Origin: Actinobacteria bacterium HGW-Actinobacteria-1
Lineage (GTDB): Bacteria > Actinomycetota > Coriobacteriia > Anaerosomatales > Anaerosomataceae
Direction: 5' to 3'
Length of the DNA: 64,000 nucleotides
Assembly: GCA_002841355.1 (NCBI GenBank)
Contig: PHFB01000002.1
Span: 369,414 to 433,413 of the forward strand
Part shown: piece by piece, positions 1-64,000 of the stretch
Numbering within the stretch: the stretch's first letter is position 1
Layout: every line of letters begins with the position of its first letter
The notes under the pieces: generated by a model
What the model was told of the DNA's origin: nothing
The model's input: the letters and a program-made list of their open reading frames with translations, nothing else
Database searches by the model: none
Position numbers and translations under genes: made by a program

Positions 1-601
1 GTTCGCGCGGCGCCAGCTCGGGCTCCTCCTCGGGGGTGAGCCCGAGGGTGAGCAGCGCCGTGAGGGCGAGCAGTGCGCCGATGCCGACGATGAGCGGCTC
101 CACCTGCAACAGCGGTATGAGCCAGAACGAGGTAGCCAGCGTACCGACGATGCTGCCGGCCGTCGACACCGCGTAGAGGCTGCCTGCCGAGCGACCGATG
201 TGCGAGATACCGTTGGCCGCTGCCAGGCGAACGCCCATTGGCGAGACCATCGCGAGGAGCAGCGCCGGTCCGAAGAAGATGAGTGTTGTGGCCACGAGCG
301 GCCCCAGCCGCGGACCGAGACCCGCCGACCACTCGAGGCACGCGTTGGCGGCGAGCGGGCAGAGCGCGGTCCAGAGGCCGGCGGCGGCGATCACCACGCC
401 GAGGCTTCTGGGGGCGCCGTAGCGGTCGGCGACGCGACCGCCCAGCCAGTAGCCGATCGAGAGCGCGATCATGAAGCTCGAGATGACGCTGCCCCACACG
501 AAGATGGAGTTGCCCATCGTGGGGGCAAGCACGCGCGCGCCCAGGAGCTCGAGGCCCATGAGCGCTGCACCACACAGGAAGACGACCGCGTTGAGAATCA
601 T
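1..601 (-). CDS. Membrane domain of a fused MFS/spermidine synthase-like protein, partial
   Basis: The reading frame is open from an ATG at 601 down to the left edge, so only about 200 N-terminal residues are visible. They are strongly hydrophobic with several membrane helices. Near residues 17-45 a run reads GARVLAPTMGNSIFVWGSVI and is soon followed by GYWLGGRVADRYG. This is typical of the integral membrane half of proteins in which an MFS-like domain precedes a spermidine-synthase-like methyltransferase domain. The catalytic half would lie beyond the window, so aminopropyltransferase activity cannot be judged. No strong Shine-Dalgarno site precedes the ATG. The gene diverges from the RACo-like gene at 696. 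Confidence 0.7.
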   Translation of the reverse strand, partial: MILNAVVFLCGAALMGLELLGARVLAPTMGNSIFVWGSVISSFMIALSIGYWLGGRVADRYGAPRSLGVVIAAAGLWTALCPLAANACLEWSAGLGPRLGPLVATTLIFFGPALLLAMVSPMGVRLAAANGISHIGRSAGSLYAVSTAGSIVGTLATSFWLIPLLQVEPLIVGIGALLALTALLTLGLTPEEEPELAPRE

Positions 602-695
602 GATGGTTCATCATTCTGCACCAATACGGGAATACCTGCGGTGAGTGGTCTGCGCGCCGCTACAATTGACGGTGACGACGGTACGGGGAGGACGC

Positions 696-2303
696 GTGGA
701 CGAGATCGAGATCCGGTTCGAGCCAGAAGGCGTGACGGTTCGTGTCGCCCCCGGGACGACAGCACACGCAGCAGCCCATGCGGCAGGTGTCGCCATGGAC
801 GCGCCGTGTGGTGGTCTCGGCCGCTGCGGTCGCTGCGTGGTGCGCGTTGAGGGCGAGGTCACGCCGCCAACGGTGGACGAGATCACGCTGCTCGACACCG
901 CGCAGGTTGCGCGCGGCGTGCGTCTTGGCTGCAGGGTCAGACTGCTTGGCGACGCCGTCGTGAGCGTGGCCGCGCCGGGCTCGATACGTATCGTGGACGA
1001 GGGCGTCTCGGCGGGCGTTGATGTCGAGTACCCGTCAGACCGCGGCATCGAGCCCATCGACGGGCGCCCGTATCTGCTCGGCGGCGTCGTCGACATCGGA
1101 ACGACCACAATCGCAGCGTCGATCGTCGACCTCGAGAACGGCGACGAACTCGTGCGCGGAGGCGCGCTCAATGTGCAGTACCCGTGGGGCGCCGATGTGA
1201 TGACGCGCGTGACGATGGCGATGCACGAAGGCGGCGAGATCCTTCACCGCCCGCTCGTGCAGCAGGTGGAGCGCATACTTCTTGCGCTGCTGGAGCCGCT
1301 CGAAGCGCTGCCCGAGGATATACGGGAGATCGCCATCGCCGGCAACACCGCCATGACCGGATCGTTCGTTGGCGCGGACCTCTCGCCGCTCGCCTCGGCA
1401 CCGTACGAAGGTGCGATGATCGACCCTGTGTACGTCTCGGCGGGGCGCCTTGGCATGGAGCACCTCACGCAGGCGAGCTGCTACACGCTGCCGGGCATCT
1501 CGGCATTCGTGGGCGGCGACATCGTGGCGGGGCTGCTTGCCACCGCACCCGACCCCGTCGAGGGACCCGTTCTGCTGCTCGATCTTGGCACGAATGGCGA
1601 GCTGGTGCTCGTCACGACCGATGGGATGGTGGCGGCGTCGGCCGCCGCCGGTCCGGCGCTTGAGGGCGCGGGCATCGAGTCGGGGATGCGTGCCGAGCCG
1701 GGCGCTATCGAGCGCGTGTGGCTTGAAGACGGCGACATCCGCATCGCCACGATCGGCGGCTTCCAGCCGGTCGGCATCTGCGGCAGCGGTGCACTCGACC
1801 TCGTGGCCGCGCTGCTCGCATCGGGCGTGCTCGACCCGAGTGGTCGACTGCACGCCGACGATGGTGACGCGCTCGGCCGCCGCGTGTTCGAGCGCGACGA
1901 AGTACGCGCGTTCGTGGTGGACGCCGATGCTGGCATCGTGATCACACAGAAAGACATCCGCCAGATCCAGCTTGCGAAGGGTGCGGTCCGCACCGCGATC
2001 GACCTCCTGCTTGCCGAGGCGAGCCTCGTCCCCGGCGACGTTCGCGAGGTGCTCGTCGCGGGCGGCTTCGGCCTGCACGTCGACGGGCGCACGCTGGCGG
2101 GTCTCGGCATGGTGCCCGAGGAGTGGACGGAGCGTCTCACCTTCGTGGGCAACACCTCGAAGGAGGGTGCGCGTATCGCGCTTGTGAGCAGCGCTGCCAG
2201 GCGTCGTGCCGAGGCGATCGCGGGCGCCGTCCGGACGCTCGAGCTGGCGTCGCATCCGGAGTTCCAGCGGCGCTACATCGCGTCGCTCGATTTCCCGGCG
2301 TAG
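696..2303 (+). CDS. RACo-like ferredoxin/ASKHA-domain protein (corrinoid protein reductive activator type)
   Basis: A protein of 535 residues. An N-terminal 2Fe-2S ferredoxin-type domain carries a Cys cluster around residues 36-45 (CGGLGRCGRC) with a later Cys in the LGCRV segment. A long C-terminal part has ASKHA-type nucleotide-binding motifs (VDIGTTTIAASIVDLENG; LLDLGTNGEL; GICGSGALD; VAGGFG). Family knowledge: RACo and relatives use ATP to reduce inactive Co(II) corrinoid proteins in methyl-transfer systems. No corrinoid protein or methyltransferase gene is adjacent, so the partner is unknown. The GTG at 696 is chosen because GGGGAGGA lies just upstream; an upstream GTG at 645 is in frame but has no such site. 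The gene is cytoplasmic and followed by a tiny membrane-protein gene. Confidence 0.8.
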   Translation: MDEIEIRFEPEGVTVRVAPGTTAHAAAHAAGVAMDAPCGGLGRCGRCVVRVEGEVTPPTVDEITLLDTAQVARGVRLGCRVRLLGDAVVSVAAPGSIRIVDEGVSAGVDVEYPSDRGIEPIDGRPYLLGGVVDIGTTTIAASIVDLENGDELVRGGALNVQYPWGADVMTRVTMAMHEGGEILHRPLVQQVERILLALLEPLEALPEDIREIAIAGNTAMTGSFVGADLSPLASAPYEGAMIDPVYVSAGRLGMEHLTQASCYTLPGISAFVGGDIVAGLLATAPDPVEGPVLLLDLGTNGELVLVTTDGMVAASAAAGPALEGAGIESGMRAEPGAIERVWLEDGDIRIATIGGFQPVGICGSGALDLVAALLASGVLDPSGRLHADDGDALGRRVFERDEVRAFVVDADAGIVITQKDIRQIQLAKGAVRTAIDLLLAEASLVPGDVREVLVAGGFGLHVDGRTLAGLGMVPEEWTERLTFVGNTSKEGARIALVSSAARRRAEAIAGAVRTLELASHPEFQRRYIASLDFPA

Positions 2304-2360
2304 CCGGAGACCCGCAGGGGAACACAGTAGCAAGACGGTAGTCCGCGAAGGAGGATCACG

Positions 2361-2573
2361 ATGCTCTTCGGAATCACGATTCCGCCGGTCGCCTTGCTCT
2401 TGGGAGGCCTCACGCTCTTCGCACTGCTCGCGTTCCAGGTGCTGGTCGGACTCCGCAAGATCAAGTTCAAGGGTGCTCTTCACATGAAGGTGCACAAGTT
2501 CACAGCGTACGCGATGCTTCTCTTCGCGGTCTTCCATGCAACCGCAGCGCTTGCGTATCTCGGCTACATCTAG
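2361..2573 (+). CDS. Small two-helix membrane protein with paired histidines
   Basis: A 70-residue protein with a clear ribosome site (GAAGGAGG) ahead of the ATG. Two hydrophobic segments occupy residues 5-30 and 46-69. His41 and His45 lie just before the second helix and another His (FHATAAL) lies inside it. Such spacing can hold a haem or contact a quinone, but nothing in the sequence proves this. It lies 57 bases after the RACo-like gene and before a terminator, so the two may be co-transcribed. Function unknown. Confidence 0.65.
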   Translation: MLFGITIPPVALLLGGLTLFALLAFQVLVGLRKIKFKGALHMKVHKFTAYAMLLFAVFHATAALAYLGYI

Positions 2574-2583
2574 CGTGTGAGAA

Positions 2584-2606
2584 GGGCCTCGCAGTTCGCG
2601 AGGCCC
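2584..2606 (+). terminator. Hairpin terminator after the 2361 gene
   Basis: The arms GGGCCTCGC (2584-2592) and GCGAGGCCC (2598-2606) are perfectly complementary around a 5-base loop and are followed by TCTTCG. The hairpin starts 10 bases after the stop of the 2361 gene. It could act on both strands, because the gene at 2636-2881 on the minus strand converges on it. Confidence 0.75.
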
Positions 2607-2635
2607 TCTTCGTCGTGCCCGTGTCCGCAGCGTCT

Positions 2636-2881
2636 CTACAGGCAGTCGTGCAGGCGGAGCCTGATCTGGTCGGGGATACCATCCCCGTCGGGGATGCAGA
2701 CTTCGTCACAGTCTCTGATACGGTCGCGGGTCTGGTCGGCCGCGAGCAGGCACGAACCGTCCTTGAGCCGTTCCTGGAGCCGGTCCTGATCGCGCAGCAC
2801 GTCGCCATTGGCGACTGCGAGCGAACCGGCGGCGATCGCGAGCGTCATGACACCGATCACGACGCGTCTCGGATACAACAT
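2636..2881 (-). CDS. Small secreted protein of unknown function
   Basis: An 81-residue protein beginning MLYPRRVVIGVMTLAIAAGS with a signal-peptide-like N-terminus that ends near residue 25 (AVANG). The mature part is highly charged, with repeated DQDRLQERLKDG and TRDRIRDCD segments and four Cys that could form disulfides. The ATG at 2881 is preceded by GGAAGGGAGG at good spacing, which fixes the start; a longer frame upstream of it is not supported. It converges with the 2361 gene across a shared hairpin. No known family recognised. Confidence 0.6.
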   Translation of the reverse strand: MLYPRRVVIGVMTLAIAAGSLAVANGDVLRDQDRLQERLKDGSCLLAADQTRDRIRDCDEVCIPDGDGIPDQIRLRLHDCL

Positions 2882-3023
2882 GTCGGAACCTCCCTTCCAC
2901 ATGATGTGCCGAACAGGAAGGGAAACGCGACGGTCGGGGCGCACGATACGACGGGCGAGGACGTAGGGCGGAAGGGCGGCTCCGGAACGCGGATGCAAGG
3001 ATTTCTGCCGCTCGGCACGCGAC

Positions 3024-3054
3024 TTTACCGCCGACCTTCGCGGTCGCGTACAAT
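3024..3054 (+). promoter_or_regulatory. Possible promoter for the purine cluster
   Basis: TACAAT at 3049-3054 is a good -10 match. The best -35 candidate is TTTACC at 3024-3029, with a long 19-base spacer, so the pairing is uncertain. It lies about 77 bases before the purC start. No purine riboswitch fold was recognised in the leader. Confidence 0.35.
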
Positions 3055-3130
3055 GCACGCATAGCCACGCGTTCGGCGCCTTGTGCGCATCGCTGCGGCT
3101 GTCCGCTACGACGCTCCGGGAGGAATCCAC

Positions 3131-4015
3131 GTGCAGCCGCTCGAACTCAAGCCAGACGCACAGGGGAAAGTCCGCGACATTTTCGACCTGGGTGGCGAGC
3201 TGCTGATCGTCGCGACCGACCGCATCAGCGCGTTCGACGTCGTGCTTCCCGATCCCATCCCGTACAAGGGTGAGGTGCTCACGCGCATCTCCCGGTTCTG
3301 GTTCGACCACCTCGCTGGTGTCGTGCAGAACCACCTCATCTCGGCAGATGTCGAGGACCTGCCCGAGGAGTACGCGGCGTACGCCGACTCGCTTGCCGGG
3401 CGCTTCATGCTCGTGCGCAAGGCCGAGGTGTTCCCGATCGAGTGCATTGTCCGCGGATACCTCGCGGGCAGCGGCCTCAAGGAGTATCGCGATCGCGGTA
3501 CCGTGTGCGGCCAGGCGCTGCCGGCGGGCCTCGTCGAGTCGCAGAAGCTACCCCAGCCTATCTTCACGCCGTCGACCAAGGCTGCCATCGGCGATCATGA
3601 CGAGAACATCAGCTTCGAGCGCATGGTGGAGATCATCGGCGAGAAGCACGCCACGCAGCTTCGCGACGTGTCGATCGAGCTCTACGAGCGCGCAGCCGAG
3701 CACGCGGCGCTTGCCGGCATCATCATCGCGGACACCAAGTTCGAGTTCGGGCTCATCGACGGCGAGATCGCCCTTGTCGACGAGGTCCTCACGCCGGATT
3801 CGTCGCGCTTCTGGCCCGCAGATACGTACGAGCCCGGTCATAGCCAGCCGTCATTTGACAAGCAGTTCGTGCGCGACTGGCTCGAGGCGAGCGGCTGGGA
3901 CAAGAAGTCCGCTCCGCCTTCGCTGCCCGAGGACGTCATCACCATCACCGCCGAGAAGTACATCGAGGCGTACGAGATGATCACCGACGAGCCCTTCGTC
4001 CCGGAAGGGGACTGA
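3131..4015 (+). CDS. purC: SAICAR synthase
   Basis: A 294-residue phosphoribosylaminoimidazole-succinocarboxamide synthase. It joins aspartate to CAIR with ATP, step 8 of the IMP pathway, in the cytoplasm. Seen in sequence: the N-terminal GKVRDIFD, ATDRISAFDVVLPDPIPYKG, ECIVRGYLAGSG with KEYRD, and IADTKFEFG followed by LVDEVLTPDSSRFW. These are the standard ATP- and substrate-binding motifs. The length fits the roughly 290-residue yeast/actinobacterial type. The GTG at 3131 is chosen because GGGAGGAA precedes it; an in-frame start at 3083 is poorer. It is the first gene of the pur run and its stop is one base from the next ATG. Confidence 0.95.
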   Translation: MQPLELKPDAQGKVRDIFDLGGELLIVATDRISAFDVVLPDPIPYKGEVLTRISRFWFDHLAGVVQNHLISADVEDLPEEYAAYADSLAGRFMLVRKAEVFPIECIVRGYLAGSGLKEYRDRGTVCGQALPAGLVESQKLPQPIFTPSTKAAIGDHDENISFERMVEIIGEKHATQLRDVSIELYERAAEHAALAGIIIADTKFEFGLIDGEIALVDEVLTPDSSRFWPADTYEPGHSQPSFDKQFVRDWLEASGWDKKSAPPSLPEDVITITAEKYIEAYEMITDEPFVPEGD

Positions 4016-4016
4016 C

Positions 4017-4496
4017 ATGGCACGACGTTCTCCCATGAACGAGCGGTACCAGAAGCAGAACGCGCACGCGGGCAAGACCCGCAAGAGCGCTTCCTCGGCC
4101 AAGCCGAAGCGTGAGGCGGGCACGTACGCGAGCTCGCCTGCGAAGAAGGCGCCTGCCAAGAAGAAATCGTCCTGGTCGGAGATGGTTCCGAGCACGCCCG
4201 AGATCAAGAAGTGGCGCCGCATCTGGTACGTGCTTCTGGTCATCGCTGTCGCCGGATTCGGCGTCGCGTACTGGGGACAGAAGATCACCAACACCACCAT
4301 GGCGACCGTCGGATTCGTTATCGAGCTCACTGCCGTGGGCATCGCGATCGCCATCGACCTCGTCGTGATCCGCAAGCTGCGCACCGAGGCCATCAAGGAG
4401 CGCGCTGCTGGCAAGAAGGGCAAGTCCGTCGACAAGACCTCGACGAAGGCCGACAACGGGAAGGCGGCATCGGACGCAGGGAAGGACCCTTCGTGA
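4017..4496 (+). CDS. Lys/Ala-rich membrane protein in the pur cluster
   Basis: A 159-residue protein. Residues 1-65 are basic and Lys/Ser/Ala-rich and probably cytoplasmic. Two hydrophobic helices follow at about 70-88 and 96-118, then a second basic Lys/Ala-rich tail. The ATG lies one base after the purC stop and the gene overlaps the next by four bases, so it is translated within the pur transcript. No family recognised. Its two helices resemble those of the next gene, so the two may work together. Confidence 0.6.
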   Translation: MARRSPMNERYQKQNAHAGKTRKSASSAKPKREAGTYASSPAKKAPAKKKSSWSEMVPSTPEIKKWRRIWYVLLVIAVAGFGVAYWGQKITNTTMATVGFVIELTAVGIAIAIDLVVIRKLRTEAIKERAAGKKGKSVDKTSTKADNGKAASDAGKDPS

Positions 4497-4786
4497 ACCT
4501 GAAGAGCGTCCCACCTCGCGTCCGGGGCTATATGTACATCGCATGGACTGGCATGGCGCTGGGGGCCCTCGGGGTGCTCGGCTTCGTGCTCTCGTTCTTC
4601 CAGGTGGGCAGCCGGGCTGTTGCCGAGGCGGACCTCGCCGCCGCGACGCCGTGGTTCGCGTACATATCGATCTTCGTCTGGGTCATCGGCCTGACGGTCG
4701 CCTGGTACGGACGACGCAAGCTGGACGCGGCCGTGCGCGAGCGCAAGAAGGAGCTCGCGGATGCCGCACGGGTGGAACTCGACTGA
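4493..4786 (+). CDS. Small two-helix membrane protein in the pur cluster
   Basis: A 97-residue protein with helices at about residues 14-36 and 54-73 and a charged C-terminal tail (RERKKELADAARVELD). The GTG start overlaps the TGA of the previous gene, which implies translational coupling. purS starts 14 bases downstream behind GAAGGAG. Function unknown; the placement suggests only shared expression with purine synthesis. Confidence 0.6.
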   Translation: MNLKSVPPRVRGYMYIAWTGMALGALGVLGFVLSFFQVGSRAVAEADLAAATPWFAYISIFVWVIGLTVAWYGRRKLDAAVRERKKELADAARVELD

Positions 4787-4800
4787 AGGAGCTACATCGC

Positions 4801-5043
4801 ATGGCACGGTTTCAGATCTTCGTGACATACAAGAAGGGCATCTTCGATCCGCCCGGCGCCACCGCCGAACGCGCGCTCGTGAGCCTCGGGTACGACGAGG
4901 TCTCCTCGGTGAAGATCGGCAAGTTCATCCAACTGGAGGTCGCTGACGGCACCTCCGAGGAGCGTGTCGTCGAGATGTGCGGCAAGCTGCTCGCCAACCC
5001 GGTGATCGAGGACTTCCGTATCGAGCCGGTCGAGGAGGCGTAG
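4801..5043 (+). CDS. purS: FGAM synthase PurS subunit
   Basis: An 80-residue PurS, the small subunit that bridges PurL and PurQ in the three-part FGAM synthase. Seen: the FQIFVTYKKGIFDPPGAT start, with a GY.EV..VK.GK segment (LGYDEVSSVKIGKFIQLEV) and the C-terminal NPVIEDFRIE, all standard for PurS. GAAGGAG lies about 10 bases upstream. purQ follows two bases after the stop. Its presence shows that this organism uses the Bacillus-type split enzyme rather than a long fused PurL. Confidence 0.95.
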   Translation: MARFQIFVTYKKGIFDPPGATAERALVSLGYDEVSSVKIGKFIQLEVADGTSEERVVEMCGKLLANPVIEDFRIEPVEEA

Positions 5044-5045
5044 GT

Positions 5046-5741
5046 ATGCGCTTCGGCGTCGTCATCTTCCCGGGCAGCAACTGCGAGCAGGACGTCATTC
5101 ACGCCGCGCACGTCCTCGGTCACGAGGCCGATTTCGTCTGGCACGGCGACACGGACCTCTCCGGCTTCGACGCGATCGTGCTGCCGGGCGGTTTCAGCTA
5201 CGGCGACTACATCCGCTGTGGTGCGGTCGCACGATTCTCGCCGGTCATGGCCGAAGTCGTGCGCTTCGCCGAGCGAGGCGGACCGGTCATCGGTATCTGC
5301 AACGGCTTCCAGATTCTCACCGAGGCGCACCTGCTTCCCGGCGCGCTCCTGCGCAACCGCGGTCTCAAGTTCATCTGCAAGCAGACCACGCTCAAGGTCG
5401 AGGCGAGCGCCTGCCAGTGGATGGATGCGGCGCCCGGAACGCTGCTGCGCATCCCGATCAATCACAATGAAGGCAACTACATCTGCGATCCAGAGACGCT
5501 TGCGCGCATGGAGGCGAACGGCCAGATCGTCCTGCGCTACTGCGAGCCTGACGGGTCGCGCGCCGAGGGTGGCAGCGCCCCCAACGGCGCCCTCGATGAC
5601 ATCGCCGGCATCTGCAACGAGCGCGGCAACGTCTTCGGGCTTATGCCGCACCCGGAGCGTGTCGTGGACCCGGCCGTCGGGATCACCGACGGTGCGGTCG
5701 TCTTCACGTCGATCGCGAAGCGTCTGGCGGAGGTGGGGTAG
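5046..5741 (+). CDS. purQ: FGAM synthase PurQ glutaminase subunit
   Basis: A 231-residue class I glutamine amidotransferase that supplies ammonia from glutamine to PurL for step 4 of the pathway. The nucleophile lies in GICNGFQIL (about residue 83), and the His/Glu of the triad is in MPHPERV near the C-terminus. The early VIFPGSNCEQD is typical of PurQ. The ATG at 5046 fits the known N-terminus (MRFGVVIFPGS); the frame stays open upstream inside purS but lacks a site. It is directly followed by another small membrane-protein gene. Confidence 0.95.
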   Translation: MRFGVVIFPGSNCEQDVIHAAHVLGHEADFVWHGDTDLSGFDAIVLPGGFSYGDYIRCGAVARFSPVMAEVVRFAERGGPVIGICNGFQILTEAHLLPGALLRNRGLKFICKQTTLKVEASACQWMDAAPGTLLRIPINHNEGNYICDPETLARMEANGQIVLRYCEPDGSRAEGGSAPNGALDDIAGICNERGNVFGLMPHPERVVDPAVGITDGAVVFTSIAKRLAEVG

Positions 5742-6137
5742 ATGCACGGCAACACGCTTGCGGGGCCCGGGATCATCTTCTTCCAGGTGCTCACGTTCGT
5801 GCTGGTGGTCGGCTCGCTCGCGATGATCGTGCACGCGCTTTCACGCAAGGCCGATCGCTGGGCACACCCGTGGACGCGCTTCATCTGGGTCGGCCTTGGT
5901 GCCGCCTGGGCGCTTGCGCTCGTCTTCGCGCTTATCTGGCGCAACGACACCACGTTCACCGTCGTTGGCATCGCGTTCGTCGTGATCCTGGTGACCGAGG
6001 TCGCCTACCTGTTGCGCGTCGTGTTCCCGGCGCACACCGCAGCTGCGATTCCCGCCGAGGCGCCGGTGTCCGAGCCTTTGGCCGACGCCATTGTCATTTC
6101 CGAGACGACCACCGAGGAGCAGTCGCCTGATGCGTGA
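5742..6137 (+). CDS. Three-helix membrane protein between purQ and purL
   Basis: A 131-residue protein with hydrophobic segments at about residues 12-31, 46-66 and 73-92, then an acidic Ala/Pro/Glu-rich tail. Its ATG touches the purQ stop and its 3' end overlaps purL by eight bases, so it belongs to the same transcript between two subunits of one enzyme. No family recognised. Interruption of purQ-purL by a membrane protein is unusual. Confidence 0.6.
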
Positions 6138-8379
6138 GGACCTCGCCCCTGAACTTGCACCGCAGCTCGCCGTCGAGCTTGGCCTCAAGCCTGCCGAGTA
6201 CGACAAGGTCGTCGAGATCCTCGGCAGAACGCCGACGGTGACCGAGCTGTACATGTACTCGCTCATGTGGAGCGAGCACTGCAGCTACAAGCACTCGCGC
6301 AAAGCGCTCCGCATGTTCCCGACCGAGGGGGAGCACGTGCTCCAAGGCCCCGGCGAGAATGCCGGCGTCATCGGCGTCGGGGACGGCTGGGCGCTTGCGT
6401 TCAAGATGGAGTCGCATAACCACCCCTCGGCCATCGAGCCGTACCAGGGCGCGGCAACCGGCGTGGGCGGCATCATCCGCGACATCTTCACGATGGGCGC
6501 GCGCCCGATCGCGTCGCTCAACTCGCTCAGGTTCGGGACGCTCGACAAACCGCGGCAGCGCTACCTCTTCGAGGGCGCGGTCGCGGGCATCGGCGGCTAC
6601 GGCAACTGCCTCGGCGTGCCGACCGTCGGCGGCGAGGTGTACTTCGACGAGGCGTACGAAGGCAACTGCCTCATCAACGCGATGTCGCTCGGCCTCATGC
6701 GCGAAGAGAAGCTCACCAGCGCAGTCGCGTCCGGCCCCGGCAACCTCGTGCTGCTCATCGGCTCCACGACTGGCCGAGACGGTATCGGCGGCGCATCCAC
6801 GCTCGCCAGCCAGGAGTTCGACGAGAAGGCCGAGGACAAGCGCCCCAGCGTGCAAGTCGGCGACCCGTTCGAGGAGAAGCTGCTCATCGAGGCGTGCCTC
6901 GAGCTGCTCGAAGAAGGGCTCCTCGTGGGTCTCGGCGACCTTGGCGCTGCGGGGCTGACCTCCTCGGCAAGCGAGATGGCAAGCCGCGGCGGCGTGGGGC
7001 TCGACATCGATGTCACGAAGATCCCCGCGCGCGAAGACGCGATGAAGCCCTTTGAGTTCATGGTCTCAGAGAGCCAGGAGCGCATGCTCGCGGTGCTCGT
7101 GCCCGAGAACCTCGAAGCCGCGCAGGCGGTCTGCACCAAGTGGGGCCTGCGCTCGACGGTCATCGGTACCGTTACCGACACCGGGCGCTTCGTCGTCCGT
7201 GAGGGCGACGAGATCGTGGCCGACATGCCGGCCGCCACGCTCGCGCACGACGCGCCGATCTACGACCCGGCCAAGGAGCGTCCTGCATACCTCGACGAGG
7301 TCCAGGCGTTCGACCCGGTCACGGAGCTCGATCACCCCGGGTGCGAGTACGTGCTCGACGACATCGTGCTGGCGCTGCTCGCGAGCCCCAACGTCTGCTC
7401 GCGCCGATGGATCTGGCAGCAGTACGACCACCAGGTCATGCTCAACACCGTTGTGCTCCCGGGAGGCGATGCGGCGGTCTTGCGTATCGGCGACACCGGC
7501 CGAGGCGAGATGACCGGGCGCGGCGTCGCCGTCTCAAGCGACTGCAACGGTCGCTACTGCTACCTGGACCCGTACGTAGGCGCGCAGATCGCGTTCGCCG
7601 AGGCGGCGCGCAACGTCGCATGTTCCGGTGGCACGCCGGCAGCCATCACCGACTGTCTCAACTTCGGCAATCCCGAGAAGCCCGAGGTCTTCTGGACCTT
7701 CTACGAGGCCATCCGCGGTCTGTCGGACGCGTGCCGGGCGTTCGGTGTGCCGGTCATCAGCGGCAACGTGAGCTTCTACAACGAGAGCTTCGGCTCACCG
7801 ATCTACCCGACGCCGACCGTCGGCATGGTCGGCGTGATGGAGGACGTCTCCAAGCATTGCACCGTCGCGTTCAAGGATGAGGGTGACGTGATCTTCCTGC
7901 TTGGCGAGACCGAGAACGAGATCGGCGGCAGCGAGTACCTCAAGCTTGCTCACGGCGTTGTCTCGGGCAAACCGCCGGCACTCGATCTGGAACTTGAGCA
8001 GGCGGTGCAGGCCACCGTGCTTGCGGCGATCGATGCGAGCATCGCGAAGTCCGCGCACGATTGCTCGGAGGGCGGACTCGCCGTCACGCTCGCCGAGTGC
8101 TGCATGGCCGGTGACCTGGGCGCCGACATCCACCTGGATGACGACCTGCCCGCGTATGCCTCGCTCTTCTCGGAGACGCAGAGCCGTATCGTGGTGACGA
8201 CTTCGCCGGAGAACGCCGAGCGGCTCGTGGAGCTCGCGCTTGCGAACGAGATCCCGTACTCGGTGATAGGCACCGTCGGCGGAGATCGCCTAAGCGTTGA
8301 AGACAAGGTTGGTGTCACGCTCTCGCAGCTGCGAGAGGCGTGGGAGCCGGCTTTGGAGCGTGCGCTCGCGGGCTCGTAG
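6130..8379 (+). CDS. purL: FGAM synthase PurL large subunit
   Basis: A 749-residue PurL of the short Bacillus type. It uses ATP and ammonia from PurQ to convert FGAR to FGAM. Seen: [10 protein letters not shown] near residue 42, [20 protein letters not shown] at about 94-113, [11 protein letters not shown], and the second-half counterparts [20 protein letters not shown] and [14 protein letters not shown]. These mark the duplicated AIRS-like halves. The ATG at 6130 is chosen because [11 protein letters not shown] fits PurL N-termini; the frame also opens at 6091 inside the previous gene. The gene overlaps the upstream membrane-protein gene by eight bases and ends before a large hairpin. Confidence 0.95.
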
Positions 8380-8431
8380 CCAGGCAGTTTTGGTGTGAAC
8401 GGCTTCACATACGGATAAACGGACATAAAGG

Positions 8432-8470
8432 CAGACGAACGGTCGGAAATCGCCGACGACCGTTCGTCTG
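8432..8470 (+). terminator. Large hairpin after purL
   Basis: A perfect 14-base stem, CAGACGAACGGTCG (8432-8445) with CGACCGTTCGTCTG (8457-8470), encloses an 11-base loop. There is no run of T after it, so it may be a Rho-aided or bidirectional stop, or a leader structure for the 8571 gene. It is the main visible break in the pur run before the secreted protein. Confidence 0.6.
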
Positions 8471-8570
8471 ATTGCATTTCAGATACCGCTCATCTTCGCC
8501 GATGAACCGTTTGACGTCCCCGGCAAGGACGAAGAACGTTGAAACGGCTCAGGGGTGAGGGGTGTTGGCA

Positions 8571-10697
8571 ATGAAGGCATACAAGAGGATCTTCGCAGTA
8601 CTGCTGGCGGCGGTGCTGGTCGTGGTTCTCGGACTCGGGTCTGGCTCGGCCTTCGGGCTTGAGGCGCCCGTATTCGGCGAATCGACCATGATGCAAGACC
8701 CGGCTGCGCCGCGTGATGTCGCAGTGGCCGACTTCAATGAAGACGGCTACGACGATGTCGTAAGCGCAGTCATGGGTACGGATGCCGATCCGGCGGGTGT
8801 TGCGATATCGCTCGGCGGCGCCGACCCGGTGCTCTCCGCACCTGTGATGATCGGTGTGGGTGGAGCGACGTGGTCGGTCGTCACTGCTGATTTCGATCAC
8901 GACGGCCACGCAGATATCGCCGCCTCGCTGGCCGACGGCGTCGGTGTCGCGGTGTTGCTCGGTCATGGTGATGGAACGTTCGGCGATGCGGCGACATACA
9001 TGACGAGCAGCGCGGTCCGCGGCATTGCGGTTGCGGACATGAACACCGACGGATGGCTCGATATCGTCGGCGCAGAGCCCGGGTATCCCGGAGTCGTGGT
9101 TCTGACCGGCGAAGGCGGCGGGTTCTGCGTGGGCGAGTTCACCGTTGCGGGCGCGGATAACATGCTCGAGCTTGCGGTCGGTCAGCTTGCCGGTGACGCT
9201 CTCGCCGACCTTGCGGTCGTCGACAACTTCGGTTCGTGCGTCGTGGTGCTGGAGAACACGGGCTCGGGTTTCGCCCGGGTCGCCACGCTCGCCACAGGTG
9301 AGCAGCCGCGCGCTGTAGCCGTCGCGGACTTCGACAACGATGGTAACGATGACGTAGCGGCGTCCAGCAGCATCGCGTCTGACGTCGAGATCTTCCTCGG
9401 CGACGGCCTTGGCGGATTCTCCGATCCCACTATCGCCGCAGCCGGCGAGGATGCCCGCACCGGCGCCATTGCCGCGGTCGACCTTGATGGAGACGGCGAC
9501 ATGGACTTGCTCGCGGTGAACGCCACAACCGGAGCGCTCGTGGCGTTCGAGAACGACGGCAGTGGCGTGATCGTAGCCATCGAGAGCTCTTCGGTCGCGT
9601 CCGGGCCGACTGCGCTCGCGCTCGGCAACCCAAATGGCGACGACGTCATGGATATCGTGATCGCGGACTACGGCGACGGATGCGTCCGAGTGGTTCCGTC
9701 TCCGCAGACCATCATCATGAGCACCTACAGGCTTCCCGAGCCCGTCCCCAACACGCTCGACACGCTTGAGGTCGCAGGTGCCACCCGGTACGAGACCGCC
9801 ATCGAGGCTTCTAAGCTGGCGTTCGAGGGCGGCAGTGATCACGTGGTCATCGCAAGCGGCGAGAACTGGCCCGACGCGGTCACCGCTTCTGCACTGGCCG
9901 GTCGCCTGCACGCCCCGCTGCTGCTCACCCGCAAGGATGCGCTGCCGCAGGTTGTCGCTGACGAGATCTGGCGCCTCGGTGCGGCAGACGCTGTCGTGAT
10001 CGGCGGAGAAGCTGCCGTGTCCGAAACGGTCGTAGACGCTCTCAAGCCGCTGGTCGGCACCGGCGTGGTCAGCCGACTTGCTGGTGCCACCCGGTACGAG
10101 ACCGCAGACGCAGTCGCCAGCGAGGTCATCGCGCTTGCCGGTGACACGTACGACGGCCGTGCATTTGTGGCAACAGGTCGCGCCTTCGCGGACGCGCTGG
10201 CTGCTTCGCCTCTGGCGAACGCGAGCGGTGCCCCGGTCTTCCTGACGCCGCCAGAAGGTCGCGCAGGTCTGCAGGATGAGATGCTCAACGGTGGCGTCAC
10301 CAACGTCATCATCCTCGGCGGGCTTCCCGCGGTGGGCGCGGACGTCGAGGCCGAGATGGTCGCTGCATTCAACGTCGAGAACGTGGCCCGTCTTGCCGGT
10401 CCCGATCGGTATGCGACCGCGGCTCTGGTCGCCGGGTACGGCGTCAGCACCTTCGGTCTTGGCTGGGACGGCGTTGGTATCGCGACCGGCACGAACTTCC
10501 CGGACGCGCTTGCCGGCGGGACCATGCTTGGTTCGCGCGGTTCGGTCATGCTTCTGAGCACACCGGACACCCTCTCGGCTCCTGTCGGTCAGGCTCTCAG
10601 CGAGCACGCCGATGAGATCAACACCGTTGTCTTCCTGGGCAGCACGCAAGCCATCACTCTGGTGACCCGTGATGCTGCAACCAGTGCCCTAAGGTAG
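8571..10697 (+). CDS. Secreted FG-GAP/VCBS protein with three CWB2 cell-wall-binding repeats
   Basis: A 708-residue exported protein. Residues 1-29 form a signal peptide (MKAYKRIFAVLLAAVL). Residues about 40-370 contain at least six calcium-loop-like repeats (DFNEDGYDDV, DFDHDGHADI, DMNTDGWLDI, DFDNDGNDDV, DLDGDGDMDL, NPNGDDVMDI), which suggests a beta-propeller. Residues about 400-700 contain three cell wall binding repeat 2 modules, each with the ATRYETA or DRYATAA type start and VVIGGEAAV-like segments. Family knowledge: triple CWB2 modules anchor proteins non-covalently to cell-wall polymers. The ATG at 8571 has GAGGGG at eight bases; GTG at 8562 and TTG at 8565 are alternatives. The gene sits between purL and purF with hairpins on both sides, so it is probably a separate unit. 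Confidence 0.85.
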   Translation: MKAYKRIFAVLLAAVLVVVLGLGSGSAFGLEAPVFGESTMMQDPAAPRDVAVADFNEDGYDDVVSAVMGTDADPAGVAISLGGADPVLSAPVMIGVGGATWSVVTADFDHDGHADIAASLADGVGVAVLLGHGDGTFGDAATYMTSSAVRGIAVADMNTDGWLDIVGAEPGYPGVVVLTGEGGGFCVGEFTVAGADNMLELAVGQLAGDALADLAVVDNFGSCVVVLENTGSGFARVATLATGEQPRAVAVADFDNDGNDDVAASSSIASDVEIFLGDGLGGFSDPTIAAAGEDARTGAIAAVDLDGDGDMDLLAVNATTGALVAFENDGSGVIVAIESSSVASGPTALALGNPNGDDVMDIVIADYGDGCVRVVPSPQTIIMSTYRLPEPVPNTLDTLEVAGATRYETAIEASKLAFEGGSDHVVIASGENWPDAVTASALAGRLHAPLLLTRKDALPQVVADEIWRLGAADAVVIGGEAAVSETVVDALKPLVGTGVVSRLAGATRYETADAVASEVIALAGDTYDGRAFVATGRAFADALAASPLANASGAPVFLTPPEGRAGLQDEMLNGGVTNVIILGGLPAVGADVEAEMVAAFNVENVARLAGPDRYATAALVAGYGVSTFGLGWDGVGIATGTNFPDALAGGTMLGSRGSVMLLSTPDTLSAPVGQALSEHADEINTVVFLGSTQAITLVTRDAATSALR

Positions 10698-10729
10698 CGC
10701 GGTCCCGCCACCGCGCCCTTAAGCCCCCA

Positions 10730-10758
10730 GGGACCCGTCGCCGCCCGCGACGGGTCCC
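10730..10758 (+). terminator. Hairpin terminator after the CWB2 protein gene
   Basis: GGGACCCGTCGC (10730-10741) and GCGACGGGTCCC (10747-10758) form a perfect 12-base stem with a 5-base loop. It lies 32 bases after the stop of the secreted-protein gene and before purF. No T-run follows. Confidence 0.7.
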
Positions 10759-10825
10759 GCGCCTTGCGCGCAATCGTGGTATGCTACCGCGCATCAGCCC
10801 ACCTCAAGCAGGAGTCTCCCGTCGC

Positions 10826-12301
10826 ATGGACCTTAATTCGCCCGTCTCGGTCGAGCAGTCCTCGCAAGAATGGATACTGGAAGAGCGTCCCGATCGTCCT
10901 GAAGAAGCGTGCGGCGTATTCGCCGTCTATGGCCCGGGTGAAGACGTAGCACGACTCACCTACTTCGGACTCCATGCGCTGCAGCATCGCGGCCAGGAAT
11001 CGGCGGGCATCGCGGTCGCCGACGGTCACACGCTCACTGTCGTGAAGAGTCTCGGCCTCGTTCCGCAGGCCTTTAAAGAGAGCGACCTCGCGACGCTGCA
11101 GGGTCACCTCGCCATCGGACACACGCGGTACTCCACGACGGGATCGAGCAGCGCGTGGGAGAACGCACAGCCGATGGTCTCCTCGATCGGCAGCACCACC
11201 ATCGCGCTTGCGCACAACGGCAACCTCGTCAACACGGTGGAGCTGCGTGACGCGCTGAAGGACCGCGGTATCCGCTTCCGCTCCACCACCGACTCCGAGG
11301 TCATCGCGACCCTCGTCGACCACTTCACGCAGCAGCACGGTTCGATCCGCGGCGGCATCCGCGAGACGATGAAGTACGTCCGCGGCGCATACTCGGTCGT
11401 CCTCATGTCCGAGGAGGCCGTCTATGCATTCCGCGATCCGTACGGTGTGCGTCCGCTTTCCCTCGGCAAGCTCAACGACACCTGGGTCATCGCTTCCGAG
11501 ACGTGCGGTCTCGACATCATCGGTGCGGAGTACGTGCGCGACATCGCCCCGGGCGAGATGGTGAAGATCGGCCCCGAGGGCCTCGAGTCCGAGCAGGCCG
11601 TCCCTGCCGAGAAGCCCAGCCTCTGCATCTTCGAGTTCATCTACTTCGCGCGCCCCGACAGCGTGCTCAACGACTGCAACCTGTACGAGGCCCGCATGCG
11701 CATGGGCGCGGCGGTAGCGCGCTCCTCGGCAGTGGAGGCTGACATCGTCATCGGCGTACCGGACTCCGGCGTGCCCGCCGCCGTCGGCTACGCCAAGGAG
11801 AGCGGCATCCCGTTCGGCGAGGGGCTCGTGAAGAACCGCTACGTCGGGCGCACCTTCATCTCGCCGAGCCAGTCGCTCCGGCAGCAGGGCATTCGCCTCA
11901 AGCTCAACCCGCTTCGCCACGTCATCAACGGCAAGCGGCTCATCGTCGTCGACGACTCGATCGTTCGCGGCAACACGTCGCGCAAGCTCGTGGCGTTGCT
12001 GCGCGAGTCCGGCGCCACGGAAGTGCACATGCGCATCACTTCACCGCCCGTGAAGTGGCCGTGCTTCTACGGCATCGACACCGACACGCAGGAGCAGCTC
12101 ATCGCCGCCAGCAAGTCGGTCGAGGAGGTTCGCGAGTTCATCGGCGCGGACTCGCTCGCATATCTGTCGGTTCCCGACATGATCGAGTCCACCGGAGGCA
12201 CCGCTGCCGAGTACTGCGCGGCGTGCTTCACCGGCGAGTACCCGGTCGAGATCCCCGATTCCGTCAAGCGCGGCAAGCTGAGCCTGGAGCCCGTCGGGTG
12301 A
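10826..12301 (+). CDS. purF: Amidophosphoribosyltransferase
   Basis: A 491-residue enzyme of the committed purine step: PRPP plus glutamine gives phosphoribosylamine. The glutaminase nucleophile follows a short propeptide in PEEACGVFAVYG (Cys about residue 30), which implies propeptide removal as in the Bacillus-type enzyme. The PRPP loop is LIVVDDSIVRGNTSRK. Cysteines in VKWPCFYGID and EYCAACFTGEYP match ligands of the structural 4Fe-4S cluster, so the enzyme may be oxygen-sensitive. The ATG at 10826 follows GCAGGAG. The TGA overlaps the GTG of a downstream membrane-protein gene. Confidence 0.95.
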   Translation: MDLNSPVSVEQSSQEWILEERPDRPEEACGVFAVYGPGEDVARLTYFGLHALQHRGQESAGIAVADGHTLTVVKSLGLVPQAFKESDLATLQGHLAIGHTRYSTTGSSSAWENAQPMVSSIGSTTIALAHNGNLVNTVELRDALKDRGIRFRSTTDSEVIATLVDHFTQQHGSIRGGIRETMKYVRGAYSVVLMSEEAVYAFRDPYGVRPLSLGKLNDTWVIASETCGLDIIGAEYVRDIAPGEMVKIGPEGLESEQAVPAEKPSLCIFEFIYFARPDSVLNDCNLYEARMRMGAAVARSSAVEADIVIGVPDSGVPAAVGYAKESGIPFGEGLVKNRYVGRTFISPSQSLRQQGIRLKLNPLRHVINGKRLIVVDDSIVRGNTSRKLVALLRESGATEVHMRITSPPVKWPCFYGIDTDTQEQLIAASKSVEEVREFIGADSLAYLSVPDMIESTGGTAAEYCAACFTGEYPVEIPDSVKRGKLSLEPVG

Positions 12302-12759
12302 GCTTTGCCGCACTCGTGACAGGCGCTGCGCGTGCGCTGTGGCAGGGCGCGTCGCTCGGCATCCAATACAACCCCGTGTTCGGCATCGCCGGAGCGGTCA
12401 TCGCCGCTGCGCTGCTCGGGTATCCCCGGGCGCCGCGCGAGCGTCGGTTCTGGGCGGGCGCGATCATTGCGATTGCGTGGCTTGCAGGCGACGGGCTCAT
12501 GATTCTCGGCAGGACGCGCGAGGTCGTCGACGGCGTGGGCGCGTTCGCGCACGTCACACCCGCGTGGGTCGCGTACGTGCTCGTCGCGGGGTGGGCGCTC
12601 GTCTCGCTCGGTCTTGGGTACCTCGTGCCGGCGTGGGCCGGCATCACCGTGGGACGTCGCGTGACGCACGGGACGGGGTGGCTCGCGGCCATGGCGATCG
12701 CCGTCGGCGCATCGCTTGCGATCTCCACGCTCGTGGCATCGCTCGGAGCGTTGGGGTAG
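12298..12759 (+). CDS. Membrane protein between purF and purM
   Basis: A 153-residue, very hydrophobic protein with about four membrane helices (roughly residues 20-41, 50-66, 86-107 and 128-150). The GTG start overlaps the purF stop, so the gene is coupled to purF. No charged functional motif or family recognised. It is the fourth small membrane-protein gene placed among the pur genes. Confidence 0.6.
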   Translation: MSFAALVTGAARALWQGASLGIQYNPVFGIAGAVIAAALLGYPRAPRERRFWAGAIIAIAWLAGDGLMILGRTREVVDGVGAFAHVTPAWVAYVLVAGWALVSLGLGYLVPAWAGITVGRRVTHGTGWLAAMAIAVGASLAISTLVASLGALG

Positions 12760-12823
12760 GCCCGCAGCCTCCGCTCCGCTGGTATCATGTCAGCCAACAA
12801 GCATCGTCGAGCTGGAGGACCGC

Positions 12824-13879
12824 ATGACCGACACGCCCGATAAGCCCATCTCGTACCGCGACGCAGGCGTCGATATCGACGAGGGTGCCCGAGCGGTCGA
12901 AGGTATCCGCGAGGCCGTGCGCTCCACGTATCGTCCCGAGGTCATCGGCGACATCGGCGGCTTTGGCGGGATGTTCTCGGCAGCGGCGTTCAAGGAGATG
13001 GCCGAGCCGGTCATGGTGAGCGGCACCGACGGCGTGGGTACCAAGCTCAAGCTCGCGCAGCTGCTCGGCAAGCACGACACGGTAGGCATCGACCTCGTGG
13101 CGATGTGCGTGAACGACATCCTCGTCACCGGCGCCGAGCCGCTCTTCTTCCTCGACTACATCGCGGTCGGCAAGCTCGACGCCGCGCGTACCTCGCAGAT
13201 CGTCTCGGGTATTGCCGAGGGGTGCCGCCAGTCGGGCTGCTCGCTCATCGGCGGGGAGATGGCCGAGCACCCCGGCGTCATGGATCCGGACGACTACGAC
13301 CTCTCCGGCTTCTGCGTGGGCGTTGTGGACCGGCCGAAAGCAATCGACGGCTCCGGAATCGTGCCGGGCGACGTGATTCTCGGCCTTGGCTCCAGCGGCG
13401 CGCACAGCAACGGCTTCTCGCTCATCCGCCGAGCGCTTGTAGACGGCCACGAGGCCGAGCTCACGCTGCCACGGGTCGACCTTGACGGTCGGACGCTTGG
13501 CGAAGCGCTGCTCGAGCCGACGCGGCTATACGTGCGCTCCGTCCTCGCCCTGCTGCGCTCCGGCGCGAAGGTGAAAGGCATGGCGCACATCACCGGCGGC
13601 GGCATCACCGAGAACCTCAACCGCGCGCTCCCGGCGAATTGCGATGCGCGCGTCTTCCGCACCGCATGGAAGCGCCCGCCGGTCTTTGACCTCATCCAGC
13701 AGGCTGCGTCGCTGCCAGACGACGAGATGTACCGCACGTTCAACATGGGCGTGGGCTTCGCGATCGTGCTCGATCCCGCCGAGGCCCCCGAGGCCGCTGT
13801 CACGCTGCGTGCGGCCGGCGAGAGCGTCACGGAGATCGGCGAGATCGTGAGCGGCACGGGGGAGGTCGTGTATGGATAA
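12824..13879 (+). CDS. purM: AIR synthase (phosphoribosylformylglycinamidine cyclo-ligase)
   Basis: A 351-residue PurM that closes the imidazole ring of FGAM with ATP, step 5. Seen: ISYRDAGVDIDEGARAVEGI near the start, then GGFGGMF, SGTDGVGTKLKLA, the conserved DLVAMCVNDILVTGAEPLFF, and the Gly-rich AHITGGGITENL. All are standard AIRS motifs. The start is fixed by GGAGG eight bases ahead of the ATG. The gene overlaps purN by eight bases, so the two are coupled. Confidence 0.95.
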   Translation: MTDTPDKPISYRDAGVDIDEGARAVEGIREAVRSTYRPEVIGDIGGFGGMFSAAAFKEMAEPVMVSGTDGVGTKLKLAQLLGKHDTVGIDLVAMCVNDILVTGAEPLFFLDYIAVGKLDAARTSQIVSGIAEGCRQSGCSLIGGEMAEHPGVMDPDDYDLSGFCVGVVDRPKAIDGSGIVPGDVILGLGSSGAHSNGFSLIRRALVDGHEAELTLPRVDLDGRTLGEALLEPTRLYVRSVLALLRSGAKVKGMAHITGGGITENLNRALPANCDARVFRTAWKRPPVFDLIQQAASLPDDEMYRTFNMGVGFAIVLDPAEAPEAAVTLRAAGESVTEIGEIVSGTGEVVYG

Positions 13880-14540
13880 CATCACAGGTCCCGGCGACGA
13901 GCTGTTCAAGCCCCGCGGCGACGCGGACCGCCTGCGCGTCGGCGTGCTCATCTCGGGGAGCGGCACCAACCTCCAGGCGCTCATCGACGCCATCGATGCG
14001 CACGAGCTCGACGCGAAGATCGCCGTCGTCATCTCCAATAAGCCGGACGCGTTCGGTCTGGAGCGCGCCCGCAAGGCCGGCATTCCGGCCGTGTATGTCG
14101 ACCGCGCGGCGTACACCACCATCTCGGCGTACAACCACGCGCTCACCGAAGCGCTCAAGGAGCACGCGGTCGAGCTCGTTGTGATGGCGGGGTACATGCG
14201 CCTGCTTGGCCAAGAGGTGCTCTCGGCGTACCCGCACTGCGTGATGAACCTGCACCCGGCGCTTCTGCCGGCGTTTGCGGGCGCTTCCGGCATCAGGGAC
14301 GCGTTCGAGCACGGCGTGAAGGTCACGGGCGTGACGGTGCACTTTGCCGACGAGGTCTTTGACCGCGGCCCCATCATCGCGCAGGAGCCGGTTCGCATTG
14401 CCGAGGACGACACGATCGCAACGCTTGAGGCGAAGATTCACGAGGTGGAGCACCGACTGATCGTTGAGGCCGTGCGGCTCTTCTCGGAGGGGCGCCTGGA
14501 GATCGACGGGCGTCGCGTGCACGTGCTGCCAGCCCGGTAG
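13872..14540 (+). CDS. purN: GAR transformylase (10-formyl-THF dependent)
   Basis: A 222-residue PurN, which transfers a formyl group from 10-formyl-tetrahydrofolate to GAR, step 3. Motifs: GVLISGSGTNLQALIDA for phosphate binding, NLHPALLPAF with the catalytic Asn/His, and VTVHFADEVFDRGPIIAQE with the catalytic Asp. A roughly 20-residue N-terminal extension precedes the usual start of the fold. The gene overlaps the end of purM. After it the pur run is interrupted by two unrelated genes before purH. Confidence 0.95.
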   Translation: MDNITGPGDELFKPRGDADRLRVGVLISGSGTNLQALIDAIDAHELDAKIAVVISNKPDAFGLERARKAGIPAVYVDRAAYTTISAYNHALTEALKEHAVELVVMAGYMRLLGQEVLSAYPHCVMNLHPALLPAFAGASGIRDAFEHGVKVTGVTVHFADEVFDRGPIIAQEPVRIAEDDTIATLEAKIHEVEHRLIVEAVRLFSEGRLEIDGRRVHVLPAR

Positions 14541-14587
14541 AGGGCTGAACACCCCGTCTGACCAGCCGGTTTAGGTTCTGTTTAGTA

Positions 14588-14628
14588 CCTCGTGCCACGA
14601 TGATTGCGGGTTCTGTCGTGGTGCGAGG
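14588..14628. repeat. Large imperfect hairpin downstream of purN
   Basis: CCTCGTGCCACGA (14588-14600) pairs with TCGTGGTGCGAGG (14616-14628), giving 13 pairs with two central wobbles and a 15-base loop. It lies 47 bases after the purN stop and 60 before the aminotransferase start. It may end the purM-purN transcript or act as an attenuator; no T-run follows. Confidence 0.45.
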
Positions 14629-14688
14629 GGGCGCCACGGCAGGCCCACCTTCTGAAGCTCTTGAGCATCACGATGGGGGTCGGTCACG

Positions 14689-15477
14689 ATGTACGCATGG
14701 TCGACGTTTGGGCCCTACATGGGGGCCCCGATACGGCAGGAGCCGCAATTGCACCCGGCAGCGACACCGCAGGTCGCGCTCAAAGAGACGTGCCGGGTCT
14801 CCACGACCCGCCACATCCCGCTGTGGCGCTATCATGCCGCGCGTCTGCGCGCAGGCGGGTGTGGTGCCGACGTCATCAGCAAGGCGCACGAGGTCGCCCG
14901 GGGAGCCATTGCGGCGTACGACGGGTCGCTCACGTCCCGGGTGCGCCTCACTCTGGTGATCGGCACCGACGGCGTGCCCACGGCGGATGTGGAACGCCGA
15001 CTCTCATCGCTCGACGTGATGGACGGAGTCGTCGCCGTTCCCATCGCGGCCGAGGCGGACCCGGCGCTGCCCGCAGGCGCGGCCAAGCCCGCCGACCGGT
15101 CGTTCTGGGACGCAGCGCACCGGGAGGCGCGCGCTCAAGGTGCCGACCAGGCGATCATCACCCGACCGAACGGCTTCATCATCGACGGCAGCACGGCGTC
15201 GATCTTCTGCCGCCTCGGGACGGTGATCGCCACGCCGCCGTCTCCGGCGGCGATCGCCGGCGTCGCGCGTCGGTGGATCCTCGACAACTGCTCGACCTTG
15301 GGGTACTCGGCTCTGGCCGCTCCCATCAGCGTGGATGATCTGACCATCGCCGACGAGGTCTTCTTCGCGAACGCGTTCGGAGGCATCCGCGAAATGCGAG
15401 GCCGGGGCGGGGAGGCGTGCATCGCGCTCAGCGAGGCGATGCGCGACGTTTGGGAGCTCCGGGGGCGCAGGCGCTAG
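14689..15477 (+). CDS. Class IV aminotransferase / aminodeoxychorismate lyase-like PLP enzyme
   Basis: A 262-residue fold-type IV PLP protein. The Schiff-base Lys is probably the K of AAKPADRSFWDA (about residue 128). The cofactor-binding stretch reads GFIIDGSTASIFCRLG, where many relatives have a Glu instead of the Asp. The C-terminal TIADEVFFANAFGGIREM is the usual substrate-side motif. Substrate cannot be told: branched-chain or D-amino acid transamination, or aminodeoxychorismate lysis, are all possible. Folate synthesis would fit the neighbouring formyl-THF enzymes PurN and PurH, but this is inference. GGGGGTCGG precedes the ATG. Confidence 0.75.
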   Translation: MYAWSTFGPYMGAPIRQEPQLHPAATPQVALKETCRVSTTRHIPLWRYHAARLRAGGCGADVISKAHEVARGAIAAYDGSLTSRVRLTLVIGTDGVPTADVERRLSSLDVMDGVVAVPIAAEADPALPAGAAKPADRSFWDAAHREARAQGADQAIITRPNGFIIDGSTASIFCRLGTVIATPPSPAAIAGVARRWILDNCSTLGYSALAAPISVDDLTIADEVFFANAFGGIREMRGRGGEACIALSEAMRDVWELRGRRR

Positions 15478-15519
15478 GTTCTTCCAGCCGGTCAGTGCTT
15501 TCGCTTTGAGCCCGCGTGC

Positions 15520-15528
15520 TGCTATATT
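15520..15528 (+). promoter_or_regulatory. Extended -10 promoter element
   Basis: TGCTATATT is a TGn extended -10 box 80 bases ahead of the 15608 start. The region 17 bases upstream (TTCGCT) is a weak -35. Between it and the gene lies an unusual GCATGCATGCATGC stretch at about 15567-15582 that could be an operator. Confidence 0.4.
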
Positions 15529-15607
15529 CATCTCCCTGTAGTTTCATGCAGCTTGGTGCATAGGCATGCATGCATGCGGCATCGGCTCGCACGGAAAGGA
15601 CTCCGGC

Positions 15608-16780
15608 ATGAGGAACACGCGACACAAAGCGCTTGCCCTGCTGCTCGTTGCAGCCGTGGCGGCGACCGGTATGCTCGCCGGCTGCTCGGCGAAGACCGAG
15701 GCCGATAGCGGCACAGAGCCCGCCAAGCAGACCACCGTTAAAATCGGCTTCGCCGCGCCGCTGACGGGCGACAATGCCGTGTACGGCGAAGGCATGAAGC
15801 GCGCCGTTGAGATGGCGATCGAAGAGGCCAACGCGAGCGATGAGGTCAAGGCCGCGGGCTACACTTACGAGATCTCCGCGCAGGACGACCAGGCGGACCC
15901 GAAGCAGGCCGTGAACGTCGCGAACCTGCTCGACGGTGACGCCGGCGTTGTGGCGCTTGTCGGCCACTTCAACTCGGGATGCTCGATTCCGGCCTCGGCC
16001 GTGTACGAGCGTGCCGGGCTTGCCATGGTGTCGGTGTCTTCGAACCCGCAGCTCACGGCGCAGGGTTTCGCGGTCGTGAACCGGATCGTTGCCAAGGACG
16101 ACGCGCAGGGCACCTTTGCCGCCGACCTCGTGTACGACACGCTCGGCTACAAGAAGGTTGCCGTGCTCGATGACTCGACGCCGTACGGCACGGGTCTGGC
16201 GACCGAGTTCGTGAAGCGCTTCAAGGAGAAGGGCGGCGAAGTCGTTGTTCAGGAGAAGGTGCAGTCCAAAGAAGTCGACTTCAGCGCGGTTGTCACTCGC
16301 GTGAAGGCGGCCGCACCGCAGGCGCTCTACTACGGTGGCGCACACACAGAGGGCGCGCTCATCGCCAAGCAGGCCAAGGAAGCCGGCCTCAATATCCCGG
16401 TCATCGGCGGCGACATGCTCTTCTCGCCCGAGTACATCAAGATCGCACGTGCCGAGAACGCTGAGGGCGACATCTGCACGAGCCTGGGCCTGCCGCTCGA
16501 CCAGCAGCCGAAGGGTACGGAGTTCAAGGCTGCGTACAACGAGAAGTACGGCAAGGACCCGGAAGCGTACGATAGCTATGCGTACGACTCGGCATGGATC
16601 ATCATCAAGGCAGTGCTCGAGGCCGGTCCCGACCGCGCGGCCGTGGCCACCGCGATCCGCGGGCTCAGCTACGACGGCGTGACCGGAACCACCTCGTTCG
16701 ACGCGAACGGTGATACCAAGAACCAGGCCATCTCGGCGTACCGGGTGACCGGTGGCGAGTGGAAGCAGATCGTCGAGTAA
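15608..16780 (+). CDS. Amino-acid-type ABC transporter substrate-binding lipoprotein (Leu/Ile/Val-binding family)
   Basis: A 390-residue periplasmic-binding-fold protein. A lipoprotein signal (residues 1-24) ends in the lipobox GMLAGCSA, so Cys25 is probably lipidated and the protein tethered outside the membrane. The start of the mature domain, VKIGFAAPLTGDNAVYGEGM, and later GHFNSGCSIPAS are typical of LivJ/LivK-like binders of branched-chain or other amino acids. No permease or ATPase gene is adjacent, so it either serves a distant transporter or acts as a sensor. GGAAAGGA precedes the ATG at 15608. A terminator follows. Confidence 0.85.
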   Translation: MRNTRHKALALLLVAAVAATGMLAGCSAKTEADSGTEPAKQTTVKIGFAAPLTGDNAVYGEGMKRAVEMAIEEANASDEVKAAGYTYEISAQDDQADPKQAVNVANLLDGDAGVVALVGHFNSGCSIPASAVYERAGLAMVSVSSNPQLTAQGFAVVNRIVAKDDAQGTFAADLVYDTLGYKKVAVLDDSTPYGTGLATEFVKRFKEKGGEVVVQEKVQSKEVDFSAVVTRVKAAAPQALYYGGAHTEGALIAKQAKEAGLNIPVIGGDMLFSPEYIKIARAENAEGDICTSLGLPLDQQPKGTEFKAAYNEKYGKDPEAYDSYAYDSAWIIIKAVLEAGPDRAAVATAIRGLSYDGVTGTTSFDANGDTKNQAISAYRVTGGEWKQIVE

Positions 16781-16812
16781 CAACGTCAACCTGTCCGAGG
16801 GGTTGGGGGAAA

Positions 16813-16844
16813 GGACGGCTCCGGCACACACGCCGGGGCCGTTC
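16813..16844 (+). terminator. Hairpin terminator after the binding-protein gene
   Basis: GGACGGCTCCGGC (16813-16825) and GCCGGGGCCGTTC (16832-16844) form a 13-base stem with wobbles and a 6-base loop, followed by TGTTGC. It separates the binding-protein gene from purH. Confidence 0.7.
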
Positions 16845-16889
16845 TGTTGCACAATACGCAGTACAAGTCGTTCTGAAAGGGGCATCCTC

Positions 16890-18452
16890 GTGGATCTCGT
16901 CAAGGTCAAGCGTGCGCTGGTTTCGGTCACCGATAAGACAGGCGTCGTCGAGTTCTGCTCGGCGCTGTCGAGCGAATTCGGGGTGGAGATCGTCTCCACC
17001 GGCGGCACCGCGAAGGTGTTGGCTGAGGCAGGTGTGCCCGTTCGCCCCATCGACGACCTCACCGGGTTCCCCGAGATGATGGACGGCCGTGTCAAGACGC
17101 TTCACCCGCGCGTGCATGGCGGACTGCTCGCGCGCCGCGACGTGCCCGAGCACATGGCGGCGGCCGAGGAGCACGGCATCGGCATGATCGACATGGTGGT
17201 CGTGAACCTCTACGCCTTCGAGGCGACGATCGCCAAGGAGAACGTCACCGAGGAAGACGCCATCGAGAACATCGACATCGGCGGCCCCAGCATGCTGCGC
17301 TCGGCATCGAAGAACTTCGCGAGCGTGGCCGTGGTGACCGAGCCCGGCAGCTACGACGCGATCCTTGCCGAGATGCGCGCCAACAGCGGTGCGACGACGT
17401 TCGACACCCGTCGTGCGCTGGCGGTCGACGTCTTCGCCAAGACGAGCGCGTACGACAGCGCCATCTGGATGTACCTCTCGGGATACAAGGGCCAGGCGTT
17501 TCCCGAGGAGGTCCGCTTCCGCCTTGAGAAGGTGCAGGATCTCCGCTACGGCGAGAACCCGCATCAGCAGGCGGCGTTCTACCGCTTCATGGATTCGAAG
17601 CCCGAGACGCTCGCTCGTGCCGAGCAGCTGCAGGGCAAGGAGCTCTCGTACAACAACATCCTCGACACCGACGCCGCGTGGACCGCTGTTCGCGAGTTCA
17701 CGGACGAGCCGGCGTGCGTGATCGTGAAGCACATGAACCCGTGCGGCACGTGTGTGGACGCCGACATCACCGTCGCGTACCGCAGGGCGCAGGCAGCTGA
17801 TCCTGTCTCGGCATATGGCGGTGTCATGGCGTTCAACCGCACTGTGCCCGCAAGCGTGATCGAGGCGATTTCCGAGAACAAGCAGTTCGTGGAGGTCATG
17901 ATCGCGCCGGAGTACACGCCCGAGGCGCTCGAGCTCCTCTCGGCCAAGCCGAACCTGCGGGTGCTCAGGACCGGCGGTGTGCGGCCGGTGGGCGGCCATT
18001 ACGACAGCCGCAGCGTTGAAGGCGGCATGCTCATCCAGACGAGCGACAACGTCGTGGAGGACCCGGCCGACTTCACGGTCGCTACCAAGCGCCAGCCCAC
18101 TGCCGAGGAGATGGAGCAGCTGCTCTTCGCCTGGAAGGTTGCCAAGAGTGTGAAGAGCAACGCGATCCTGCTCGCGAAGGACTTCGTGAGCGTGGGTGTG
18201 GGCGCCGGTCAGATGAACCGCGTGAACTCGGCGCGCATCGCCGTGGAGGCCGCAGGTGAGCTAGCCGTAGGCGCGGTGTGCGCGAGCGACGCGTTCATGC
18301 CGTTCTCGGACTCGCTCGAGGTGGTTGCAGCCGCGGGCGTCACGGCGGTCATCCAGCCGGGCGGCTCGATCCGCGACGAGGAAGTCATCGCGAAGGCCGA
18401 CGAACTTGGCGTGGCGATCGTCTTCACGGGGCACCGCCACTTCCGCCACTAA
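16890..18452 (+). CDS. purH: Bifunctional AICAR transformylase / IMP cyclohydrolase
   Basis: A 520-residue PurH that carries out the last two steps to IMP. The N-terminal cyclohydrolase part has RALVSVTDKTGVVEF, STGGTAKVL, FPEMMDGRVKTLHPRVHGG and NIDIGGPSMLR. The C-terminal transformylase part begins near residue 200 with DLRYGENPHQQAAFY and includes the catalytic-type KHMNPCG and the DAFMPFSDS and IQPGGSIRDEEVI motifs. The GTG at 16890 follows GAAAGGGG. It is separated from purN by two genes and a terminator, so it probably has its own promoter. Confidence 0.95.
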   Translation: MDLVKVKRALVSVTDKTGVVEFCSALSSEFGVEIVSTGGTAKVLAEAGVPVRPIDDLTGFPEMMDGRVKTLHPRVHGGLLARRDVPEHMAAAEEHGIGMIDMVVVNLYAFEATIAKENVTEEDAIENIDIGGPSMLRSASKNFASVAVVTEPGSYDAILAEMRANSGATTFDTRRALAVDVFAKTSAYDSAIWMYLSGYKGQAFPEEVRFRLEKVQDLRYGENPHQQAAFYRFMDSKPETLARAEQLQGKELSYNNILDTDAAWTAVREFTDEPACVIVKHMNPCGTCVDADITVAYRRAQAADPVSAYGGVMAFNRTVPASVIEAISENKQFVEVMIAPEYTPEALELLSAKPNLRVLRTGGVRPVGGHYDSRSVEGGMLIQTSDNVVEDPADFTVATKRQPTAEEMEQLLFAWKVAKSVKSNAILLAKDFVSVGVGAGQMNRVNSARIAVEAAGELAVGAVCASDAFMPFSDSLEVVAAAGVTAVIQPGGSIRDEEVIAKADELGVAIVFTGHRHFRH

Positions 18453-18461
18453 GGGAGCCGC

Positions 18462-19133
18462 GTGGAGGAACCGTCCAGGGAGTGGGACCAGGCGCTGGCG
18501 GGCATCGAGCCCGTCCGGTTCGAGTTTCCGTACAGCGGGCCGACCCTGAGTCGCGACGCGATCATCATGGCTGTCTTGATTCCGGTGATCCTCGTGTTCT
18601 CGATGGGTATAGCGGGCCTCACGCATCCGTCAGTGTGGGATGGCCTCTGGGTGGCCGTGGTTCTCACTGGCATCTGCGAGGTGTGGCTTGCGCTGTGGTA
18701 TCTCTACCGACGCGATAGAGAGCCACAGGTGCTCGAGTTCCGGAGCGGACAACTTCTGCTGGGACGGCGCTCGCCGTTCAAGCAGGTTGACCAGACGTTC
18801 GACCTGCTCGAGATCCACGACCTGCACAGGACTTCCGGCGCGCGGTTCGGGCTGGTTGCACATTCAAGTCAACGCGTCCCGCCTGCACACTACCTGTTCC
18901 CGGAGCCGATCGGGTTCACCTATCACGGCCGGGCGTACTCGTTCGGCGCGGCGCCGATGACTGCCGAGGCGGTCGAGCAGGTTATGGCGGCGGCGAGGGC
19001 GTATGACGCGGCCGTCCGAGAACGCCTCGGGATGCCCGCCGAGCCGAACATCGCGACCCTCGACCCGATACGGCTGGGCGCCGCATCGGAATCCGGGTGG
19101 GATGTGGACGTGCCCGATCGGGCGCTCTGGTAG
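18462..19133 (+). CDS. Unknown membrane-anchored protein
   Basis: A 223-residue protein starting at GTG behind AAGGGAG, nine bases after purH, so probably co-transcribed. Hydrophobic helices lie at about residues 33-54 and 64-83. The remaining 140 residues are soluble, beta-rich looking and resemble a membrane-associated PH-like domain only in general layout. No conserved catalytic motif seen. Function unknown. Confidence 0.55.
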   Translation: MEEPSREWDQALAGIEPVRFEFPYSGPTLSRDAIIMAVLIPVILVFSMGIAGLTHPSVWDGLWVAVVLTGICEVWLALWYLYRRDREPQVLEFRSGQLLLGRRSPFKQVDQTFDLLEIHDLHRTSGARFGLVAHSSQRVPPAHYLFPEPIGFTYHGRAYSFGAAPMTAEAVEQVMAAARAYDAAVRERLGMPAEPNIATLDPIRLGAASESGWDVDVPDRALW

Positions 19134-19137
19134 CGGC

Positions 19138-20172
19138 CTACTCCGAGAGCTGGTGCACGACCCGCTGCGGGAACGGGAACTCGATCCCCTCCTCGGCGAA
19201 GCGGGCGTGCAGGCGCTTGATGAACTCGCTCTTGAGCGCGTACTGATCGCCGTAGTCGAGCACCCGCATGATGATGGCGGCTTGGACCTGCGAATCGCCG
19301 AAGCCGCGGAAGCGCATGAGCGGCTCCCAGTCGGTGATGTCGGGCTGTAGCTCGGCCATCACGCGTGCTGCGACGTCAAGCGCGATCGCCTCGGTGCGGT
19401 CAAGATCGCTGCCGTACGCGACCCCGAACTCCACGGTGATGGAGAGCGGCTGCTCGGGCAGCTGGTAGTTGGTGACGATCGCCTGACCGAGCTTGGCATT
19501 GGGCACCACCACAAGGTTGTTCGCCTGCGTGCGAAGCGTGGTGTAGCGCCACGCGATGTCCTCGACGGTGCCTTCCTGTCCGGTCTCGAGCAGCAGGTAG
19601 TCGCCCGGCCGAACCTGCTTGGACGCTACGATCTGCAGCCCTGCGAAGAGGTTGCCGAGCGTGTCCTGGAGCGCGAGCGCAACCGCCAAGCCGCCAACGC
19701 CGAGCGCTGTGAGCACCGGTGTGATGGAGATGTTGAGCGCGTTGAGTACGATGAGCGCGCCGAGAAGCACGATGGCGATGCGCGTGAGGTTCACGAAGAT
19801 GCTCGTGGAGGGCAGCGGTCCGCTTGCCGAGACCGCGTAGCCGCGCACGAAGCCCGTGGCGATGCGCATCGCGGCGTACGTGACCGTGAGACCCGCAAGC
19901 ACCACGAGCACACGGCCTGTGAGCGTTGAGAGCCGAGGAGTCCAGCCGCTGTCTTGCAGCCCGAATGCGGCGCCAGCAAGCGCGAACCACCAGACGGGCA
20001 TATGGCCGAGCCCCTTAAGGGTGATGCGCCACGGCGTCCACTCGCGCTTGCGGGCGAGCCCGCGAAGCCCGCCAAGCACGAGCAGGTCTACAAGCCACCC
20101 GATCGCGAAGCCGGCTGCGATGTAGAGCGCGAAGAGGCCCAGATCGACGGCTTCGGTCCCCAGAATGGTCAT
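19138..20172 (-). CDS. MscS-family mechanosensitive channel
   Basis: A 344-residue small-conductance mechanosensitive channel-type protein. Four or five N-terminal helices end in the pore-lining helix with the Gly/Ala-rich GVGGLAVALALQDTLGNLFAG, the hallmark of MscS. The soluble beta and C-terminal domains follow (VRPGDYLLLETGQEGTVEDI; VVVPNAKLGQAIVTNY). Family role: release of solutes on osmotic downshock. The start at 20172 is chosen because AAGGAG lies eight bases ahead; nine extra residues upstream are possible. The gene converges with the 18462 gene. Confidence 0.9.
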   Translation of the reverse strand: MTILGTEAVDLGLFALYIAAGFAIGWLVDLLVLGGLRGLARKREWTPWRITLKGLGHMPVWWFALAGAAFGLQDSGWTPRLSTLTGRVLVVLAGLTVTYAAMRIATGFVRGYAVSASGPLPSTSIFVNLTRIAIVLLGALIVLNALNISITPVLTALGVGGLAVALALQDTLGNLFAGLQIVASKQVRPGDYLLLETGQEGTVEDIAWRYTTLRTQANNLVVVPNAKLGQAIVTNYQLPEQPLSITVEFGVAYGSDLDRTEAIALDVAARVMAELQPDITDWEPLMRFRGFGDSQVQAAIIMRVLDYGDQYALKSEFIKRLHARFAEEGIEFPFPQRVVHQLSE

Positions 20173-20221
20173 GCCAGCTCCTTCTCGGCGGGTGTTCAAG
20201 TCGATTATACGATTCGGAGTG

Positions 20222-20269
20222 ACACTACGCGTTGACCCTCGGTTGAGGCGTGGGCTACACTACGCGTTG
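20222..20269 (+). repeat. 13-base direct repeat in the tRNA promoter region
   Basis: ACACTACGCGTTG occurs at 20222-20234 and again at 20257-20269, 35 bases apart. The second copy contains the -10 box proposed for the tRNA genes. It may be a regulator site or a duplicated promoter remnant. Confidence 0.5.
20232..20261 (+). promoter_or_regulatory. Promoter for the tRNA-Lys/tRNA-Glu pair
   Basis: TTGACC (20232-20237) and TACACT (20256-20261) are separated by 18 bases, a good housekeeping-type match. The tRNA-Lys gene begins 57 bases downstream. Confidence 0.6.
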
Positions 20270-20318
20270 CGCTTTCTGGCCGGAAGGCCGTGCGTGGGCA
20301 CGGAATGTGCTCGAACAC

Positions 20319-20394
20319 GGGCCGTTAGCTCAGTTGGTAGAGCAGGGGACTTTTAATCCCAAGGTCATAGGTTCGATCCCTATACGGCCCACCA
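20319..20394 (+). tRNA. tRNA-Lys (anticodon UUU)
   Basis: The full 76-base cloverleaf can be folded: acceptor GGGCCGT pairs with ACGGCCC, the D arm is GCTC/GAGC, the T arm is ATAGG with GTTCGATC and CCTAT, and CCA is encoded. The anticodon loop is CTTTTAA, which gives UUU and hence lysine. The outermost anticodon-stem pair is a G-A mismatch. Confidence 0.95.
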
Positions 20395-20406
20395 CATATC
20401 ACATAG

Positions 20407-20482
20407 GCCCCCATCGTCTAGCGGCCAAGGACTCCGCCCTTTCAAGGCGGCAACAGGGATTCGAATTCCCTTGGGGGCACCA
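20407..20482 (+). tRNA. tRNA-Glu (anticodon UUC), insertion target of the element
   Basis: A cloverleaf of 76 bases: acceptor GCCCCCA with TGGGGGC, T arm AGGGA with TTCGAAT and TCCCT, encoded CCA. The anticodon loop is CTTTCAA, anticodon TTC for glutamate. It lies 12 bases after tRNA-Lys. Its 3' half overlaps the end of the integrase gene on the other strand, the usual sign of integration into a tRNA gene with the tRNA left intact. Confidence 0.95.
20442..20482. other. Probable left attachment site (3' half of tRNA-Glu)
   Basis: The segment from the anticodon loop to the encoded CCA is shared by tRNA-Glu and the 3' end of the integrase frame. Tyrosine integrases of this type usually recombine at the anticodon or T-arm of a tRNA gene, so the core is placed here by inference. 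A matching copy, which would mark the right end, was not found by eye within the window. Confidence 0.5.
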
Positions 20483-21737
20483 CGGTTTCGCAGGTCAGAG
20501 GGGGTACGGCCTCCGATTTGTCGCCCGATTTGTCGCCCGATTTGATTTCGATTGCGCCCAAGGCGCCGCTAAACAGGTCGCCAAGGCTGTCGGCCGCTGC
20601 TCTCTGAGTACGGCGATCTGACCAGCAGTACGTGTCCATGGTGTATGCCGAAGAGTGGTGACCGGCGATCTCCTGGACGACCTTCGGGCTGTTTCCCTGT
20701 CTGAGCATGAGCGAGAGCGCAGTGTGGCGCAGATCGTGAAACCTCGGTGCCAGACGCGAGGACTTCCTGAACTCCTGCCAGAGCCACTCGAAACGTGACG
20801 GCCACCAGGGCTCGCCATCCTCCTCAGAGAACACCAGCGGACCATACTCAAGCTGGTAGCCCTCGCCGGCGAGTTCGCGACGTGCCCGGCGATCCTCGTG
20901 TTCGTCCTTTGCGCGTGCCAGCGCAGTTACCAGGATTGCGGGCATCTCGATGGTTCGGCGCGACTTCTCGCTCTTCGGGCCCTTCATCTCGTAGCCGTTT
21001 GCCCCCTCATCCCACGCCCGTACGACCGAGAGTGTGCCACGCACCAGGTCGACGTCATCCCACGACAGCGCGAGGATCTCGCCGCGGCGCATGCCGGTCG
21101 TGACCGCCAACAGCACGGGCAAGTGGAGCCGAGTTCCTTCCACTGCGCTCAACAGCGCAGCGACCTTGTGTTCGCTGAGCACCTCGACTCGATGGCGTTT
21201 GGGCCGCGGCAGTTCAACGCCTCGCTCGGTGTCAGCCGGGTTGAATGCGATCCTGTCCAACTTGACGGCCTGTGAAAGGGCCTTGTGTAGCACTGCATGC
21301 GTCTGAACTACGGTGCGTTCCGACAGCCCGAGTCCGCCGTTCGCCTTGGGTAGCTGCATGCGTGTGTACAGTGCCTGGATGGCCTCTGCGCTCAACTTCT
21401 GAAGGCGCAGCTGTCCCAGTTCGGGCTTCAAGTAGCGTCTGATGATTCCCTGATAGCCCCTGAGTGTCGAGCCCGCCCGTCCGATCGGTGCATAGTCCTT
21501 GATCCATGTGTCGAGCCAGTCGGAGACGCTCTGGCCCTCGGGCTTGACGTACATACCCTTGTCGGCAGAGGTGAGCAGTCGTCTCATTTCCCGCTCGGCC
21601 GCGGACTTCGATCCGGTGAAGTAGTAGTAGTCCCGTTGCCGACTGCCTGCACCGTCTCGACCACGATCAATGGCGATCCGCCACCGATCGCGGACCACCT
21701 TGCCGTTTCTCTTGTAGGGCTGCACGTGACCCTTCAT
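20442..21737 (-). CDS. int: Tyrosine recombinase/integrase of the integrated element
   Basis: A 431-residue phage/ICE-type integrase. The N-terminal part has an AP2-like arm-binding segment with DYYYFTGSK. A SAM-like core-binding domain spans about residues 75-160. The catalytic domain has Arg in TTGMRRGEILAL, the HDLRHTALSLML box (H-x-x-R), His in EIAGHHSSAYT and the nucleophile in MDTYCW. The start at 21737 has GGAGG 10 bases ahead; the frame stays open upstream inside the next gene. Its ATGA overlaps that gene's stop. The TGA stop lies in the tRNA-Glu anticodon loop, so the last 13 codons are antisense to the tRNA. Near the C-terminus a GDKSGDKS duplication is seen. Confidence 0.92.
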   Translation of the reverse strand: MKGHVQPYKRNGKVVRDRWRIAIDRGRDGAGSRQRDYYYFTGSKSAAEREMRRLLTSADKGMYVKPEGQSVSDWLDTWIKDYAPIGRAGSTLRGYQGIIRRYLKPELGQLRLQKLSAEAIQALYTRMQLPKANGGLGLSERTVVQTHAVLHKALSQAVKLDRIAFNPADTERGVELPRPKRHRVEVLSEHKVAALLSAVEGTRLHLPVLLAVTTGMRRGEILALSWDDVDLVRGTLSVVRAWDEGANGYEMKGPKSEKSRRTIEMPAILVTALARAKDEHEDRRARRELAGEGYQLEYGPLVFSEEDGEPWWPSRFEWLWQEFRKSSRLAPRFHDLRHTALSLMLRQGNSPKVVQEIAGHHSSAYTMDTYCWSDRRTQRAAADSLGDLFSGALGAIEIKSGDKSGDKSEAVPPLTCETVVPPREFESLLPP

Positions 21738-22633
21738 TCGCCGGTGCCTCCAGCCACTGTCTGTCGGTGCATCCGTTTGCGGCATCGGTCGCTGCAGGTC
21801 TTCCTGTCGGACCGGGCCTCGGTCGCGTCCCACCAATCGCCGCAGACCGGACAGGGGCGATACTCTCGCTGCCCGTCGACCGCGAGTGCGAACTGCAGCC
21901 ACATAGCTGCGATGAGCGACCGGACCTCGAACGTGAGCCGAAGCCCGCCCGGCTGCGCGCTCGTAACTCGCATGACCACCCGCACGGTCGCGCACATCTC
22001 GGACACGATATTGGCGAGAGCAGCACGAGCCACCACGTCCGGAAGGCTGGCCTTCATGAGCGGCGTGGCGGGCTCGAACTGCTCGTCGAACGTCTTCGGA
22101 GTGGTCAATCCCAGGTCATGCTGCGCGGATGCGGTGCGCGTCCAGACCATGTACTTGGGTGCGGGTTTGCCCGGCTCGACGAGGGAGTCGTACGGCTTCA
22201 CGAGCAGATCCGTACCTATCAACTCGTCAGCCCTTCCTTCGTTGATCGCGTCCCAGAGTCGAACCGCGAAGGCGAGCATCTGGCGGTGCCCCCGCCAGAT
22301 CTGGAGGCTGCGACCCTCCGAGTACACGAGGAACGGGTCACTGCTCGCCATCTCCTCGGCAGTCGCGATGTGGTCGCCCACAACTACCAGACCGCCGCCA
22401 TCGAGATCGCCGTACCTGGCCGCAAACTCCGCGAAGGCAGCTTCGGTGTCGCGTTGATCCGCGAATCTCCGGAATAGCGCCGGCTCGCTCTTCAAGGGCT
22501 GATAGCCGTCATCTGCGGGGTGGCCCGCGAGTAAACGCTGGTTCTTGGGGCCGATCCATCGGCCTTCTGCCATGCGCCACCACTGGAAGTCCACGAGGGC
22601 GGCGGGTGATACCGAGCTGATTCGCGATGTCAC
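21734..22633 (-). CDS. Unknown protein with C-terminal zinc-ribbon
   Basis: A protein of about 299 residues co-transcribed with the integrase by ATGA overlap. The last 35 residues carry CPVCGDWW, then RKTCSDRCRKRMHRQ, a CxxC...CxxxC zinc-binding pattern common in small DNA-binding or treble-clef proteins. The rest is of mixed composition without a recognised domain. The GTG at 22633 is preferred because GGAGGA stands seven bases ahead; an ATG at 22648 has no good site. Position beside int suggests a role in excision or regulation, which is inference. Confidence 0.6.
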   Translation of the reverse strand: MTSRISSVSPAALVDFQWWRMAEGRWIGPKNQRLLAGHPADDGYQPLKSEPALFRRFADQRDTEAAFAEFAARYGDLDGGGLVVVGDHIATAEEMASSDPFLVYSEGRSLQIWRGHRQMLAFAVRLWDAINEGRADELIGTDLLVKPYDSLVEPGKPAPKYMVWTRTASAQHDLGLTTPKTFDEQFEPATPLMKASLPDVVARAALANIVSEMCATVRVVMRVTSAQPGGLRLTFEVRSLIAAMWLQFALAVDGQREYRPCPVCGDWWDATEARSDRKTCSDRCRKRMHRQTVAGGTGE

Positions 22634-22721
22634 AGTTCTGTCCTCCATAGCCGTCTACCTATATGCAGACACGGACAACATACTTCGCATAGGACAATGC
22701 CTGCAAGGGAAAGGCGGATTG

Positions 22722-22937
22722 ATGCTCAGGATTCAGAGGCTCCGGGAGGCCCAGGGGCTTAGCCGATCGGCTTTGGCTCGCATCGCCCTCATGCACGCAG
22801 CAACGGTGGGGCAGATCGAGAGTAGCTACATCGGGCGACCGTACCAGTCGCAGCTCGAGAAGCTTGCGGCTGCTCTTGGGTTCACCGGCGATGCGGAGGA
22901 GTTGCTCGAGGAAGTCGACACCGATGAGCGACCGTAG
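22722..22937 (+). CDS. XRE-family small DNA-binding regulator
   Basis: A 71-residue Cro/CI-type helix-turn-helix protein: RIQRLREAQGLSRSALARIA, then ATVGQIESSYIGRPY and the closing LEKLAAALGF. It is transcribed away from the integrase operon and begins about 90 bases from its start. It is a likely repressor of that operon or of itself, by inference from placement. Confidence 0.75.
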   Translation: MLRIQRLREAQGLSRSALARIALMHAATVGQIESSYIGRPYQSQLEKLAAALGFTGDAEELLEEVDTDERP

Positions 22938-23133
22938 CCTCGCCGGATACGGTGAACTCCTGACCATGGAGGAAGTGTGCATTGTGCTCCAGTTGAGTAG
23001 GAATACGGTCTACGAACTCGCGCGCTCAGGTGATGTTCCGACCATCCGTCTCGGGCGACAGCTGCGGACTCCTCGCGCTGCCCTGGAGCAGATGATGGAC
23101 CGTTCGACCGAATGCGACAGTGCCGATGTCTAA
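22924..23133 (+). CDS. Excisionase-like helix-turn-helix protein (HTH_17 type)
   Basis: A 69-residue protein with the MerR/excisionase-type fold: LLTMEEVCIVLQLSRNTVYE, then LARSGDVPTIRLGRQLRTPR. It overlaps the XRE gene by 14 bases, and GAGGAAG lies 11 bases before the ATG. Such proteins bend DNA at att sites or regulate transcription. Its position near int makes it a candidate recombination directionality factor. Confidence 0.75.
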   Translation: MSDRSLAGYGELLTMEEVCIVLQLSRNTVYELARSGDVPTIRLGRQLRTPRAALEQMMDRSTECDSADV

Positions 23134-23485
23134 CGAGGACCTTACCGACAAGGCTTGCGTTAGCCGCGGTTTTCGACCAGAGGGGGGCGGCACGATCTCA
23201 GACAGTTCCGGATCTGACACACACAGCGACGCCGGGCAGGGGACGCCACTCGAGCGGGCACGCGAGCTCGAAGGCGAGACGGCCTGCATCGGACCGGCGC
23301 AGCCCGACGAGAACGGTCTCACGATTGATGAGGCCTGCAAGGTGCTCCACTGCACGCGCGAGTGGCTGCGCAGAAAGATCCATTCGGGGGAGATCGCGAC
23401 GTATCGCGTCGGGGGCCGTCTCCGTGTCACGCGAGCGACCATCTCGCACATCCCGCCGGAACAACCGCCGGGCGATCCGACCTAG
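23126..23485 (+). CDS. Second HTH_17-type DNA-binding protein
   Basis: A 119-residue protein with a low-complexity N-terminal half (Gly/Ser/Asp-rich) and a C-terminal helix-turn-helix: LTIDEACKVLHCTREWLRRK, then IHSGEIATYRVGGRLRVTRA. Its domain is related to that of the preceding gene, with which it overlaps by eight bases. GTG at 23120 is an alternative start. Two excisionase-like genes in tandem suggest one regulates excision and the other transcription. Confidence 0.7.
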   Translation: MSNEDLTDKACVSRGFRPEGGGTISDSSGSDTHSDAGQGTPLERARELEGETACIGPAQPDENGLTIDEACKVLHCTREWLRRKIHSGEIATYRVGGRLRVTRATISHIPPEQPPGDPT

Positions 23486-23504
23486 TCCGTTGAGCATTTC
23501 GGTC

Positions 23505-24020
23505 ATGAGCGCGGTCATCAAGCGCTACGGCGGCAAGCCCCATCTCAAACTCACGCTCCTGATTCTTGCTGACCGGGCAAGTGACGACGGCTTCTGCTGG
23601 CCATCCTACGACGAGATCGCGGGCAAGCTTGGCTGCTCAAGACGCTCCGCGATCAACAACGTCAACGACCTCATCGCGGCCGATCTAGTGCAAATCGTCG
23701 CCAAGGGCGGACGATTCACCGATCCGCAGACAAAGAAGCATCGCGGATTCTCAAACCGCTTCGTGATCAACGTCTCGGCAATCGAGGCGCTGCCTCTGCT
23801 CTATCAACCGCGGGGGAGTTCTCCACAGGGCGCGGTGGACGGATGTAGCGCACTACAAGACATGGGTGAAGTGGGCTTCACCCATGCAAGCGCGACAAGG
23901 GTGAAGCCCACTTCACCCGGTACGTCAGACAAGACATCAAGTTCAACCGTCACCGGCGAAATGCCTGTGGAGAACCTCATCCGGGACCTCGCAGAGGCCT
24001 TGAAGATGCCAGACCACTAA
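23505..24020 (+). CDS. Winged-helix replication/regulation protein (HTH_36-like)
   Basis: A 171-residue protein. Residues 10-75 read KPHLKLTLLILADRASDDGF, followed by CWPSYDEIAGKLGCSRRSAI, the pattern of replication-initiator-like winged helices that begin with a lysis of many actinobacterial plasmid and phage Rep-type proteins. The tail is polar and Ser/Thr-rich and ends in a short helix (LIRDLAEALKMPDH). The start site has no clear Shine-Dalgarno. It may bind an element origin, but no origin was identified. Confidence 0.6.
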   Translation: MSAVIKRYGGKPHLKLTLLILADRASDDGFCWPSYDEIAGKLGCSRRSAINNVNDLIAADLVQIVAKGGRFTDPQTKKHRGFSNRFVINVSAIEALPLLYQPRGSSPQGAVDGCSALQDMGEVGFTHASATRVKPTSPGTSDKTSSSTVTGEMPVENLIRDLAEALKMPDH

Positions 24021-24032
24021 GCCCCAAATGCA

Positions 24033-24056
24033 TTGCCATCGGTCAAGCGGTACACT
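24033..24056 (+). promoter_or_regulatory. Shortened copy of the element's repeated promoter motif
   Basis: TTGCCATCGGT followed by a short stretch and TACACT resembles the motif at 27022 and 27636 but has only 12 bases between TTGCCA and TACACT. It precedes the gene at 24074 by 17 bases. Either the -35 lies elsewhere or this is a deleted copy. Confidence 0.4.
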
Positions 24057-24073
24057 GAGAGGAGGATCGGCGC

Positions 24074-24304
24074 GTGAGGGAGTTCAAGGACGTCAAGAAA
24101 CGCGACGTGATACGCGCGTTTGCCACGATCCGTCTGGCGATGGAAGAGAAGTGCGACAGGCTGACCGACTGGACCGATCAGGGCAATGCTCTTGAGCAAG
24201 CGCTGAGTCTCAGGATGGAAGAGAACGTAACCAAAGGGCTCGACTTCGTTGAGAGATTCCTCCTCGGCACACGAGAGGAGGTAAGTGAGGAGGGACGCAG
24301 CTGA
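24074..24304 (+). CDS. Small unknown protein
   Basis: A 76-residue charged, mostly helical protein (MREFKDVKKRDVIRAFATIR at the start) with a GTG start behind GAGAGGAGG. Its stop overlaps the ATG of the next gene. No family recognised. Confidence 0.55.
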   Translation: MREFKDVKKRDVIRAFATIRLAMEEKCDRLTDWTDQGNALEQALSLRMEENVTKGLDFVERFLLGTREEVSEEGRS

Positions 24305-24816
24305 TGACCAAGAGAACCGCTCACGCTGAGTTGGTCGATCGCGTGGGGGCCGACGAAGCCGATCGCCTCACGCAGATGTTCCTGGAAGATCTCATGACGA
24401 AACGTGAGGCGGCCGCCGAACTCGGCATGTCGCTCAGCGTCCTCGAGTACCGACTGTCGCAGGGCGACACGAAGCACGCGCGGCTCATGTCCGAGTCGGT
24501 CAAACCGCACGGTCAAGCCCGATGGGTGGTCGTGCGTGAGCCGATACCCGGTCGGCCGCAGACGGCACGTGAGGCTTTGGGCGAACTACTTGGACCGGAG
24601 GAAGCTGACCGCCTAGTCGGCATGTTCCTGTCAGAGCTGATGCTCGCCGACGAAGCGGCGGCGATTGTCGGGATGCCTGCCAAGACCCTTCGGGCCGACA
24701 TGTACAAGGGAGTCGTGCCGTACTCGAGGAAACTCGACCCCGCGGCCCACAAGAGCCCGTGGGTCGTGCTGCCCGACGCGCTACCCGTCATCAAGAAGAA
24801 GCGGGAGGGGCGATGA
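24304..24816 (+). CDS. Protein with a tandem-duplicated helix-turn-helix-like module
   Basis: A 170-residue protein made of two related halves of about 80 residues. The first has ADEADRLTQMFLEDLMTKRE and EYRLSQG with a closing ARWVVVREPIPG. The second has PEEADRLVGMFLSELMLADE and TLRADMYKG with a closing SPWVVLPDALP. Each half reads like a small helix-turn-helix plus beta hairpin. It is coupled to the genes on both sides by overlaps. Possibly a DNA-binding protein that reads two half-sites; no named family recognised. Confidence 0.6.
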   Translation: MTKRTAHAELVDRVGADEADRLTQMFLEDLMTKREAAAELGMSLSVLEYRLSQGDTKHARLMSESVKPHGQARWVVVREPIPGRPQTAREALGELLGPEEADRLVGMFLSELMLADEAAAIVGMPAKTLRADMYKGVVPYSRKLDPAAHKSPWVVLPDALPVIKKKREGR

Positions 24817-25031
24817 GCGTGTACGCGAGTCGTGACCTCTACCGGATTGTTGCCGCGGACGACGGCGGTGTGCGGGTGGTGATGCCCGGCGGTCTTGCCA
24901 CTACCGCGCTTGAGGAGTGGTATCCGAGCGCGAACGCCGCTGCTGCGGCGATTGCGGATGCGATCAAAGGCGGAATGCCAGCGCTTGAGGTCGTGGACGA
25001 GACTGCAGTCCCGCGCGCCAGCCGCGCGTAG
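24813..25031 (+). CDS. Small unknown protein
   Basis: A 72-residue protein (MSVYASRDLYRIVAADDGGV at the start) overlapping the previous gene by four bases and preceded by GGGAGGGG. The Ala-rich centre is probably helical. A strong terminator follows, which closes the 24074-25031 operon. Function unknown. Confidence 0.6.
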   Translation: MSVYASRDLYRIVAADDGGVRVVMPGGLATTALEEWYPSANAAAAAIADAIKGGMPALEVVDETAVPRASRA

Positions 25032-25074
25032 AAGGTGCCCAAGTTCGCCATCTTCCCGAGCACGTCAACTGCTG

Positions 25075-25106
25075 AAGAGACCTCGGCGCACACGCCGGGG
25101 TCTCTT
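25075..25106 (+). terminator. Strong hairpin terminator
   Basis: AAGAGACCTCGGCG (25075-25088) pairs fully, with one wobble, with CGCCGGGGTCTCTT (25093-25106) around CACA. It ends the three-gene operon beginning at 24074. Confidence 0.8.
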
Positions 25107-25187
25107 GTCATATCCTGCAATGGAGACTGCGGAGTCCTTGTTAGGACGAGTGAGGGTGCGAGATTGTCTTAGGGCTGGAGGAGACTG

Positions 25188-25517
25188 ATGGGAATCCGTG
25201 ACCTGCTCAAGAACTTGGCTGACGGCAAGTACGACGGAGAAAGAACTGATTCCGAGATCAATGGGGTCGCATCGGGCTTCTTCATTGACAAAGGAACGCC
25301 TGTCAAATACCGGGAAGGTAAGAGCACCAAGTTCTTTGATGGAAAAGAGAACACTCGGACTCCAGGCAAGCGAACGGAAGAGCGCTATGAGACCGCTGAA
25401 GAGAAGGCCAACTTCTTGAAGAAGTACGGTTTCATCCAAGAGATGTTCGGCCGTCATCCCGAGGTCGTAGATCTCAGCAAGAAACACTACGAGACTGAGA
25501 AGAAGAAGCAGAAGTAG
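25188..25517 (+). CDS. Small lysine-rich unknown protein
   Basis: A 109-residue hydrophilic, lysine-rich protein behind a strong GGAGGAG. Base composition is clearly poorer in G+C than its neighbours, which suggests a separate, recent origin. No membrane segment, cysteine or recognised motif. The C-terminus ends in a run of Lys and Gln. It stands alone between a terminator and a 235-base gap. Confidence 0.6.
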   Translation: MGIRDLLKNLADGKYDGERTDSEINGVASGFFIDKGTPVKYREGKSTKFFDGKENTRTPGKRTEERYETAEEKANFLKKYGFIQEMFGRHPEVVDLSKKHYETEKKKQK

Positions 25518-25752
25518 GGCTTGAGGCGGCAGACGGCCTGCGGGCACATGCTCCGTGCGGCCACTCCGATTCTCCCAAGTCCGGTAGATTCCCTGCCAAT
25601 GCCTCTCACTGGAGATGTCGCCGGCGCGGGGTGGCAGCATCGTCCTAACGCGCTTCCAGCTGACGCGCCGAAGCGCTCGGCTACACTGTCAGGTATCGGC
25701 GCGCAGCTGAAGCGCGGAGACGCTAGGTGTACGACTTCATGGGGGGAGCGCA

Positions 25753-26331
25753 ATGCCACAGTACGTTACTACTCTCATCTGGCTAGTCGCTGGAATATGC
25801 GTCGGATCGGTCGCAACATGGGTCCTGATACGGAGACGTTTCGACGACATCGCACTCCAGCGCCGCCAGGTTGAGGAGATTCGCGAACTTGAGCGTCAAC
25901 TCCATGTCAAAGACTGCGAGCACTTGGACGCCCTCACCGCGCAGAAGCAAGAGCTGCTCGCAGCGCGGGAAGCTGAGTTGCGGAATGCTATCGCGGAGAC
26001 ACGCGAAGTAGAACGCGCGGAGTTCGAGCGGCTAGTGAACTCGTTCTCAGTCAAGGTGTCGCCGTACGCCAAGGTTTCGAAGACAGGGAGCCGCTGGCGT
26101 CGGCAGGTGCAGAGGGAGTCCGGCTACCAGTATCAGCTCTTCGTGAATGGCGTTCCCGCGTTCGCACCCCATGTTGAGATTACCCAGAGTGATCATGAAA
26201 CGGAGATAGACGAAGAGAGCCTGCTCAGGTTGGCCTCCCAAGCGACCGAGGTGGCGGCCCAGGGTTTCGGGGCCGTGTCCCAATTCGTTCAGATTGCTCG
26301 ACCCGTCCTGGTGAAACAGCTTGTGAAGTAG
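25753..26331 (+). CDS. Membrane-anchored coiled-coil protein
   Basis: A 192-residue protein with one N-terminal helix (residues 6-26, IWLVAGICVGSVATWVLI), then a coiled coil at about 30-95 rich in Glu, Arg and Gln. A small globular tail contains NSFSVKVSPYAKVSKTGSRW. One residue segment, GYQYQLFVNGVPAFAPHVEI, looks like a beta hairpin. Starts with ATG after GGGGGGAGCGCA. No family recognised; single gene. Confidence 0.55.
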   Translation: MPQYVTTLIWLVAGICVGSVATWVLIRRRFDDIALQRRQVEEIRELERQLHVKDCEHLDALTAQKQELLAAREAELRNAIAETREVERAEFERLVNSFSVKVSPYAKVSKTGSRWRRQVQRESGYQYQLFVNGVPAFAPHVEITQSDHETEIDEESLLRLASQATEVAAQGFGAVSQFVQIARPVLVKQLVK

Positions 26332-26349
26332 GCGTTCGACGTTCGAAGC

Positions 26350-26568
26350 TCATCCACTGGGGTCTGTCTCGCGTGGCGGACATGGATCATCAGGGCTCTC
26401 AACAGCGGGCTTCACGGACGAATCTGCCACGATCACTCCCGCACTGACGAGGTCGAGGAGCGTTCGGGCGAAATGCTGTGACTCCTCAAGCGTGAGGTCA
26501 CACCCTTTTCGCGCCATGGCCGCCTGGATCGCCTCGCCGAACACCGGCTTCCGGCATCCCCCATCCAT
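26350..26568 (-). CDS. Possible small unknown protein
   Basis: A 72-residue frame with a start (ATG at 26568) behind GGGGGG and a helical middle (GEAIQAAMARKGCDLTLEES), then QHFARTLLDLVSAGVIVADS. The composition is protein-like, unlike the longer frame that extends further upstream. Nothing recognised. It is the only support for a gene between 26332 and 26710, a stretch otherwise without features. Confidence 0.35.
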   Translation of the reverse strand: MDGGCRKPVFGEAIQAAMARKGCDLTLEESQHFARTLLDLVSAGVIVADSSVKPAVESPDDPCPPRETDPSG

Positions 26569-26710
26569 TCTTCCGAGCCCCCCATTCGTATCGGACCCAC
26601 CCCCGCAGTCTGCCCATATGCTAGACCCCCGGAACGGAAGGGTGGGGTAAGCGGCGGGCAAGCGATCCGTGTTAGCCTCCCTGCTGTCAGGGTCGATGAG
26701 AGGATCGCAC

Positions 26711-26980
26711 GTGAGCGCAGACGACCGAGCCGCCCGGATCGACGCCATAGCGGTCAAAGCTCTCTTGCTTGCGCCCGGTGACACGTTCGCGGTGCCGGTG
26801 TCGGGGGACGATCGCGAGGCGGAGCGCGCGCTGGCGGACATCGAGCGCGCGATCGAAAGACAGTACGGCGCGGGCCGCGACATGCTGTCCGACCTCGCTC
26901 GCCCAGACGAGTTGGCGATGAGCATCGTCCGAACTCGTCAGGCCTCTCACATCATCATCGAACGCGCCGCTGCCTCCTGA
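26711..26980 (+). CDS. Small unknown protein
   Basis: An 89-residue acidic protein starting VSADDRAARIDAIAVKALLL with GTG behind AGAGGAT. An ATG 14 bases upstream is out of frame; an in-frame GTG at 26669 is less supported. Composition is typical coding with mixed helices. No motif recognised. Confidence 0.45.
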   Translation: MSADDRAARIDAIAVKALLLAPGDTFAVPVSGDDREAERALADIERAIERQYGAGRDMLSDLARPDELAMSIVRTRQASHIIIERAAAS

Positions 26981-27021
26981 GAATCGTGCCATCTAACTGC
27001 AGTGCCCTTTCCTCGACATGC

Positions 27022-27067
27022 TTGCCATCGGTTGCGCGATACGCTACACTTGAGGTGTCAGCAAGTC
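27022..27067 (+). promoter_or_regulatory. Repeated element promoter, copy 1, with TGTCAGCAAGTC motif
   Basis: TTGCCA (27022-27027) and TACACT (27045-27050) are 17 bases apart, an ideal promoter. The spacer GTTGCGCGATACGC is shared with the copy at 27636. TGTCAGCAAGTC at 27056-27067 follows in both copies, just downstream of the expected transcription start. The conserved block drives the 27088 gene. Confidence 0.7.
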
Positions 27068-27087
27068 AGCCGAAGAAAGCAGGACAG

Positions 27088-27351
27088 ATGAGCGAAACCA
27101 AGAAGCGGGTGCGGCCGGCAACATCCATCCCCATCGACCCCGCCAAGTTGCGGCTGGTGTTGCGCCGCCGATTCATCAACAACCGCGAGATGAGCGAACT
27201 GCTCGGAAAGTCCTCCGAATGGATGGCGGTCGTGCTACACAAGCGGCGCATCAACTTCTACATGCTCGACGACCTCGCAGGTGCCCTGAACATGAACTTC
27301 GGCGACCTGTTCGAGGAGATCGTCGACGAGGAACAGTGGCTGGCGCTCTAG
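27088..27351 (+). CDS. Small XRE-like regulator
   Basis: An 87-residue protein. Residues 20-80 form a helix-turn-helix-like region: RRFINNREMSELLGKSSEWM, then LDDLAGALNMNFGDLFEEI, the common closing helix of XRE proteins. The first 15 residues are basic. AGGACAG precedes the ATG at 27088. A strong terminator follows seven bases after the stop. It may bind the repeated motif at its own promoter, by inference. Confidence 0.65.
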   Translation: MSETKKRVRPATSIPIDPAKLRLVLRRRFINNREMSELLGKSSEWMAVVLHKRRINFYMLDDLAGALNMNFGDLFEEIVDEEQWLAL

Positions 27352-27357
27352 ACTCTA

Positions 27358-27382
27358 GAGCCCCCGGACTCTCCGGGGGCTC
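27358..27382 (+). terminator. Hairpin terminator after the 27088 gene
   Basis: GAGCCCCCGGA (27358-27368) and TCCGGGGGCTC (27372-27382) are perfectly complementary around CTC. No T-run follows. The next 250 bases hold no gene I can support. Confidence 0.7.
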
Positions 27383-27635
27383 GCCACTCTGCACTCGTGC
27401 ACAGCGCAAGGGCGGCTAGGGCCGAACGCCCGCACCCGCCGAGCCGCCCCGGATGTCGTTCGCCCTCGGCACGATCCGCCGAGGACTCCTCACCGGCTGC
27501 GCCTGGCTGCGACCGCTAGACCCTCGGCATGGAAGAGGGGGGATGGGGTCGGCGATGCTGGGCTGGCGGCGCTGAGGGGGTCTCGCGCTCTGCGAAAAAA
27601 CATGCTCTGACCTGCGAATATTTCGAGAATAGTGC

Positions 27636-27681
27636 TTGCCATTAGTTGCGCGATACGCTACACTAGAGATGTCAGCAAGTC
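27636..27681 (+). promoter_or_regulatory. Repeated element promoter, copy 2, with TGTCAGCAAGTC motif
   Basis: TTGCCA (27636-27641) and TACACT (27659-27664) are 17 bases apart, with the same GTTGCGCGATACGC spacer core as copy 1. TGTCAGCAAGTC lies at 27670-27681. It precedes the RadC-like gene at 27702, whose GAAGGGAG follows the motif. Confidence 0.7.
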
Positions 27682-27701
27682 GCAATGAAGGGAGCACCAC
27701 A

Positions 27702-28172
27702 ATGGCAAGGAGCAGGAAGAGTTACCCGCAAGGCATGGCGCTGCAGGTAGTTTCGACCTACCTCGTGCGCGAAACCGTATCGAGCGAACTCGACACCGTG
27801 AGTACGCCCGAGGATGCAGCGAAGGTCGTTCGTGACCTGTTCGACTTCGACCACCTCGACCGTGAGCAGTTCGTCGCGCTGGCCCTCAACACCAAGAATC
27901 GCGTAATCGGTGTGTGGGCCGTGTCGGTCGGGAGCCTGAACGCCTCAATCGTTCACCCCCGCGAACTGTTCAAGCCCGCCGTGATGCTCTCGGCAGCCTC
28001 CATCGTCATCGCCCACAACCACCCGAGCGGCGACCCCACTCCGAGCGGTGCCGACATCCAGCTGACCCGCCGAATCGTCAAGGGCGGGGACGTCCTCGGT
28101 ATCGAACTCCTCGACCACGTTGTCGTAGGCGATGAGTCCATCGCCTCGCTGCGTGACTTGGGGCTGATGTAG
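27702..28172 (+). CDS. RadC-like MPN/JAMM domain protein
   Basis: A 156-residue protein. Its metal-binding motif is IAHNHPSGDPTPSGAD (H-x-H and a later Asp), followed by the typical LLDHVVVGD and SLRDLGLM ending. It lacks the N-terminal helix-hairpin-helix region of full-length chromosomal RadC, so it is the short form common on mobile elements. The biochemical role of RadC proteins is unsettled. It is controlled by the repeated promoter at 27636 and followed by stacked hairpins. Confidence 0.85.
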   Translation: MARSRKSYPQGMALQVVSTYLVRETVSSELDTVSTPEDAAKVVRDLFDFDHLDREQFVALALNTKNRVIGVWAVSVGSLNASIVHPRELFKPAVMLSAASIVIAHNHPSGDPTPSGADIQLTRRIVKGGDVLGIELLDHVVVGDESIASLRDLGLM

Positions 28173-28186
28173 AAAGCCGATTGCCC

Positions 28187-28240
28187 TGGGGGTCGGGTTC
28201 ACGCCCGGCCCCCAAGCCCCCGCCAGCGGGAGCTTGGGGG
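28187..28240 (+). terminator. Overlapping, mutually exclusive hairpins after the RadC-like gene
   Basis: TGGGGGTCGGG (28187-28197) pairs with CCCGGCCCCCA (28204-28214), forming a terminator-like hairpin. The right arm shares CCCCCAAGC (28209-28217), which can also pair with GCTTGGGGG (28232-28240). Only one of the two can form at a time, a switch-like layout. A third small stem, CCCGC with GCGGG, sits inside the second. Confidence 0.5.
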
Positions 28241-28860
28241 CGTCGCCCCACGGAGATCAAAGTCGCTCGCGGGCCGACCAGCGCTTCGCGCCAACCCGCG
28301 ATATCATTGTCCCTGACGGCTCTTCATTGAGCCGTGTGCTTCCCGGACTTGCTGACACTTCTCCGGGGACGGGGCATCCAGCTCAATCGAGCCGGGTGCC
28401 CCGTCGCTTTGTCGTGTGGTTCGCACGGTCGCCGCGATCCCGCCGTCCGTCCGCCGGCCTGACCACAGGCAGCCCACCCGTGGACAGCCCGACCGTCTCC
28501 GACCTGCTTCAGGGGTCGGAGACTCGGACTTCCCGAATCACATCGCGGACTTCACTCGCGCGGCGTTCAGCGAGTCCGGGCGGTTGAAGAGAGAACGCAG
28601 GATAAGCGTCGCTGCTCACTGCGCAGCACCGCGACGGGAACGCATCACCGGCTAAGCCGGTGAGCAGCCGAAACGCATCCGAGATGCCGCCCAGCGGCAG
28701 AGCTGCTATCGGGCACTCTCGGCGACCCGGAGCTGCTCACATCTGAGCACGAGAGCTGCTCGGAAAACGGCCTCTTGATCCGCCCTCCGAGGTGAAAGTC
28801 CTGTGCACTCGTGCAGAGCGCGTACCATGCGCTCTTGCATACCAGTCCTCGGATGGAAGG
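28241..28860. other. Gene-free hairpin-rich gap before the mobilisation genes, candidate oriT
   Basis: About 600 bases without a supportable gene, just upstream of a MobC-like protein and relaxase. Inverted repeats seen: ACGGCTC / GAGCCGT at 28316-28335; a 17-base imperfect stem GACGGGGCATCCAGCTC with GAGCCGGGTGCCCCGTC at 28368-28405; and the perfect TCACCGGC-TAA-GCCGGTGA at 28643-28661. The motif TGTCAGCAAGTC of the two promoters occurs here on the minus strand (28346-28357). Position and inverted repeats fit an origin of transfer, but no nick site can be named from the sequence alone. Confidence 0.4.
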
Positions 28861-28869
28861 GTGCCTGTC

Positions 28870-29319
28870 GTGTCAAACAAGCGTGCGCCTCTGGGAAGCG
28901 CGGGAACGCCGAAGCGCCTGATGATCCGGCTGACGCCGGAGGACTACGACAGGCTCTCGGCCCTGGCGGCCAGCGATGGCGTTGCGATGGCGGTCAAGGG
29001 GCGCGAAGTGATGCTGGCGGGGATGGACCCGCAGATCTTCGGTGAGCGCTACTACGACGTGGAGCGCCTACTGCGAAGCGTCGTCAAAGCCGAGATGGAG
29101 ACGCACTCGGAGCGGCTGCACAAGAGGCTCTATCGGGTCGGCGGTATCACGGTCGCGATGGTGTACTTCGTCCGCGAGGTACTCAGCAGGATCCTCGAAC
29201 TCGATCCGCACGGTGTCACGCAGATGTGGCGAGAGGCGGAGGGTCACGGGTTCAAGTACATGGGTGCGAAGCAGCCCGAATCGATGCCGGACGATGACGG
29301 GCAGGGAAGCGCGCCATGA
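28870..29319 (+). CDS. MobC-like relaxosome accessory protein
   Basis: A 149-residue protein with a ribbon-helix-helix-like start: KRLMIRLTPEDYDRLSALAA. The mid-region is charged and helical with EMETHSERLHKRLYRVGGIT. Such proteins help the relaxase open oriT. Its TGA overlaps the relaxase ATG (ATGA), which strongly supports a shared role. The GTG at 28870 is taken because GGAAGG stands nine bases ahead; upstream in-frame starts are possible. Confidence 0.65.
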   Translation: MSNKRAPLGSAGTPKRLMIRLTPEDYDRLSALAASDGVAMAVKGREVMLAGMDPQIFGERYYDVERLLRSVVKAEMETHSERLHKRLYRVGGITVAMVYFVREVLSRILELDPHGVTQMWREAEGHGFKYMGAKQPESMPDDDGQGSAP

Positions 29320-30836
29320 CACTCGGGCCTCTCGTCGTGAAAGTCAGCTACGCCGCTCCGAGCGCCGGGGACGGCGCGCACGCCACCTACATCGCCACAC
29401 GGCCCGGCACGGACCTGACGGTCACGGCCGACTCCATCGCGCGGATGGTGACTCGCGATATCGCGGACGACGCCACGTACACCCGCTACATCGCCGAGCG
29501 CCCCGGCGTGGTCGCCGACGGCGGGCCCCACGGTCTGTTCGACGAGAACGGCATCCCCGATCTTGCCTCCGTCACCGATGAGCTGGCAGCCCTCTCGCAC
29601 GCCCCGCTCTATCGCGTGATCGTTTCCGTTAGCCGAGCTGACGCCGAGGAGCTTGGCCTGGACTCCAAAGCGCAGTGGGAGCGCCACGTTCGCGCCAGCG
29701 TCGATGCCATGTCCAGGGCTACAGGAATCCCGCGCGAGAACATGCGGTGGGTGGCGGCCCACCACAATCCCGTGGTCGGGCATCCGCACGCGCACATCAT
29801 GCTCTGGGACAGGACCGACAGTCCCGCGTTCAAGCGAGTAGTCCCCCAGCGGCGAGCGGGAGCAGGCCACATACCCGCTCCCCGGCTGAAGGCCCTTCGT
29901 GGGGCGTTCACCCGTGAGATCTACGGCGCAGTGCGCGAGGGTGTGTATGAGGCGAAGGGTCGCGCTCGCTCGGAGATCCGTATGTTCGGCACCACATCCC
30001 TCTCTCTGGCCGTCGAAGAACGCCGGCAGATCGGTGCGGGGCTCGCCCTCCCAGCGGTCTCAGGCCTCACGCGCGATCTGGATGCTCTGTCGCGCACACT
30101 GCCTGGACGCGGCCGGGCTGCATACAAGTACGCCTCACCTGAGACGAAGGCCGCAGTCGATCGGATCGTGGACAAGCTGATGTCGGCGGCGCCGATCGCC
30201 GAGCGGGTCACCGCGTATGCCGATGCGGCCGTGGAGCTCAAACGGCATCACACCGCCGATCCCGATGAGCTTGCATCCGCGCGCGTCAACGCAGAGGCGG
30301 ACGTGCGAGCACGACTGGCTCCCGACGTACTGCAGGCCGCCGTGAGCATCCAGATCTTGAGGACGGACGAAGGCATCATCCGAACTGCTCCGCTGGTGGT
30401 CCGCAACCACTTGCTGCGAGGGGCGCCCGAGCAGACACGTGTGTTCTACGCTCGGGCCCTCATGACTGCGGGGATCGACGAGAACACGGCCGGCAGCGTG
30501 ATGGTCAAGTCGTGTCGGGGCGACGAGCCGATTGAGGCTACGGCGACCCGCATAGCGACCGTCTACGCAGAAGGCCGACCGCTTCGCCCGTCCGAGTGGG
30601 CGGCGTGGCGTAACGAGAACGCGCTCCCCGAGCTCTCGGCAGGGCTGCAGCAGACCGCGGCTACGCTCCACCTGCTCGAGCAGGTGTCACGACATCTGTC
30701 CCCACAGCGCTCGCCGGCGGCCCAGGAGGTTGCACGGATCGACTGGGGCAGGCTCGGACGAGCCACACGCCCGACAGGTCGCGCGGACGGGGGCCGCGGC
30801 ATGACGCTCGACCCACGAGACGGCCTGTCGTCTTAG
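29316..30836 (+). CDS. Conjugative relaxase with histidine triad (MOBP / MobL-like)
   Basis: A 506-residue protein. The relaxase centre is seen at about residues 140-170: NMRWVAAHHNPVVGHPHAHI, where HPHAH gives the metal-binding histidines. An upstream region with YTRYIAERPGVVADGG could hold the nicking tyrosine. The C-terminal 250 residues are helical and Ala-rich with no helicase motifs. It is expected to nick oriT and lead the strand into the type IV channel. It follows the MobC-like gene by ATGA overlap and precedes parA/parB. Confidence 0.8.
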   Translation: MTLGPLVVKVSYAAPSAGDGAHATYIATRPGTDLTVTADSIARMVTRDIADDATYTRYIAERPGVVADGGPHGLFDENGIPDLASVTDELAALSHAPLYRVIVSVSRADAEELGLDSKAQWERHVRASVDAMSRATGIPRENMRWVAAHHNPVVGHPHAHIMLWDRTDSPAFKRVVPQRRAGAGHIPAPRLKALRGAFTREIYGAVREGVYEAKGRARSEIRMFGTTSLSLAVEERRQIGAGLALPAVSGLTRDLDALSRTLPGRGRAAYKYASPETKAAVDRIVDKLMSAAPIAERVTAYADAAVELKRHHTADPDELASARVNAEADVRARLAPDVLQAAVSIQILRTDEGIIRTAPLVVRNHLLRGAPEQTRVFYARALMTAGIDENTAGSVMVKSCRGDEPIEATATRIATVYAEGRPLRPSEWAAWRNENALPELSAGLQQTAATLHLLEQVSRHLSPQRSPAAQEVARIDWGRLGRATRPTGRADGGRGMTLDPRDGLSS

Positions 30837-30920
30837 AAGAACACTCCCGGAAAGGTCGTGCCAATGGCCGCTCGGTACGCTCAAGCGGGTGCTGCCCGCG
30901 AATCGATGAAGGGGACACGA

Positions 30921-31721
30921 ATGCAGAGAACGACCAGGCGGATCGCCATCGCCTCGCAGAAGGGTGGCGTCGGGAAGACGACCACGGCCTGGAATGTCGC
31001 GGCAGGGCTCACCGCCAAAGGACGCAACGTGCTCGTCGTGGATCTCGACGGTCAGTGCCACCTGACCACAGGCGTACTCGGCGCACCGCCGGCGCGAAGC
31101 CTCTGGGACGTGTTGACGGATGGCATGAGCGCTCAAGAGGCCATCGTGCCAGGCTCGGAGTTCGCCCTGCTTGCCGCCTCCGAGATGCTGTCTCGCGCCG
31201 ACTACGATCTCGGCGGTCGACCGGGCCGGGACTTCCTTCTCTCCCGTGCCCTGAAGGGTCGGCGAGATCCAGCAAGCGGCACACGTGCGCCAGGTGTGCA
31301 GGAGGACTACGACTACATCATCTTGGACTGCCCGCCGTCTCTCGGCATCATGACCGCCAACGCGCTCGCCTACGCCAGTGAGGTCATCGTTCCGGTCACA
31401 CCGGGGCTCTTCGCCGTCAGCGGGCTTGGGATGCTGGGCTCTGTCATCGCCGAGACGATCGATGCCGGCGTCAACGAGAACCTCGGAATAGCCGGCATCC
31501 TGCTCACCCAGTACGAGGGTGGGACGGGCCTGCACCGCAGTATCGCGTCAGCCGTCGAGGAGCAGTTCCCCGGGCTGCTCTACCCGCTCGCGATTCGCAA
31601 GAACGTAGCGATTGGCGAGGCGCACGCCGCGGGTCGAAGCGTGCTGTCCTACGCACCGAAGAGTCACGGTGCGGCCGACTACACCGAACTCGTCGAGCAT
31701 CTGATCAGGCAGGAGGGCTAG
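30921..31721 (+). CDS. parA: ParA-type partition ATPase
   Basis: A 266-residue ParA/Soj-family ATPase. Deviant Walker A is KGGVGKTTTAWN at about residues 16-27; Walker A-prime follows in VLVVDLDGQCH, and Walker B in DYIILDCPPSLG. Its C-terminal half has the typical VPVTPGLFAVSGL switch. Family role: positions plasmids or elements with ParB. The ATG at 30921 has AAGGGG eight bases ahead; an in-frame ATG at 30906 is possible. parB begins two bases downstream. Confidence 0.9.
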   Translation: MQRTTRRIAIASQKGGVGKTTTAWNVAAGLTAKGRNVLVVDLDGQCHLTTGVLGAPPARSLWDVLTDGMSAQEAIVPGSEFALLAASEMLSRADYDLGGRPGRDFLLSRALKGRRDPASGTRAPGVQEDYDYIILDCPPSLGIMTANALAYASEVIVPVTPGLFAVSGLGMLGSVIAETIDAGVNENLGIAGILLTQYEGGTGLHRSIASAVEEQFPGLLYPLAIRKNVAIGEAHAAGRSVLSYAPKSHGAADYTELVEHLIRQEG

Positions 31722-31723
31722 GG

Positions 31724-32677
31724 ATGGGGCGACCGAGGATCGAGCGCGGCGCGAAGCAGGGCGATGTGATCAGGGATCGCGTGGCGGCCGTGGCCGCACG
31801 CTCCGCCCGGCCAACCAGTCTGCTCGGCCAGAAGACAGACAGGTCGGTGACCGTGCCCCTCGACCAGCTCCACCCGGACCCGCGCAACAACGAGGTGTTC
31901 GAGCTCGGAGGCATTGAGGATCTGGCGCGCGACATTGAGGCCAATGGGCTGGCCCACTACCCCGTCGTGCGTCCCCATCCCGAGTTCGAGGACGAGTACA
32001 TGATCGTGGCTGGCCATCGCCGCCATGCGGCGCTCTCGCTACTCGTCGAGCAGGGTCACGGTGGGCGCTTCGGGCAGGTGGTCTGCCACCTCGTGCCCTC
32101 CGATGACCTGGACTCCGGCGTACTCATGCTCACCACCAACGTTCGGCAGCGCGACCTTTCCACACTGGAACGCATCCACACGATCGCATTCGCCCAACGC
32201 CTTGTCGCCGAGCTTCGCGAGGCGGGGCGCCTCGAAGCGGGGACGACCACGGACGGCAAGATCGCCGAACTCGTCAACCTCGCGCCACGCACTGTCGCTT
32301 ACTACCGCTCGCTGACCAAGCTCATCGAGGGCCTTCGCGGGATGCTCGACGAACGGCGTATCACGTTCACCACGGCACGCGAGCTCGCGCAACAGCCCGT
32401 TGATGTCCAAGAACGTGTCCTGGCAGAGATCGAGTCGGGGGAAGATGGCGCGCTGAGCGGTGCGCAGGTCGCCGCAATCACGGAGTCGGCGACGGCCAAG
32501 GAACCGACTGTGGCCAAGGCCCCCGATGCCGACAGGCTCATCACCGCGCTGGAACGAGCCGCCGAGAAGGTCTCGAACCTAGAGCAGACCACGCCAGACG
32601 AGATCGCCACGTTCACTCCACGCATCGCCGCCGTTGCCGATCTCCTGGACGCCATCACTGCCAAGAGAGGGGTCTAG
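31724..32677 (+). CDS. parB: ParB-type partition protein
   Basis: A 317-residue ParB/Spo0J-type protein. The N-terminal nuclease-like/CTPase domain includes VPLDQLHPDPRNNE and MIVAGHRRHAAL (GERR-like box), and then LMLTTNVRQRDLSTLERIHT. A helix-turn-helix follows with IAELVNLAPRTVAYYRSLTK. The C-terminal 100 residues are helical and probably dimerise. Starts 2 bases after parA, so it is one operon. A ParA/ParB pair on an integrative element suggests a replicating circular stage that needs to be kept. Confidence 0.9.
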   Translation: MGRPRIERGAKQGDVIRDRVAAVAARSARPTSLLGQKTDRSVTVPLDQLHPDPRNNEVFELGGIEDLARDIEANGLAHYPVVRPHPEFEDEYMIVAGHRRHAALSLLVEQGHGGRFGQVVCHLVPSDDLDSGVLMLTTNVRQRDLSTLERIHTIAFAQRLVAELREAGRLEAGTTTDGKIAELVNLAPRTVAYYRSLTKLIEGLRGMLDERRITFTTARELAQQPVDVQERVLAEIESGEDGALSGAQVAAITESATAKEPTVAKAPDADRLITALERAAEKVSNLEQTTPDEIATFTPRIAAVADLLDAITAKRGV

Positions 32678-32681
32678 CACC

Positions 32682-33770
32682 ATGGCCGAAGCATGGATCA
32701 TCACCTGCGATGAGCGCCGGGCCGGAGCGCTCACGACCGGCACGCTTGAGGCCGGCGTCGTACTCGCCGGAACGACTGTCGCCAACGTGGACACACTGAA
32801 AGACGCGGGCAGCACTGCGGCAAACGCCGGGGTCAGCGTGCTCGTGCTTGACGCGGCGAGCAGCCCCTCAGAGGCTGCCGTGCGCTCGACCATCGCCGCC
32901 GTGCGGCTCGTGCGCGGCGATGCTGTGCGCATAGTGCTCGTCGTCGACAAGTTCACGCGTCCTGGCGAGCCCCTCGTCATCTCGGCGCTGAACGACGGAG
33001 TCAGAGACATCGTGGCCGCGTCGCCGAGCGAGATTGCAGCCACGCTTGCGATGGTGCTCTCGACCGAGAGCAGCTACGCCGATGCGATGCGTTGGCGAGG
33101 CAAGGAAGCACCGGCTGCAGCTAGGAGCGGCTTCGCGTGGCCGACGGGATCGACCAGGCCGCAAGTGGTGGAGCGCGTCGTGGAGGTCGAGCGCGTCAAG
33201 TGGGTTGGAACGCCGGTCGTGACCGTCGCCGGGGCGCAGCGCCGTGTAGGTACCACGCACCTTGCGCTGTCTCTCGGCCGTGTGCTGCAGGCTCAAGGGC
33301 GGAGGGCGGCCGTGATCGTGCCGGCTGTCACGCTGGCGGCGCTGGGGGACACCTACGAACTCGACTTCGACGGACTGGGCCGAGGGCAGCGCGCCGACTT
33401 CGACGGCCTGACGCTCGCGAGCGATGTCACACCGGGGGACCTTGTCGACGCCGAGGTCGTCGTGTGGGACACCGGCGTCTACGAGGACTCTGCGGCTATC
33501 TTCAAACTCGGAGCGGTGCGTTGCCTTGTGTTCGGCGGGTGTGAGTGGGAGCTCGGTCCGATAAGCGAGATCGTCAGCAGTGAGCCCGAGGGCGTGATCG
33601 CCGACTTCACCTACTGCGTGACGCTCGCGACCGAGGAGGACTTCGCACTGTGTGTGGAGGATCTGGCGGGCTTGTCGTGCGTGCAGATCGCCTTCCCGGC
33701 CGACTGGAAGGACGGGGCCTCGCGGGCTGACCTAGCCGCGATCGTCTCCGCGATAGGGCGGGAGACCTAG
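32682..33770 (+). CDS. ParA/CpaE-like protein with degenerate Walker A
   Basis: A 362-residue protein. The first 150 residues resemble a receiver-like domain (VRIVLVVDKFTRPGEPLVIS). A SIMIBI/ParA-like domain follows near 180, VVTVAGAQRRVGTTHLALSL, in which the usual KGGVGKT is replaced by QRRVGTT: the Walker lysine is missing. This layout is seen in CpaE-type proteins of pilus systems and in uncharacterised conjugative elements. It may act as a partition or secretion regulator rather than a full ATPase. Directly follows parB. Confidence 0.6.
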   Translation: MAEAWIITCDERRAGALTTGTLEAGVVLAGTTVANVDTLKDAGSTAANAGVSVLVLDAASSPSEAAVRSTIAAVRLVRGDAVRIVLVVDKFTRPGEPLVISALNDGVRDIVAASPSEIAATLAMVLSTESSYADAMRWRGKEAPAAARSGFAWPTGSTRPQVVERVVEVERVKWVGTPVVTVAGAQRRVGTTHLALSLGRVLQAQGRRAAVIVPAVTLAALGDTYELDFDGLGRGQRADFDGLTLASDVTPGDLVDAEVVVWDTGVYEDSAAIFKLGAVRCLVFGGCEWELGPISEIVSSEPEGVIADFTYCVTLATEEDFALCVEDLAGLSCVQIAFPADWKDGASRADLAAIVSAIGRET

Positions 33771-33772
33771 CG

Positions 33773-34084
33773 ATGCTTCCCACCCGCCGCCCGCGCCTGG
33801 TGGCGCAGCGCCGTGACAGGGAGGCCAGCGCGACACGTGCCGCCGCAGAGCAGCGAGCCCGCGAACTCGAAGCGCGCAAGGTCGCCGAGGCGATCGAGCG
33901 CGACCGAGCCCGCAGGCGGAGGGCTGCCACCCCGTTCGCGCGGGCTCTTGAGACGCTCGGCGGCTGGGTCCTGTCGATCCTTGGCGCGCTCGCTGTCTCG
34001 CTCGCTCTTACCTGGCTTCTTCGCCACCCGGAAAGGCTCGACTGGCTGACCAGCGCTGTGATGTCGATTTTGCGCGTCAAGTAG
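33773..34084 (+). CDS. Small membrane protein with basic N-terminal region
   Basis: A 103-residue protein. Residues 1-55 are Arg/Ala/Glu-rich and may form a helix or coiled coil (RAAAEQRARELEARKVAEAI). One membrane segment at about 66-86 follows (VLSILGALAVSLALTWLL). Starts two bases after the previous stop. Possibly an element-specific membrane part of the conjugation apparatus; function unknown. Confidence 0.55.
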   Translation: MLPTRRPRLVAQRRDREASATRAAAEQRARELEARKVAEAIERDRARRRRAATPFARALETLGGWVLSILGALAVSLALTWLLRHPERLDWLTSAVMSILRVK

Positions 34085-34185
34085 GACGCCGCGCGGACGC
34101 GCGAACGGCCGCCAAGCACAAAGTCAGAGACGGTCAGAGCGTTGACGTACGATTCCGCCGACAGGGAGCTGGAGGAGGGATCTCA

Positions 34186-35106
34186 TTGCGGTTCGTTCGT
34201 TCAGGAGTGGCGACAGTGATCGCGGCGCTGGTCTTCTGCGCGCCTGCGTTCGGCGCGGATGTGCCAGTGACTCGTGAGGTCATCGGTGTAGCAGAGCCCG
34301 ATGACGCGCTGTTCGCGTCGTCGGTCGAGGAGAGCGGCACGGTCTATGTGCTCGACACGATCGAGTGGGCGGCGCGGCTCGAATGCGACCGGAGCGTCTG
34401 GCACGAGGTCGAGTACGACTTCGGTGCGCAGGTAGGCCCGGTGGAGCCGCCCGCCACGCTCGCGGCGCTCTACCACGACCAGGTAACGCGGGTCACGGTC
34501 GACGCGTTGCTTCGCTTCGAGCGGTTAGTGAGCGCCGGCGCGTCGACGCGCGGTCGGGAGATCGAAGTCTTCGTTCACACGAGCTACGACACTGCGGCCT
34601 ACGAGCTCGCGCCGGGGGTGCTGGTCCGCTTCGATGCGCCAACGCCACAGATCTCCGGTGCTGAGGTCTCTCGGGCACTCCTCGAGGCGCTGCACTACGA
34701 CCCTGCGGTCTACCGGCTAGTCGATGCCTCATGGACGGGGCCGACTCGCAAGGATGGGGACAAGACCGTCCGCGAGGCGAGCTACACCGTGGAGCGGATC
34801 GCCGAGGTCCAGCGGGCGGTCTACGGCGGGGACGTGGCTCTGCCGGACGTGCTCGTCCACGACGGGATCGCCACCTACCGCGCTCCGTCAGCGGTGGAAG
34901 CTGTGACGAAGACCGCCGCCGCAGCAGTTGAGACGGTCGCAGACGATCCCGCATCGCTCGTGCCGTGGATCGTGGCGGGCGGTGTTGCCGCGACAACGAT
35001 CCTCGGGGCGGTCTTCTACTGGCTGCGCAGACGCCGCCGGGCGCTCGACGCGGATGACACCAGCCTGGAGCCTGGTGACGCTGAACTGGAGGGCGAAGAT
35101 GCGTAA
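34186..35106 (+). CDS. Secreted, C-terminally membrane-anchored protein of unknown function
   Basis: A 306-residue protein with a TTG start behind GGAGGAGGGA and a signal peptide of about 24 residues (VATVIAALVFCAPAFGA). The extracellular part of about 230 residues has no recognised fold. A helix at residues 264-284 (IVAGGVAATTILGAVFYWLR) is followed by an Arg-rich and then acidic tail, the stop-transfer layout of membrane-anchored surface proteins. The gene is first of a three-gene surface module and overlaps the next by eight bases. Confidence 0.6.
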   Translation: MRFVRSGVATVIAALVFCAPAFGADVPVTREVIGVAEPDDALFASSVEESGTVYVLDTIEWAARLECDRSVWHEVEYDFGAQVGPVEPPATLAALYHDQVTRVTVDALLRFERLVSAGASTRGREIEVFVHTSYDTAAYELAPGVLVRFDAPTPQISGAEVSRALLEALHYDPAVYRLVDASWTGPTRKDGDKTVREASYTVERIAEVQRAVYGGDVALPDVLVHDGIATYRAPSAVEAVTKTAAAAVETVADDPASLVPWIVAGGVAATTILGAVFYWLRRRRRALDADDTSLEPGDAELEGEDA

Positions 35107-35821
35107 GCACCCCGTACTGATCTCTGCTGTTCTCACCGCACTCGTGTGTGGGTGTGTGGTCGTGGCTGCATCCATGAGCGCGCCAGGCGCCGGGAACGCC
35201 GAAGCTGCGGCGGGTGCCTCGAAGGATTCCACGTCCCCCGCAATCTGCGGGTATGCGATCTACTGGGACGAGTGGCCGGATACGGTGACAGCGGCCCCTG
35301 CCGGGGTGGCTGAGGCCCCCGAGATGGTCGTGGCCGTCGCGGCGCCTGAGACGTCAGCCCCTGCGGGCGAGACCGGCTCTGCAGGCTCATCGGGCAAGAT
35401 GACTGCGTCGAGTCCGAGCAAGCCCGCTCCGGCGCCCGCCCCGGCACCTACGCCAGCACCCACGCCCGCACCTGCGCCGACACCGCCGCCCGCTCCGGCG
35501 GCACCCGAGGTGATCGGCGGGTACGGCGCGTCAATCGCGAGCTACATCAACCCGTCGGCGACCTACGACAGCGCACTACAAAGCCAGTGCATCGCCCAGG
35601 CGAAGCGCATGGCGCTCGCCTCGGCGCTCTCGCACTCGAGCTACGCGCCGGAGAGCTGCGCCAGCTTCGGTGATGGCATGACAGCGCTCGGTGGGGGTGG
35701 GGGAGGCGTGGCCGGCGCCCTCTACGGTCACTGTCCGCAACTCGGCTCGTCCTCACGCCTTGGCGTGGGGCTCGTGCTCTACAACGGCACGCTCTGGGCT
35801 GTCGCGCAAGGCGGAGAGTAG
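35099..35821 (+). CDS. Secreted Pro/Ala-repeat protein
   Basis: A 240-residue protein starting at ATG 35099 behind GGAGGGCGAAG. A hydrophobic segment at residues 8-29 could be a signal peptide or anchor. Residues about 100-135 are a Pro/Ala/Thr-rich spacer (PAPAPAPTPAPTPAPAP), typical of wall-spanning stalks. The C-terminal 100 residues (ASYINPSATYDSALQSQCIA onward) contain four Cys and a Gly-rich loop, perhaps a CAP-like or other small domain. Not recognised. It is coupled to both neighbours and probably a surface partner of the adhesin-sortase fusion. Confidence 0.6.
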   Translation: MRKHPVLISAVLTALVCGCVVVAASMSAPGAGNAEAAAGASKDSTSPAICGYAIYWDEWPDTVTAAPAGVAEAPEMVVAVAAPETSAPAGETGSAGSSGKMTASSPSKPAPAPAPAPTPAPTPAPAPTPPPAPAAPEVIGGYGASIASYINPSATYDSALQSQCIAQAKRMALASALSHSSYAPESCASFGDGMTALGGGGGGVAGALYGHCPQLGSSSRLGVGLVLYNGTLWAVAQGGE

Positions 35822-35824
35822 CTC

Positions 35825-38794
35825 ATGCACACACGGACGCTCACCACGCGCGCACTCCTCATCCTCGTGCTGCTCTGTGGGTCGGCGGTCGGCCTGCCCG
35901 GCACGGCCTCGGCGGCGACCGTGTCGACGGGCGGCGCGGGGACGTCGTACTACGACGCGTACTACTCAGGCTCGTGGCACGATCTCCAGACGCCGCCGCA
36001 TACGGTCGACGGCCAGGTCGCCTACTGTCTCGAGCAGTCGAAGGACTTCCCCCTCAACAACTCGACGTATGGCCTGTTCGACGTGGCCGCGCTATACAAC
36101 TTCAATACCTACGTTGGCCTGCAGTCCATTCTTCACCGGGGGTACCCGTACGTGACCCCGGCCGGCCTGACCGAGACCCAGGCGCGCTACGCCACCGCGA
36201 ACGCCATCCGTGCGTGGATGCGCGAGTCGGCCGGCGTCGGCTACACATTCATGGACATGAGCACCTACACGCAGGACGCCGCGACGTGGTCGCGCTTGAG
36301 ACCAGCTCCGGGTCTCGGGGGATCCGAGGCGATGTTCCGCTGGACGATCGATCTTGTGACTGGCGCGCGCAACCGCGTGCTTCCGGCCCGGAGCGTGAGC
36401 GCCGCGGCCGTCGCGCTCCGGCCGAACGCGGACTACACGCGGCTTGTCGGCCAGACGACGGTGTCATTCAACGACCTGAACGGCTACTACACGGTCGACG
36501 TGCCGCCGGGTGTGTCGCTCTCGGGCTACACCGGCGGCAACGGAGACGCGCTGACGGTCTCCGTGCCCTGCACCGCAGCCTGGATCGGCCGCTCGGTCTC
36601 GCTCACCCTCTACGGGTACGACAGTCGTGTTCCAGCGAACATCTTCTACTACGCTCCCGGTGACACGTCGTACCAGCGAGTGGTGTCTGCTCAGTCCTCG
36701 AGTTTCCAGGTCGCTGCCTCGGCCGCAGTTCCCGTTGGGTCCGGCTCCGGCGCTTTGCGGATCACCAAGACGGATGTGGTGGATGGTGCGCCGCTGGGTG
36801 GAGCCGTCTTCGAGCTCCTTTGGAACAGCACCGTCGTCGCTTCGGGATCGACGGACGCTGCGGGGGATCTCACGTTCACCGGACTTGCCCCTGGCTCCTG
36901 GACGGTCAGGGAGCAGGCCGCTCCGCAGGGCTACCTGCTCGATGTGACGCCGCATTCAGTCACGGTGCCCGATGGCGGCACGGCTACGCTTAGGCTCACG
37001 AACGAACGTGCCTTGCGGCCAGTGCGCGTCACCAAGACCGACTCGCTCACGGGTGCGGTCCTCGAGGGAGCCGTCTTCGAGATCCGGCAGGGCGCGACGG
37101 TGATCGAGGCGCTCACCACGAACGCGAGCGGGGTTGCCGAGAGCGCCCCACTGCCGTTCGGGGACTACACGCTTGTCGAGACCGTGGCGCCGGCGAGCCA
37201 CATGCTTGACGCCACGCCATATCCGTTCATGATCAACGCGACCTCACCCACGACGATACAGATAGCGCGCACAGACCAGCCCTACCGCCCGGTCACGCTC
37301 ATCAAGACCGACGAGCTCACGGGCACGGTCCTCGAGGGGGCCGTTTTCGAGATCCGCCGAGGGGCCAGCGTCGTGGAAACGCTCACCACGGACGCTAATG
37401 GCACGGCGGCCTCGGCACCCCTTCCCTTCGGCGACTACGAACTCGTGGAAGTGACAGCGCCGGCGGGCTACGTTCTCGATAGCGTCGCGACGACGTTCAC
37501 TGTCGATGCGGCTTCATCTGCGGCATTCGAGTTCTCGCGCACCGATCCCCGTGTGCGCGGCACCGTGCGCTTGGAGAAGCGCTCGGACGGGCAAGACGCA
37601 CGGCTCCTGCCGGGCGCGGTCTACGAGATCTGGCGCGTGCGCGATACATCGCCGCTTGCCGCACCGTTCGATCCGGCCGAGGATCCGACGGATCCGACCG
37701 CGACGTTCACGACCGACGCTGAGGGCGTCGCACAATCTGACCCGCTCGAGTACGGGTGCTACTACGCTGTCGAGACGACCGCGCCTGTCGGCCACGCGCT
37801 CAATCCCACGCGTCACTTCTTTGAGATCCGCGAGGACGAGGCCGTGATCTTCCTTGAGCTCACCGACGACGTACTGCCGGTGAACCATGGCGGGGTGATG
37901 CTGCGGTATCGGAACATCTGGGATGGCACGGAGATCGCCAAGGCGTGGGGCTACAACGCTGAGATCGGCACCGAGTACATGCCGCGTGTCCGGGCCGAAG
38001 GCCTCGACAAGATGCCGATCGAGGGCTTCTCGTACGTGACAGCCGACTACGCACCCCATACCGAGCTCGTCGACGGCAAGCTGCTGGTCACGTACTGGTA
38101 CCGGCAGACCCTTTCCGGGGACTGGCTGAAGGTTCGCACTGGCGATGACGGCCGGGCGCGGCTCACTGCGAAAGACCGCGAGACCTATGGGCTGCTCTCG
38201 GATGCCGAGCTCTACTCCCAGCTCCTCGAGGCGAAGGCTGCGAACCCGGACGTGATCGGCTACCTCTCGATTCCCGGCACTGACCTCCATGAGCCGGTGG
38301 TGCAGACCACGGACAACGTGAACTACCTCACACACGCGGCGGATGGCGATGCCGATGCGCGGGGCGCGATCTTCGCCGACTACCGCTCGCCGCGCTATGC
38401 GGGCGACAGCTCGCGGGCGATGCTGCTCCACGGTCACAACATGCGGGACGGCTCGATGTTCGGAATTCTCGCCTCCTATGGGGACGCGGACTTCTGGGCG
38501 GCGCACCCCTTCATCCAGTACGTCGACGCCGCCGGCAACGGTGGGACGTGGCTCGTCTACTCGGCGCGTGTGGCCGACGGCTCCGACGATGCGTTTACGT
38601 TCCCAGTCATGCGGCCGTACTCGGATCGCATTGCGCGCTGGGCGGATCGCTCGTTCCTGGATCCAGGTTTCCGGCCGGACCCCGCCGGCCGTACGCTTAC
38701 GCTCTCGACGTGCGCGTATCACGTTGAGGATGGCAAGTTGCTTGTCCATGCCGAGCTGATCGAGTGCGACTCGAAGGGCGATGCCGGCAACTGA
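35825..38794 (+). CDS. Thioester-domain-like adhesin with four SpaA-type domains fused to a class B sortase
   Basis: A 989-residue surface protein. Residues 1-31 form a signal peptide. Residues 32-300 resemble a thioester adhesin domain, with Cys68 in VAYCLEQ and a GYPYVTPAG...TETQ segment (Gln119); the helix after it reads YATANAIRAW, where relatives usually have a Gln, so a bond is not certain. Four SpaA-like domains (about 315-680) have isopeptide-type Lys/Glu pairs (RITKTD, RVTKTD, LIKTDE; VREQ, VETV, VEVT). A linker with MLRYRNIWDGTEIAK follows. Residues about 810-985 are a sortase B domain: GYLSIPGTDLHEPVV, LLHGHNM (His871) and TLSTCAY (Cys963). The usual catalytic Arg position is Lys971. 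No LPXTG signal is present. The gene ends in a terminator. Confidence 0.8.
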   Translation: MHTRTLTTRALLILVLLCGSAVGLPGTASAATVSTGGAGTSYYDAYYSGSWHDLQTPPHTVDGQVAYCLEQSKDFPLNNSTYGLFDVAALYNFNTYVGLQSILHRGYPYVTPAGLTETQARYATANAIRAWMRESAGVGYTFMDMSTYTQDAATWSRLRPAPGLGGSEAMFRWTIDLVTGARNRVLPARSVSAAAVALRPNADYTRLVGQTTVSFNDLNGYYTVDVPPGVSLSGYTGGNGDALTVSVPCTAAWIGRSVSLTLYGYDSRVPANIFYYAPGDTSYQRVVSAQSSSFQVAASAAVPVGSGSGALRITKTDVVDGAPLGGAVFELLWNSTVVASGSTDAAGDLTFTGLAPGSWTVREQAAPQGYLLDVTPHSVTVPDGGTATLRLTNERALRPVRVTKTDSLTGAVLEGAVFEIRQGATVIEALTTNASGVAESAPLPFGDYTLVETVAPASHMLDATPYPFMINATSPTTIQIARTDQPYRPVTLIKTDELTGTVLEGAVFEIRRGASVVETLTTDANGTAASAPLPFGDYELVEVTAPAGYVLDSVATTFTVDAASSAAFEFSRTDPRVRGTVRLEKRSDGQDARLLPGAVYEIWRVRDTSPLAAPFDPAEDPTDPTATFTTDAEGVAQSDPLEYGCYYAVETTAPVGHALNPTRHFFEIREDEAVIFLELTDDVLPVNHGGVMLRYRNIWDGTEIAKAWGYNAEIGTEYMPRVRAEGLDKMPIEGFSYVTADYAPHTELVDGKLLVTYWYRQTLSGDWLKVRTGDDGRARLTAKDRETYGLLSDAELYSQLLEAKAANPDVIGYLSIPGTDLHEPVVQTTDNVNYLTHAADGDADARGAIFADYRSPRYAGDSSRAMLLHGHNMRDGSMFGILASYGDADFWAAHPFIQYVDAAGNGGTWLVYSARVADGSDDAFTFPVMRPYSDRIARWADRSFLDPGFRPDPAGRTLTLSTCAYHVEDGKLLVHAELIECDSKGDAGN

Positions 38795-38852
38795 TGTCCC
38801 CTGCCGGGAACCCCAACTGTGCCCCCGCAGCCGCGGGTGGCGATAGTTCGAA

Positions 38853-38882
38853 GCAGCACCCCGGCCCCCAACGGGGTGCTGC
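38853..38882 (+). terminator. Terminator after the adhesin-sortase gene
   Basis: GCAGCACCCCG (38853-38863) pairs perfectly with CGGGGTGCTGC (38872-38882) around an 8-base loop. It closes the operon running from parA or from 34186. Confidence 0.75.
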
Positions 38883-39155
38883 GCCGTCGCCAGGGTTGGC
38901 AGCAGGTCGTCACCCCGTTGGAGACGGCTCGAGACGAGCAGGTCGTCCGCTTGAGCCCAACTCCGTGACCGGAGAATGTGCAGTTCAGGTATGCCAACAT
39001 GTGTCTTTGCCGCTCTGTTGTCAGGGTTGCGTCCAGCACGTCTCGGGCACTTCGGTTCAGACTCGGGGTGCCCCCGGTTCGTCTCGCGCGCGCACTGACT
39101 TCATGTCAGACTGAAGGCCTAGAATGGCGATCCAAACATTGAGGAGGTAGAACGC
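38883..39155 (+). promoter_or_regulatory. Gap before the methyltransferase with a possible promoter and operator
   Basis: No gene is visible. TAGAAT at 39120-39125 is a possible -10 for the methyltransferase gene. The inverted repeat CTGAC-TTCAT-GTCAG at 39095-39109 lies over the expected -35 position and could be an operator site. Shine-Dalgarno GGAGG is seen at 39142-39146. Confidence 0.4.
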
Positions 39156-40799
39156 GTGAATCCGCTGGCGGCGACCAAGGCGAGAGGAGCGTTCTTCACT
39201 CCACCGGAGATGGCCGGGTTCATCGCCAACTGGGCGATTAGAACACCGGAAGACCGGGTGCTGGAGCCGTCGTGCGGCGAGGCGGCCTTCCTGGTGCCTG
39301 CTATCGAGCGCCTGCGCGCACTGCGACAGACCGACCTAGGAATATCGAGGCAGGTGTGGGGCGCCGAACTCCACGCCCCATCCGCGAGGATTGCCTGCGA
39401 GATGATCCGCTCCTCCACTGGCATTAGCATTTCTGAGCGGGTTCGGATTGGTGACTTCTTTGAGGCGCGTTCTGAGCGCGACCTGCCGTTGATGGATGCG
39501 TGCATTGGCAATCCACCGTACATTCGCTACCAGTCCTTTGCCGGTGACGCCCGTAAACGAGGCCGAGAGGCGGCGTTTGCGGCTGGCGTCCCCATAGACG
39601 GTCTTGCGAGCTCATGGGCGCCGTTCACCGTACACGCGGCGTCATTCCTTAAGTCCGGCGGTCGCCTCGGGCTAGTGCTGCCCGCAGAGCTGTTGTCAGT
39701 CAACTACGCAGCCCCTGTCCGGCGGCACCTACTGGATCATTTCGGATGCGTTCGAGTCATCCTCTTCGAGGAACGGGTGTTTCCGGACGTCCTCGAGGAA
39801 GTGGTTCTCTTGCTCGCCGAGGGCGAAGGACCATGCGACAGATTCGACATAGTCCAAGTCGCCGGCCTGTCCGACCTCGCGACTCTTGAGACGCGAGAAT
39901 GGTCGACGTCGCCCGATGCTGGAAAGTGGACGAAGCTCTTGCTTCCGGAATCGACGCGCGAAGCAGTTGTTGCGATTGATGCTGTCGGAGGGTTCACTTC
40001 GCTCGGCGACGCGGGAACGATCTCAACCGGAATGGTGACGGGCGGCAACGACTACTTCTGTATCAGTGAGGCTGAAAGGCTTGCCCATGACTTGAGCCTG
40101 GCTCAAGTGCGAAGGATGCTGCCGCCAGGGTCCAAGCATGCGCGCGGCATCGACTACACATCCGCCCACTGGGAAGAGGCAAGGGACGAAGGCGCGAGAG
40201 TGTGGCTCTTCTCTCCCTCGACCTACCCGAGCAACGCAGCGCGAGCCTACATCCGACAGGGTGAAGAACTCGAGCTGGACCAAGCGTACAAGTGTCGCGT
40301 TCGAACACCTTGGTTCCGCGTTCCGGCAGTCAACGCACCCGATCTGTTCATGGTCTACATGGCCAACGAGGGTCCTCGGTTCATCGAGAACCCGTCGAGA
40401 CTCCTCAACGTCAACTCAGTTCATGGCCTGTACCTCAACGCGGCATATCGGGACTTGGTCTCAGTGTTGCCGACGGCATCGCTGACGACATTCACGTTAC
40501 TTGGGGCCGAACTGGTGGGCAGGTCGTACGGCGGCGGCCTCCTGAAGCTCGAGCCGCGTGAGGCGCTGAACCTGCCCGTTCCAACGGCCGCGCTGCTCAA
40601 GCGCTGCAAGAGGCAGTTGATGAATGCCAGGCCGACTGTGGATGCGCATCTGAGACACGGCCGCTTCAATGAAGCGGTGCGGATCGTCGATGACATCATC
40701 CTTGTCCAGGGGATGTCACTCGGCCCAGACGTTGTGGACGGCGTACGACAAGGCAGAGAGCATCTCTTCGGGAGGCGCAAGAAGCGCAGCCAGGGATAG
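39156..40799 (+). CDS. N6-adenine DNA methyltransferase (Eco57I/TaqI-like)
   Basis: A 547-residue gamma-type methyltransferase. Motif X/I: ARGAFFTPPEMAGFIANWAI, then LEPSCGEAAFLVPAI for AdoMet binding. The catalytic motif IV, GNPPYIRYQ, is at about residue 120 and marks an N6-adenine enzyme. The C-terminal 300 residues would contain the target-recognition domain. GTG start behind GGAGG. A nuclease-type gene follows eight bases downstream, the layout of a type II restriction-modification pair, though a role within the whole downstream operon is possible. Recognition sequence cannot be told. Confidence 0.85.
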   Translation: MNPLAATKARGAFFTPPEMAGFIANWAIRTPEDRVLEPSCGEAAFLVPAIERLRALRQTDLGISRQVWGAELHAPSARIACEMIRSSTGISISERVRIGDFFEARSERDLPLMDACIGNPPYIRYQSFAGDARKRGREAAFAAGVPIDGLASSWAPFTVHAASFLKSGGRLGLVLPAELLSVNYAAPVRRHLLDHFGCVRVILFEERVFPDVLEEVVLLLAEGEGPCDRFDIVQVAGLSDLATLETREWSTSPDAGKWTKLLLPESTREAVVAIDAVGGFTSLGDAGTISTGMVTGGNDYFCISEAERLAHDLSLAQVRRMLPPGSKHARGIDYTSAHWEEARDEGARVWLFSPSTYPSNAARAYIRQGEELELDQAYKCRVRTPWFRVPAVNAPDLFMVYMANEGPRFIENPSRLLNVNSVHGLYLNAAYRDLVSVLPTASLTTFTLLGAELVGRSYGGGLLKLEPREALNLPVPTAALLKRCKRQLMNARPTVDAHLRHGRFNEAVRIVDDIILVQGMSLGPDVVDGVRQGREHLFGRRKKRSQG

Positions 40800-40807
40800 A
40801 GGGGGTC

Positions 40808-41545
40808 ATGGGAGCTCACGAGGCGCTCATAGGAGCGATAAGAGCAGCCGCGCCGAAGCCGGATGCGTCTGCGAAGCAGTCAGAGAAGAAGAACTACTCC
40901 GAGCGGCTCTCGAACACGATTGCGAGGGCCTTCGCTAGCGAGTTGCGCGTGGCAGGTGTGATGGACTGTGCGCCGCTCGTCAAGGAAGACGGCGCCACCT
41001 ACGGCTCAGAGCGTCGAATCGCAGGCGGGATTGGCGCGAAGAAGGTGGACGTGTCCTGGGCGACGGACGCAAGCGGATTGCTGCTAGGTATCTCGATCAA
41101 GACCATCAGCTTCCCTGATGCCCGCTCCGGCAACTATCAGAAGAACCTCTCCAACCGGCGTGGCGACATGCTCTTTGAGGCGGTCACTCTGCATCGCCGG
41201 TTCCCGTTTGCGGTGCTCGCCGGATTGTTCTTCCTTGATGTCGGCGCCGCTTCTGACGACACCGATCGGCGCTCCTCAACTGTACAGAACGCGCATGACC
41301 TATTGCGCCTGTTCAGCGGCAGGCCCGATCCAGCCGGAAGGGAAGAGCAGCTGGAGCGGCTCTACGTGGTCACCTATGACGCGACGCCAGGCAAAGAGAG
41401 CATCGAGATGCGTGAAGCCGGCCGGTTCGACGAACCCGCTATCGATGCGAATCAGGTGCTCGCGGAGGTGCTGAGCATAGTAGCGGACCGCAACTCCGAC
41501 TTCTACGACTTCGTCGACGGCGCCCTGCTCCCTCGTCGCAGCTAG
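40808..41545 (+). CDS. Probable type II restriction endonuclease
   Basis: A 245-residue protein encoded directly after the methyltransferase. A PD-(D/E)xK-like arrangement can be seen at about residues 75-100: AKKVDVSWATD, then GLLLGISIKTISFPD, where Asp and Lys would coordinate metal and the middle residue is Ser rather than Glu. The N-terminal half is helical with ERLSNTIARAFASELRVAG. Function inferred from the motif and the neighbour. It could also be an accessory nuclease. Ends 16 bases before a separate promoter. Confidence 0.65.
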   Translation: MGAHEALIGAIRAAAPKPDASAKQSEKKNYSERLSNTIARAFASELRVAGVMDCAPLVKEDGATYGSERRIAGGIGAKKVDVSWATDASGLLLGISIKTISFPDARSGNYQKNLSNRRGDMLFEAVTLHRRFPFAVLAGLFFLDVGAASDDTDRRSSTVQNAHDLLRLFSGRPDPAGREEQLERLYVVTYDATPGKESIEMREAGRFDEPAIDANQVLAEVLSIVADRNSDFYDFVDGALLPRRS

Positions 41546-41561
41546 TACGCTTTAGAGAGAG

Positions 41562-41591
41562 TTGACACATTAGAGTAGGGCGGACTACACT
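41562..41591 (+). promoter_or_regulatory. Promoter for the 41627-45161 operon
   Basis: TTGACA (41562-41567) and TACACT (41586-41591) with an 18-base spacer form a strong promoter. It lies 36 bases before the ATG at 41627, so the two unknown genes and the GHKL ATPase can be expressed apart from the methyltransferase and nuclease. Confidence 0.75.
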
Positions 41592-41626
41592 CCTCTTGTC
41601 TAATCGACCTGCAGGAGGTATTCGCC

Positions 41627-42235
41627 ATGCTGACCGAACGAGAACTGGTCCTAAGCGCCCGTCAGCTCGAGGCTTCAATTCAGGAGCACGCGTTCGAGCT
41701 GCTGCGGTCCCAGGGATCGTACGACCGGGCCCAAGGTCTGATTGTGGTAGCGAGCGATGTGAACAGGATCGCCTCGCGACTTGATGAGCTGCTTCAGCAG
41801 GTGGCCACAACCACTATCCCCCGCGTCCCCTCCTCTGAGCCCAAGCGTCGAGCGAACGGCCGGAAGTCCACTCTTGCCAAGTACCCTCGTTTCTTCGTAA
41901 GCGGCGACCGAGTCGTCAAGATCGGCAAAGGCAAGCAGAAGTCAGCCAAAGAGTATCGGCACGAGGCCACAAAGAGCTCCTTCGATCAACTCGCGCGATG
42001 GATTGAGTCGCAGTCGGTCGAGGGCCGTCGCGAGTGGCTGGCCAAGGACGCCGACCTTGAGCTTGGGGAGCACGTTCCCGCCTATCAGACGTACCTGCTG
42101 ATAGCCGCGCTGTCGTCCGCCGGCGTCCTTCGCCAAGTCAAGAGAGGCACGTACTCACTCGGCCCGAACGATGGCGGTCCCAAAGACTGGTGGGACGCGC
42201 TTGGGTCGCTGCCTGCGTTTGAGACGGAGGCGTAG
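41627..42235 (+). CDS. Unknown protein of the GHKL cassette
   Basis: A 202-residue basic protein behind CAGGAGG. N-terminal 65 residues look helical (LSARQLEASIQEHAFELLRS and DVNRIASRLDELLQQ). The middle has KYPRFFVSGDRVVKIGKGKQ, and the C-terminal 70 residues look like a winged helix (YQTYLLIAALSSAGVLRQVK, then GTYSL). No recognised catalytic motif. The next gene begins seven bases after the stop. It may be a DNA-binding or adaptor subunit for the ATPase, by inference. Confidence 0.6.
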   Translation: MLTERELVLSARQLEASIQEHAFELLRSQGSYDRAQGLIVVASDVNRIASRLDELLQQVATTTIPRVPSSEPKRRANGRKSTLAKYPRFFVSGDRVVKIGKGKQKSAKEYRHEATKSSFDQLARWIESQSVEGRREWLAKDADLELGEHVPAYQTYLLIAALSSAGVLRQVKRGTYSLGPNDGGPKDWWDALGSLPAFETEA

Positions 42236-42241
42236 TCAGAG

Positions 42242-42865
42242 ATGGTCGCTCAGTCCTCGCTCTCCAATGTCGACGTAATCGTCTATGCACTTGCGGACCT
42301 GGGCGGCACGGTGACGCAGGTGGCGCACGAGCGATTGGCGTTCAGGGCATTCGAGCTTGCGCCAGACCGCTTCTCGTGGACACTGTCAGAGTTTCGGCAC
42401 TTGCCAGACAAGGACATTGCTCGTGTGGCCCTTGTGGATGCCTCGAGAGACAAGTACGGCAGCTTGGTCGTCGGTTCGGTGAAGGCAGGCTACTGGCGGC
42501 TCACACCAGCCGGTGTGAAGTGGTTCGCAGTGCATGGCGACAAGGTGGCCGCTCGACTTGGTCGTCCTGCAGCATCGTCCAGCGGTCGTCCCAATGACGT
42601 GAAGCGGATCGTGTCAAAGACGAAGAAGCACTATGTCTTCAAGGAGTTCCAGGCAGGGCGGCTCGAAGAACTCCCTCCAGCGGCCTTTGCAGACATGCTC
42701 GGCTGCAGTCCGGACGCGTCTCCCAAGGTGATGAGAAGCAGACTCGATGCACTCGAGAGCGCGGCGGAAGCGTCGTCCGATGTAGAACTGAAGGAAATGG
42801 TCGCAGCGCTTGGGGAGCGCTTCGCGACTCTTCTGCACGGAGGGGGATCTGATGAAGCCCGGTAA
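42242..42865 (+). CDS. Second unknown protein of the GHKL cassette
   Basis: A 207-residue protein. The first 100 residues resemble a winged-helix domain (ALADLGGTVTQVAHERLAFR; GYWRLTPAGVKWFAVHGDKV). The remaining part is helical and charged, with KSKMR-like basic runs absent and an Ala/Glu-rich end. It overlaps the ATPase gene by 14 bases, so the two are probably translated together. Function not recognised. Confidence 0.6.
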   Translation: MVAQSSLSNVDVIVYALADLGGTVTQVAHERLAFRAFELAPDRFSWTLSEFRHLPDKDIARVALVDASRDKYGSLVVGSVKAGYWRLTPAGVKWFAVHGDKVAARLGRPAASSSGRPNDVKRIVSKTKKHYVFKEFQAGRLEELPPAAFADMLGCSPDASPKVMRSRLDALESAAEASSDVELKEMVAALGERFATLLHGGGSDEAR

Positions 42866-45161
42866 CCCTATGCCCGTTGAGTTGACGAAGCGCCATGGAC
42901 AAATCGTCGCATCCGAGTCTATCCGGGATGTCTTCGATGCGCTCCGTGAGCTCGTAACGAACTCGGACGACAGCTATCACCGCATGGGCCAAAAGGGTGG
43001 ACGGATTGTTGTGGAGATCGAGCGGCATCGCGGTGGCGCTCCCTCGATCATCAGGATTCGTGACCGCGCCCAAGGCATGACTCTGGACGAAATGAAGTCC
43101 AAGATCCGGCGCGTTGGCGATCGGACCAGCAGTGCAGGGGATCGGGGGTTCTTCGCTCGTGGCGCGCGTGACTGCGCAGCGCTCGGGGACATGACTTTCG
43201 AGTCGATCAAGGACGGACGCTACCACAAGGCACAGTTCACCAAGAACTGGGACTTCATTCCGTGGGAAGCCGATGGGCGCAAGGGCGGTTCCCCGCTGGC
43301 CACCGAGGAGGATCACGTCCGCCTAGGAATCAGAGGGCACGGGTCGGTGGTGACGATTGAAACCCACACCGGGGTTCCATTGTTCCGCACGTTTGAGGAG
43401 AACCTCCCGTTGTTCTGGCCACTTCGTGACATCCTCGACGAAAACGGCCCATCCGAGGTGTTCATCGCAGACGGGGCGCAGCAAACGCTCACCCCGAACA
43501 GAGTCTGCTATCGGATGCCAGAGGCCGAGTTGGTGCTTGATGAATCGTATGCCGTCCCCGGGTACGAGGGTGCCTCCGCGCACCTCTGCATCTACAGAGC
43601 CCCTGAGCCCCTGGTGGACGAGGCCGACAGGTTTCGGCGCTCAGGCGTCATCGTCAAGGCCACCCGCGCAGTTCACGAGTGCAGCTTCCTACTGGCTCGG
43701 GACCTAGAGAGCGACCCACTCGCAAAACGCTACTTCGGGCGCCTTGAGTGCGACTATATCGACACGATCTGCGAGGAGTGGGACGAGACGCGTGAAGTAG
43801 GGCAACCGCACCCTGCGGCCAATCCCGAGTTCCTTGTTGATCCTCAGAGGCAACGCGGACTATCTAGAACGCACCCGTTCACCTCGGCGCTATATGAGTA
43901 CCCGACGAGCAAGATCCGAGAGCTCGTGGCTGAAGATCGTCGTGCATCGACCAAGGAAACGGGCAGCATTGGCGGGGACGAACTTCAGCGCAGGCTGCGC
44001 GACCTGGCGAAGCTTGCTGAGCGATTCCTGCAGGACGAGGCTGAGGCAGAGGACCTGATCACAGATGACGAGGAAGTTCAGGACGATCTGTTCCAGTCAG
44101 GCGTTCTCCTTGTCCCGACGTACGCCAAGATCCGAGAGGGGCGAGAGCGGAACCTGACCCTGTACGTGTCGACGAAGCTACCCGTCACCAGTGAGACCGA
44201 GTTCGCAGTGGTAGCTGATAGCCCGGCAGTGACCGTTGTCGATCAGCTGATCTACCTGCGACCTCACAAGAAGCGTCAAGACGTGATGCTCGGGACCGTC
44301 GTTCTGCGCGGTGAGTCGACCGAGGAAGGCATTCTGGTCAGCGTCTCGTCTTCCGGCTTGCCGAGTGCTGAAGCGCTAGTCAGCGTTGTGCCCGATGCAG
44401 TTGAGGATCGAGACTTCGTCGACAAGCTCGAATTCGAACACAAGAAGTACAAGGTTCGTGAAGGTCGCAAGAAGGCCTTGCGGGTCTTCGCGCAGTACCC
44501 AGACTTGGTAACCGGCGAAACGGCGCTACACGTCATCTCGAGTTCGCCGCAAGATGTCGTGGTCCGAGGCAACGCGACACTCACGCCGGTGGCCGGGACG
44601 AACTTCGCGGCAGCGGAGATCGTCGTGGAGGCTCGGCGTCAGCTTGTGGCGCCGGTGACTATCACCGCGACGGCGAACGACGCATCATGCGTGGCCCAGG
44701 TTCGGGTGGTCCAAGATGAGCGCCAAGGGGTGCCGCTCAAGATCGAGATCGTGGACAAGCAGCTCTGGGGTTTCCGGGCTCAATGGGCCGATTCCGAGGG
44801 CAGGCCCAATGTGCTGCAGGTGTCGGCGCAGCACCCATCAGTGAAGCGTTATCTCGGCGCGGCCCCGGAGTACGGCGGTCAGGATTCGCCGCTTTGCAGA
44901 CTGCTGCTCGCGGAAATCGTCGGTGAGGCGATTTGTAGACGCACGCTGACGTACCAGGCGAGGAATCGCTCATGGGAGTTCGACTGGGCGAGGATGCAGG
45001 ACAATGAAGAAATCGTTGACAACGTAATGGTGCATTTCAACCGGCTCACTCAGTCGTTCCTTCCGACGGCTCACAAGGCCATGCTTGGTGACAGTGAGGT
45101 TCGCCGATTCGTCGAGTCAGCCGGGCAGGCCGAGCGTGGAGAGGATGGACAGCTCTTCTAG
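42852..45161 (+). CDS. MORC/MutL-like GHKL ATPase (paraMORC type)
   Basis: A 769-residue protein. A GHKL ATPase domain occupies about residues 5-200: N-box in ALRELVTNSDDSYHR, G1 box in IRIRDRAQGMTLDEM, and a lid with SAGDRGFFARGARDCAALGD. The rest is a long beta-rich region with extra domains (LTLYVSTKLPVTSETEFAVV and similar Ig-like stretches) and no helicase or nuclease motif. Prokaryotic paraMORC ATPases are known from restriction-modification operons, which fits the methyltransferase/nuclease upstream. The ATG at 42852 follows GGAGGGGG. No other partner is seen before the Qat genes. Confidence 0.75.
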   Translation: MKPGNPMPVELTKRHGQIVASESIRDVFDALRELVTNSDDSYHRMGQKGGRIVVEIERHRGGAPSIIRIRDRAQGMTLDEMKSKIRRVGDRTSSAGDRGFFARGARDCAALGDMTFESIKDGRYHKAQFTKNWDFIPWEADGRKGGSPLATEEDHVRLGIRGHGSVVTIETHTGVPLFRTFEENLPLFWPLRDILDENGPSEVFIADGAQQTLTPNRVCYRMPEAELVLDESYAVPGYEGASAHLCIYRAPEPLVDEADRFRRSGVIVKATRAVHECSFLLARDLESDPLAKRYFGRLECDYIDTICEEWDETREVGQPHPAANPEFLVDPQRQRGLSRTHPFTSALYEYPTSKIRELVAEDRRASTKETGSIGGDELQRRLRDLAKLAERFLQDEAEAEDLITDDEEVQDDLFQSGVLLVPTYAKIREGRERNLTLYVSTKLPVTSETEFAVVADSPAVTVVDQLIYLRPHKKRQDVMLGTVVLRGESTEEGILVSVSSSGLPSAEALVSVVPDAVEDRDFVDKLEFEHKKYKVREGRKKALRVFAQYPDLVTGETALHVISSSPQDVVVRGNATLTPVAGTNFAAAEIVVEARRQLVAPVTITATANDASCVAQVRVVQDERQGVPLKIEIVDKQLWGFRAQWADSEGRPNVLQVSAQHPSVKRYLGAAPEYGGQDSPLCRLLLAEIVGEAICRRTLTYQARNRSWEFDWARMQDNEEIVDNVMVHFNRLTQSFLPTAHKAMLGDSEVRRFVESAGQAERGEDGQLF

Positions 45162-45187
45162 AGGTGCGCGTGGGGTGAGCGCCGCGC

Positions 45188-45215
45188 CTGAACACGTCAG
45201 TGTGTTGTGCATAAT
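45188..45215 (+). promoter_or_regulatory. Promoter for the qat operon
   Basis: CTGAAC (45188-45193) and CATAAT (45210-45215) have a 16-base spacer. The four qat genes start 55 bases downstream of the -10. Confidence 0.55.
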
Positions 45216-45269
45216 GGGAGGCACGCTAGCGGCGCAGACGAGGCGCGTTGCGGTAAGGGGGGGGTGCAG

Positions 45270-47177
45270 ATGCCGGACGAGGAGCCCAGGGTGCGGCTGT
45301 GGTCGGACGACCCGTCCCGAGTCGACCTACTGTCGTTTGATGCAGTTGCCGACACGGTCGCCGATGCCGTACTGGACGACGGTCTTGACCCGCTGGCCCT
45401 CGGCATTTCGGGGCCGTGGGGAAGCGGCAAGACGACTGTTCTACGCCTCGTCGAGAACCGGCTCGCCGACGAGAGCAAGATTGGCAGTCGCATCATCGTC
45501 GTGGACAGTGATCCTTGGCGGTATGACCCTGCTGTCGGTGCCAAAGAGAGCCTGATCTCCCAGGTGCTAGATGCTCTGACTGCCGAGTTCAAGTCGGAAT
45601 TGGGTGGCGCGGAGAAGGCGCTCGAGACCATCAAGAGGCTGGCGAAGCGTGTGGACTGGTCCAAGGCGATCAGCGTCGCGGCCCGCGCGTCGCTCATGCT
45701 ACAGATACCGTCCGTGGACGACCTAACCTCCCTGATAAAGGAGGACGGCCTGAACGGCGAGTCCCAGAGCCGCGGTCTGGACTCATTTCGGGACGAGTTC
45801 GCACGGCTCATGGAATCCCCCGAGCTTACGCAAGTTCGTCGGGTCGTGGTGCTGGTCGATGACCTTGACCGGTGTCTGCCGGAGACGGTTGTCGAGACTC
45901 TCGAGGCCATCCGCCTGTTCCTGGCTGTTCCGAAGATGTCCTTCGTGCTGGCAGCCGACGACGAGCGAGTCGCCGAGGCGATACGCGCGCACTACCCGAT
46001 GTCCGACCGGCCCGACGAATCGTCCTCGGCCCCCCGCGAGGAGCCGTCGAAGCTCTACCTACACAAGATCGTGCAGACGACAGTTCCATTGCCCGCACTG
46101 AGTCGCTTCGACACGGAGGCCTTCCTACTGCTTCTTCAGCTGCAAAACCGTGAGTCGGATCCGTTGACAGAGCAGCAATTCACCACGGTCTTAGAGGGTT
46201 GCTCCAAGATTCGGACGACCACCGGGGACCTCGATGAGCTCAAGGTTCCGAAGGGCGTGAGTATTAACGACGAGCTCGCCTTTGCCGCGCGGTTGACGCC
46301 GATGCTGTACGAGAAGCTCCGTGGCAACCCGCGGCGGGTGAAGCGATTCCTCAACGATCTCAACGTGCGTCGATCCATAGCCCGACGTAGGGGGATTGCG
46401 CTGCAACCAGCGGTTGTTGCGAAGCTCATGGTGCTCGAGGTTCTGTTGTCCGATGAGTTCAAGATCATGTTGGGCTGGCTAGCGAAGGGAGAGCTTCGGC
46501 AGCAGGTCGCCTCGCTGGAGAGACAGTCGCGAGAGCCGTCTCTTGCTCCCGCCGCGGGTTCGCCAGCCGAATCCGCGGCGGCCGGAGATGCACAGAAACC
46601 CCGACGCACGCTTTCGGTCGCTCGCGGGGGCGAGCTTGCAGGGTTAGCTGGCGAGGAGTTCAGCGAGAACTTCATCCGATGGTCGAAGCTCCCTCCTGAT
46701 CTCCGGGATCTCGACTTGGCGCCCTACCTGTATCTCGCCGCGTCTTTTGCGGGTGAACCGCTCCTCGACACTGACCTTCCTGAGCGCCTTCGTGACATAG
46801 CGGCGAATTTGGTGTCGTCATCCCGCGCGGAGCAGAAGTCAGTTCAGGCCAGCGACCTTGCGGCGCTCACGTCGTCGGACACCGACGCTTTGCTCCAGCA
46901 CCTGGGTCGTGTCGCGCGCGACCGCCCGCGCGAGCAGCGCAGCGCAGTCACCGGAATCTTGCGAGTCCACCGCGTGCACCCGTCTCACGCTGACGCGGCG
47001 GTCCGCGCCCTATTGGCGCTGCCCATTGGCGAGGTGGCGATGCCTACCGTGCTCCTCTTCGGGGATCCCGCTGACGCGGCGCTCAAGCCTGTCCTCGACG
47101 AGTGGAAGTCGAAGACGACGAACGGACTCGTCAAGAATGCCGTCGACGAAGCGGTGAAGCGAATGGGGGCCGGATAG
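45270..47177 (+). CDS. qatA: QatA, KAP-family ATPase of the Qat anti-phage system
   Basis: A 635-residue KAP P-loop NTPase. Walker A is ISGPWGSGKTTVLRL at about residue 50, Walker B is RRVVVLVDDLDRCLPE at about 200, with an ETLEAIRLFL helix after it, as in KAP family proteins. Central region has KLYLHKIVQTTVPLPALSRF, then NPRRVKRFLNDLNV. Family knowledge: QatA is the large ATPase of the QatABCD anti-phage system. The ATG at 45270 is behind a long G-run; a frame upstream at 45207 is less supported. Its TAG overlaps the GTG of qatB. Confidence 0.9.
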   Translation: MPDEEPRVRLWSDDPSRVDLLSFDAVADTVADAVLDDGLDPLALGISGPWGSGKTTVLRLVENRLADESKIGSRIIVVDSDPWRYDPAVGAKESLISQVLDALTAEFKSELGGAEKALETIKRLAKRVDWSKAISVAARASLMLQIPSVDDLTSLIKEDGLNGESQSRGLDSFRDEFARLMESPELTQVRRVVVLVDDLDRCLPETVVETLEAIRLFLAVPKMSFVLAADDERVAEAIRAHYPMSDRPDESSSAPREEPSKLYLHKIVQTTVPLPALSRFDTEAFLLLLQLQNRESDPLTEQQFTTVLEGCSKIRTTTGDLDELKVPKGVSINDELAFAARLTPMLYEKLRGNPRRVKRFLNDLNVRRSIARRRGIALQPAVVAKLMVLEVLLSDEFKIMLGWLAKGELRQQVASLERQSREPSLAPAAGSPAESAAAGDAQKPRRTLSVARGGELAGLAGEEFSENFIRWSKLPPDLRDLDLAPYLYLAASFAGEPLLDTDLPERLRDIAANLVSSSRAEQKSVQASDLAALTSSDTDALLQHLGRVARDRPREQRSAVTGILRVHRVHPSHADAAVRALLALPIGEVAMPTVLLFGDPADAALKPVLDEWKSKTTNGLVKNAVDEAVKRMGAG

Positions 47178-47977
47178 TGGGAACGAGCGGTTCGTATTCG
47201 GGCAGCGGCGGCAAGGCTGGTCGAGACCTCCGTAGCGGTCTCGGGAACTGGCTCGACTCGGTTCCAGAGGCTGGCGGCACCGACACAGCTGAGAACGGAA
47301 GCCAAGTTCCAGTGAGGCTGCCCCCCGCGACGCTTGCGCCGGCCATTCAGCTGCTGCGTCCGCGCAGCACATCCGGGGGCAGGGGCGACGGTCCGAGCGG
47401 GGGAGCGGGTGCGGGCGAAGGGCCGACCGGTCGCGCGGGAGGAGGGCCGATCCGGTCTGCTCCCCGGGTCGCCGCCTCCGCCGGTCGGGCAGCCGCTGCC
47501 GCCTACGCGTTTCGGGTTGCAGATGTTGCAGGACTGCAAGACTTGGGGCTCGATTACCGCGAGCTCAGTTCACTTGGTCCTCTCGACGTCACAAGACGAA
47601 TCGTGGAGATGGCGTGCGGCCCCCGCTCGAACAGCACAATTGAAGACGGCGAGGAACGATACGTGGCTGCCGAGGTGGCGGAGTGGATTCTGGAGCGAGA
47701 CGACGGAGGAGCGCCCCCCACTCCTGACGAGATCGTGCGAGAGACGATTGCCATCATTATCTCTGAAGTCGTTGAGACGGAAGTCGGCGAGATGCTCAGA
47801 ACCGATGAGCGTCCCGAATGGGCTTCACAGCTGGCCGAAGGTCAGATTCGTGAGGCGGCCGAGATCCTGGCAGGACGTGCCCAGCTGACTGCAAGCGGAG
47901 TCACGCATGCGGACTTCGCGCGATCGATTGAAGACGGTATCGAGACACTCCGTCGGATTCTGGGAGGTAGGGCCTGA
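47177..47977 (+). CDS. qatB: QatB
   Basis: A 266-residue protein beginning VGTSGSYSGSGGKAGRDLRS, close to the GTS-S-GGP-type start of QatB. A Gly/Arg/Pro-rich linker occupies about residues 60-105. The C-terminal part is helical (DLGLDYRELSSLGPLDVTRR; VAEWILERDDGG; RETIAIIISEVVETEVGEML). The GTG start lies on the last base of the qatA stop and the TGA overlaps the ATG of qatC. Molecular role in Qat is not established. Confidence 0.85.
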   Translation: MGTSGSYSGSGGKAGRDLRSGLGNWLDSVPEAGGTDTAENGSQVPVRLPPATLAPAIQLLRPRSTSGGRGDGPSGGAGAGEGPTGRAGGGPIRSAPRVAASAGRAAAAAYAFRVADVAGLQDLGLDYRELSSLGPLDVTRRIVEMACGPRSNSTIEDGEERYVAAEVAEWILERDDGGAPPTPDEIVRETIAIIISEVVETEVGEMLRTDERPEWASQLAEGQIREAAEILAGRAQLTASGVTHADFARSIEDGIETLRRILGGRA

Positions 47978-49284
47978 TGTCGACCTTCAGGATGCGTCTC
48001 GCGCTTCCAGAACGGGTATCGCCCTCAATTGCTGCATCATCGTTCTACTGGACGCCAACGGGCAACGATTCATTCGCAGCGACTCTTGGTCCAGGCGTTC
48101 AGCTCGGTCCGCGATTGGGTGCGATGGGCCCAATTCCCCAGAAGAACGCTGAGTTCGTGCACTTGGCCGCCGCTGTGTTCGCCGCCGACAGGTCCGTTCC
48201 TCGAGCCGGCGGCGGGTCGGAATGGAATTCCCGCCGGATCCAGGTTGTCGTGCCTGTTCGCGATGTGGCGGCTTGGAACGCAATCGCTGATGAGATGGCC
48301 GAGCTAGTCGGCTTCCTCACGGGAGACACCTGGACGATCAAGTTCTACAGAGCGGCGTCAAGACGGGAGAAGGTTGAACCGCATCCTACGCCAGTCGCCA
48401 GGGTGCTGCTCCTCAGCGGTGGGGCGGACTCGGCAGTCGGTGCGCTCGTGTCACGATCCCGTCTGCAGCTAGACGAGACGCACGCGCTCTTGTCCCACGT
48501 GGGCCTCACGACTCTTTCGCCGGTTCAGAGGCGCGTTGCGTCGAGCGCCGAGAGGCTCCTCCCCGGACCCTGCCAGCGTCACGTACAAGTGCGTTTCGGA
48601 CGCCATGCTAAGCGCGTCGACGGGGGTCATTACGCCGATGAGCCATCAAGTCGATCTCGCTCGCTCCTGTTTCTCTCACTGGGTCTCGCTGAAGCCTCTA
48701 TCGATGCGGCGCCGCTTTGGATTGCCGAGAACGGCTTTGCCTCGCTCAACCCGCCGCTCGGCCCGGAACGCAGAGGAAGCCTGTCGACACGGACGACCCA
48801 CCCGGCCTTCCTTCGCGGTCTCTCGGAGCTGCTGGTTCGCGTGGGGGCCCACGCGGACATTGAGAACCCGTTTGCATCTTTGACGAAGGGTGAGATGTTC
48901 GCCCTAGCTGCTCAACTCGTGGGCAGTGACGAAGCCTCAGACTACTTGAGCGCGACACACTCGTGCGGTCTATCCGGACAACGGGCGTTCGGTCTGCCTA
49001 CGAACTCGCAGTGCGGCGTCTGCTTCGGCTGCACCGTCCGACGCGCGGCGTTCCACGCGGCGGGGCTGAAGGACCAGACCGACTACATCGCCTCGCGGGG
49101 GGACGTGCGGATTGAGAGCTGGCTCAGACGCAACTCGGTAGTTCGCCCGATGCGTGACTTCGTTCGACGCGGCGTGAAGAGCCGCGACGTCGTGACCATG
49201 AGCCTCCCGCCAGACTACGCCGCCAGTGATGCGCTCGACTTGTGCAGCCGCGCCGTTGTTGAGCTCAAGGGCTTCCTCGGATGA
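47977..49284 (+). CDS. qatC: QatC, QueC-like enzyme
   Basis: A 435-residue protein. A QueC/PP-loop domain occupies about residues 145-370: VLLLSGGADSAVGALVSR is the ATP-pyrophosphatase loop, and the Cys cluster HSCGLSG...QCGVCFGC is a Zn-ligand set as in QueC (7-cyano-7-deazaguanine synthase). The N-terminal 140 residues are unlike QueC. Family knowledge: QatC resembles QueC, and the enzyme may modify DNA, RNA or protein with a nucleoside. It overlaps qatD by four bases. Substrate unknown. Confidence 0.88.
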   Translation: MSTFRMRLALPERVSPSIAASSFYWTPTGNDSFAATLGPGVQLGPRLGAMGPIPQKNAEFVHLAAAVFAADRSVPRAGGGSEWNSRRIQVVVPVRDVAAWNAIADEMAELVGFLTGDTWTIKFYRAASRREKVEPHPTPVARVLLLSGGADSAVGALVSRSRLQLDETHALLSHVGLTTLSPVQRRVASSAERLLPGPCQRHVQVRFGRHAKRVDGGHYADEPSSRSRSLLFLSLGLAEASIDAAPLWIAENGFASLNPPLGPERRGSLSTRTTHPAFLRGLSELLVRVGAHADIENPFASLTKGEMFALAAQLVGSDEASDYLSATHSCGLSGQRAFGLPTNSQCGVCFGCTVRRAAFHAAGLKDQTDYIASRGDVRIESWLRRNSVVRPMRDFVRRGVKSRDVVTMSLPPDYAASDALDLCSRAVVELKGFLG

Positions 49285-50042
49285 CCAGCCTTCCCCCGCT
49301 CGACCTGCACGCCCACGTGAATGTGGATATCGATCCACTCGATCTTCGCGCGCTCCATTCTGTCGTATTCGCGGTAACCCGCTCGCTCGAAGAGGCGGAG
49401 CGGGCAGTGTGCCGCTCTGACGACGCCACAGTGTGGGGAGTCGGTGCGCATCCCAGTCTGTGTTCCGCCGTCAATGACTTCTCCCCACAGGTCTTCTCCC
49501 GACTAGTGAAGCGCACCGCGTTCGTTGGCGAGCTGGGGCTCGATGCGAAGTCTCGAGTACCGATGGTGCGGCAACGCGACACGCTGCGCGAGGCGCTGGC
49601 CGTCCTAGCGGAGCAGCCGCGAATCACGAGTGTCCACAGCTATGGCGCGTGCGAGCACGTCTTGGATGAAGTCGAGGCGGCAGGCGTTCAAGGAATCGTG
49701 CTGCATTGGTGGCTAGGCGACGAAGATGCGACCCGCCGTGCGATTGACCTTGGCTGCTGGTTCTCAGTGAATCCGTCGCAGGCTGAGAATGCGGAGAGGC
49801 TCCGCCTCCTGCCAGTGGACCGCGTGTTGCCAGAGACCGACCATCCTTTCGGAGATCGACGGGTCAGGGAGTCTCGGCCGGGGTGTACAGAGGCCGTTGA
49901 GGAGCGTATCTCCGTGGTTCTCAGCCATCCGCGCGACCAACTCCGCGAGAAGATGTGGTCGAATCTGCAAGCCCTCGTCTCTGCGACATCGACCTACAGC
50001 TTGCTGCCGCGCGCTGTGCGCGCAAGGCTCGCCACGATCTAG
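49281..50042 (+). CDS. qatD: QatD, TatD-like metal-dependent hydrolase
   Basis: A 253-residue TatD-family hydrolase, smaller than usual DNases of the family by little. Metal-binding motifs: LDLHAHVN (H-x-H), GELGLD, TSVHSYG (His), LHWWLGD, and PETDHPFGD. The last gene of the Qat operon, overlapping qatC. Predicted nuclease. It ends 28 bases before the convergent NlpC/P60 gene. Confidence 0.88.
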   Translation: MTSLPPLDLHAHVNVDIDPLDLRALHSVVFAVTRSLEEAERAVCRSDDATVWGVGAHPSLCSAVNDFSPQVFSRLVKRTAFVGELGLDAKSRVPMVRQRDTLREALAVLAEQPRITSVHSYGACEHVLDEVEAAGVQGIVLHWWLGDEDATRRAIDLGCWFSVNPSQAENAERLRLLPVDRVLPETDHPFGDRRVRESRPGCTEAVEERISVVLSHPRDQLREKMWSNLQALVSATSTYSLLPRAVRARLATI

Positions 50043-50070
50043 TCGGCGCCCCCTCAATGCGCACGTATGG

Positions 50071-51153
50071 CTACGGCGTCGGAGTCATCGCCGACGCATC
50101 CCACGCCGGCCGTCTAATCGACGCAATCGTCGAACTCCGCGCCGATAGCTCCGAGATCTTCACGACGTCGCCCGTGCGCGGCGCATGAACGTACTTGCCC
50201 CCGCCGATGTACATGCCGACGTGGTGGATGTGCCCCGCCTCCCAGAAGATCATGTCGCCGGGCTGGATCTGCGACAGACTCACGCTTGTGCCGAGGGTGT
50301 TCCACATCCCAGACGTCGTGCCCCGGCCTGAGAAGTCCGCGTAGCGCCACATGATCCAGTCCGCGAGACCGGAACAGTCGAAAGTGTCCGGGCCGGTTGC
50401 TCCCCACACGTACGGGCAGCCGAGGACGGACAGGGCAAGCCGCACCGGCGGGAAGTTGACCGCGACGCCTGACTTGTCGAGCTCGCCCAGTACCTCAGGG
50501 GTGAGTGCCGTCGCACCGGGGCCACCGGCACCGTTGAGCCCGGAGGCATCCAGCACCTGCCCGGTCTCGTCAAACGTGCCCAGGATGGCGAGGTAGCGCT
50601 CGGCTGCCTGCCCGGCCTCTGCGCCCGTGAACGCCGCGCCAGCCGGGGCGAGCCTCGGCGCAAGGTCCGCGACCGGTGGGTACGTGCTCGTGGCGAGCAC
50701 CGTGCTCGTGCCCTCGGCTGTGTACGTGTAGGCGATCGAGGAGCGTACGAGGCCGTAGGCGGCCTGAGGATCGGCCTTTGTGAAGTCCTGGTCGCACTGG
50801 ACGGCCGACAGCGCCAGGAGATAGCGCCACGTCGGCAGGTCGAGGTTGGCGTCCACCGCCTTGCCGGCGGGCGCTCCGGCAGTGGCGTCGTCGATAGCGT
50901 CGTTCTGCAGCCGGTTCTCAAGCTCGGCGTAGGTCTTGATCTGCGTCGCAATCGCGGCCGGATCCGTCTGGTGCCCGAACAGGAAGGACGGCACAGACGC
51001 CGCGAACGCGCCGGCGAACGCCGTGCCCATGAAGAGTGCCGCCACCAGCGCGACCCCTGCACCGACGAGAACCTTGCGCTCGATAGACTTCTTGTCGACG
51101 ACGCCGCGCACGGCAGCTGCGGCGATACGCGCGATGGTGAGAGGTTCGGCCAT
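50071..51153 (-). CDS. T4SS-associated NlpC/P60 peptidoglycan hydrolase
   Basis: A 360-residue protein. A membrane helix at residues 27-50 (VLVGAGVALVAALFMGTAFA) is followed by an external region; the C-terminal NlpC/P60 endopeptidase has the catalytic Cys in DTFDCSGLADWIMWR, a GDMIFWEAGHIHHVGMYIGG segment with the active His and KYVHAPRTGD. A lysozyme-like domain may lie at residues 85-210 (LPTWRYLLALSAVQCDQDFT). Such proteins open the wall for the channel. Last gene of the minus-strand transfer operon. Confidence 0.85.
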   Translation of the reverse strand: MAEPLTIARIAAAAVRGVVDKKSIERKVLVGAGVALVAALFMGTAFAGAFAASVPSFLFGHQTDPAAIATQIKTYAELENRLQNDAIDDATAGAPAGKAVDANLDLPTWRYLLALSAVQCDQDFTKADPQAAYGLVRSSIAYTYTAEGTSTVLATSTYPPVADLAPRLAPAGAAFTGAEAGQAAERYLAILGTFDETGQVLDASGLNGAGGPGATALTPEVLGELDKSGVAVNFPPVRLALSVLGCPYVWGATGPDTFDCSGLADWIMWRYADFSGRGTTSGMWNTLGTSVSLSQIQPGDMIFWEAGHIHHVGMYIGGGKYVHAPRTGDVVKISELSARSSTIASIRRPAWDASAMTPTP

Positions 51154-51162
51154 GATGCTCCT

Positions 51163-53031
51163 CTACGCCGCCGGCGTCTTCTCGCTGCTCGTCGATAGGA
51201 GCTGCACCATCTTGGGTGTGCGCTTCACATCGAGGATGCACTTGCGCTGCCCCACCATCAGCAGGCAGCGGCCGACCGCCTTGCGTGCCACGGCGTCCGC
51301 CTCGGCACGCGAGAGGTCGTACAGATCCACGATGTGTGCGAGCTCGCGACCGTCGGCGCCGAAGACGACCTTCGTGCTGGCGTTGTCGAGCACAGCTCGG
51401 CCCTGCCGCTCGATCGCGGGGTCGAGGAAGTCGCTCACGTTCTGCGTGGCGACCATGAGCGCGCCGCCGTACTTGCGGATTCGCTTGGCGAAGTTCTTGA
51501 TCGCCTCGAGAGTCGCTGGCGTCTTGGGGTCGATCGCCAGGTGCGCCTCGTCCATGACGACGAGAAGATGCTCGCCGGTGTCGCGGTTAGCCTGGATCTC
51601 GCGCCACATCAGCTGCGTGATGAGGTGGTACTGCGCCGCGTACGTGGACGAGTCGGCCTCCTGTAGCGCGTGGGTTGAGAACACGAGCACGTCGCTACCG
51701 AGCGTGACGTTCGTCTGTCCGTCCCACATCAGTCCCCGCGAGCCCTCGGTGAGGTTCTTGAAGAACAGATCGAGCCCCGCGTACGCCTCACGCTCGCCGG
51801 CCGACGGCTCGACGGCGGCGTGCACGCGCGAGGCAATCTGGGCGCGCAGATCCGAGAGCGTCGGCCACGCCGTCATGTGACTCACGCTTGTGAGATCCAA
51901 AGTCAGGCCGTGATCTCGATACAGCTCACGGACCTCGATCTCGAGGATCTCGCGCGCAGTGTAGTCGTCGGGGAGTTGCAGGGCGAAGAAGGTCTTCAGG
52001 AACTCAAGGTGCCGAGCCACGGGATTGAAGCGGCCCAGATCGGCCTCTTCCTCGTCGTCGGCCACGGCCTCTGTGGCCCAGACCTCGAGCGGGTTGATGA
52101 CCGTCGCGCCGCTGTTGCCCGCGTCGATCCACTGGCCGTCGATCCGGGCCGAGAGCGCCCGGTATTCGTCCTCAGGGTCGATGATGATGACCTTCGTGCC
52201 GGCCATGTGCTCCATGAGGATGTCGAGCTTCATGAACGTGGACTTGCCGCCGCCGGCGTTGCCGAGCACCACCATGTTCGCGTTGGAGCGGTCGGCGAAG
52301 CCGGAGGAGCCGAACCGCCAGCGGTCGATCACGACGACACCGCCGGTGGTGTCCAGCCCGTAGACCTTGCCGTACCCGTCGTTGATGCCCGCCGCCGAGA
52401 AGGGCGCGGCTGCGGCCAGTGTGCTCGAAGGCATCGGCATCGCGTAGAGCTCGTGCAGCCGCGCGGAGCGATAGCCGTAGGGGCTTGAGTGCAGAATCGC
52501 GTCCTTGGTCATGAACCACGGCCGCTGGGCGATGATCTGGTTCGCCGCGAGTCGGCCCTGCACCCCTTTGACGCGTGAGGTTAGCCCCTCGGCGTTCTCG
52601 GCGGTCACGATGAAGGACACGACCGAGTCGAACATCGCCTGGTTCTCCGAACCGGACAGCCGTAGGAGCTCTGCGGCCTGGTCCCGCTTCGCTGAGGCCT
52701 GCATGCGCTCATACGCACCCTTGTTCTTGCTCTCGGCCTGGAAGCTCCAGCCGGAGAGTGAGTCCGAGACGATGCGGTTGAACTCGGCGGCGCTTCGGCG
52801 CACCGCGTCGATGTGGACGGTCACACCGGGCAGCCGGATGCGCGAGAGCCACTCGGCCGGCAGCCGGGCGGGGTACTTCGTGACCACGAGGACGGCCATG
52901 TACTGGTCACCGAATCTGCATGAGTTCTTGTCCGAGAACTCGGCCACCACTGGCGCGATGAGCTCTCGCAGGCGCGTGTTCGGCAGGATCTGCGTGACCT
53001 GTTCGGTCACTTCGGTCTTCTTGCGGGCCAT
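51163..53031 (-). CDS. VirB4-type T4SS ATPase
   Basis: A 622-residue ATPase. Walker A GNAGGGKSTFMKLDI is at about residue 260 and Walker B HLLVVMDEAHLAIDP near 460. FAKRIRKYGGALMVATQNVSDFLD follows, typical of VirB4/TraC/TraE. It lacks the usual N-terminal CagE-like region, which is in the separate gene at 53051. It powers pilus or channel assembly at the inner face of the membrane. The gene is followed by the NlpC/P60 gene after 9 bases. Confidence 0.92.
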   Translation of the reverse strand: MARKKTEVTEQVTQILPNTRLRELIAPVVAEFSDKNSCRFGDQYMAVLVVTKYPARLPAEWLSRIRLPGVTVHIDAVRRSAAEFNRIVSDSLSGWSFQAESKNKGAYERMQASAKRDQAAELLRLSGSENQAMFDSVVSFIVTAENAEGLTSRVKGVQGRLAANQIIAQRPWFMTKDAILHSSPYGYRSARLHELYAMPMPSSTLAAAAPFSAAGINDGYGKVYGLDTTGGVVVIDRWRFGSSGFADRSNANMVVLGNAGGGKSTFMKLDILMEHMAGTKVIIIDPEDEYRALSARIDGQWIDAGNSGATVINPLEVWATEAVADDEEEADLGRFNPVARHLEFLKTFFALQLPDDYTAREILEIEVRELYRDHGLTLDLTSVSHMTAWPTLSDLRAQIASRVHAAVEPSAGEREAYAGLDLFFKNLTEGSRGLMWDGQTNVTLGSDVLVFSTHALQEADSSTYAAQYHLITQLMWREIQANRDTGEHLLVVMDEAHLAIDPKTPATLEAIKNFAKRIRKYGGALMVATQNVSDFLDPAIERQGRAVLDNASTKVVFGADGRELAHIVDLYDLSRAEADAVARKAVGRCLLMVGQRKCILDVKRTPKMVQLLSTSSEKTPAA

Positions 53032-53050
53032 GAGCGTCCGCCCTTCTTTG

Positions 53051-53665
53051 TCAGACGCCGACGAGCGGCGCGATGTTGAGTGACGGGTCGTCGGAGGGCA
53101 GCGTGACGGCGGGGGAGGGCAGACTGAATCGTACGAACGTATTGATCACGTCGGCCGCGCTCATCCAGCTCGCCGAGATCCCGCGCGTGCCGAGCGTGGC
53201 GATGAAATTGCGGGCCTCCGTGAAGAGGTCGTTTCGCTGTGCGTCGGTCGCTGCCGGTGGCGTCGTGAGGATGAAGAAGAAGTCCCGCTCGGCTGCGTTG
53301 CCCGTGCTCATCAGGTCGGCCACGAACTCGATCTGGTCGGCGATGAGCGTGCGCCGGCCGCTCGTGGCGGCCCTCTCCATGAGGCTGCGCAGGTGGTTCA
53401 TCTGCTCTTCGAGGTCGGCCGCGCGAGGGCCGATGTAGATCCGCACGCCCACGGTGAGTGAGTTGTACGCCGCCTGAAAGGCGTCGAAGTTCGCCGCCAC
53501 ACCGCCAGCGTCCTTGAGCGTCATGTCTTGCGGCTGCACCCGCAGATGCACGGCGTAGGTGCCGTCGGTGAGAAGCGTGTAGTCGCCGGCGGGTGATCTG
53601 AGCACGTCGGAGACGGGGATCAGGTCCGCCATCGTGTCTGCCGGTGACATCTTAGGTCTGAGCAT
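53051..53665 (-). CDS. VirB4 N-terminal-domain-like T4SS protein
   Basis: A 204-residue protein. PVSDVLRSPAGDYTLLTDGT, followed by FDAFQAAYNSLTVGVRIYIG, and RDFFFILTTPP resemble the TraC/CagE-like N-terminal domain of VirB4 homologues. It lies immediately before the ATPase part and overlaps the PrgI-like gene by 14 bases. The start at 53665 is used; internal ATGs at 53650 and 53632 lack better sites. In many Gram-positive elements the domain is fused; here it is separate. Confidence 0.75.
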   Translation of the reverse strand: MLRPKMSPADTMADLIPVSDVLRSPAGDYTLLTDGTYAVHLRVQPQDMTLKDAGGVAANFDAFQAAYNSLTVGVRIYIGPRAADLEEQMNHLRSLMERAATSGRRTLIADQIEFVADLMSTGNAAERDFFFILTTPPAATDAQRNDLFTEARNFIATLGTRGISASWMSAADVINTFVRFSLPSPAVTLPSDDPSLNIAPLVGV

Positions 53666-54002
53666 CGGTGATTCCGCCCTTCTCGATCTTGAGGTAGTAG
53701 CGCTTGGGCTCGCGGACCCAGCGCAGTGAGTTCTTGAGGAAGTCGGCCACCGTCACGTCGGCGACCGAATCGGTCACAAGCCCCCAGCCGGTCATGATCC
53801 AGAGCCCCGCCGCGAGCAGCCCGACGAACACGACCCGCGTGGCGATCGCCGCGACGATCGCGGCGAGAGGGGCGGTGCCGAGCACGTAGTACATGTAGAT
53901 CTGGTTGTGCCTCGGCACGTTGGGGGTGAGCACCTGCTTGCCAAGCGCCACGCGCGACGGGGCCAGATAGCCCTCGCGCTGCTCTTCTTCTGCTGTCGCC
54001 AC
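53652..54002 (-). CDS. PrgI/VirB3-like T4SS membrane protein
   Basis: A 116-residue protein with a GTG start behind AGGAGG. Two hydrophobic helices at about residues 43-62 and 63-80 follow a short cytoplasmic segment (PSRVALGKQVLTPNVPRHNQ). The C-terminal segment REPKRYYLKIEKGG is typical of PrgI-family proteins. It probably contacts the VirB4 ATPase encoded directly after it. Confidence 0.7.
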   Translation of the reverse strand: MATAEEEQREGYLAPSRVALGKQVLTPNVPRHNQIYMYYVLGTAPLAAIVAAIATRVVFVGLLAAGLWIMTGWGLVTDSVADVTVADFLKNSLRWVREPKRYYLKIEKGGITDAQT

Positions 54003-54014
54003 GTCCGGGGCCTC

Positions 54015-54248
54015 CTATCGGAACAACTGAGCGATCGCGGCGAGGATGCCGCCGGATAACACGAGAGAGATCAGGGCTGCGGCCATGACCGGTCGTGCGA
54101 TCGTCCAGAGACTCGGCCGCGTCTCGCCGGGGGAGAGGACCGCCTTGATCGCCGAGACACCAGCGCGCGCAATCGCCGAGACGCTGACCACGCCGAGGAA
54201 CACCGCCGACCACCCGAGCACCGTGTTTGCCGCCGTTTGTTGGGCCAC
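54015..54248 (-). CDS. Small two-helix T4SS-linked membrane protein
   Basis: A 77-residue protein (MAQQTAANTVLGWSAVFLGV at the start, GTG codon). Two hydrophobic segments at about residues 10-32 and 52-74 with an SPGETRPSLW loop between them. Position and size fit a VirB2/VirB3-like inner membrane part. Not recognised by sequence. Confidence 0.55.
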   Translation of the reverse strand: MAQQTAANTVLGWSAVFLGVVSVSAIARAGVSAIKAVLSPGETRPSLWTIARPVMAAALISLVLSGGILAAIAQLFR

Positions 54249-54250
54249 GG

Positions 54251-55141
54251 CTACCCCGCCCTTGCGACTGCGAGGCGGGCGAACTCGAACGTCGCCATGC
54301 GTGCCATCGAGCCCACACCCGTCGGCGTGGCCTGGTGCGTCATCTGCGCCACGAACGCCGGCAGTGCGATCGTGGACGCCATCAGCCCGATCGTCGCGAC
54401 GAACTCATGGATGGGGTCGGTCCCGAACCCGGAGATGTTGAGTCCCGTCAAAAGGCCGATGATCGTGAGGTTCAGCAGGTAGAGCTGCAGCGCCTGCGTG
54501 AACGCCAACGTCAGGAGCTGCCGCGTCCACGCTGCGAACAGGGAGCGATCGGGCGAGGCGAAGTTGAGCGCCAACACCGGTCCGATGAACACCATGATGG
54601 CGAGTTCCACCGAGCGCTTCGTGACCTGGAAGAAGATCACGATGAGCCCTATGCCGAGGAAGAGCATGACCACGGCCAAGAGGAGCTGGCCCGTGGCGTT
54701 GTTCGCGGCCAGGCCGATCGTTACGAGACGCTTCATGACCTCGGCCGCCTGCAGTTGGCTCGTGACGGCACCGGCAGCCGAGTTGGTCAGCACGTCGCTC
54801 GTGAGCTTGTTGCCGACATCGACGGCCAGCGAGACTGCGAGTGGTATCGACCAGATGAGCGCGGCCGCCCCGGCGGCGCGGATGAGCACCGAGTCGAGCG
54901 GGTCGCTGTCCTCGCCGGAGAGTTGCAGGATGTAGCGCGAATACACGTCGAGCCCGACCTTCAGACCCAGTACCGCTGTGGCGAACACCTGCACCGTGGT
55001 CATGGCGTTCACGACGGGAGCCCAGTGGATCAGCGCGTCCGACAGCGTGCCGACACTGATGAGCACTTTGGCGATCATGTCGAAGCCGCCGCTGAACACG
55101 CCGACGAGCCAGCCATTCCACCAGGCAGTGATGGTGTCCAT
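54251..55141 (-). CDS. TrbL/VirB6-like polytopic T4SS protein
   Basis: A 296-residue protein with about six membrane helices; the central ones read LLLAVVMLFLGIGLIVIFFQ and VELAIMVFIGPVLALNFASP. The layout matches the VirB6/TrbL-like channel protein of Gram-positive conjugative elements. It overlaps neither neighbour but lies within two to eight bases of both. It is expected in the membrane channel. Confidence 0.75.
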   Translation of the reverse strand: MDTITAWWNGWLVGVFSGGFDMIAKVLISVGTLSDALIHWAPVVNAMTTVQVFATAVLGLKVGLDVYSRYILQLSGEDSDPLDSVLIRAAGAAALIWSIPLAVSLAVDVGNKLTSDVLTNSAAGAVTSQLQAAEVMKRLVTIGLAANNATGQLLLAVVMLFLGIGLIVIFFQVTKRSVELAIMVFIGPVLALNFASPDRSLFAAWTRQLLTLAFTQALQLYLLNLTIIGLLTGLNISGFGTDPIHEFVATIGLMASTIALPAFVAQMTHQATPTGVGSMARMATFEFARLAVARAG

Positions 55142-55148
55142 GAGGGCT

Positions 55149-55484
55149 CTAGCCGAACTGCGTGATGAGGAACGGCACGAGCCACGGCAGCACGGCGAAT
55201 GCGACGCACAGGGCGAGCAGGCCCCAGAACTGCTGCCAGCGCTGTCGACGCATGTGCTCGTCTTGCGTGAGCACCGCCATGGTGATGAGCACGCCGCCGC
55301 CGATGACCGCGATCGTGGCGAAGATGAGCGTCACGCCCGTCTGTACCTGCTTGGCAAGCGTGTCGACCTTGGCGAAGAACCCGGTAATGTCTGTAACGGC
55401 GAGCGCGACCGTGGGCGTCGCCGCGGCCAGCGCGAACGTCGCGGCCACCAGCGCGGCGCGGCCCTTCTGGTGCAGTCCCCTCAT
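55149..55484 (-). CDS. VirB2/TrbC-like pilin candidate
   Basis: A 111-residue protein with a signal-like N-terminus (AALVAATFALAAATPTVALA) and two further hydrophobic segments, VQTGVTLIFATIAVIGGGVL and FWGLLALCVAFAVLPWLVPF. This is the size and layout of VirB2-type pilins. The start at 55484 has GAAGGAGAGTGGAG upstream; an earlier ATG at 55514 lies within the preceding gene's end. Confidence 0.65.
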   Translation of the reverse strand: MRGLHQKGRAALVAATFALAAATPTVALAVTDITGFFAKVDTLAKQVQTGVTLIFATIAVIGGGVLITMAVLTQDEHMRRQRWQQFWGLLALCVAFAVLPWLVPFLITQFG

Positions 55485-55510
55485 CGCTCCACTCTCCTTC
55501 GTCGAGTCCC

Positions 55511-57481
55511 TCATCTGTCTGCGCCCACGCGCTCGGCGGGCGTCCTTGTCGGTCCCGATCGTTCTTGGCCCAGGAGCTTGAGCCCCTTGGGCAGCAGCTC
55601 CTCGCCATGCCAGATCGGCGGCAGGTCGATCACGTGGACGTCGCGCGCGGCCTGACGTGCGGCCCGCACGTGGCTCGCGTGCTTGGGGTCACCGAGGCCG
55701 AACGCCTTGTCGACCGAGAGCAGCGAGAGATCCGGCACCGGGAAGAGAGCCGCATTCATTCCGCGGCGCACCACGAGCGCGCCGTCCACTTCCGGGGAGA
55801 GACGCGCGATCTCGTCGGGCATGAGGACGGGGCGCGACGTGAGCTTGTCGGAGCGCGAGGTGGTGCGGCTGGCCCCCACGAGCCCCCCACCGTTGCGCTG
55901 GGAGGACCCGCCATCGCGCACCATGATGGTCTTGGTGCCGGTCAGGTCGCTCATGGTCCGATGCGTCTTGCCCGACGCGCTGGCGAGGTAGACGATCGCC
56001 GAGCAGTTGCCGCCGATGAGCGAGGCGGCTTCCACACGCCCCTCGGCATACCGCTCGAGCTGTTCGATGCTCTGCACCACCATGAGGATTCGGATCCCGC
56101 GGCTCCGGGCCATCGTGAGCATGGAGACGAACTCCGGGATCTTGGGGATGTTGCCGAACTCCTCGAACAGGATGTTGACCGGCACCGGGAGTCGTCCGCC
56201 GTGGGCATTGGCGGCCTTCACGAGTGCCTGGTAGAGCTGCCGCACGTAGATCGTGACCATGACGTTGTAGGCGTCGCGTTCGTCGGGCGTGATGATGAAC
56301 ACCGCCGACTTGCGCAGCCCCACATCGGCCAGGTTGTGCTCGGAGCGCGCGGTGAGCGCGGCCATGTTCCTGTTGCTGAAGATCTTCAGCGCGTTTGCGG
56401 CCGTCGTGTACATGCTCGACGCCGTGTTGCCGGTGGCGAGGCTCGCGGCGAGGTAGGCGACCTTGGCCGGGTGCCGGTCGTCCAGACCCTCGATCATCTC
56501 CTTGAGTGGGTAGATCGTCTCTTGCCGGATGCTGTCGGCGCGCACCGCGGTTCGCTCCTTGCCATACGTTCCGAGCGTCCGGTAGACGTTGAACATGTTG
56601 CGAGAGAGTGGGTCGACGCCCTTGGGCTCACTGGCAATCAGGAGCGCCGTGGCCGCGATGATCGCTTCGGCGCTGGCGTTCCAGAACGCCTCGTTGCCGC
56701 CATGTCCGCCGAGCTGTGCCGAGACGATCGTCTTGGCGAGCTCGTGCGCCATGTCCTCGGCGTGTGCGATCTCAGCCGACCAGATCAGGTCGACGATCAG
56801 ATCCAGTGGCGACCACTGGACGGAGCGCGAGGGATCACGCAGGTCGATCGTGTCGACGCGGTAGCCCTTGGCCTTCAGGTGCTCGCAGGTGGTGAGGTAG
56901 AGCTCGCCTTTGGGGTCGGGAATCACCATCGACTCGCCGAGTTCGCCCAGCGCGTAGATGCTCGGCAGCACGATCCGGCGCGTCTTACCCGAGCCGGTGG
57001 AGCCGATCACGAGAACGTGGCCCTCTGAACCTGAGAGGTAGTAGGTCTCTTTGCGGCCGCGCTCGGCCGGGGTGGCGCCGATCACGAAGCCCGAGATGCC
57101 GGGATCCGGGGTCGTGCCGGGCGACCAGGTGACCGCGGAGGTCTCGAGCGCCGCGGGGGTCATGAGGTTCGAGGTGCCATGCTCGCCGCGACCGGCGGTT
57201 CGGGGGATGGCGGCGACGACGCCGATGCCGCTGGTGCGCGGGCGCATCAGGTGGCCGGAGATCCAGACCCACCAGGCCACGACTGCCGCGATGAGGAGGA
57301 GGGAGAGGATGAGAGTGGCCGGGCGCGTGACGGCGGACAGCCAACGGGTGGGGAGAGGGGAGAGCGCCCACGTCGTCAGCGGCGCGGTGAGGGCGGAGAC
57401 TGCCAGCGGGATGAGGGCGACGGCGAGGCACGCCACCGCGGCGGTGGATGCGACTCGCCAGATTCCGGCCTTCCGAGCCAC
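55511..57481 (-). CDS. VirD4/TraG-type coupling ATPase
   Basis: A 656-residue protein with two N-terminal membrane helices (about residues 10-33 and 52-74). Walker A: LVIGSTGSGKTRRIVLPSIY; Walker B-like FEEFGNIPKIPEF, with the usual TraG motif IPDPKGELY and MVVQSIEQLERYAEG. Couples the relaxase-DNA complex to the secretion channel. The GTG at 57481 is chosen because AGGAGG is five bases ahead; the in-frame GTG at 57487 overlaps the ribosome site. First gene of the transfer operon. Confidence 0.92.
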   Translation of the reverse strand: MARKAGIWRVASTAAVACLAVALIPLAVSALTAPLTTWALSPLPTRWLSAVTRPATLILSLLLIAAVVAWWVWISGHLMRPRTSGIGVVAAIPRTAGRGEHGTSNLMTPAALETSAVTWSPGTTPDPGISGFVIGATPAERGRKETYYLSGSEGHVLVIGSTGSGKTRRIVLPSIYALGELGESMVIPDPKGELYLTTCEHLKAKGYRVDTIDLRDPSRSVQWSPLDLIVDLIWSAEIAHAEDMAHELAKTIVSAQLGGHGGNEAFWNASAEAIIAATALLIASEPKGVDPLSRNMFNVYRTLGTYGKERTAVRADSIRQETIYPLKEMIEGLDDRHPAKVAYLAASLATGNTASSMYTTAANALKIFSNRNMAALTARSEHNLADVGLRKSAVFIITPDERDAYNVMVTIYVRQLYQALVKAANAHGGRLPVPVNILFEEFGNIPKIPEFVSMLTMARSRGIRILMVVQSIEQLERYAEGRVEAASLIGGNCSAIVYLASASGKTHRTMSDLTGTKTIMVRDGGSSQRNGGGLVGASRTTSRSDKLTSRPVLMPDEIARLSPEVDGALVVRRGMNAALFPVPDLSLLSVDKAFGLGDPKHASHVRAARQAARDVHVIDLPPIWHGEELLPKGLKLLGQERSGPTRTPAERVGADR

Positions 57482-57640
57482 GTGCACCTCCTGACCTCAG
57501 CGTCTTGTAGCGGGCTGGGGTGGAAGCTAGCACAGGAGGCCGGCGGTCTCGGACTTTGTGGTTGAGTTCGCAGCTATCTCTGCGCCAAGGCCGCCGTAGG
57601 GGCGTAGAGTAATCGGTCTGGACGGCTATCACGCGAGGCA

Positions 57641-57668
57641 TTGCACAGGCTTCCCGCAACGTTATGAT
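57641..57668 (+). promoter_or_regulatory. Promoter for the PHP-ATPase operon
   Basis: TTGCAC (57641-57646) and TATGAT (57663-57668) with a 16-base spacer. The gene begins 35 bases downstream. The gap 57482-57703 also must hold the promoter for the transfer operon on the other strand; none was confirmed. Confidence 0.65.
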
Positions 57669-57703
57669 GCGAGGGGCAGGGGAAGGGTTCTGCGGCTGAC
57701 GGG

Positions 57704-60040
57704 GTGGCCCAAGTGGAGCCTGTTTATCTGGATCTCCATATTCACACGTCGGACAACCCCGACGTACTCAATGCGGGCTACGACGTGCCAGCACTCCACG
57801 AGCGCGTGACTAGCGAGGCACAGGGCTCGCCAGCCCTGATTTCGCTCACGGATCACAACGTGATAAACAAGCGCGCGTATCTTGCATCGGCAAACGTCTT
57901 CGAGAATCTCTTGCTGGGTGCGGAGCTGCATGTCAGGAACTTTGAGAAGGCGCCGCCATACCACTGCCATGTGTTCTTTCGAGCACCCGTAGACGCTGAC
58001 ACGATCGATGCGATCAACGCGATATTGGACGAGCTGTACCCTGCGAAGACCGTGGGGGATGCAGATGACCTTCCCACGATAGAGACAATCGCCAAGCACT
58101 TCGATGAGTACGACTTCATGCTCCTGCCGCACGGGGGTCAGAATCACTCCACGTTTAACAAGTCCATCCCCAAGGGCAAGAGGTTCGACAGCACCATCGA
58201 GCGCAGCATCTACTACAACCACTTCGACGGGTTCACCGCGCGGAGTAACCGCGGGCTGGATGAGTCGCAGGAGTACTTCAAGAAGCTTGGGATCTCAGAG
58301 TTCGTCAATCTGATCACATCGACCGACAACTACAGTCCGAGGCTCTACCCACAGGCGAAGTCCTCCCAGGCAGACCCGTTCGTGCCAACTTGGATGCTGG
58401 CCAGTCCAACCTTCAATGGCCTTCGACTGTCGCTCTCGGAATCGGCTCGCTTGGTCTATGGCAAGCGGCCCGACGCCTGGGCGGAGTACATCAGGCATGT
58501 GTCGCTGAAGGCTGACAACCTGGACATCGACTGCGACTTGACACCTGGGCTGAATGTCGTGATCGGTGGCTCATCGAGCGGCAAGACACTCCTTGTGGAC
58601 TCGCTGGTCCGCAAGATATCAGGCGACTTCAAGGACAGCGTTTACCTACCGTACGGCGTTGAGGCAATCGATGTCACAAACCCATCCGGGCAGACTCCGC
58701 ACTACCTGTGGCAGAACTACATCGTCAGGGTGTGCGATCAGAAGGATCACGACAACACAATCGATTCAATACCGCTGCTCAAGAGCGTCTTTCCAGGTGA
58801 CGCTGATGAGAGGGAACTCATTGACAATGGCCTAGCGAGCCTGAGCATTCATCTTCAGTCGATGGTTCATGCTGCCGCGCAAGTGGAGCAGTTTGAGGAG
58901 GAGCTCAAACACATCCCGGTTCTCTCGGGTCTGATCACGACCCGGCCGATTCGCCGTAACCCGCTTAAGAAGCTGAGGCCGTTCGAGAACGAAATCAAGG
59001 CCTTCAAGCTATCGCAGGCCGCCCACGAGCGAGCGGTGAAGGCGCTGGAGACGATTGAGGGGATCCTTGCTGCGAACCCATTCATACAGCACGATCCAAC
59101 GCTGACCGCACGGCTGACAGAGGAACTGGCCGAAGCATATCGGGCCGCGCAATTGGAGGAGGCAGTGCGCGCGATCCTCAACGAACACGTCGAGGAGATC
59201 GACGCCCAGCAGAAAGCCAATGACCTCGAAACGACGACGAAACGCAACTCATTCGGGACGCTGCTTCGAACCATTAGGCGGTATCGAGAGAGTCACAAGA
59301 CCTTCTACGAGGCGAGAGACGAGATCGCCAGCTTCAAGATCCGAAAGAGCACGAAGCGGATTAGCTCGATGGGCCACACCCTATACATTGAGAACGAGTT
59401 CGAACTGACCCAGACGAAGTTCTTGGAAATCTTGAATCAGACTCTCAAGCGTGAGCGGCAGATCCCCAACTTTGACGCCATTACGCCGCAGTCTCTGGCT
59501 TCCGAGGGATTCAAGAAACAGAGTCCCAAGATCGTGGATCACGACAATCTCCACCGTGAAATCATGAACCGATTCAACGCGCTAAATCGGAAGCAGTATC
59601 GCATCACCACCAAGGACGGCAAGGACTTCGACAAGCTGAGCGCGGGCTGGAAGACCTCAGTCATTCTTGACCTCGTTCTTGGGTCGGGAGCAGACAACGC
59701 GCCGCTGATCATCGACCAGCCGGAGGACAACCTTGCTACGACGTACATCAATACCGGCCTCTTGAGCGCAATCAAGCAGAGCAAGGCGACTCGCCAGATC
59801 ATTCTGGTTTCCCACAACGCCACAATTCCGATGCTGGGCGACGCGCAGAACGTCATCCTGTGTACCAACGACGACAAGTTCATCACTATCAGGTCGAATC
59901 CACTCGAAGGTGTGATCGACGGAACTGACGTTGTGGACTTGATTGCCACGACCACTGACGGTGGCAAGGCGTCAATCAAGAAGCGCGTCAAGAAATACAA
60001 CCTCAAGAGATTCCGAGGTGAAGATGAAACTGGTCTTTAG
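57704..60040 (+). CDS. PHP-domain/SMC-like ATPase (TrlF-type)
   Basis: A 778-residue protein. N-terminal PHP phosphoesterase-like domain, residues 1-250: YLDLHIHTSDNPD (H-x-H), SLTDHNVINKR, and LLPHGGQNHSTFN. The ATPase part has Walker A VVIGGSSSGKTLLVDSL near residue 287, a long coiled-coil region (about 380-560), and a Walker B LIIDQPEDNLATTY near 667 and H-loop VSHNATIP. This is the PHP-plus-ABC/SMC ATPase layout of TrlF-like proteins, thought to act in conflict with foreign nucleic acid. GTG at 57704; 57713 is an alternative. The gene is clearly poorer in G+C than its neighbours and overlaps the next gene by 17 bases. Confidence 0.78.
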   Translation: MAQVEPVYLDLHIHTSDNPDVLNAGYDVPALHERVTSEAQGSPALISLTDHNVINKRAYLASANVFENLLLGAELHVRNFEKAPPYHCHVFFRAPVDADTIDAINAILDELYPAKTVGDADDLPTIETIAKHFDEYDFMLLPHGGQNHSTFNKSIPKGKRFDSTIERSIYYNHFDGFTARSNRGLDESQEYFKKLGISEFVNLITSTDNYSPRLYPQAKSSQADPFVPTWMLASPTFNGLRLSLSESARLVYGKRPDAWAEYIRHVSLKADNLDIDCDLTPGLNVVIGGSSSGKTLLVDSLVRKISGDFKDSVYLPYGVEAIDVTNPSGQTPHYLWQNYIVRVCDQKDHDNTIDSIPLLKSVFPGDADERELIDNGLASLSIHLQSMVHAAAQVEQFEEELKHIPVLSGLITTRPIRRNPLKKLRPFENEIKAFKLSQAAHERAVKALETIEGILAANPFIQHDPTLTARLTEELAEAYRAAQLEEAVRAILNEHVEEIDAQQKANDLETTTKRNSFGTLLRTIRRYRESHKTFYEARDEIASFKIRKSTKRISSMGHTLYIENEFELTQTKFLEILNQTLKRERQIPNFDAITPQSLASEGFKKQSPKIVDHDNLHREIMNRFNALNRKQYRITTKDGKDFDKLSAGWKTSVILDLVLGSGADNAPLIIDQPEDNLATTYINTGLLSAIKQSKATRQIILVSHNATIPMLGDAQNVILCTNDDKFITIRSNPLEGVIDGTDVVDLIATTTDGGKASIKKRVKKYNLKRFRGEDETGL

Positions 60041-60263
60041 AAAGAACGAGGCCGAACAAGTCACGGTCTTCCAGAACGTGGGCGGCCAACTGAAGCCGTT
60101 CTCATACACGGTGATGATGAAGGCCTTGCTCAGTTCGGACTCTCTCGAGCCGCCTGACGTTGCGGAGGGCTTCAGCACCGAGGAGGCCGAGAGTATTGTC
60201 TCGATGATTGATCAAATCAACGGCGTCATGGCCGACGCCGAATCCGAGCCCGATTCGCCGTAG
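60024..60263 (+). CDS. Small partner of the PHP-ATPase
   Basis: A 79-residue acidic protein (MKLVFRKNEAEQVTVFQNVG at the start) behind GAGGTG, overlapping the ATPase gene by 17 bases. No motif recognised. The arrangement of a large ATPase with a small downstream gene is seen in many defence systems, but the role here is unknown. Terminator follows. Confidence 0.6.
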   Translation: MKLVFRKNEAEQVTVFQNVGGQLKPFSYTVMMKALLSSDSLEPPDVAEGFSTEEAESIVSMIDQINGVMADAESEPDSP

Positions 60264-60319
60264 ACTCGGCCCGCACTAGGGAACAAGCCCGTCCACGAAT
60301 GACCCACCAGCAAAACCGC

Positions 60320-60355
60320 AGGTCAGATGCCTATCGCATCTGGCCTGTTTGCTTT
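60320..60355 (+). terminator. Terminator after the PHP-ATPase operon
   Basis: AGGTCAGATGC (60320-60330) pairs with GCATCTGGCCT (60336-60346) with one wobble, around CTATC, followed by GTTTGCTTT, a good intrinsic stop. The next 125 bases to the HAD gene hold no gene. Confidence 0.8.
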
Positions 60356-60480
60356 GAAAGGGCGCGATCCATCTACAGGATCCACTAATCGCCGTACTGG
60401 CCCGCCCGAATTGACCGGAACCAGGGGCGTCTGAAGGCGAGTGGGCTGCCCGCTTCAACCCCGACGGTTCTTGATGGCCA

Positions 60481-61167
60481 TCATTCGATGATCTGCCAAC
60501 GACGGTCTTGAGCGTGCGCTGCAAGTTTGTCGTCTGGATGAACGGCCACCGGGTTCCCCACCTTTTCCAGCAACGGCAGATCTATGTAGCTATCTGCATA
60601 GGCATAGCTCTCAGGCCAGTCGATCGAGTCATCGGTGAGGTACGCCACCAGGCGAGACACCTTGCCCGGCCCCTGACAGACGGGGGGTTCGCAGACCCCG
60701 GTATAGCGCCCCTCGAGGAGCACCAGCGGCGTGCCCACAACCTCCTCGATTCCGAGATGTCGCCCGACCTCGCTCAGCAGAGGGGCCAGGGTTCCTGAGA
60801 CCAGGATGACCCGGTGGCCTGAAGCCCGATGGCCCCGAACGCGCTCCATCACTTCGGGTCGCACCAAGGGTAGAACGTACTCCTCGGCAACCCAGTTGAA
60901 GGCGACAGTCGCCTCCTGCTGCGTCCACCCCCGAACGGTCCAGCCGAGGTGGCGAGCCCACAGCTCACGAAAGGACGCTTCCGACAGCAGGCCGCAACGC
61001 CACAATGGCCACAGGGCAAGATGGGCGGCCACGTAGAAGTAGAATCGCGTTCGCTTCACGCGATGGATTCGGTGGTGACGGGCAATGCCGTGCACGATGT
61101 GCCCGGTGTACAGCGTGCCGTCAAGGTCGAAGACCGCTGCGACCATCGACTGTGGGGACTCATCCAT
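60481..61167 (-). CDS. HAD-family phosphatase (HAD-IB, SerB-like)
   Basis: A 228-residue HAD hydrolase. Motif I FDLDGTLYTG (nucleophile Asp), motif II LVSGTLAPLL, a Lys in GKVSRL, and motif III/IV YAYADSYIDLPLLEKVG. The type IB cap lies between residues 40 and 110 (RFYFYVAAHLALWPLWRCGL). Such proteins dephosphorylate phosphoserine or lipid-phosphate-like substrates. The substrate cannot be read. Likely host gene on the right flank; it follows the ABC transporter across a terminator. Confidence 0.85.
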   Translation of the reverse strand: MDESPQSMVAAVFDLDGTLYTGHIVHGIARHHRIHRVKRTRFYFYVAAHLALWPLWRCGLLSEASFRELWARHLGWTVRGWTQQEATVAFNWVAEEYVLPLVRPEVMERVRGHRASGHRVILVSGTLAPLLSEVGRHLGIEEVVGTPLVLLEGRYTGVCEPPVCQGPGKVSRLVAYLTDDSIDWPESYAYADSYIDLPLLEKVGNPVAVHPDDKLAAHAQDRRWQIIE

Positions 61168-61185
61168 CAGCGCTCCTGAGAAACC

Positions 61186-61231
61186 GCTCCGGCACGCGAT
61201 GGCTGAGAGGTGCCATCCCGCGTGCCGGAGC
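61186..61231 (-). terminator. Terminator after the ABC transporter gene
   Basis: GCTCCGGCACGCG with ATGG pairs with CCAT and CGCGTGCCGGAGC (with one bulged C) in a stem of about 17 pairs. On the minus strand it is followed by GGTTTCTC, so it acts at the end of the 61303-63675 gene. Confidence 0.8.
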
Positions 61232-61302
61232 TTCCCTTGATCCCCAGCCTGTGCGTCTGAGCCATGGATCGGGTGGGTCGAGCCGCCCCTGAAGGCGCTC
61301 GT

Positions 61303-63675
61303 CTACTCGGTCCTGAGTGCTTCCACCGGGTCCTTCTTCGCAGCAATCCGTGCGGGAATCGCACCGCCGATGAGGGTAAGGACCAGGCTCACCGCGACAA
61401 GGGCGGCAGCGTAGGTGACTGGCAGCTTCGCCACATCAACAAGATCTGTGCTGTTCTTGATGATGGCGTTCATCGGGATGATCAGAGGATACGCGATGCC
61501 GATGCCCATCAGGCCGGAGATGGCACCGATGATGAAGGTCTCCGCGATGAACACGCGGGTGATGTCCTTCTTCCTTGCTCCCAAGGCGCGTAGGACGCCG
61601 ATCTCCTTGGTCCGCTCCATCACGGAGATGTAGGTGATGATGCCGATCATGATCAGAGAGACGACCAAGGAAATGCCTGCGAACGCGACCAGTACCAGAG
61701 TGATGCCATCCATAATGCCGCCGGACATCTCGGTGATAGATGTGGCAAGGTCGGTGTAGACCACTGCATCTGCCTCGTCACGCCCGGTGTTGTAGTCGTC
61801 CAGATACTCCAGCACCGCATCTTTTGATTCGAAGTCGGATGGGTAGAGGAAGACCATGAACGGCATGCTCTCTCCTCCGAGGTACGCGAGCATCATGGGC
61901 TTGGCGGCCTCGTCCAACGGCTCCATGGTTATGACGTTGTGCGTGGCCGCCCGCTGTGCCTTCACGATGGCGGAGTCTCCGGCATTGTCGCAAACGCGCT
62001 GAACCAACTTGTCGCTGTAGGCAAAGCCGTTGCCGACGAGACCCCTCGTCACATCGGGCTTGAGGCGCACGATGCCGCTGACCTTCAGCGTGATGCTCTT
62101 CTCTGCGTCGTACATGGCCCCGTAGTCGGTGCCGGGCATGAAGTTGCCCGCCGGGGTCTGGACATAGTAGTCATCATTGTCGATGAGCCTCAGCTCAGTG
62201 CCCACGATGTCATCGAAGGGGATGCTCTCCACGCCCTTGGTGTCGAACCCAAGGTTCTCAAGCACCGAATAGGCGACACGGTTCTGGTTGTCGATTACCA
62301 GTACAAGGTCGGTCTCATCGTGCGGGTAGGATCCCGCGAGCAGGTCGTAGCTCTTCTCGAGATAGGGTGTGGCCTGGTCGTCCAGCGTTTCTGGATACGA
62401 GGCAAGCCCCAGTCCCCGCATGCTGGCGATGTTCATGTTGAGCCCACCGGACTGCAGGTCCAGCTCACTGCTCGTTCCGGCCGGGATGGACACCGGCACG
62501 GCCTCTCCGTCGGTCTGACGCAGCAGGTTCATCCCCACCATGCGAAGGAAGCCGACACTGTTGCAGATCGCCGGGTCGACAGCTTCCACGTAGCCCACAT
62601 ACTCGTCGGTGATCACGTTCGTATGGGCGACGGTTGTCTCGGCCGGGTCGTACAGCGCAACCTCCTGCGTGTCGGCATACTGCCGTTCATCTATCAGGAC
62701 CGAGGACAGCTCGCCGCGCATCTGCTTCATGGTGTCCGCGTCCAGGCTCATGGACATGGGGGAGACGATGATGGGGAACTCGGAGAGCGCATCGTTCTGG
62801 AATCGATCGACCTCCCCCCGGAAGCCGTAGGACAGACTCAGGATCAGGGCAACGCCGATGATGCCCATACTGGAGGCGAGGGCGGTAAGCGCTGTCCTCC
62901 ACTTCTTCGTGGCGATATTCCTGCCCGAGAGCTTTAGCGCGGTGAGGAAGCTCATGCCGGTCTTGTTGAGCTGATACCCAGCTTCCGGTCCTGTGGCCTC
63001 CTGTGGACGGGTGTCGGATACGACACTTCCATCCCGGAACTGGACGATGCGGTCGGCGTACTCCTCCGCCAGCTCAGGGTTGTGGGTCACCATGACCACC
63101 AGTTTGTCGGCGGCGATCTCCCTGATGAGTTCAAGAACCTGGGTGCTGGTGGTGGTGTCCAACGCACCGGTCGGCTCATCGGCGAGGATGATGTCCGGGT
63201 CATTCACCAGAGCGCGGGCTATGGCGACACGCTGCATCTGTCCGCCGGAGAGCTGGTTCGGCTTCTTGTGCCTGTGATCCTTGAGCCCTACGCGCTCCAA
63301 GGCTTCGACGGCCTTGGCTCGTCTGACCCCTGCGGAGACACCACTCAAGGTCATGGCCATCTCCACGTTCTCTTCAACGGTGAGATGGGTGATGAGGTTG
63401 TAGGTTTGGAAGATGAAGCCCACGCTGTTGTTCCGGTAGGCGTCCCATTCCCAGTCTTCGAAGTCCTTCGTGGACTTGCCGTTGATGATGAGGTCGCCGT
63501 CGTCGTACCTGTCCAGCCCTCCGATGATGTTGAGGAACGTGGTCTTGCCCGAGCCGCTGGGGCCCAGGATGGCGACGAACTCCGTCTTCGGGAAGTCCAT
63601 GCTGACACGGTTGAGCGCGACCTGGGTGAAGTCGCCGGTGGTGTAGCTCTTGGTGACGTCTCTGATCTGAAGCAT
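61303..63675 (-). CDS. ABC transporter, ATPase fused to FtsX-like permease (MacB-type)
   Basis: A 790-residue fusion. The N-terminal 225 residues are the ATPase: Walker [16 protein letters not shown], signature [15 protein letters not shown], Walker [16 protein letters not shown] helix at about 260-285 starts the permease, then a large extracellular region to about 650. Three helices at the end of the protein ([60 protein letters not shown]) make the FtsX fold. MacB-type proteins work by mechanotransmission rather than classical transport, often against antibiotics or peptides. Start follows GAGAGGAA. Confidence 0.92.
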
Positions 63676-63696
63676 TCAGCGCGTTCCTCTCTAGGA

Positions 63697-64000
63697 CTAG
63701 TTGGACCGGGGTTTCCCCCAGAAGCTGACGATAAGCCCACCCGGGCCGACGTGCGTGCCGATGATGATTCCGATGCGACCCTCGATCATTCCGCGAATGT
63801 CGATGCGCTCGGCCAGCATCTCCCGCAAAGCAGCAGCATCTTCCGGGCATTGCGCGTGGTCCACGACGATGGCCTGAGCCGCCGGGCCCTCGATCCGTTC
63901 GGCGGCTATGTCCGCCAGTGCCACCAGCGCCCGGTGCCGTCCCCTGAGCTTCTTCAACGGGACGAGTCGACCCTCGGCATTCACGTGAAGCACCGGTTTG
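63697..64000 (-). CDS. DegV-family protein, C-terminal part
   Basis: A reading frame open at the right edge. About 101 residues are visible, ending GTHVGPGGLIVSFWGKPRSN, the closing motif of DegV fatty-acid-binding proteins. LKKLRGRHRALVALADIA is likewise conserved. The N-terminal part, which contacts the fatty acid, lies beyond the window. It is read in the same direction as the ABC gene, 21 bases ahead of its ATG, so the pair may be co-transcribed. Confidence 0.8.
   Translation of the reverse strand, partial: KPVLHVNAEGRLVPLKKLRGRHRALVALADIAAERIEGPAAQAIVVDHAQCPEDAAALREMLAERIDIRGMIEGRIGIIIGTHVGPGGLIVSFWGKPRSN

What the first reader, a model, noticed from the sequence alone, without database searches (positions are those of the whole stretch)
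35825..38794. Adhesin and sortase in one polypeptide carried by a conjugative element
One secreted protein joins a thioester-domain-like head, four SpaA-type domains and a class B sortase domain at its C-terminus (His871, Cys963). There is no LPXTG signal and the expected sortase Arg is Lys971. Sortases and their adhesin substrates are normally separate proteins. The fusion may anchor itself, or the domain may be a non-catalytic binder. In a conjugative element it may serve as a mating-contact adhesin.
Basis: partly seen in the sequence, partly recalled or inferred. Interest (0 to 1): 0.7.

Follow-up and report, generated by a model that had tools for sequence, protein, structure and literature searches.

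The report
Adhesin fused to its anchoring enzyme
A mobile DNA element of uncultured Coriobacteriia carries one secreted protein that joins a sticky thioester head, a stalk and a wall-anchoring enzyme (sortase) whose catalytic arginine is always a lysine; it probably holds donor and recipient cells together while DNA is transferred.

Summary
ORF 35825-38794 (+, 989 aa) encodes a signal peptide, a class II thioester domain (TED), four SpaA domains, a MucBP-like segment and a class B sortase domain, without sorting signal or further membrane segment. The same uninterrupted fusion occurs in six other genomes (55-91% identity; three more are cut by contig ends), so it is not an artefact. Among 75 class B sortase domains His and Cys are invariant; the third catalytic position is Arg in 65 of 65 outside this family and Lys in 10 of 10 inside. 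The sortase is under strong purifying selection. The head keeps both thioester residues (Cys68, Gln284) and matches B. anthracis TIE (6fwv). The gene is core to an integrative conjugative element (integrase, MobP3, ParAB, VirB4, TrbL, VirD4); only the cargo behind it varies. The closest functional model is TIEpLS20, a class II TED adhesin needed for pLS20 conjugation, whose wall attachment is unknown. Most likely this is a mating-contact adhesin whose sorting signal was replaced by a sortase domain. Whether that domain catalyses is undecided. Clostridial contigs hold another TED-SpaA-sortase B fusion, with Arg and an ordinary sorting signal between the parts.

The parts
35825..38794 (+). adhesin-sortase B fusion gene, 989 aa
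   Evidence: homologues
35825..35917 (+). signal peptide (aa 1-31, ...GTASA|AT), the only hydrophobic segment long enough to span a membrane
   Evidence: sequence; hydropathy scan
35918..36739 (+). class II thioester domain (aa 32-305)
   Evidence: Pfam TED; profile hit to BaTIE 6fwv E=1.2e-32 over TED plus CnaB; Foldseek 6fwv E=3.8e-15 from a low-confidence model
36026..36028 (+). Cys68, thioester cysteine in YCLE
   Evidence: aligned with BaTIE Cys71; motif from PMC4450167 and PMC6194298; invariant in 8 sequences
36674..36676 (+). Gln284, likely thioester glutamine in YQRVV
   Evidence: invariant; within one residue of BaTIE Gln266 in the profile alignment
36746..37876 (+). four SpaA/CnaB stalk domains (aa 308-396, 398-486, 487-576, 578-684), each with a Lys/Glu/Asn-or-Asp isopeptide triad (K315/E363/N393; K404/E452/D484; K494/E542/D574; K585/E650/D681)
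   Evidence: Pfam SpaA; residues read from the sequence
37877..38119 (+). MucBP-like segment (aa 685-765); no HMM hit, low-confidence model
   Evidence: by eye
38132..38152 (+). VxTGDDG (aa 770-776), conserved island where a sorting motif would lie; degenerate
38225..38764 (+). class B sortase domain (aa 801-980)
38435..38437 (+). His871
38711..38713 (+). Cys963
38735..38737 (+). Lys971, in the place of the catalytic Arg
38853..38882 (+). 11-bp hairpin after the gene, possible end of the operon
   Evidence: z -2.8
34186..35106 (+). orf306, secreted protein with C-terminal membrane segment and Arg-rich tail; co-conserved with the fusion
35099..35821 (+). orf297 (probable start 35099), secreted, CAP/SCP-like by eye; co-conserved
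29316..30836 (+). MobP3 relaxase
   Evidence: NCBIfam NF041499 over cut-off
30858..32677 (+). ParA and ParB-like genes
20442..21995 (-). tyrosine integrase next to tRNA-Glu (20407-20482)
50071..57487 (-). transfer genes: NlpC/P60, VirB4/TraG-like, TrbL, VirD4

Best explanation
It is a mating-contact adhesin of an integrative conjugative element. Shown by sequence: signal peptide, class II TED with both thioester residues, SpaA stalk with isopeptide triads, C-terminal class B sortase domain with His and Cys but Lys for Arg, core position in the element. Inferred: the exported protein stays on the donor through its C-terminal sortase domain, which takes the place of the sorting signal of an ordinary TIE adhesin, and the TED at the far end of the stalk bonds covalently to the recipient (or to nearby cells), stabilising the mating pair. 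The conserved Cys and His make a covalent attachment of the domain (acyl-enzyme type, to an envelope partner or wall precursor) more likely than a purely passive fold; this last step is the least certain.
For: Head and stalk match BaTIE 6fwv, with Cys68 and Gln284 invariant. A class II TED adhesin without sorting signal, TIEpLS20, is required for efficient conjugation, about 1000-fold in liquid (PMC8092201). The fusion is syntenic with relaxase and ParAB in the relatives while the cargo behind it changes; in a diverged element with a 34% identical relaxase the orf306-orf297-fusion cassette is kept at 46-53%. The sortase domain is class B: VIA Z 17-22 against at most 12.6 for other classes. Its dN/dS is 0.07-0.20, and 0.16 against the most distant member, the lowest of all regions there; Cys and His are invariant, with a synonymous codon change at the Cys. 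The nearest unfused head homologue, L127, ends in LRTGD plus membrane segment plus KKFR, a sorting signal where ours has the sortase. The nearest free-standing sortase relative, L031, overlaps the end of a VPQTG surface-protein gene, which suggests how the fusion could arise.
Against: No experiment; no transfer shown. No known substrate, membrane anchor or sorting signal, so how the domain holds the donor wall is not explained. Arg is important in other sortases (R200A in PMC13257024, R243A tested in PMC11987632), and I found no report on Lys at this position. The AlphaFold model of the head was poor (pLDDT 59). A TED could target something other than the recipient cell.
Confidence: 0.6

Rival explanations
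1. Non-catalytic binder: with Lys in place of Arg the sortase domain has lost transpeptidation and only binds a sorting motif or a peptidoglycan precursor, and so docks the adhesin on the wall.
For: Arg absent in 10 of 10 family members and present in 65 of 65 others; no substrate in the element; no membrane anchor.
Against: Cys and His are invariant over dS of about 1.4, and the domain is among the most constrained of the protein; a pure binder would not need the Cys.
Confidence: 0.25
2. Self-anchoring enzyme: the sortase domain attacks the VxT|GDDG site upstream of itself (or of a sister molecule) and transfers the adhesin part to the wall; enzyme and substrate are one chain.
For: VxTGDDG is a conserved island (6 of 7 positions invariant against 0.42-0.49 around it) at the place where the Clostridial fusion has VPQTGDD and the unfused homologue L127 has LRTGD.
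Against: No Pro of the sorting motif, no hydrophobic segment after it; the conservation rests on one distant sequence (L015); the geometry was not modelled.
Confidence: 0.2
3. Ordinary sortase delivered on an adhesin: the domain acts in trans on other surface proteins of donor or recipient, for example cross-linking pilin-like proteins.
For: Some class B sortases build pili (Spy0129, PMC3019223); the fold is fully class B.
Against: No sorting-signal protein in this element or in eight stretches of related elements; the protein is not membrane-held.
Confidence: 0.12
4. Frameshift, assembly error or chance join of two genes.
For: None found.
Against: Same fusion, uninterrupted, in genomes from different projects at 55-91% identity.
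Confidence: 0.01

Closest known systems
TIEpLS20 (p34) of Bacillus subtilis plasmid pLS20
   Same: class II TED head, CnaB stalk, signal peptide, no sorting signal, encoded in a conjugative element
   Different: no sortase domain; C-terminus with unknown attachment; Firmicutes plasmid
BaTIE (6fwv) and other sortase-anchored TIE proteins
   Same: TED plus CnaB architecture, Cys/Gln thioester pair, profile E=1.2e-32
   Different: carry an LPXTG-type sorting signal and use a separate sortase
Class B sortases (Listeria, B. anthracis, S. aureus, C. difficile SrtB; Spy0129)
   Same: fold, His and Cys, Cys+8 spacing as in C. difficile SrtB
   Different: free-standing, N-terminal membrane anchor, catalytic Arg; here Lys, no anchor, C-terminal domain of a 989-aa adhesin
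Clostridial TED-SpaA(9)-VPQTG-TM-sortase B polyproteins (L072, L073, L074, L076; DUF4366-like gene upstream by eye)
   Same: TED, SpaA stalk and sortase B in a single ORF
   Different: about 1640 aa, ordinary sorting signal and membrane segments between the parts, Arg present, separate sortase clade, although a single origin is not rejected (AU p=0.33)

Membership tests
class B sortase | class B fold | tested here: met
   Foldseek and VIA: class B sortases first, Z 17-22 vs at most 12.6 for others
class B sortase | catalytic His and Cys in TLxTC context | tested here: met
   His871, LTLSTC963
class B sortase | catalytic Arg | tested here: not met
   Lys971 in 10 of 10 members; Arg in 65 of 65 other domains
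class B sortase | N-terminal membrane anchor of the enzyme | tested here: not met
   the only hydrophobic segment is the predicted-cleavable signal peptide
class B sortase | transpeptidase activity | not testable with these tools
   needs purified protein
TIE adhesin with class II TED | [YFL]C(hydrophobic)(hydrophilic) cysteine motif | tested here: met
   Y67 C68 L69 E70; Phe instead of Tyr in L015
TIE adhesin with class II TED | thioester Gln in a weak (hydrophobic)Q(hydrophilic)(hydrophobic)2 motif about 200 residues on | tested here: met
   YQ284RVV, invariant Gln; one residue off BaTIE Gln266 in the profile alignment
TIE adhesin with class II TED | beta-sandwich insert of class II | tested here: inconclusive
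   best match is the class II protein 6fwv, but the head model has low confidence
TIE adhesin with class II TED | TQxx(hydrophobic)W helix motif (usual, not essential) | tested here: not met
   TANAIRAW in all fusions; Gln present in L027; papers say it is not needed for the bond
TIE adhesin with class II TED | formation of thioester and isopeptide bonds | not testable with these tools
   needs mass spectrometry
integrative conjugative element | integrase, relaxase, coupling protein, VirB4 and channel gene | tested here: met
integrative conjugative element | defined ends, excision and transfer | not testable with these tools
   ends not mapped; no exact repeat of 16 or more bases of the tRNA region elsewhere in the window

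The most novel reading that the evidence does not exclude
A self-contained covalent mating adhesin: one polypeptide that bonds itself to the donor envelope through a Lys-type sortase active site (possibly at its own VxT-GDDG site) and to the recipient through a thioester, needing no host anchoring enzyme.
Probability: 0.2. Interest if true: 0.82.

Novelty: new variant of a known kind. Interest (0 to 1): 0.58.

Why it matters
How Gram-positive conjugation adhesins are fixed to the donor is an open question stated for TIEpLS20. This family offers an answer that can be tested: the anchoring enzyme itself is the anchor. A whole clade of sortase domains with invariant His and Cys but Lys for Arg also tests whether the arginine is indispensable for sortase chemistry. 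An adhesin that brings its own attachment could let an element transfer between hosts without relying on host sortases.

Tried and rejected
Loss of the thioester was considered because the TQxA glutamine is Ala125; rejected, since the papers show that this Gln is not the bond-forming one and the real pair (Cys68, Gln284) is kept. A sorting-signal substrate within the element was sought and not found. IMG/VR scans with single sequences of the head and of the sortase found no relative; a phylum sample gave only the window's own genome at E 1e-20. Frameshift or assembly artefact rejected. A single origin with the Clostridial fusions is neither supported nor rejected. Long-frame class B sortases elsewhere in the class (L087, L088, L090, L109) are not SpaA fusions. 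The phage record MT835495 and the Niallia megaplasmid have a large upstream ORF and a sortase ORF side by side, not fused. Literature searches found no description of a TED-SpaA-sortase fusion; the library is open-access only.

Full report
Observation. The open frame 35825-38794 (+) encodes 989 residues. It starts just after the preceding gene (orf297) ends, with GGAGAG in front, and is followed by an 11-bp hairpin at 38853-38882, so it looks like the last gene of an operon. Pfam finds four SpaA domains (E=3.8e-70), a Sortase domain at 814-978 (3.2e-8) and a TED match just over its cut-off. A sequence search of the PDB with the C-terminal part returns class B sortases, and Lys971 lies opposite the catalytic Arg.

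Not an artefact. The same uninterrupted fusion is present in six other genomes: L003 (= G111), L005 (= G057), L006 (= G043), L008 (= G077), L019 (G125) at 86-91% identity, and L015 (G069) at 55%. Partial copies cut by contig ends are in three more (L004, L007/L009, L014). The equation of the two collections rests on equal contig lengths. The carriers belong to several genera and at least three families of one order in the class panel, in a patchy pattern, as expected of a mobile element. The number of SpaA domains varies (three in L005, L006, L008 and L019; four in the window and L003).

Head. I first thought that the head had lost its thioester because the TQxA motif reads TANAIRAW. Two papers (PMC4450167, PMC6194298) show that this Gln is not the bond-forming one. 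The pair that matters is kept: Y67-C68-L69-E70 and Y283-Q284-R285-V286-V287; Cys and Gln are invariant in eight sequences, including L027 at 31% identity. A profile of the family hits B. anthracis TIE (6fwv) at E=1.2e-32 (TED and CnaB parts together); Cys68 aligns with its Cys71, and Gln284 falls within one residue of its Gln266 (numbering worked out by hand). Foldseek with the low-confidence AlphaFold model (pLDDT 59) also ranks 6fwv first. The head is therefore most likely a working class II TED; the beta-sandwich insert itself was not shown with confidence.

Stalk. Each SpaA domain has a Lys, a Glu and an Asn or Asp at the isopeptide positions (read from the sequence). Between stalk and sortase lies a segment (685-765) that resembles MucBP by eye, without an HMM hit and with a low-confidence model.

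Sortase domain. The model of this domain is good (most ten-residue blocks between pLDDT 76 and 95, two loops at 65-69) and matches class B sortases at Z 17-22, all other sortase classes at 12.6 or less. In 75 class B domains from the class and from IMG/VR, His and Cys are invariant; the third position is Arg in all 65 domains outside the family and Lys in all 10 inside. The Cys-to-Lys spacing of 8 equals C226-R234 of C. difficile SrtB (PMC4371152). The Lys clade has support 98/92; its sister is L021, an N-terminally truncated copy at 52% identity that has Arg (100/99). L021 lies next to a relative of this element's orf202, so Arg was probably replaced by Lys within this element family. Sortase dN/dS is 0.07-0.20, among the lowest of the domains, and against the most distant member it is the lowest (0.16 against 0.19-0.38); Cys963 shows a synonymous change (TGC/TGT) in L015. 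This is constraint, not decay.

Context. The window holds an integrative conjugative element next to tRNA-Glu: integrase, MobP3 relaxase, ParA, ParB, NlpC/P60, VirB4, TrbL and VirD4. The block relaxase-ParA-ParB-orf378-orf103-orf306-orf297-fusion is kept in the relatives, and between the fusion and NlpC/P60 the window's cargo genes are absent from them; here the slot holds an Eco57I-like methyltransferase gene and QatA, QatC and QatD with a gene in the QatB position. In the diverged element of G069 the relaxase is only 34% identical while orf306, orf297 and the fusion are 46-53% identical, a three-gene surface cassette. The fusion is thus core, not cargo.

How it probably works. TIEpLS20, a class II TED adhesin with CnaB stalk and no sorting signal, is required for efficient pLS20 conjugation (about 1000-fold in liquid, 15-fold on solid medium); a point change predicted to prevent the thioester inactivates it, and its wall attachment is unknown (PMC8092201). 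The present protein has the same head, stalk and kind of context. The closest unfused head relative (L127) ends in LRTGD, a membrane segment and KKFR, that is, a sorting signal. The closest free-standing sortase relative (L031) overlaps the end of a VPQTG surface-protein gene. The simplest history is that an adhesin gene and its neighbouring sortase gene fused and the sorting signal and membrane segments were lost. The simplest function is that the sortase domain now fixes the adhesin to the donor and the TED takes hold of the recipient. That the domain still does Cys chemistry is inferred from conservation; it is not shown. A conserved VxTGDDG island at 770-776 could be a relic of a sorting motif or a site of self-processing; the evidence is thin.

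Relation to known things. In Clostridial contigs L072, L073, L074 and L076 a single ORF of about 1640 aa holds TED, nine SpaA domains, VPQTG plus membrane segment plus basic tail, a second membrane segment and an Arg-bearing sortase B. Adhesin-sortase fusion is thus a recurring theme; the Coriobacteriia form is the one without sorting signal and with Lys. A single origin is not rejected (AU p=0.33). I found no paper describing either form, with the limit that only an open-access library was searched. Membership: by fold it is a class B sortase domain, but two usual features (Arg, membrane anchor) were tested and not met, so it should be called sortase-B-like until activity is shown. As a TIE adhesin it fits on the motifs tested.

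Noticed in passing
window 39156-50042: The cargo slot behind the fusion carries an Eco57I-like methyltransferase gene and a Qat defence system (QatA, QatC and QatD by PADLOC, QatB by position).
   Followed up: partly
L089 2741-4780 (-), L033 1471-3015 (-): Signal peptidase I-like domain (by eye) joined to a class B sortase in one ORF in other Coriobacteriia, another sortase fusion.
   Followed up: no
L072 588-5549, L073 615-5537, L074 597-5543: Clostridial TED-SpaA-sorting signal-sortase B polyproteins of about 1640 aa; enzyme and ordinary substrate site in one chain.
   Followed up: partly
L021 954-2124 (G147:C161): Remnant of a related element: truncated Arg-bearing sortase about 430 bases after a tRNA-Val gene, followed by a relative of orf202.
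   Followed up: partly
window 34186-35821: orf306 (secreted, C-terminal membrane segment, RRRRR tail) and orf297 (CAP/SCP-like by eye) travel with the fusion even in a diverged element; no Pfam match for either.
   Followed up: partly
window 57704-60040: 778-aa protein with weak Ppl- and AAA-type defence matches next to VirD4.
   Followed up: no

What the first reader, a model, noticed from the sequence alone, without database searches (positions are those of the whole stretch)
39156..45161. Restriction-modification pair linked to a MORC-like GHKL ATPase and two unknown winged-helix proteins
A methyltransferase (NPPY) and a nuclease-like gene are followed by a separately promoted operon of two unknown proteins (202 and 207 residues) and a 769-residue GHKL ATPase. 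Its N-box ELVTNSDDSY and DRAQGM box fit MutL/MORC-type ATPases rather than histidine kinases. paraMORC ATPases in restriction operons are established, but I do not recognise this five-gene composition from named systems. The second promoter (TTGACA-N18-TACACT at 41562-41591) suggests that the ATPase module can be switched on apart from restriction. It may be a module that clamps or loops DNA for the nuclease, or a backup abortive system.
Basis: partly seen in the sequence, partly recalled or inferred. Interest (0 to 1): 0.75.

Follow-up and report, generated by a model that had tools for sequence, protein, structure and literature searches.

The report
Mobile clamp-like ATPase beside restriction genes
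A mobile DNA block in an environmental bacterium joins an ordinary DNA-cutting restriction system to a widespread but unnamed pair of genes, a DNA-binding protein and a MORC/Hsp90-like ATPase, that probably clamps onto DNA and may help defend the cell.

Summary
The five genes are real and under purifying selection. The same block (82% nucleotide identity over 6.1 kb) occurs in one other genome of the order, at another site and without the Qat system that follows here, so the genes travel together. It is nevertheless a composite. (1) The methyltransferase plus the 245-aa protein is a stand-alone Type II-like restriction pair, found alone on plasmids. (2) The 207-aa winged-helix protein plus the GHKL ATPase is a conserved two-gene module: adjacent in 50 of 76 relatives across many phyla, with strongly correlated histories (r 0.89), and absent from PADLOC and NCBIfam. 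The ATPase models as a MORC/Hsp90/Top6B-type module with C-terminal beta-sandwich domains; the MORC signature motif is missing. (3) The 202-aa protein is specific to this cassette. About four in five relatives of the module lack an adjacent methyltransferase, but about nine lineages have one, from unrelated families. Here the block is cargo of an integrative conjugative element. An ATP-gated DNA clamp is the likeliest mechanism; no activity was tested.

The parts
39156..40799 (+). DNA adenine methyltransferase of the M.Eco57I type (547 aa)
   Evidence: PF22837 8e-18, PF02384 5e-16, PADLOC MTase_II 1.5e-134; 48% identical homologues on plasmids
40808..41545 (+). Putative restriction endonuclease (245 aa)
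   Evidence: No family hit; about 50% identical homologues directly downstream of the MTase on five plasmids; conserved KxVDV-x(n)-SxK and KNxxNR pattern, PD-(D/E)XK inferred
41562..41591 (+). Sigma-70-like promoter TTGACA-N18-TACACT for the second half of the block
   Evidence: conserved as TTGACA-N18-TATACT in L013
41627..42235 (+). 202-aa protein of unknown family; possible helical N-terminus and winged-helix C-terminus
   Evidence: Relative found only in L013; AbiEi_4 E 0.011 below cut-off
42242..42865 (+). 207-aa protein: N-terminal winged helix plus C-terminal helical domain; conserved partner of the ATPase
   Evidence: AlphaFold model pLDDT 91; winged-helix match Z 10.3; adjacent to the ATPase in 50 of 76 relatives
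42852..45161 (+). [quoted passage not shown]
   Evidence: Motifs; model pLDDT 86, pTM 0.54; MORC3 Z 21.0, 294 residues, rmsd 3.4; Hsp90 tied at 20.9; Top6B 18.8
45270..50042 (+). Neighbouring QatABCD anti-phage system (not part of the five-gene block)
   Evidence: QatA, QatC, QatD hits; QatB slot starts GTG 47177 giving MGTSGSYSG

Best explanation
The region is a mobile composite defence cassette. Its first two genes are a complete Type II-like restriction-modification pair: an M.Eco57I-type adenine methyltransferase marks host DNA and the 245-aa protein probably cuts unmarked DNA. The last two genes are a conserved two-gene module found in many phyla: a winged-helix DNA-binding protein and a GHKL ATPase with a MORC/Hsp90/Top6B-type ATP-binding and middle region, beta-sandwich arms and a C-terminal domain. 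Shown: gene content, conservation, co-inheritance, modelled folds, intact ATP-binding motifs, mobility of the block. Inferred: the ATPase dimerises on binding ATP and closes around DNA as a clamp (as MORC, MutL and Top6B do), the winged-helix protein loads it or chooses the DNA, and the clamp either holds, compacts or silences invading DNA by itself or presents it to whatever effector is encoded next door, here the restriction pair. The 202-aa protein is a lineage-specific adaptor expressed with the module from its own promoter. In this genome the cassette is cargo of an integrative conjugative element, next to QatABCD.
For: The same five genes, and nothing more, at 82% nucleotide identity at another site in G352 (L013), without Qat; their proteins (GHKL 87%, MTase 87%, 207-aa 91%) are more alike than PurL 74% and PurF 72% of the same genomes, which points to lateral transfer. 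Restriction pair alone on plasmids with no ATPase. Pair adjacent in 50 of 76 loci, mirror-tree r 0.89, 0 of 2000 permutations. GHKL motifs conserved in 47 of 48. Fold matches. Unrelated MTases adjacent in about nine lineages, some overlapping the 207-aa gene (L015 by 8 nt, L061 by 20 nt) or 19 nt behind the ATPase (L066). Conserved internal promoter. Conjugative element genes around it.
Against: No activity of any gene was tested. About four in five relatives of the pair have no adjacent methyltransferase. Near neighbours hold about 7 MTases in 116 genes against at most about 3 in 118 distant genes of the same loci, a suggestive and not a decisive difference. DNA clamping rests on fold analogy, and Hsp90, which clamps proteins and not DNA, matches equally well. 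The five-gene arrangement itself is known in only two genomes.
Confidence: 0.5

Rival explanations
1. One integrated five-gene restriction system: the ATPase and its partners are obligatory subunits that loop or clamp DNA for this particular nuclease.
For: The five genes travel as one block between families of the order with sharp edges; GHKL ATPases in restriction operons are known (PMC2292703).
Against: Close homologues of the methyltransferase and nuclease occur as a two-gene pair on plasmids without the ATPase; the winged-helix/ATPase pair mostly occurs without them; a separate conserved promoter splits the block.
Confidence: 0.15
2. Passenger genes only: the winged-helix/ATPase pair is an independent stand-alone defence or silencing system that merely shares a defence island with restriction and Qat genes.
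For: Pair found as a two-gene insert in housekeeping operons (ATP synthase L039/L046, trp L061), flanked by 41-bp inverted repeats in L051 and by a 13-bp direct repeat inside a methyltransferase gene in L071; neighbours often Fic, ORF6N, PIN toxin-antitoxin genes.
Against: Methyltransferase genes of unrelated families abut the pair repeatedly, several in tight operons.
Confidence: 0.3
3. The ATPase is a chaperone-like or regulatory protein (Hsp90 type) with its winged-helix partner acting as a transcription regulator, without direct DNA clamping.
For: Hsp90 matches the model as well as MORC (Z 20.9 against 21.0); the partner has an ordinary winged helix similar to transcription regulators.
Against: Permanent linkage to a DNA-binding partner and association with DNA-modifying enzymes fit a DNA role better.
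Confidence: 0.12

Closest known systems
Prokaryotic MORC and paraMORC ATPases (Iyer et al. 2008, PMC2292703)
   Same: N-terminal GHKL domain with all motifs, followed by an S5/middle domain; sporadic distribution by lateral transfer; found with methyltransferases in some loci
   Different: MORC signature GhXhhpXXRhl absent in 48 of 48; no superfamily II helicase next to it in the window; C-terminal beta-sandwich domains; constant winged-helix partner not described there
MZA system ATPase MzaB (Gao et al. 2020, from memory; NCBIfam NF041932)
   Same: MutL/GHKL-type ATPase in a defence locus; one of 48 relatives hits MzaB weakly
   Different: No Z1, AIPR or other mza genes in the block; window protein has no hit
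Type II restriction-modification systems with an M.Eco57I-type methyltransferase
   Same: First two genes: methyltransferase and adjacent putative nuclease
   Different: Specificity unknown; nuclease belongs to no family in the libraries searched
Eukaryotic MORC2/MORC3 and SMCHD1
   Same: Modelled ATPase region superposes (MORC3 Z 21.0; SMCHD1 Z 19.1)
   Different: No CW zinc finger or SMC hinge identified; sequence identity about 10-14%
QatABCD (PMC13279940)
   Same: Directly downstream in the window, also defence cargo
   Different: Separate system; not found in G352, which carries the same five-gene block

Membership tests
MORC family | Four GHKL motifs with catalytic Glu and Mg-binding Asn | tested here: met
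   E33, N37, D39, D40, D71, G75 in 47 of 48; R98 and G104 in 48 of 48
MORC family | S5 domain behind the GHKL domain | tested here: met
   Model residues 10-370 superpose on the MORC3 ATPase module, Z 21.0, 294 residues
MORC family | Specific GhXhhpXXRhl motif in the S5 domain (PMC2292703) | tested here: not met
   0 of 48 sequences in the aligned stretch; this family has GhhhK there in 24 of 48
paraMORC2 | Conserved ExxxH motif in the S5 domain (PMC2292703) | tested here: not met
   No such pair in residues 190-370 of the window protein
paraMORC1 and 3-5 | Family-specific C-terminal extensions (RE fold, TIR, HxH domain; PMC2292703) | tested here: inconclusive
   C-terminus models as beta-sandwich domains plus alpha/beta domain; no reference sequences of these families were at hand and the C-terminal part was not searched alone
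MZA system | MzaB ATPase with the other mza genes | tested here: not met
   No mza hit for any of the nine window proteins
Type II restriction-modification | DNA methyltransferase gene | tested here: met
   PF22837, PF02384, PADLOC MTase_II
Type II restriction-modification | Cognate restriction endonuclease | tested here: inconclusive
   245-aa protein matches no family or solved structure; conserved pairing with the methyltransferase and VD...SxK pattern only
QatABCD (neighbour) | QatA ATPase, QatB with N-terminal glycine, QatC QueC-like, QatD TatD-like, in this order | tested here: met
   QatA 4e-93, QatC 9e-73, QatD 2e-37 in order, though below NCBIfam's equivalog cut-offs; PADLOC QatA, QatC, QatD; QatB slot has no family hit but reads MGTSGSYSG
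Anti-phage defence system | Protection against phage or plasmid | not testable with these tools
   Needs an experiment

The most novel reading that the evidence does not exclude
The winged-helix/GHKL pair is an autonomous, undescribed two-gene mobile system, spread over bacteria and archaea, that topologically clamps or silences foreign DNA as eukaryotic MORC proteins do, and that can be plugged into unrelated restriction systems as a booster or back-up.
Probability: 0.3. Interest if true: 0.8.

Novelty: new variant of a known kind. Interest (0 to 1): 0.52.

Why it matters
Prokaryotic MORC-like ATPases have been linked to restriction systems by gene context since 2008, yet how they act is largely open. 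A two-gene unit with a fixed DNA-binding partner, found in many phyla and repeatedly placed beside unrelated methyltransferases, gives a minimal set that can be expressed, purified and assayed. If it clamps or silences DNA by itself, it would be a prokaryotic parallel to MORC-based silencing of foreign DNA in eukaryotes.

Tried and rejected
Histidine kinase: rejected by motifs and by the S5/middle domain in the model. Viral or plasmid relatives of the ATPase: none in viral contigs (two scans), plasmids or phages. Relatives of the 202-aa protein: none in plasmids, phages or 295 other genomes of the phylum; the similar-looking 190-aa coiled-coil proteins upstream in L017 and L033 do not align significantly (hhalign E 0.13). 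A binomial test that methyltransferases lie close to the pair gave p about 2e-6, but the query set was drawn from near neighbours and is biased; the unbiased near/far family scans show about 7 of 116 against at most about 3 of 118, so I do not lean on the p value. Transposon ends common to all loci: direct and inverted repeats flanking the pair are mostly at chance level; only L051 and L071 stand out. No solved relative of the nuclease by sequence. An attachment-site repeat of the conjugative element was not found inside the window. Literature searches found no description of this pair.
Full report
What is there. The window carries, on the + strand, a methyltransferase (39156-40799), a 245-aa protein (40808-41545), an 81-nt gap with a sigma-70-like promoter, a 202-aa protein (41627-42235), a 207-aa protein (42242-42865) and a 769-aa GHKL ATPase (42852-45161). 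The next four genes, 45270-50042, are QatA, the QatB slot, QatC and QatD; the QatB slot can begin at a GTG at 47177 and then reads MGTSGSYSG, in line with the essential N-terminal glycine motif reported for QatB (PMC13279940).

Are the five genes real and one block? Genome G352 of the same order but another family carries the same five genes in the same order, 82% identical over 6108 nt, matching window 39062-45166. Beyond this the flanks differ: similarity falls to about 35-40% just outside and stops at the ATPase stop codon. Differences are concentrated at third codon positions in every gene (34-44% against 2-6% at second positions), so all five are under purifying selection. The promoter is TTGACA-N18-TACACT here and TTGACA-N18-TATACT there. 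The proteins are more alike between the two genomes (ATPase 87%, methyltransferase 87%, 207-aa protein 91%) than PurL (74% over most of its length) and PurF (72%), which points to lateral transfer. QatA was not found in G352, so Qat is not part of the block. Only 2 of 69 genomes of the order hold the ATPase.

The block is a composite. The methyltransferase and the 245-aa protein occur next to each other, about 48% and 50% identical, on plasmids of Mycobacterium marseillense, Bradyrhizobium, Pseudonocardia and Cryobacterium, and no plasmid of the collection holds a relative of the ATPase. Related methyltransferases on other plasmids are also followed by a larger protein that shares the KxVDV...SxK and KNxxNR pattern. 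This is what a two-gene Type II restriction-modification pair looks like; the nuclease assignment is inference, as no family or structure library recognises it.

The winged-helix/ATPase pair. A scan of 84,980 species genomes with a four-sequence profile gave 140 relatives of the ATPase, of which 80 were kept, from many bacterial phyla and from archaea. The gene of the 207-aa family lies directly before the ATPase in 50 of 76 loci with enough upstream sequence. Pairwise distances of the two proteins correlate at r 0.89 over 47 loci; none of 2000 permutations exceeded 0.151. Loci without the partner group into few clades (four changes on the tree). The ATPase family has only a weak general Pfam match (HATPase_c_3 in 29 of 48) and no PADLOC or NCBIfam model of its own.

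Structure. The 207-aa protein models at pLDDT 91: residues 5-109 form a winged helix (SSV1 F-93, Z 10.3, 85 residues, rmsd 2.8) and the rest a helical domain. The ATPase models at pLDDT 86, pTM 0.54. Residues 10-370 superpose on MORC3 (Z 21.0, 294 residues, rmsd 3.4), Hsp90 (20.9), MORC2 (20.2), SMCHD1 (19.1) and topoisomerase VI B (18.8); the first of these are ties. [quoted passage not shown] The MORC signature of PMC2292703 is absent in all 48 sequences, so this is MORC-like in fold but not a MORC by that definition.

Association with restriction genes. Among the nearest neighbours of the pair in 47 loci (116 proteins), the commonest families are DNA methyltransferases (N6_N4_Mtase 4, N6_Mtase 3), PIN, ORF6N and Fic. 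Individual cases: L015 and L061 have a methyltransferase overlapping the 207-aa gene by 8 and 20 nt, L066 has one 19 nt behind the ATPase, L074 a Type ISP-like enzyme upstream, L079, L040 and L043 one on the other strand, and in L071 the pair lies inside a methyltransferase gene. With the window this makes about nine lineages and several unrelated methyltransferase families, scattered on the ATPase tree. As a control, 118 proteins from the same loci at least 3.5 kb away gave no methyltransferase family with two or more members in Pfam and three mad2-like hits in PADLOC. The excess near the pair is suggestive, not decisive, and most pairs have no methyltransferase beside them.

Mobility. In L071 a 13-bp direct repeat CATATAGATTGTT brackets a 2.7-kb insert with only the pair. 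In L051 near-perfect 41-bp inverted repeats bracket the pair. In L039 and L046 the pair lies between ATP synthase genes, in L061 between trp genes. In the window the block and Qat are cargo of an integrative conjugative element: tyrosine integrase at a tRNA-Glu gene, MobL relaxase, ParA/ParB, TraG coupling protein, VirB4-like ATPase.

Most likely mechanism. Steps shown: intact ATP-binding site, GHKL-S5 architecture, fixed winged-helix partner, co-inheritance, mobility. Steps inferred: ATP-driven dimer closure around DNA, as described for MORC proteins (PMC12216690 and PMC8277788, seen as abstracts) and, from general knowledge, for MutL and Top6B; loading or targeting by the winged-helix protein; cooperation with the neighbouring effector, here the restriction pair. 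Hsp90 matches as well as MORC, so a chaperone role is not excluded. No experiment bears on any of this yet.

Verdict. The real find is the phylum-spanning winged-helix/GHKL pair, an unnamed relative of the prokaryotic MORC-like ATPases.

Noticed in passing
45270-50042: QatABCD anti-phage system directly downstream of the block; the QatB slot can start at GTG 47177 and then encodes the N-terminal glycine (MGTSGSYSG).
   Followed up: partly
20442-57487: Integrative conjugative element: tyrosine integrase at tRNA-Glu (20407-20482), MobL relaxase 29316-30836, ParA/ParB 30858-32677, VirB4-like 51163-53031, TraG 55511-57487. No attachment-site repeat was found inside the window.
   Followed up: partly
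35825-38794: 989-aa surface protein with thioester-like and four SpaA domains and a C-terminal sortase domain in one polypeptide, inside the conjugative element.
   Followed up: no
L071:9285-11990: The winged-helix/ATPase pair interrupts a DNA methyltransferase gene; 13-bp direct repeat CATATAGATTGTT at both edges, looks like a target-site duplication.
   Followed up: partly
L051:8940-12420: The pair is bracketed by near-perfect 41-bp inverted repeats, as if it were the cargo of a transposon without a transposase.
   Followed up: partly
L002, L016, L021, L029, L031, L042, L064, L068 (upstream of the pair): A recurrent 71-93-aa protein (ERFKRLAxxRTNxxLxxLRxLGNxSN...) lies just before the 207-aa family gene; possible third component in other lineages.
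   Followed up: no
ATPase model m6f4d1cf59658 (window 42852-45161): Long structural match to an uncharacterised 702-aa protein of the giant virus Hokovirus HKV1 (A0A1V0SGC9, Foldseek E 2e-34) and to one of Yasminevirus: the whole architecture may exist in giant viruses.
   Followed up: no
L037:1859-2845: A protein with a DGQHR motif, like DndB or DGQHR-domain proteins, lies upstream of a related GHKL ATPase that lacks the winged-helix partner.
   Followed up: no
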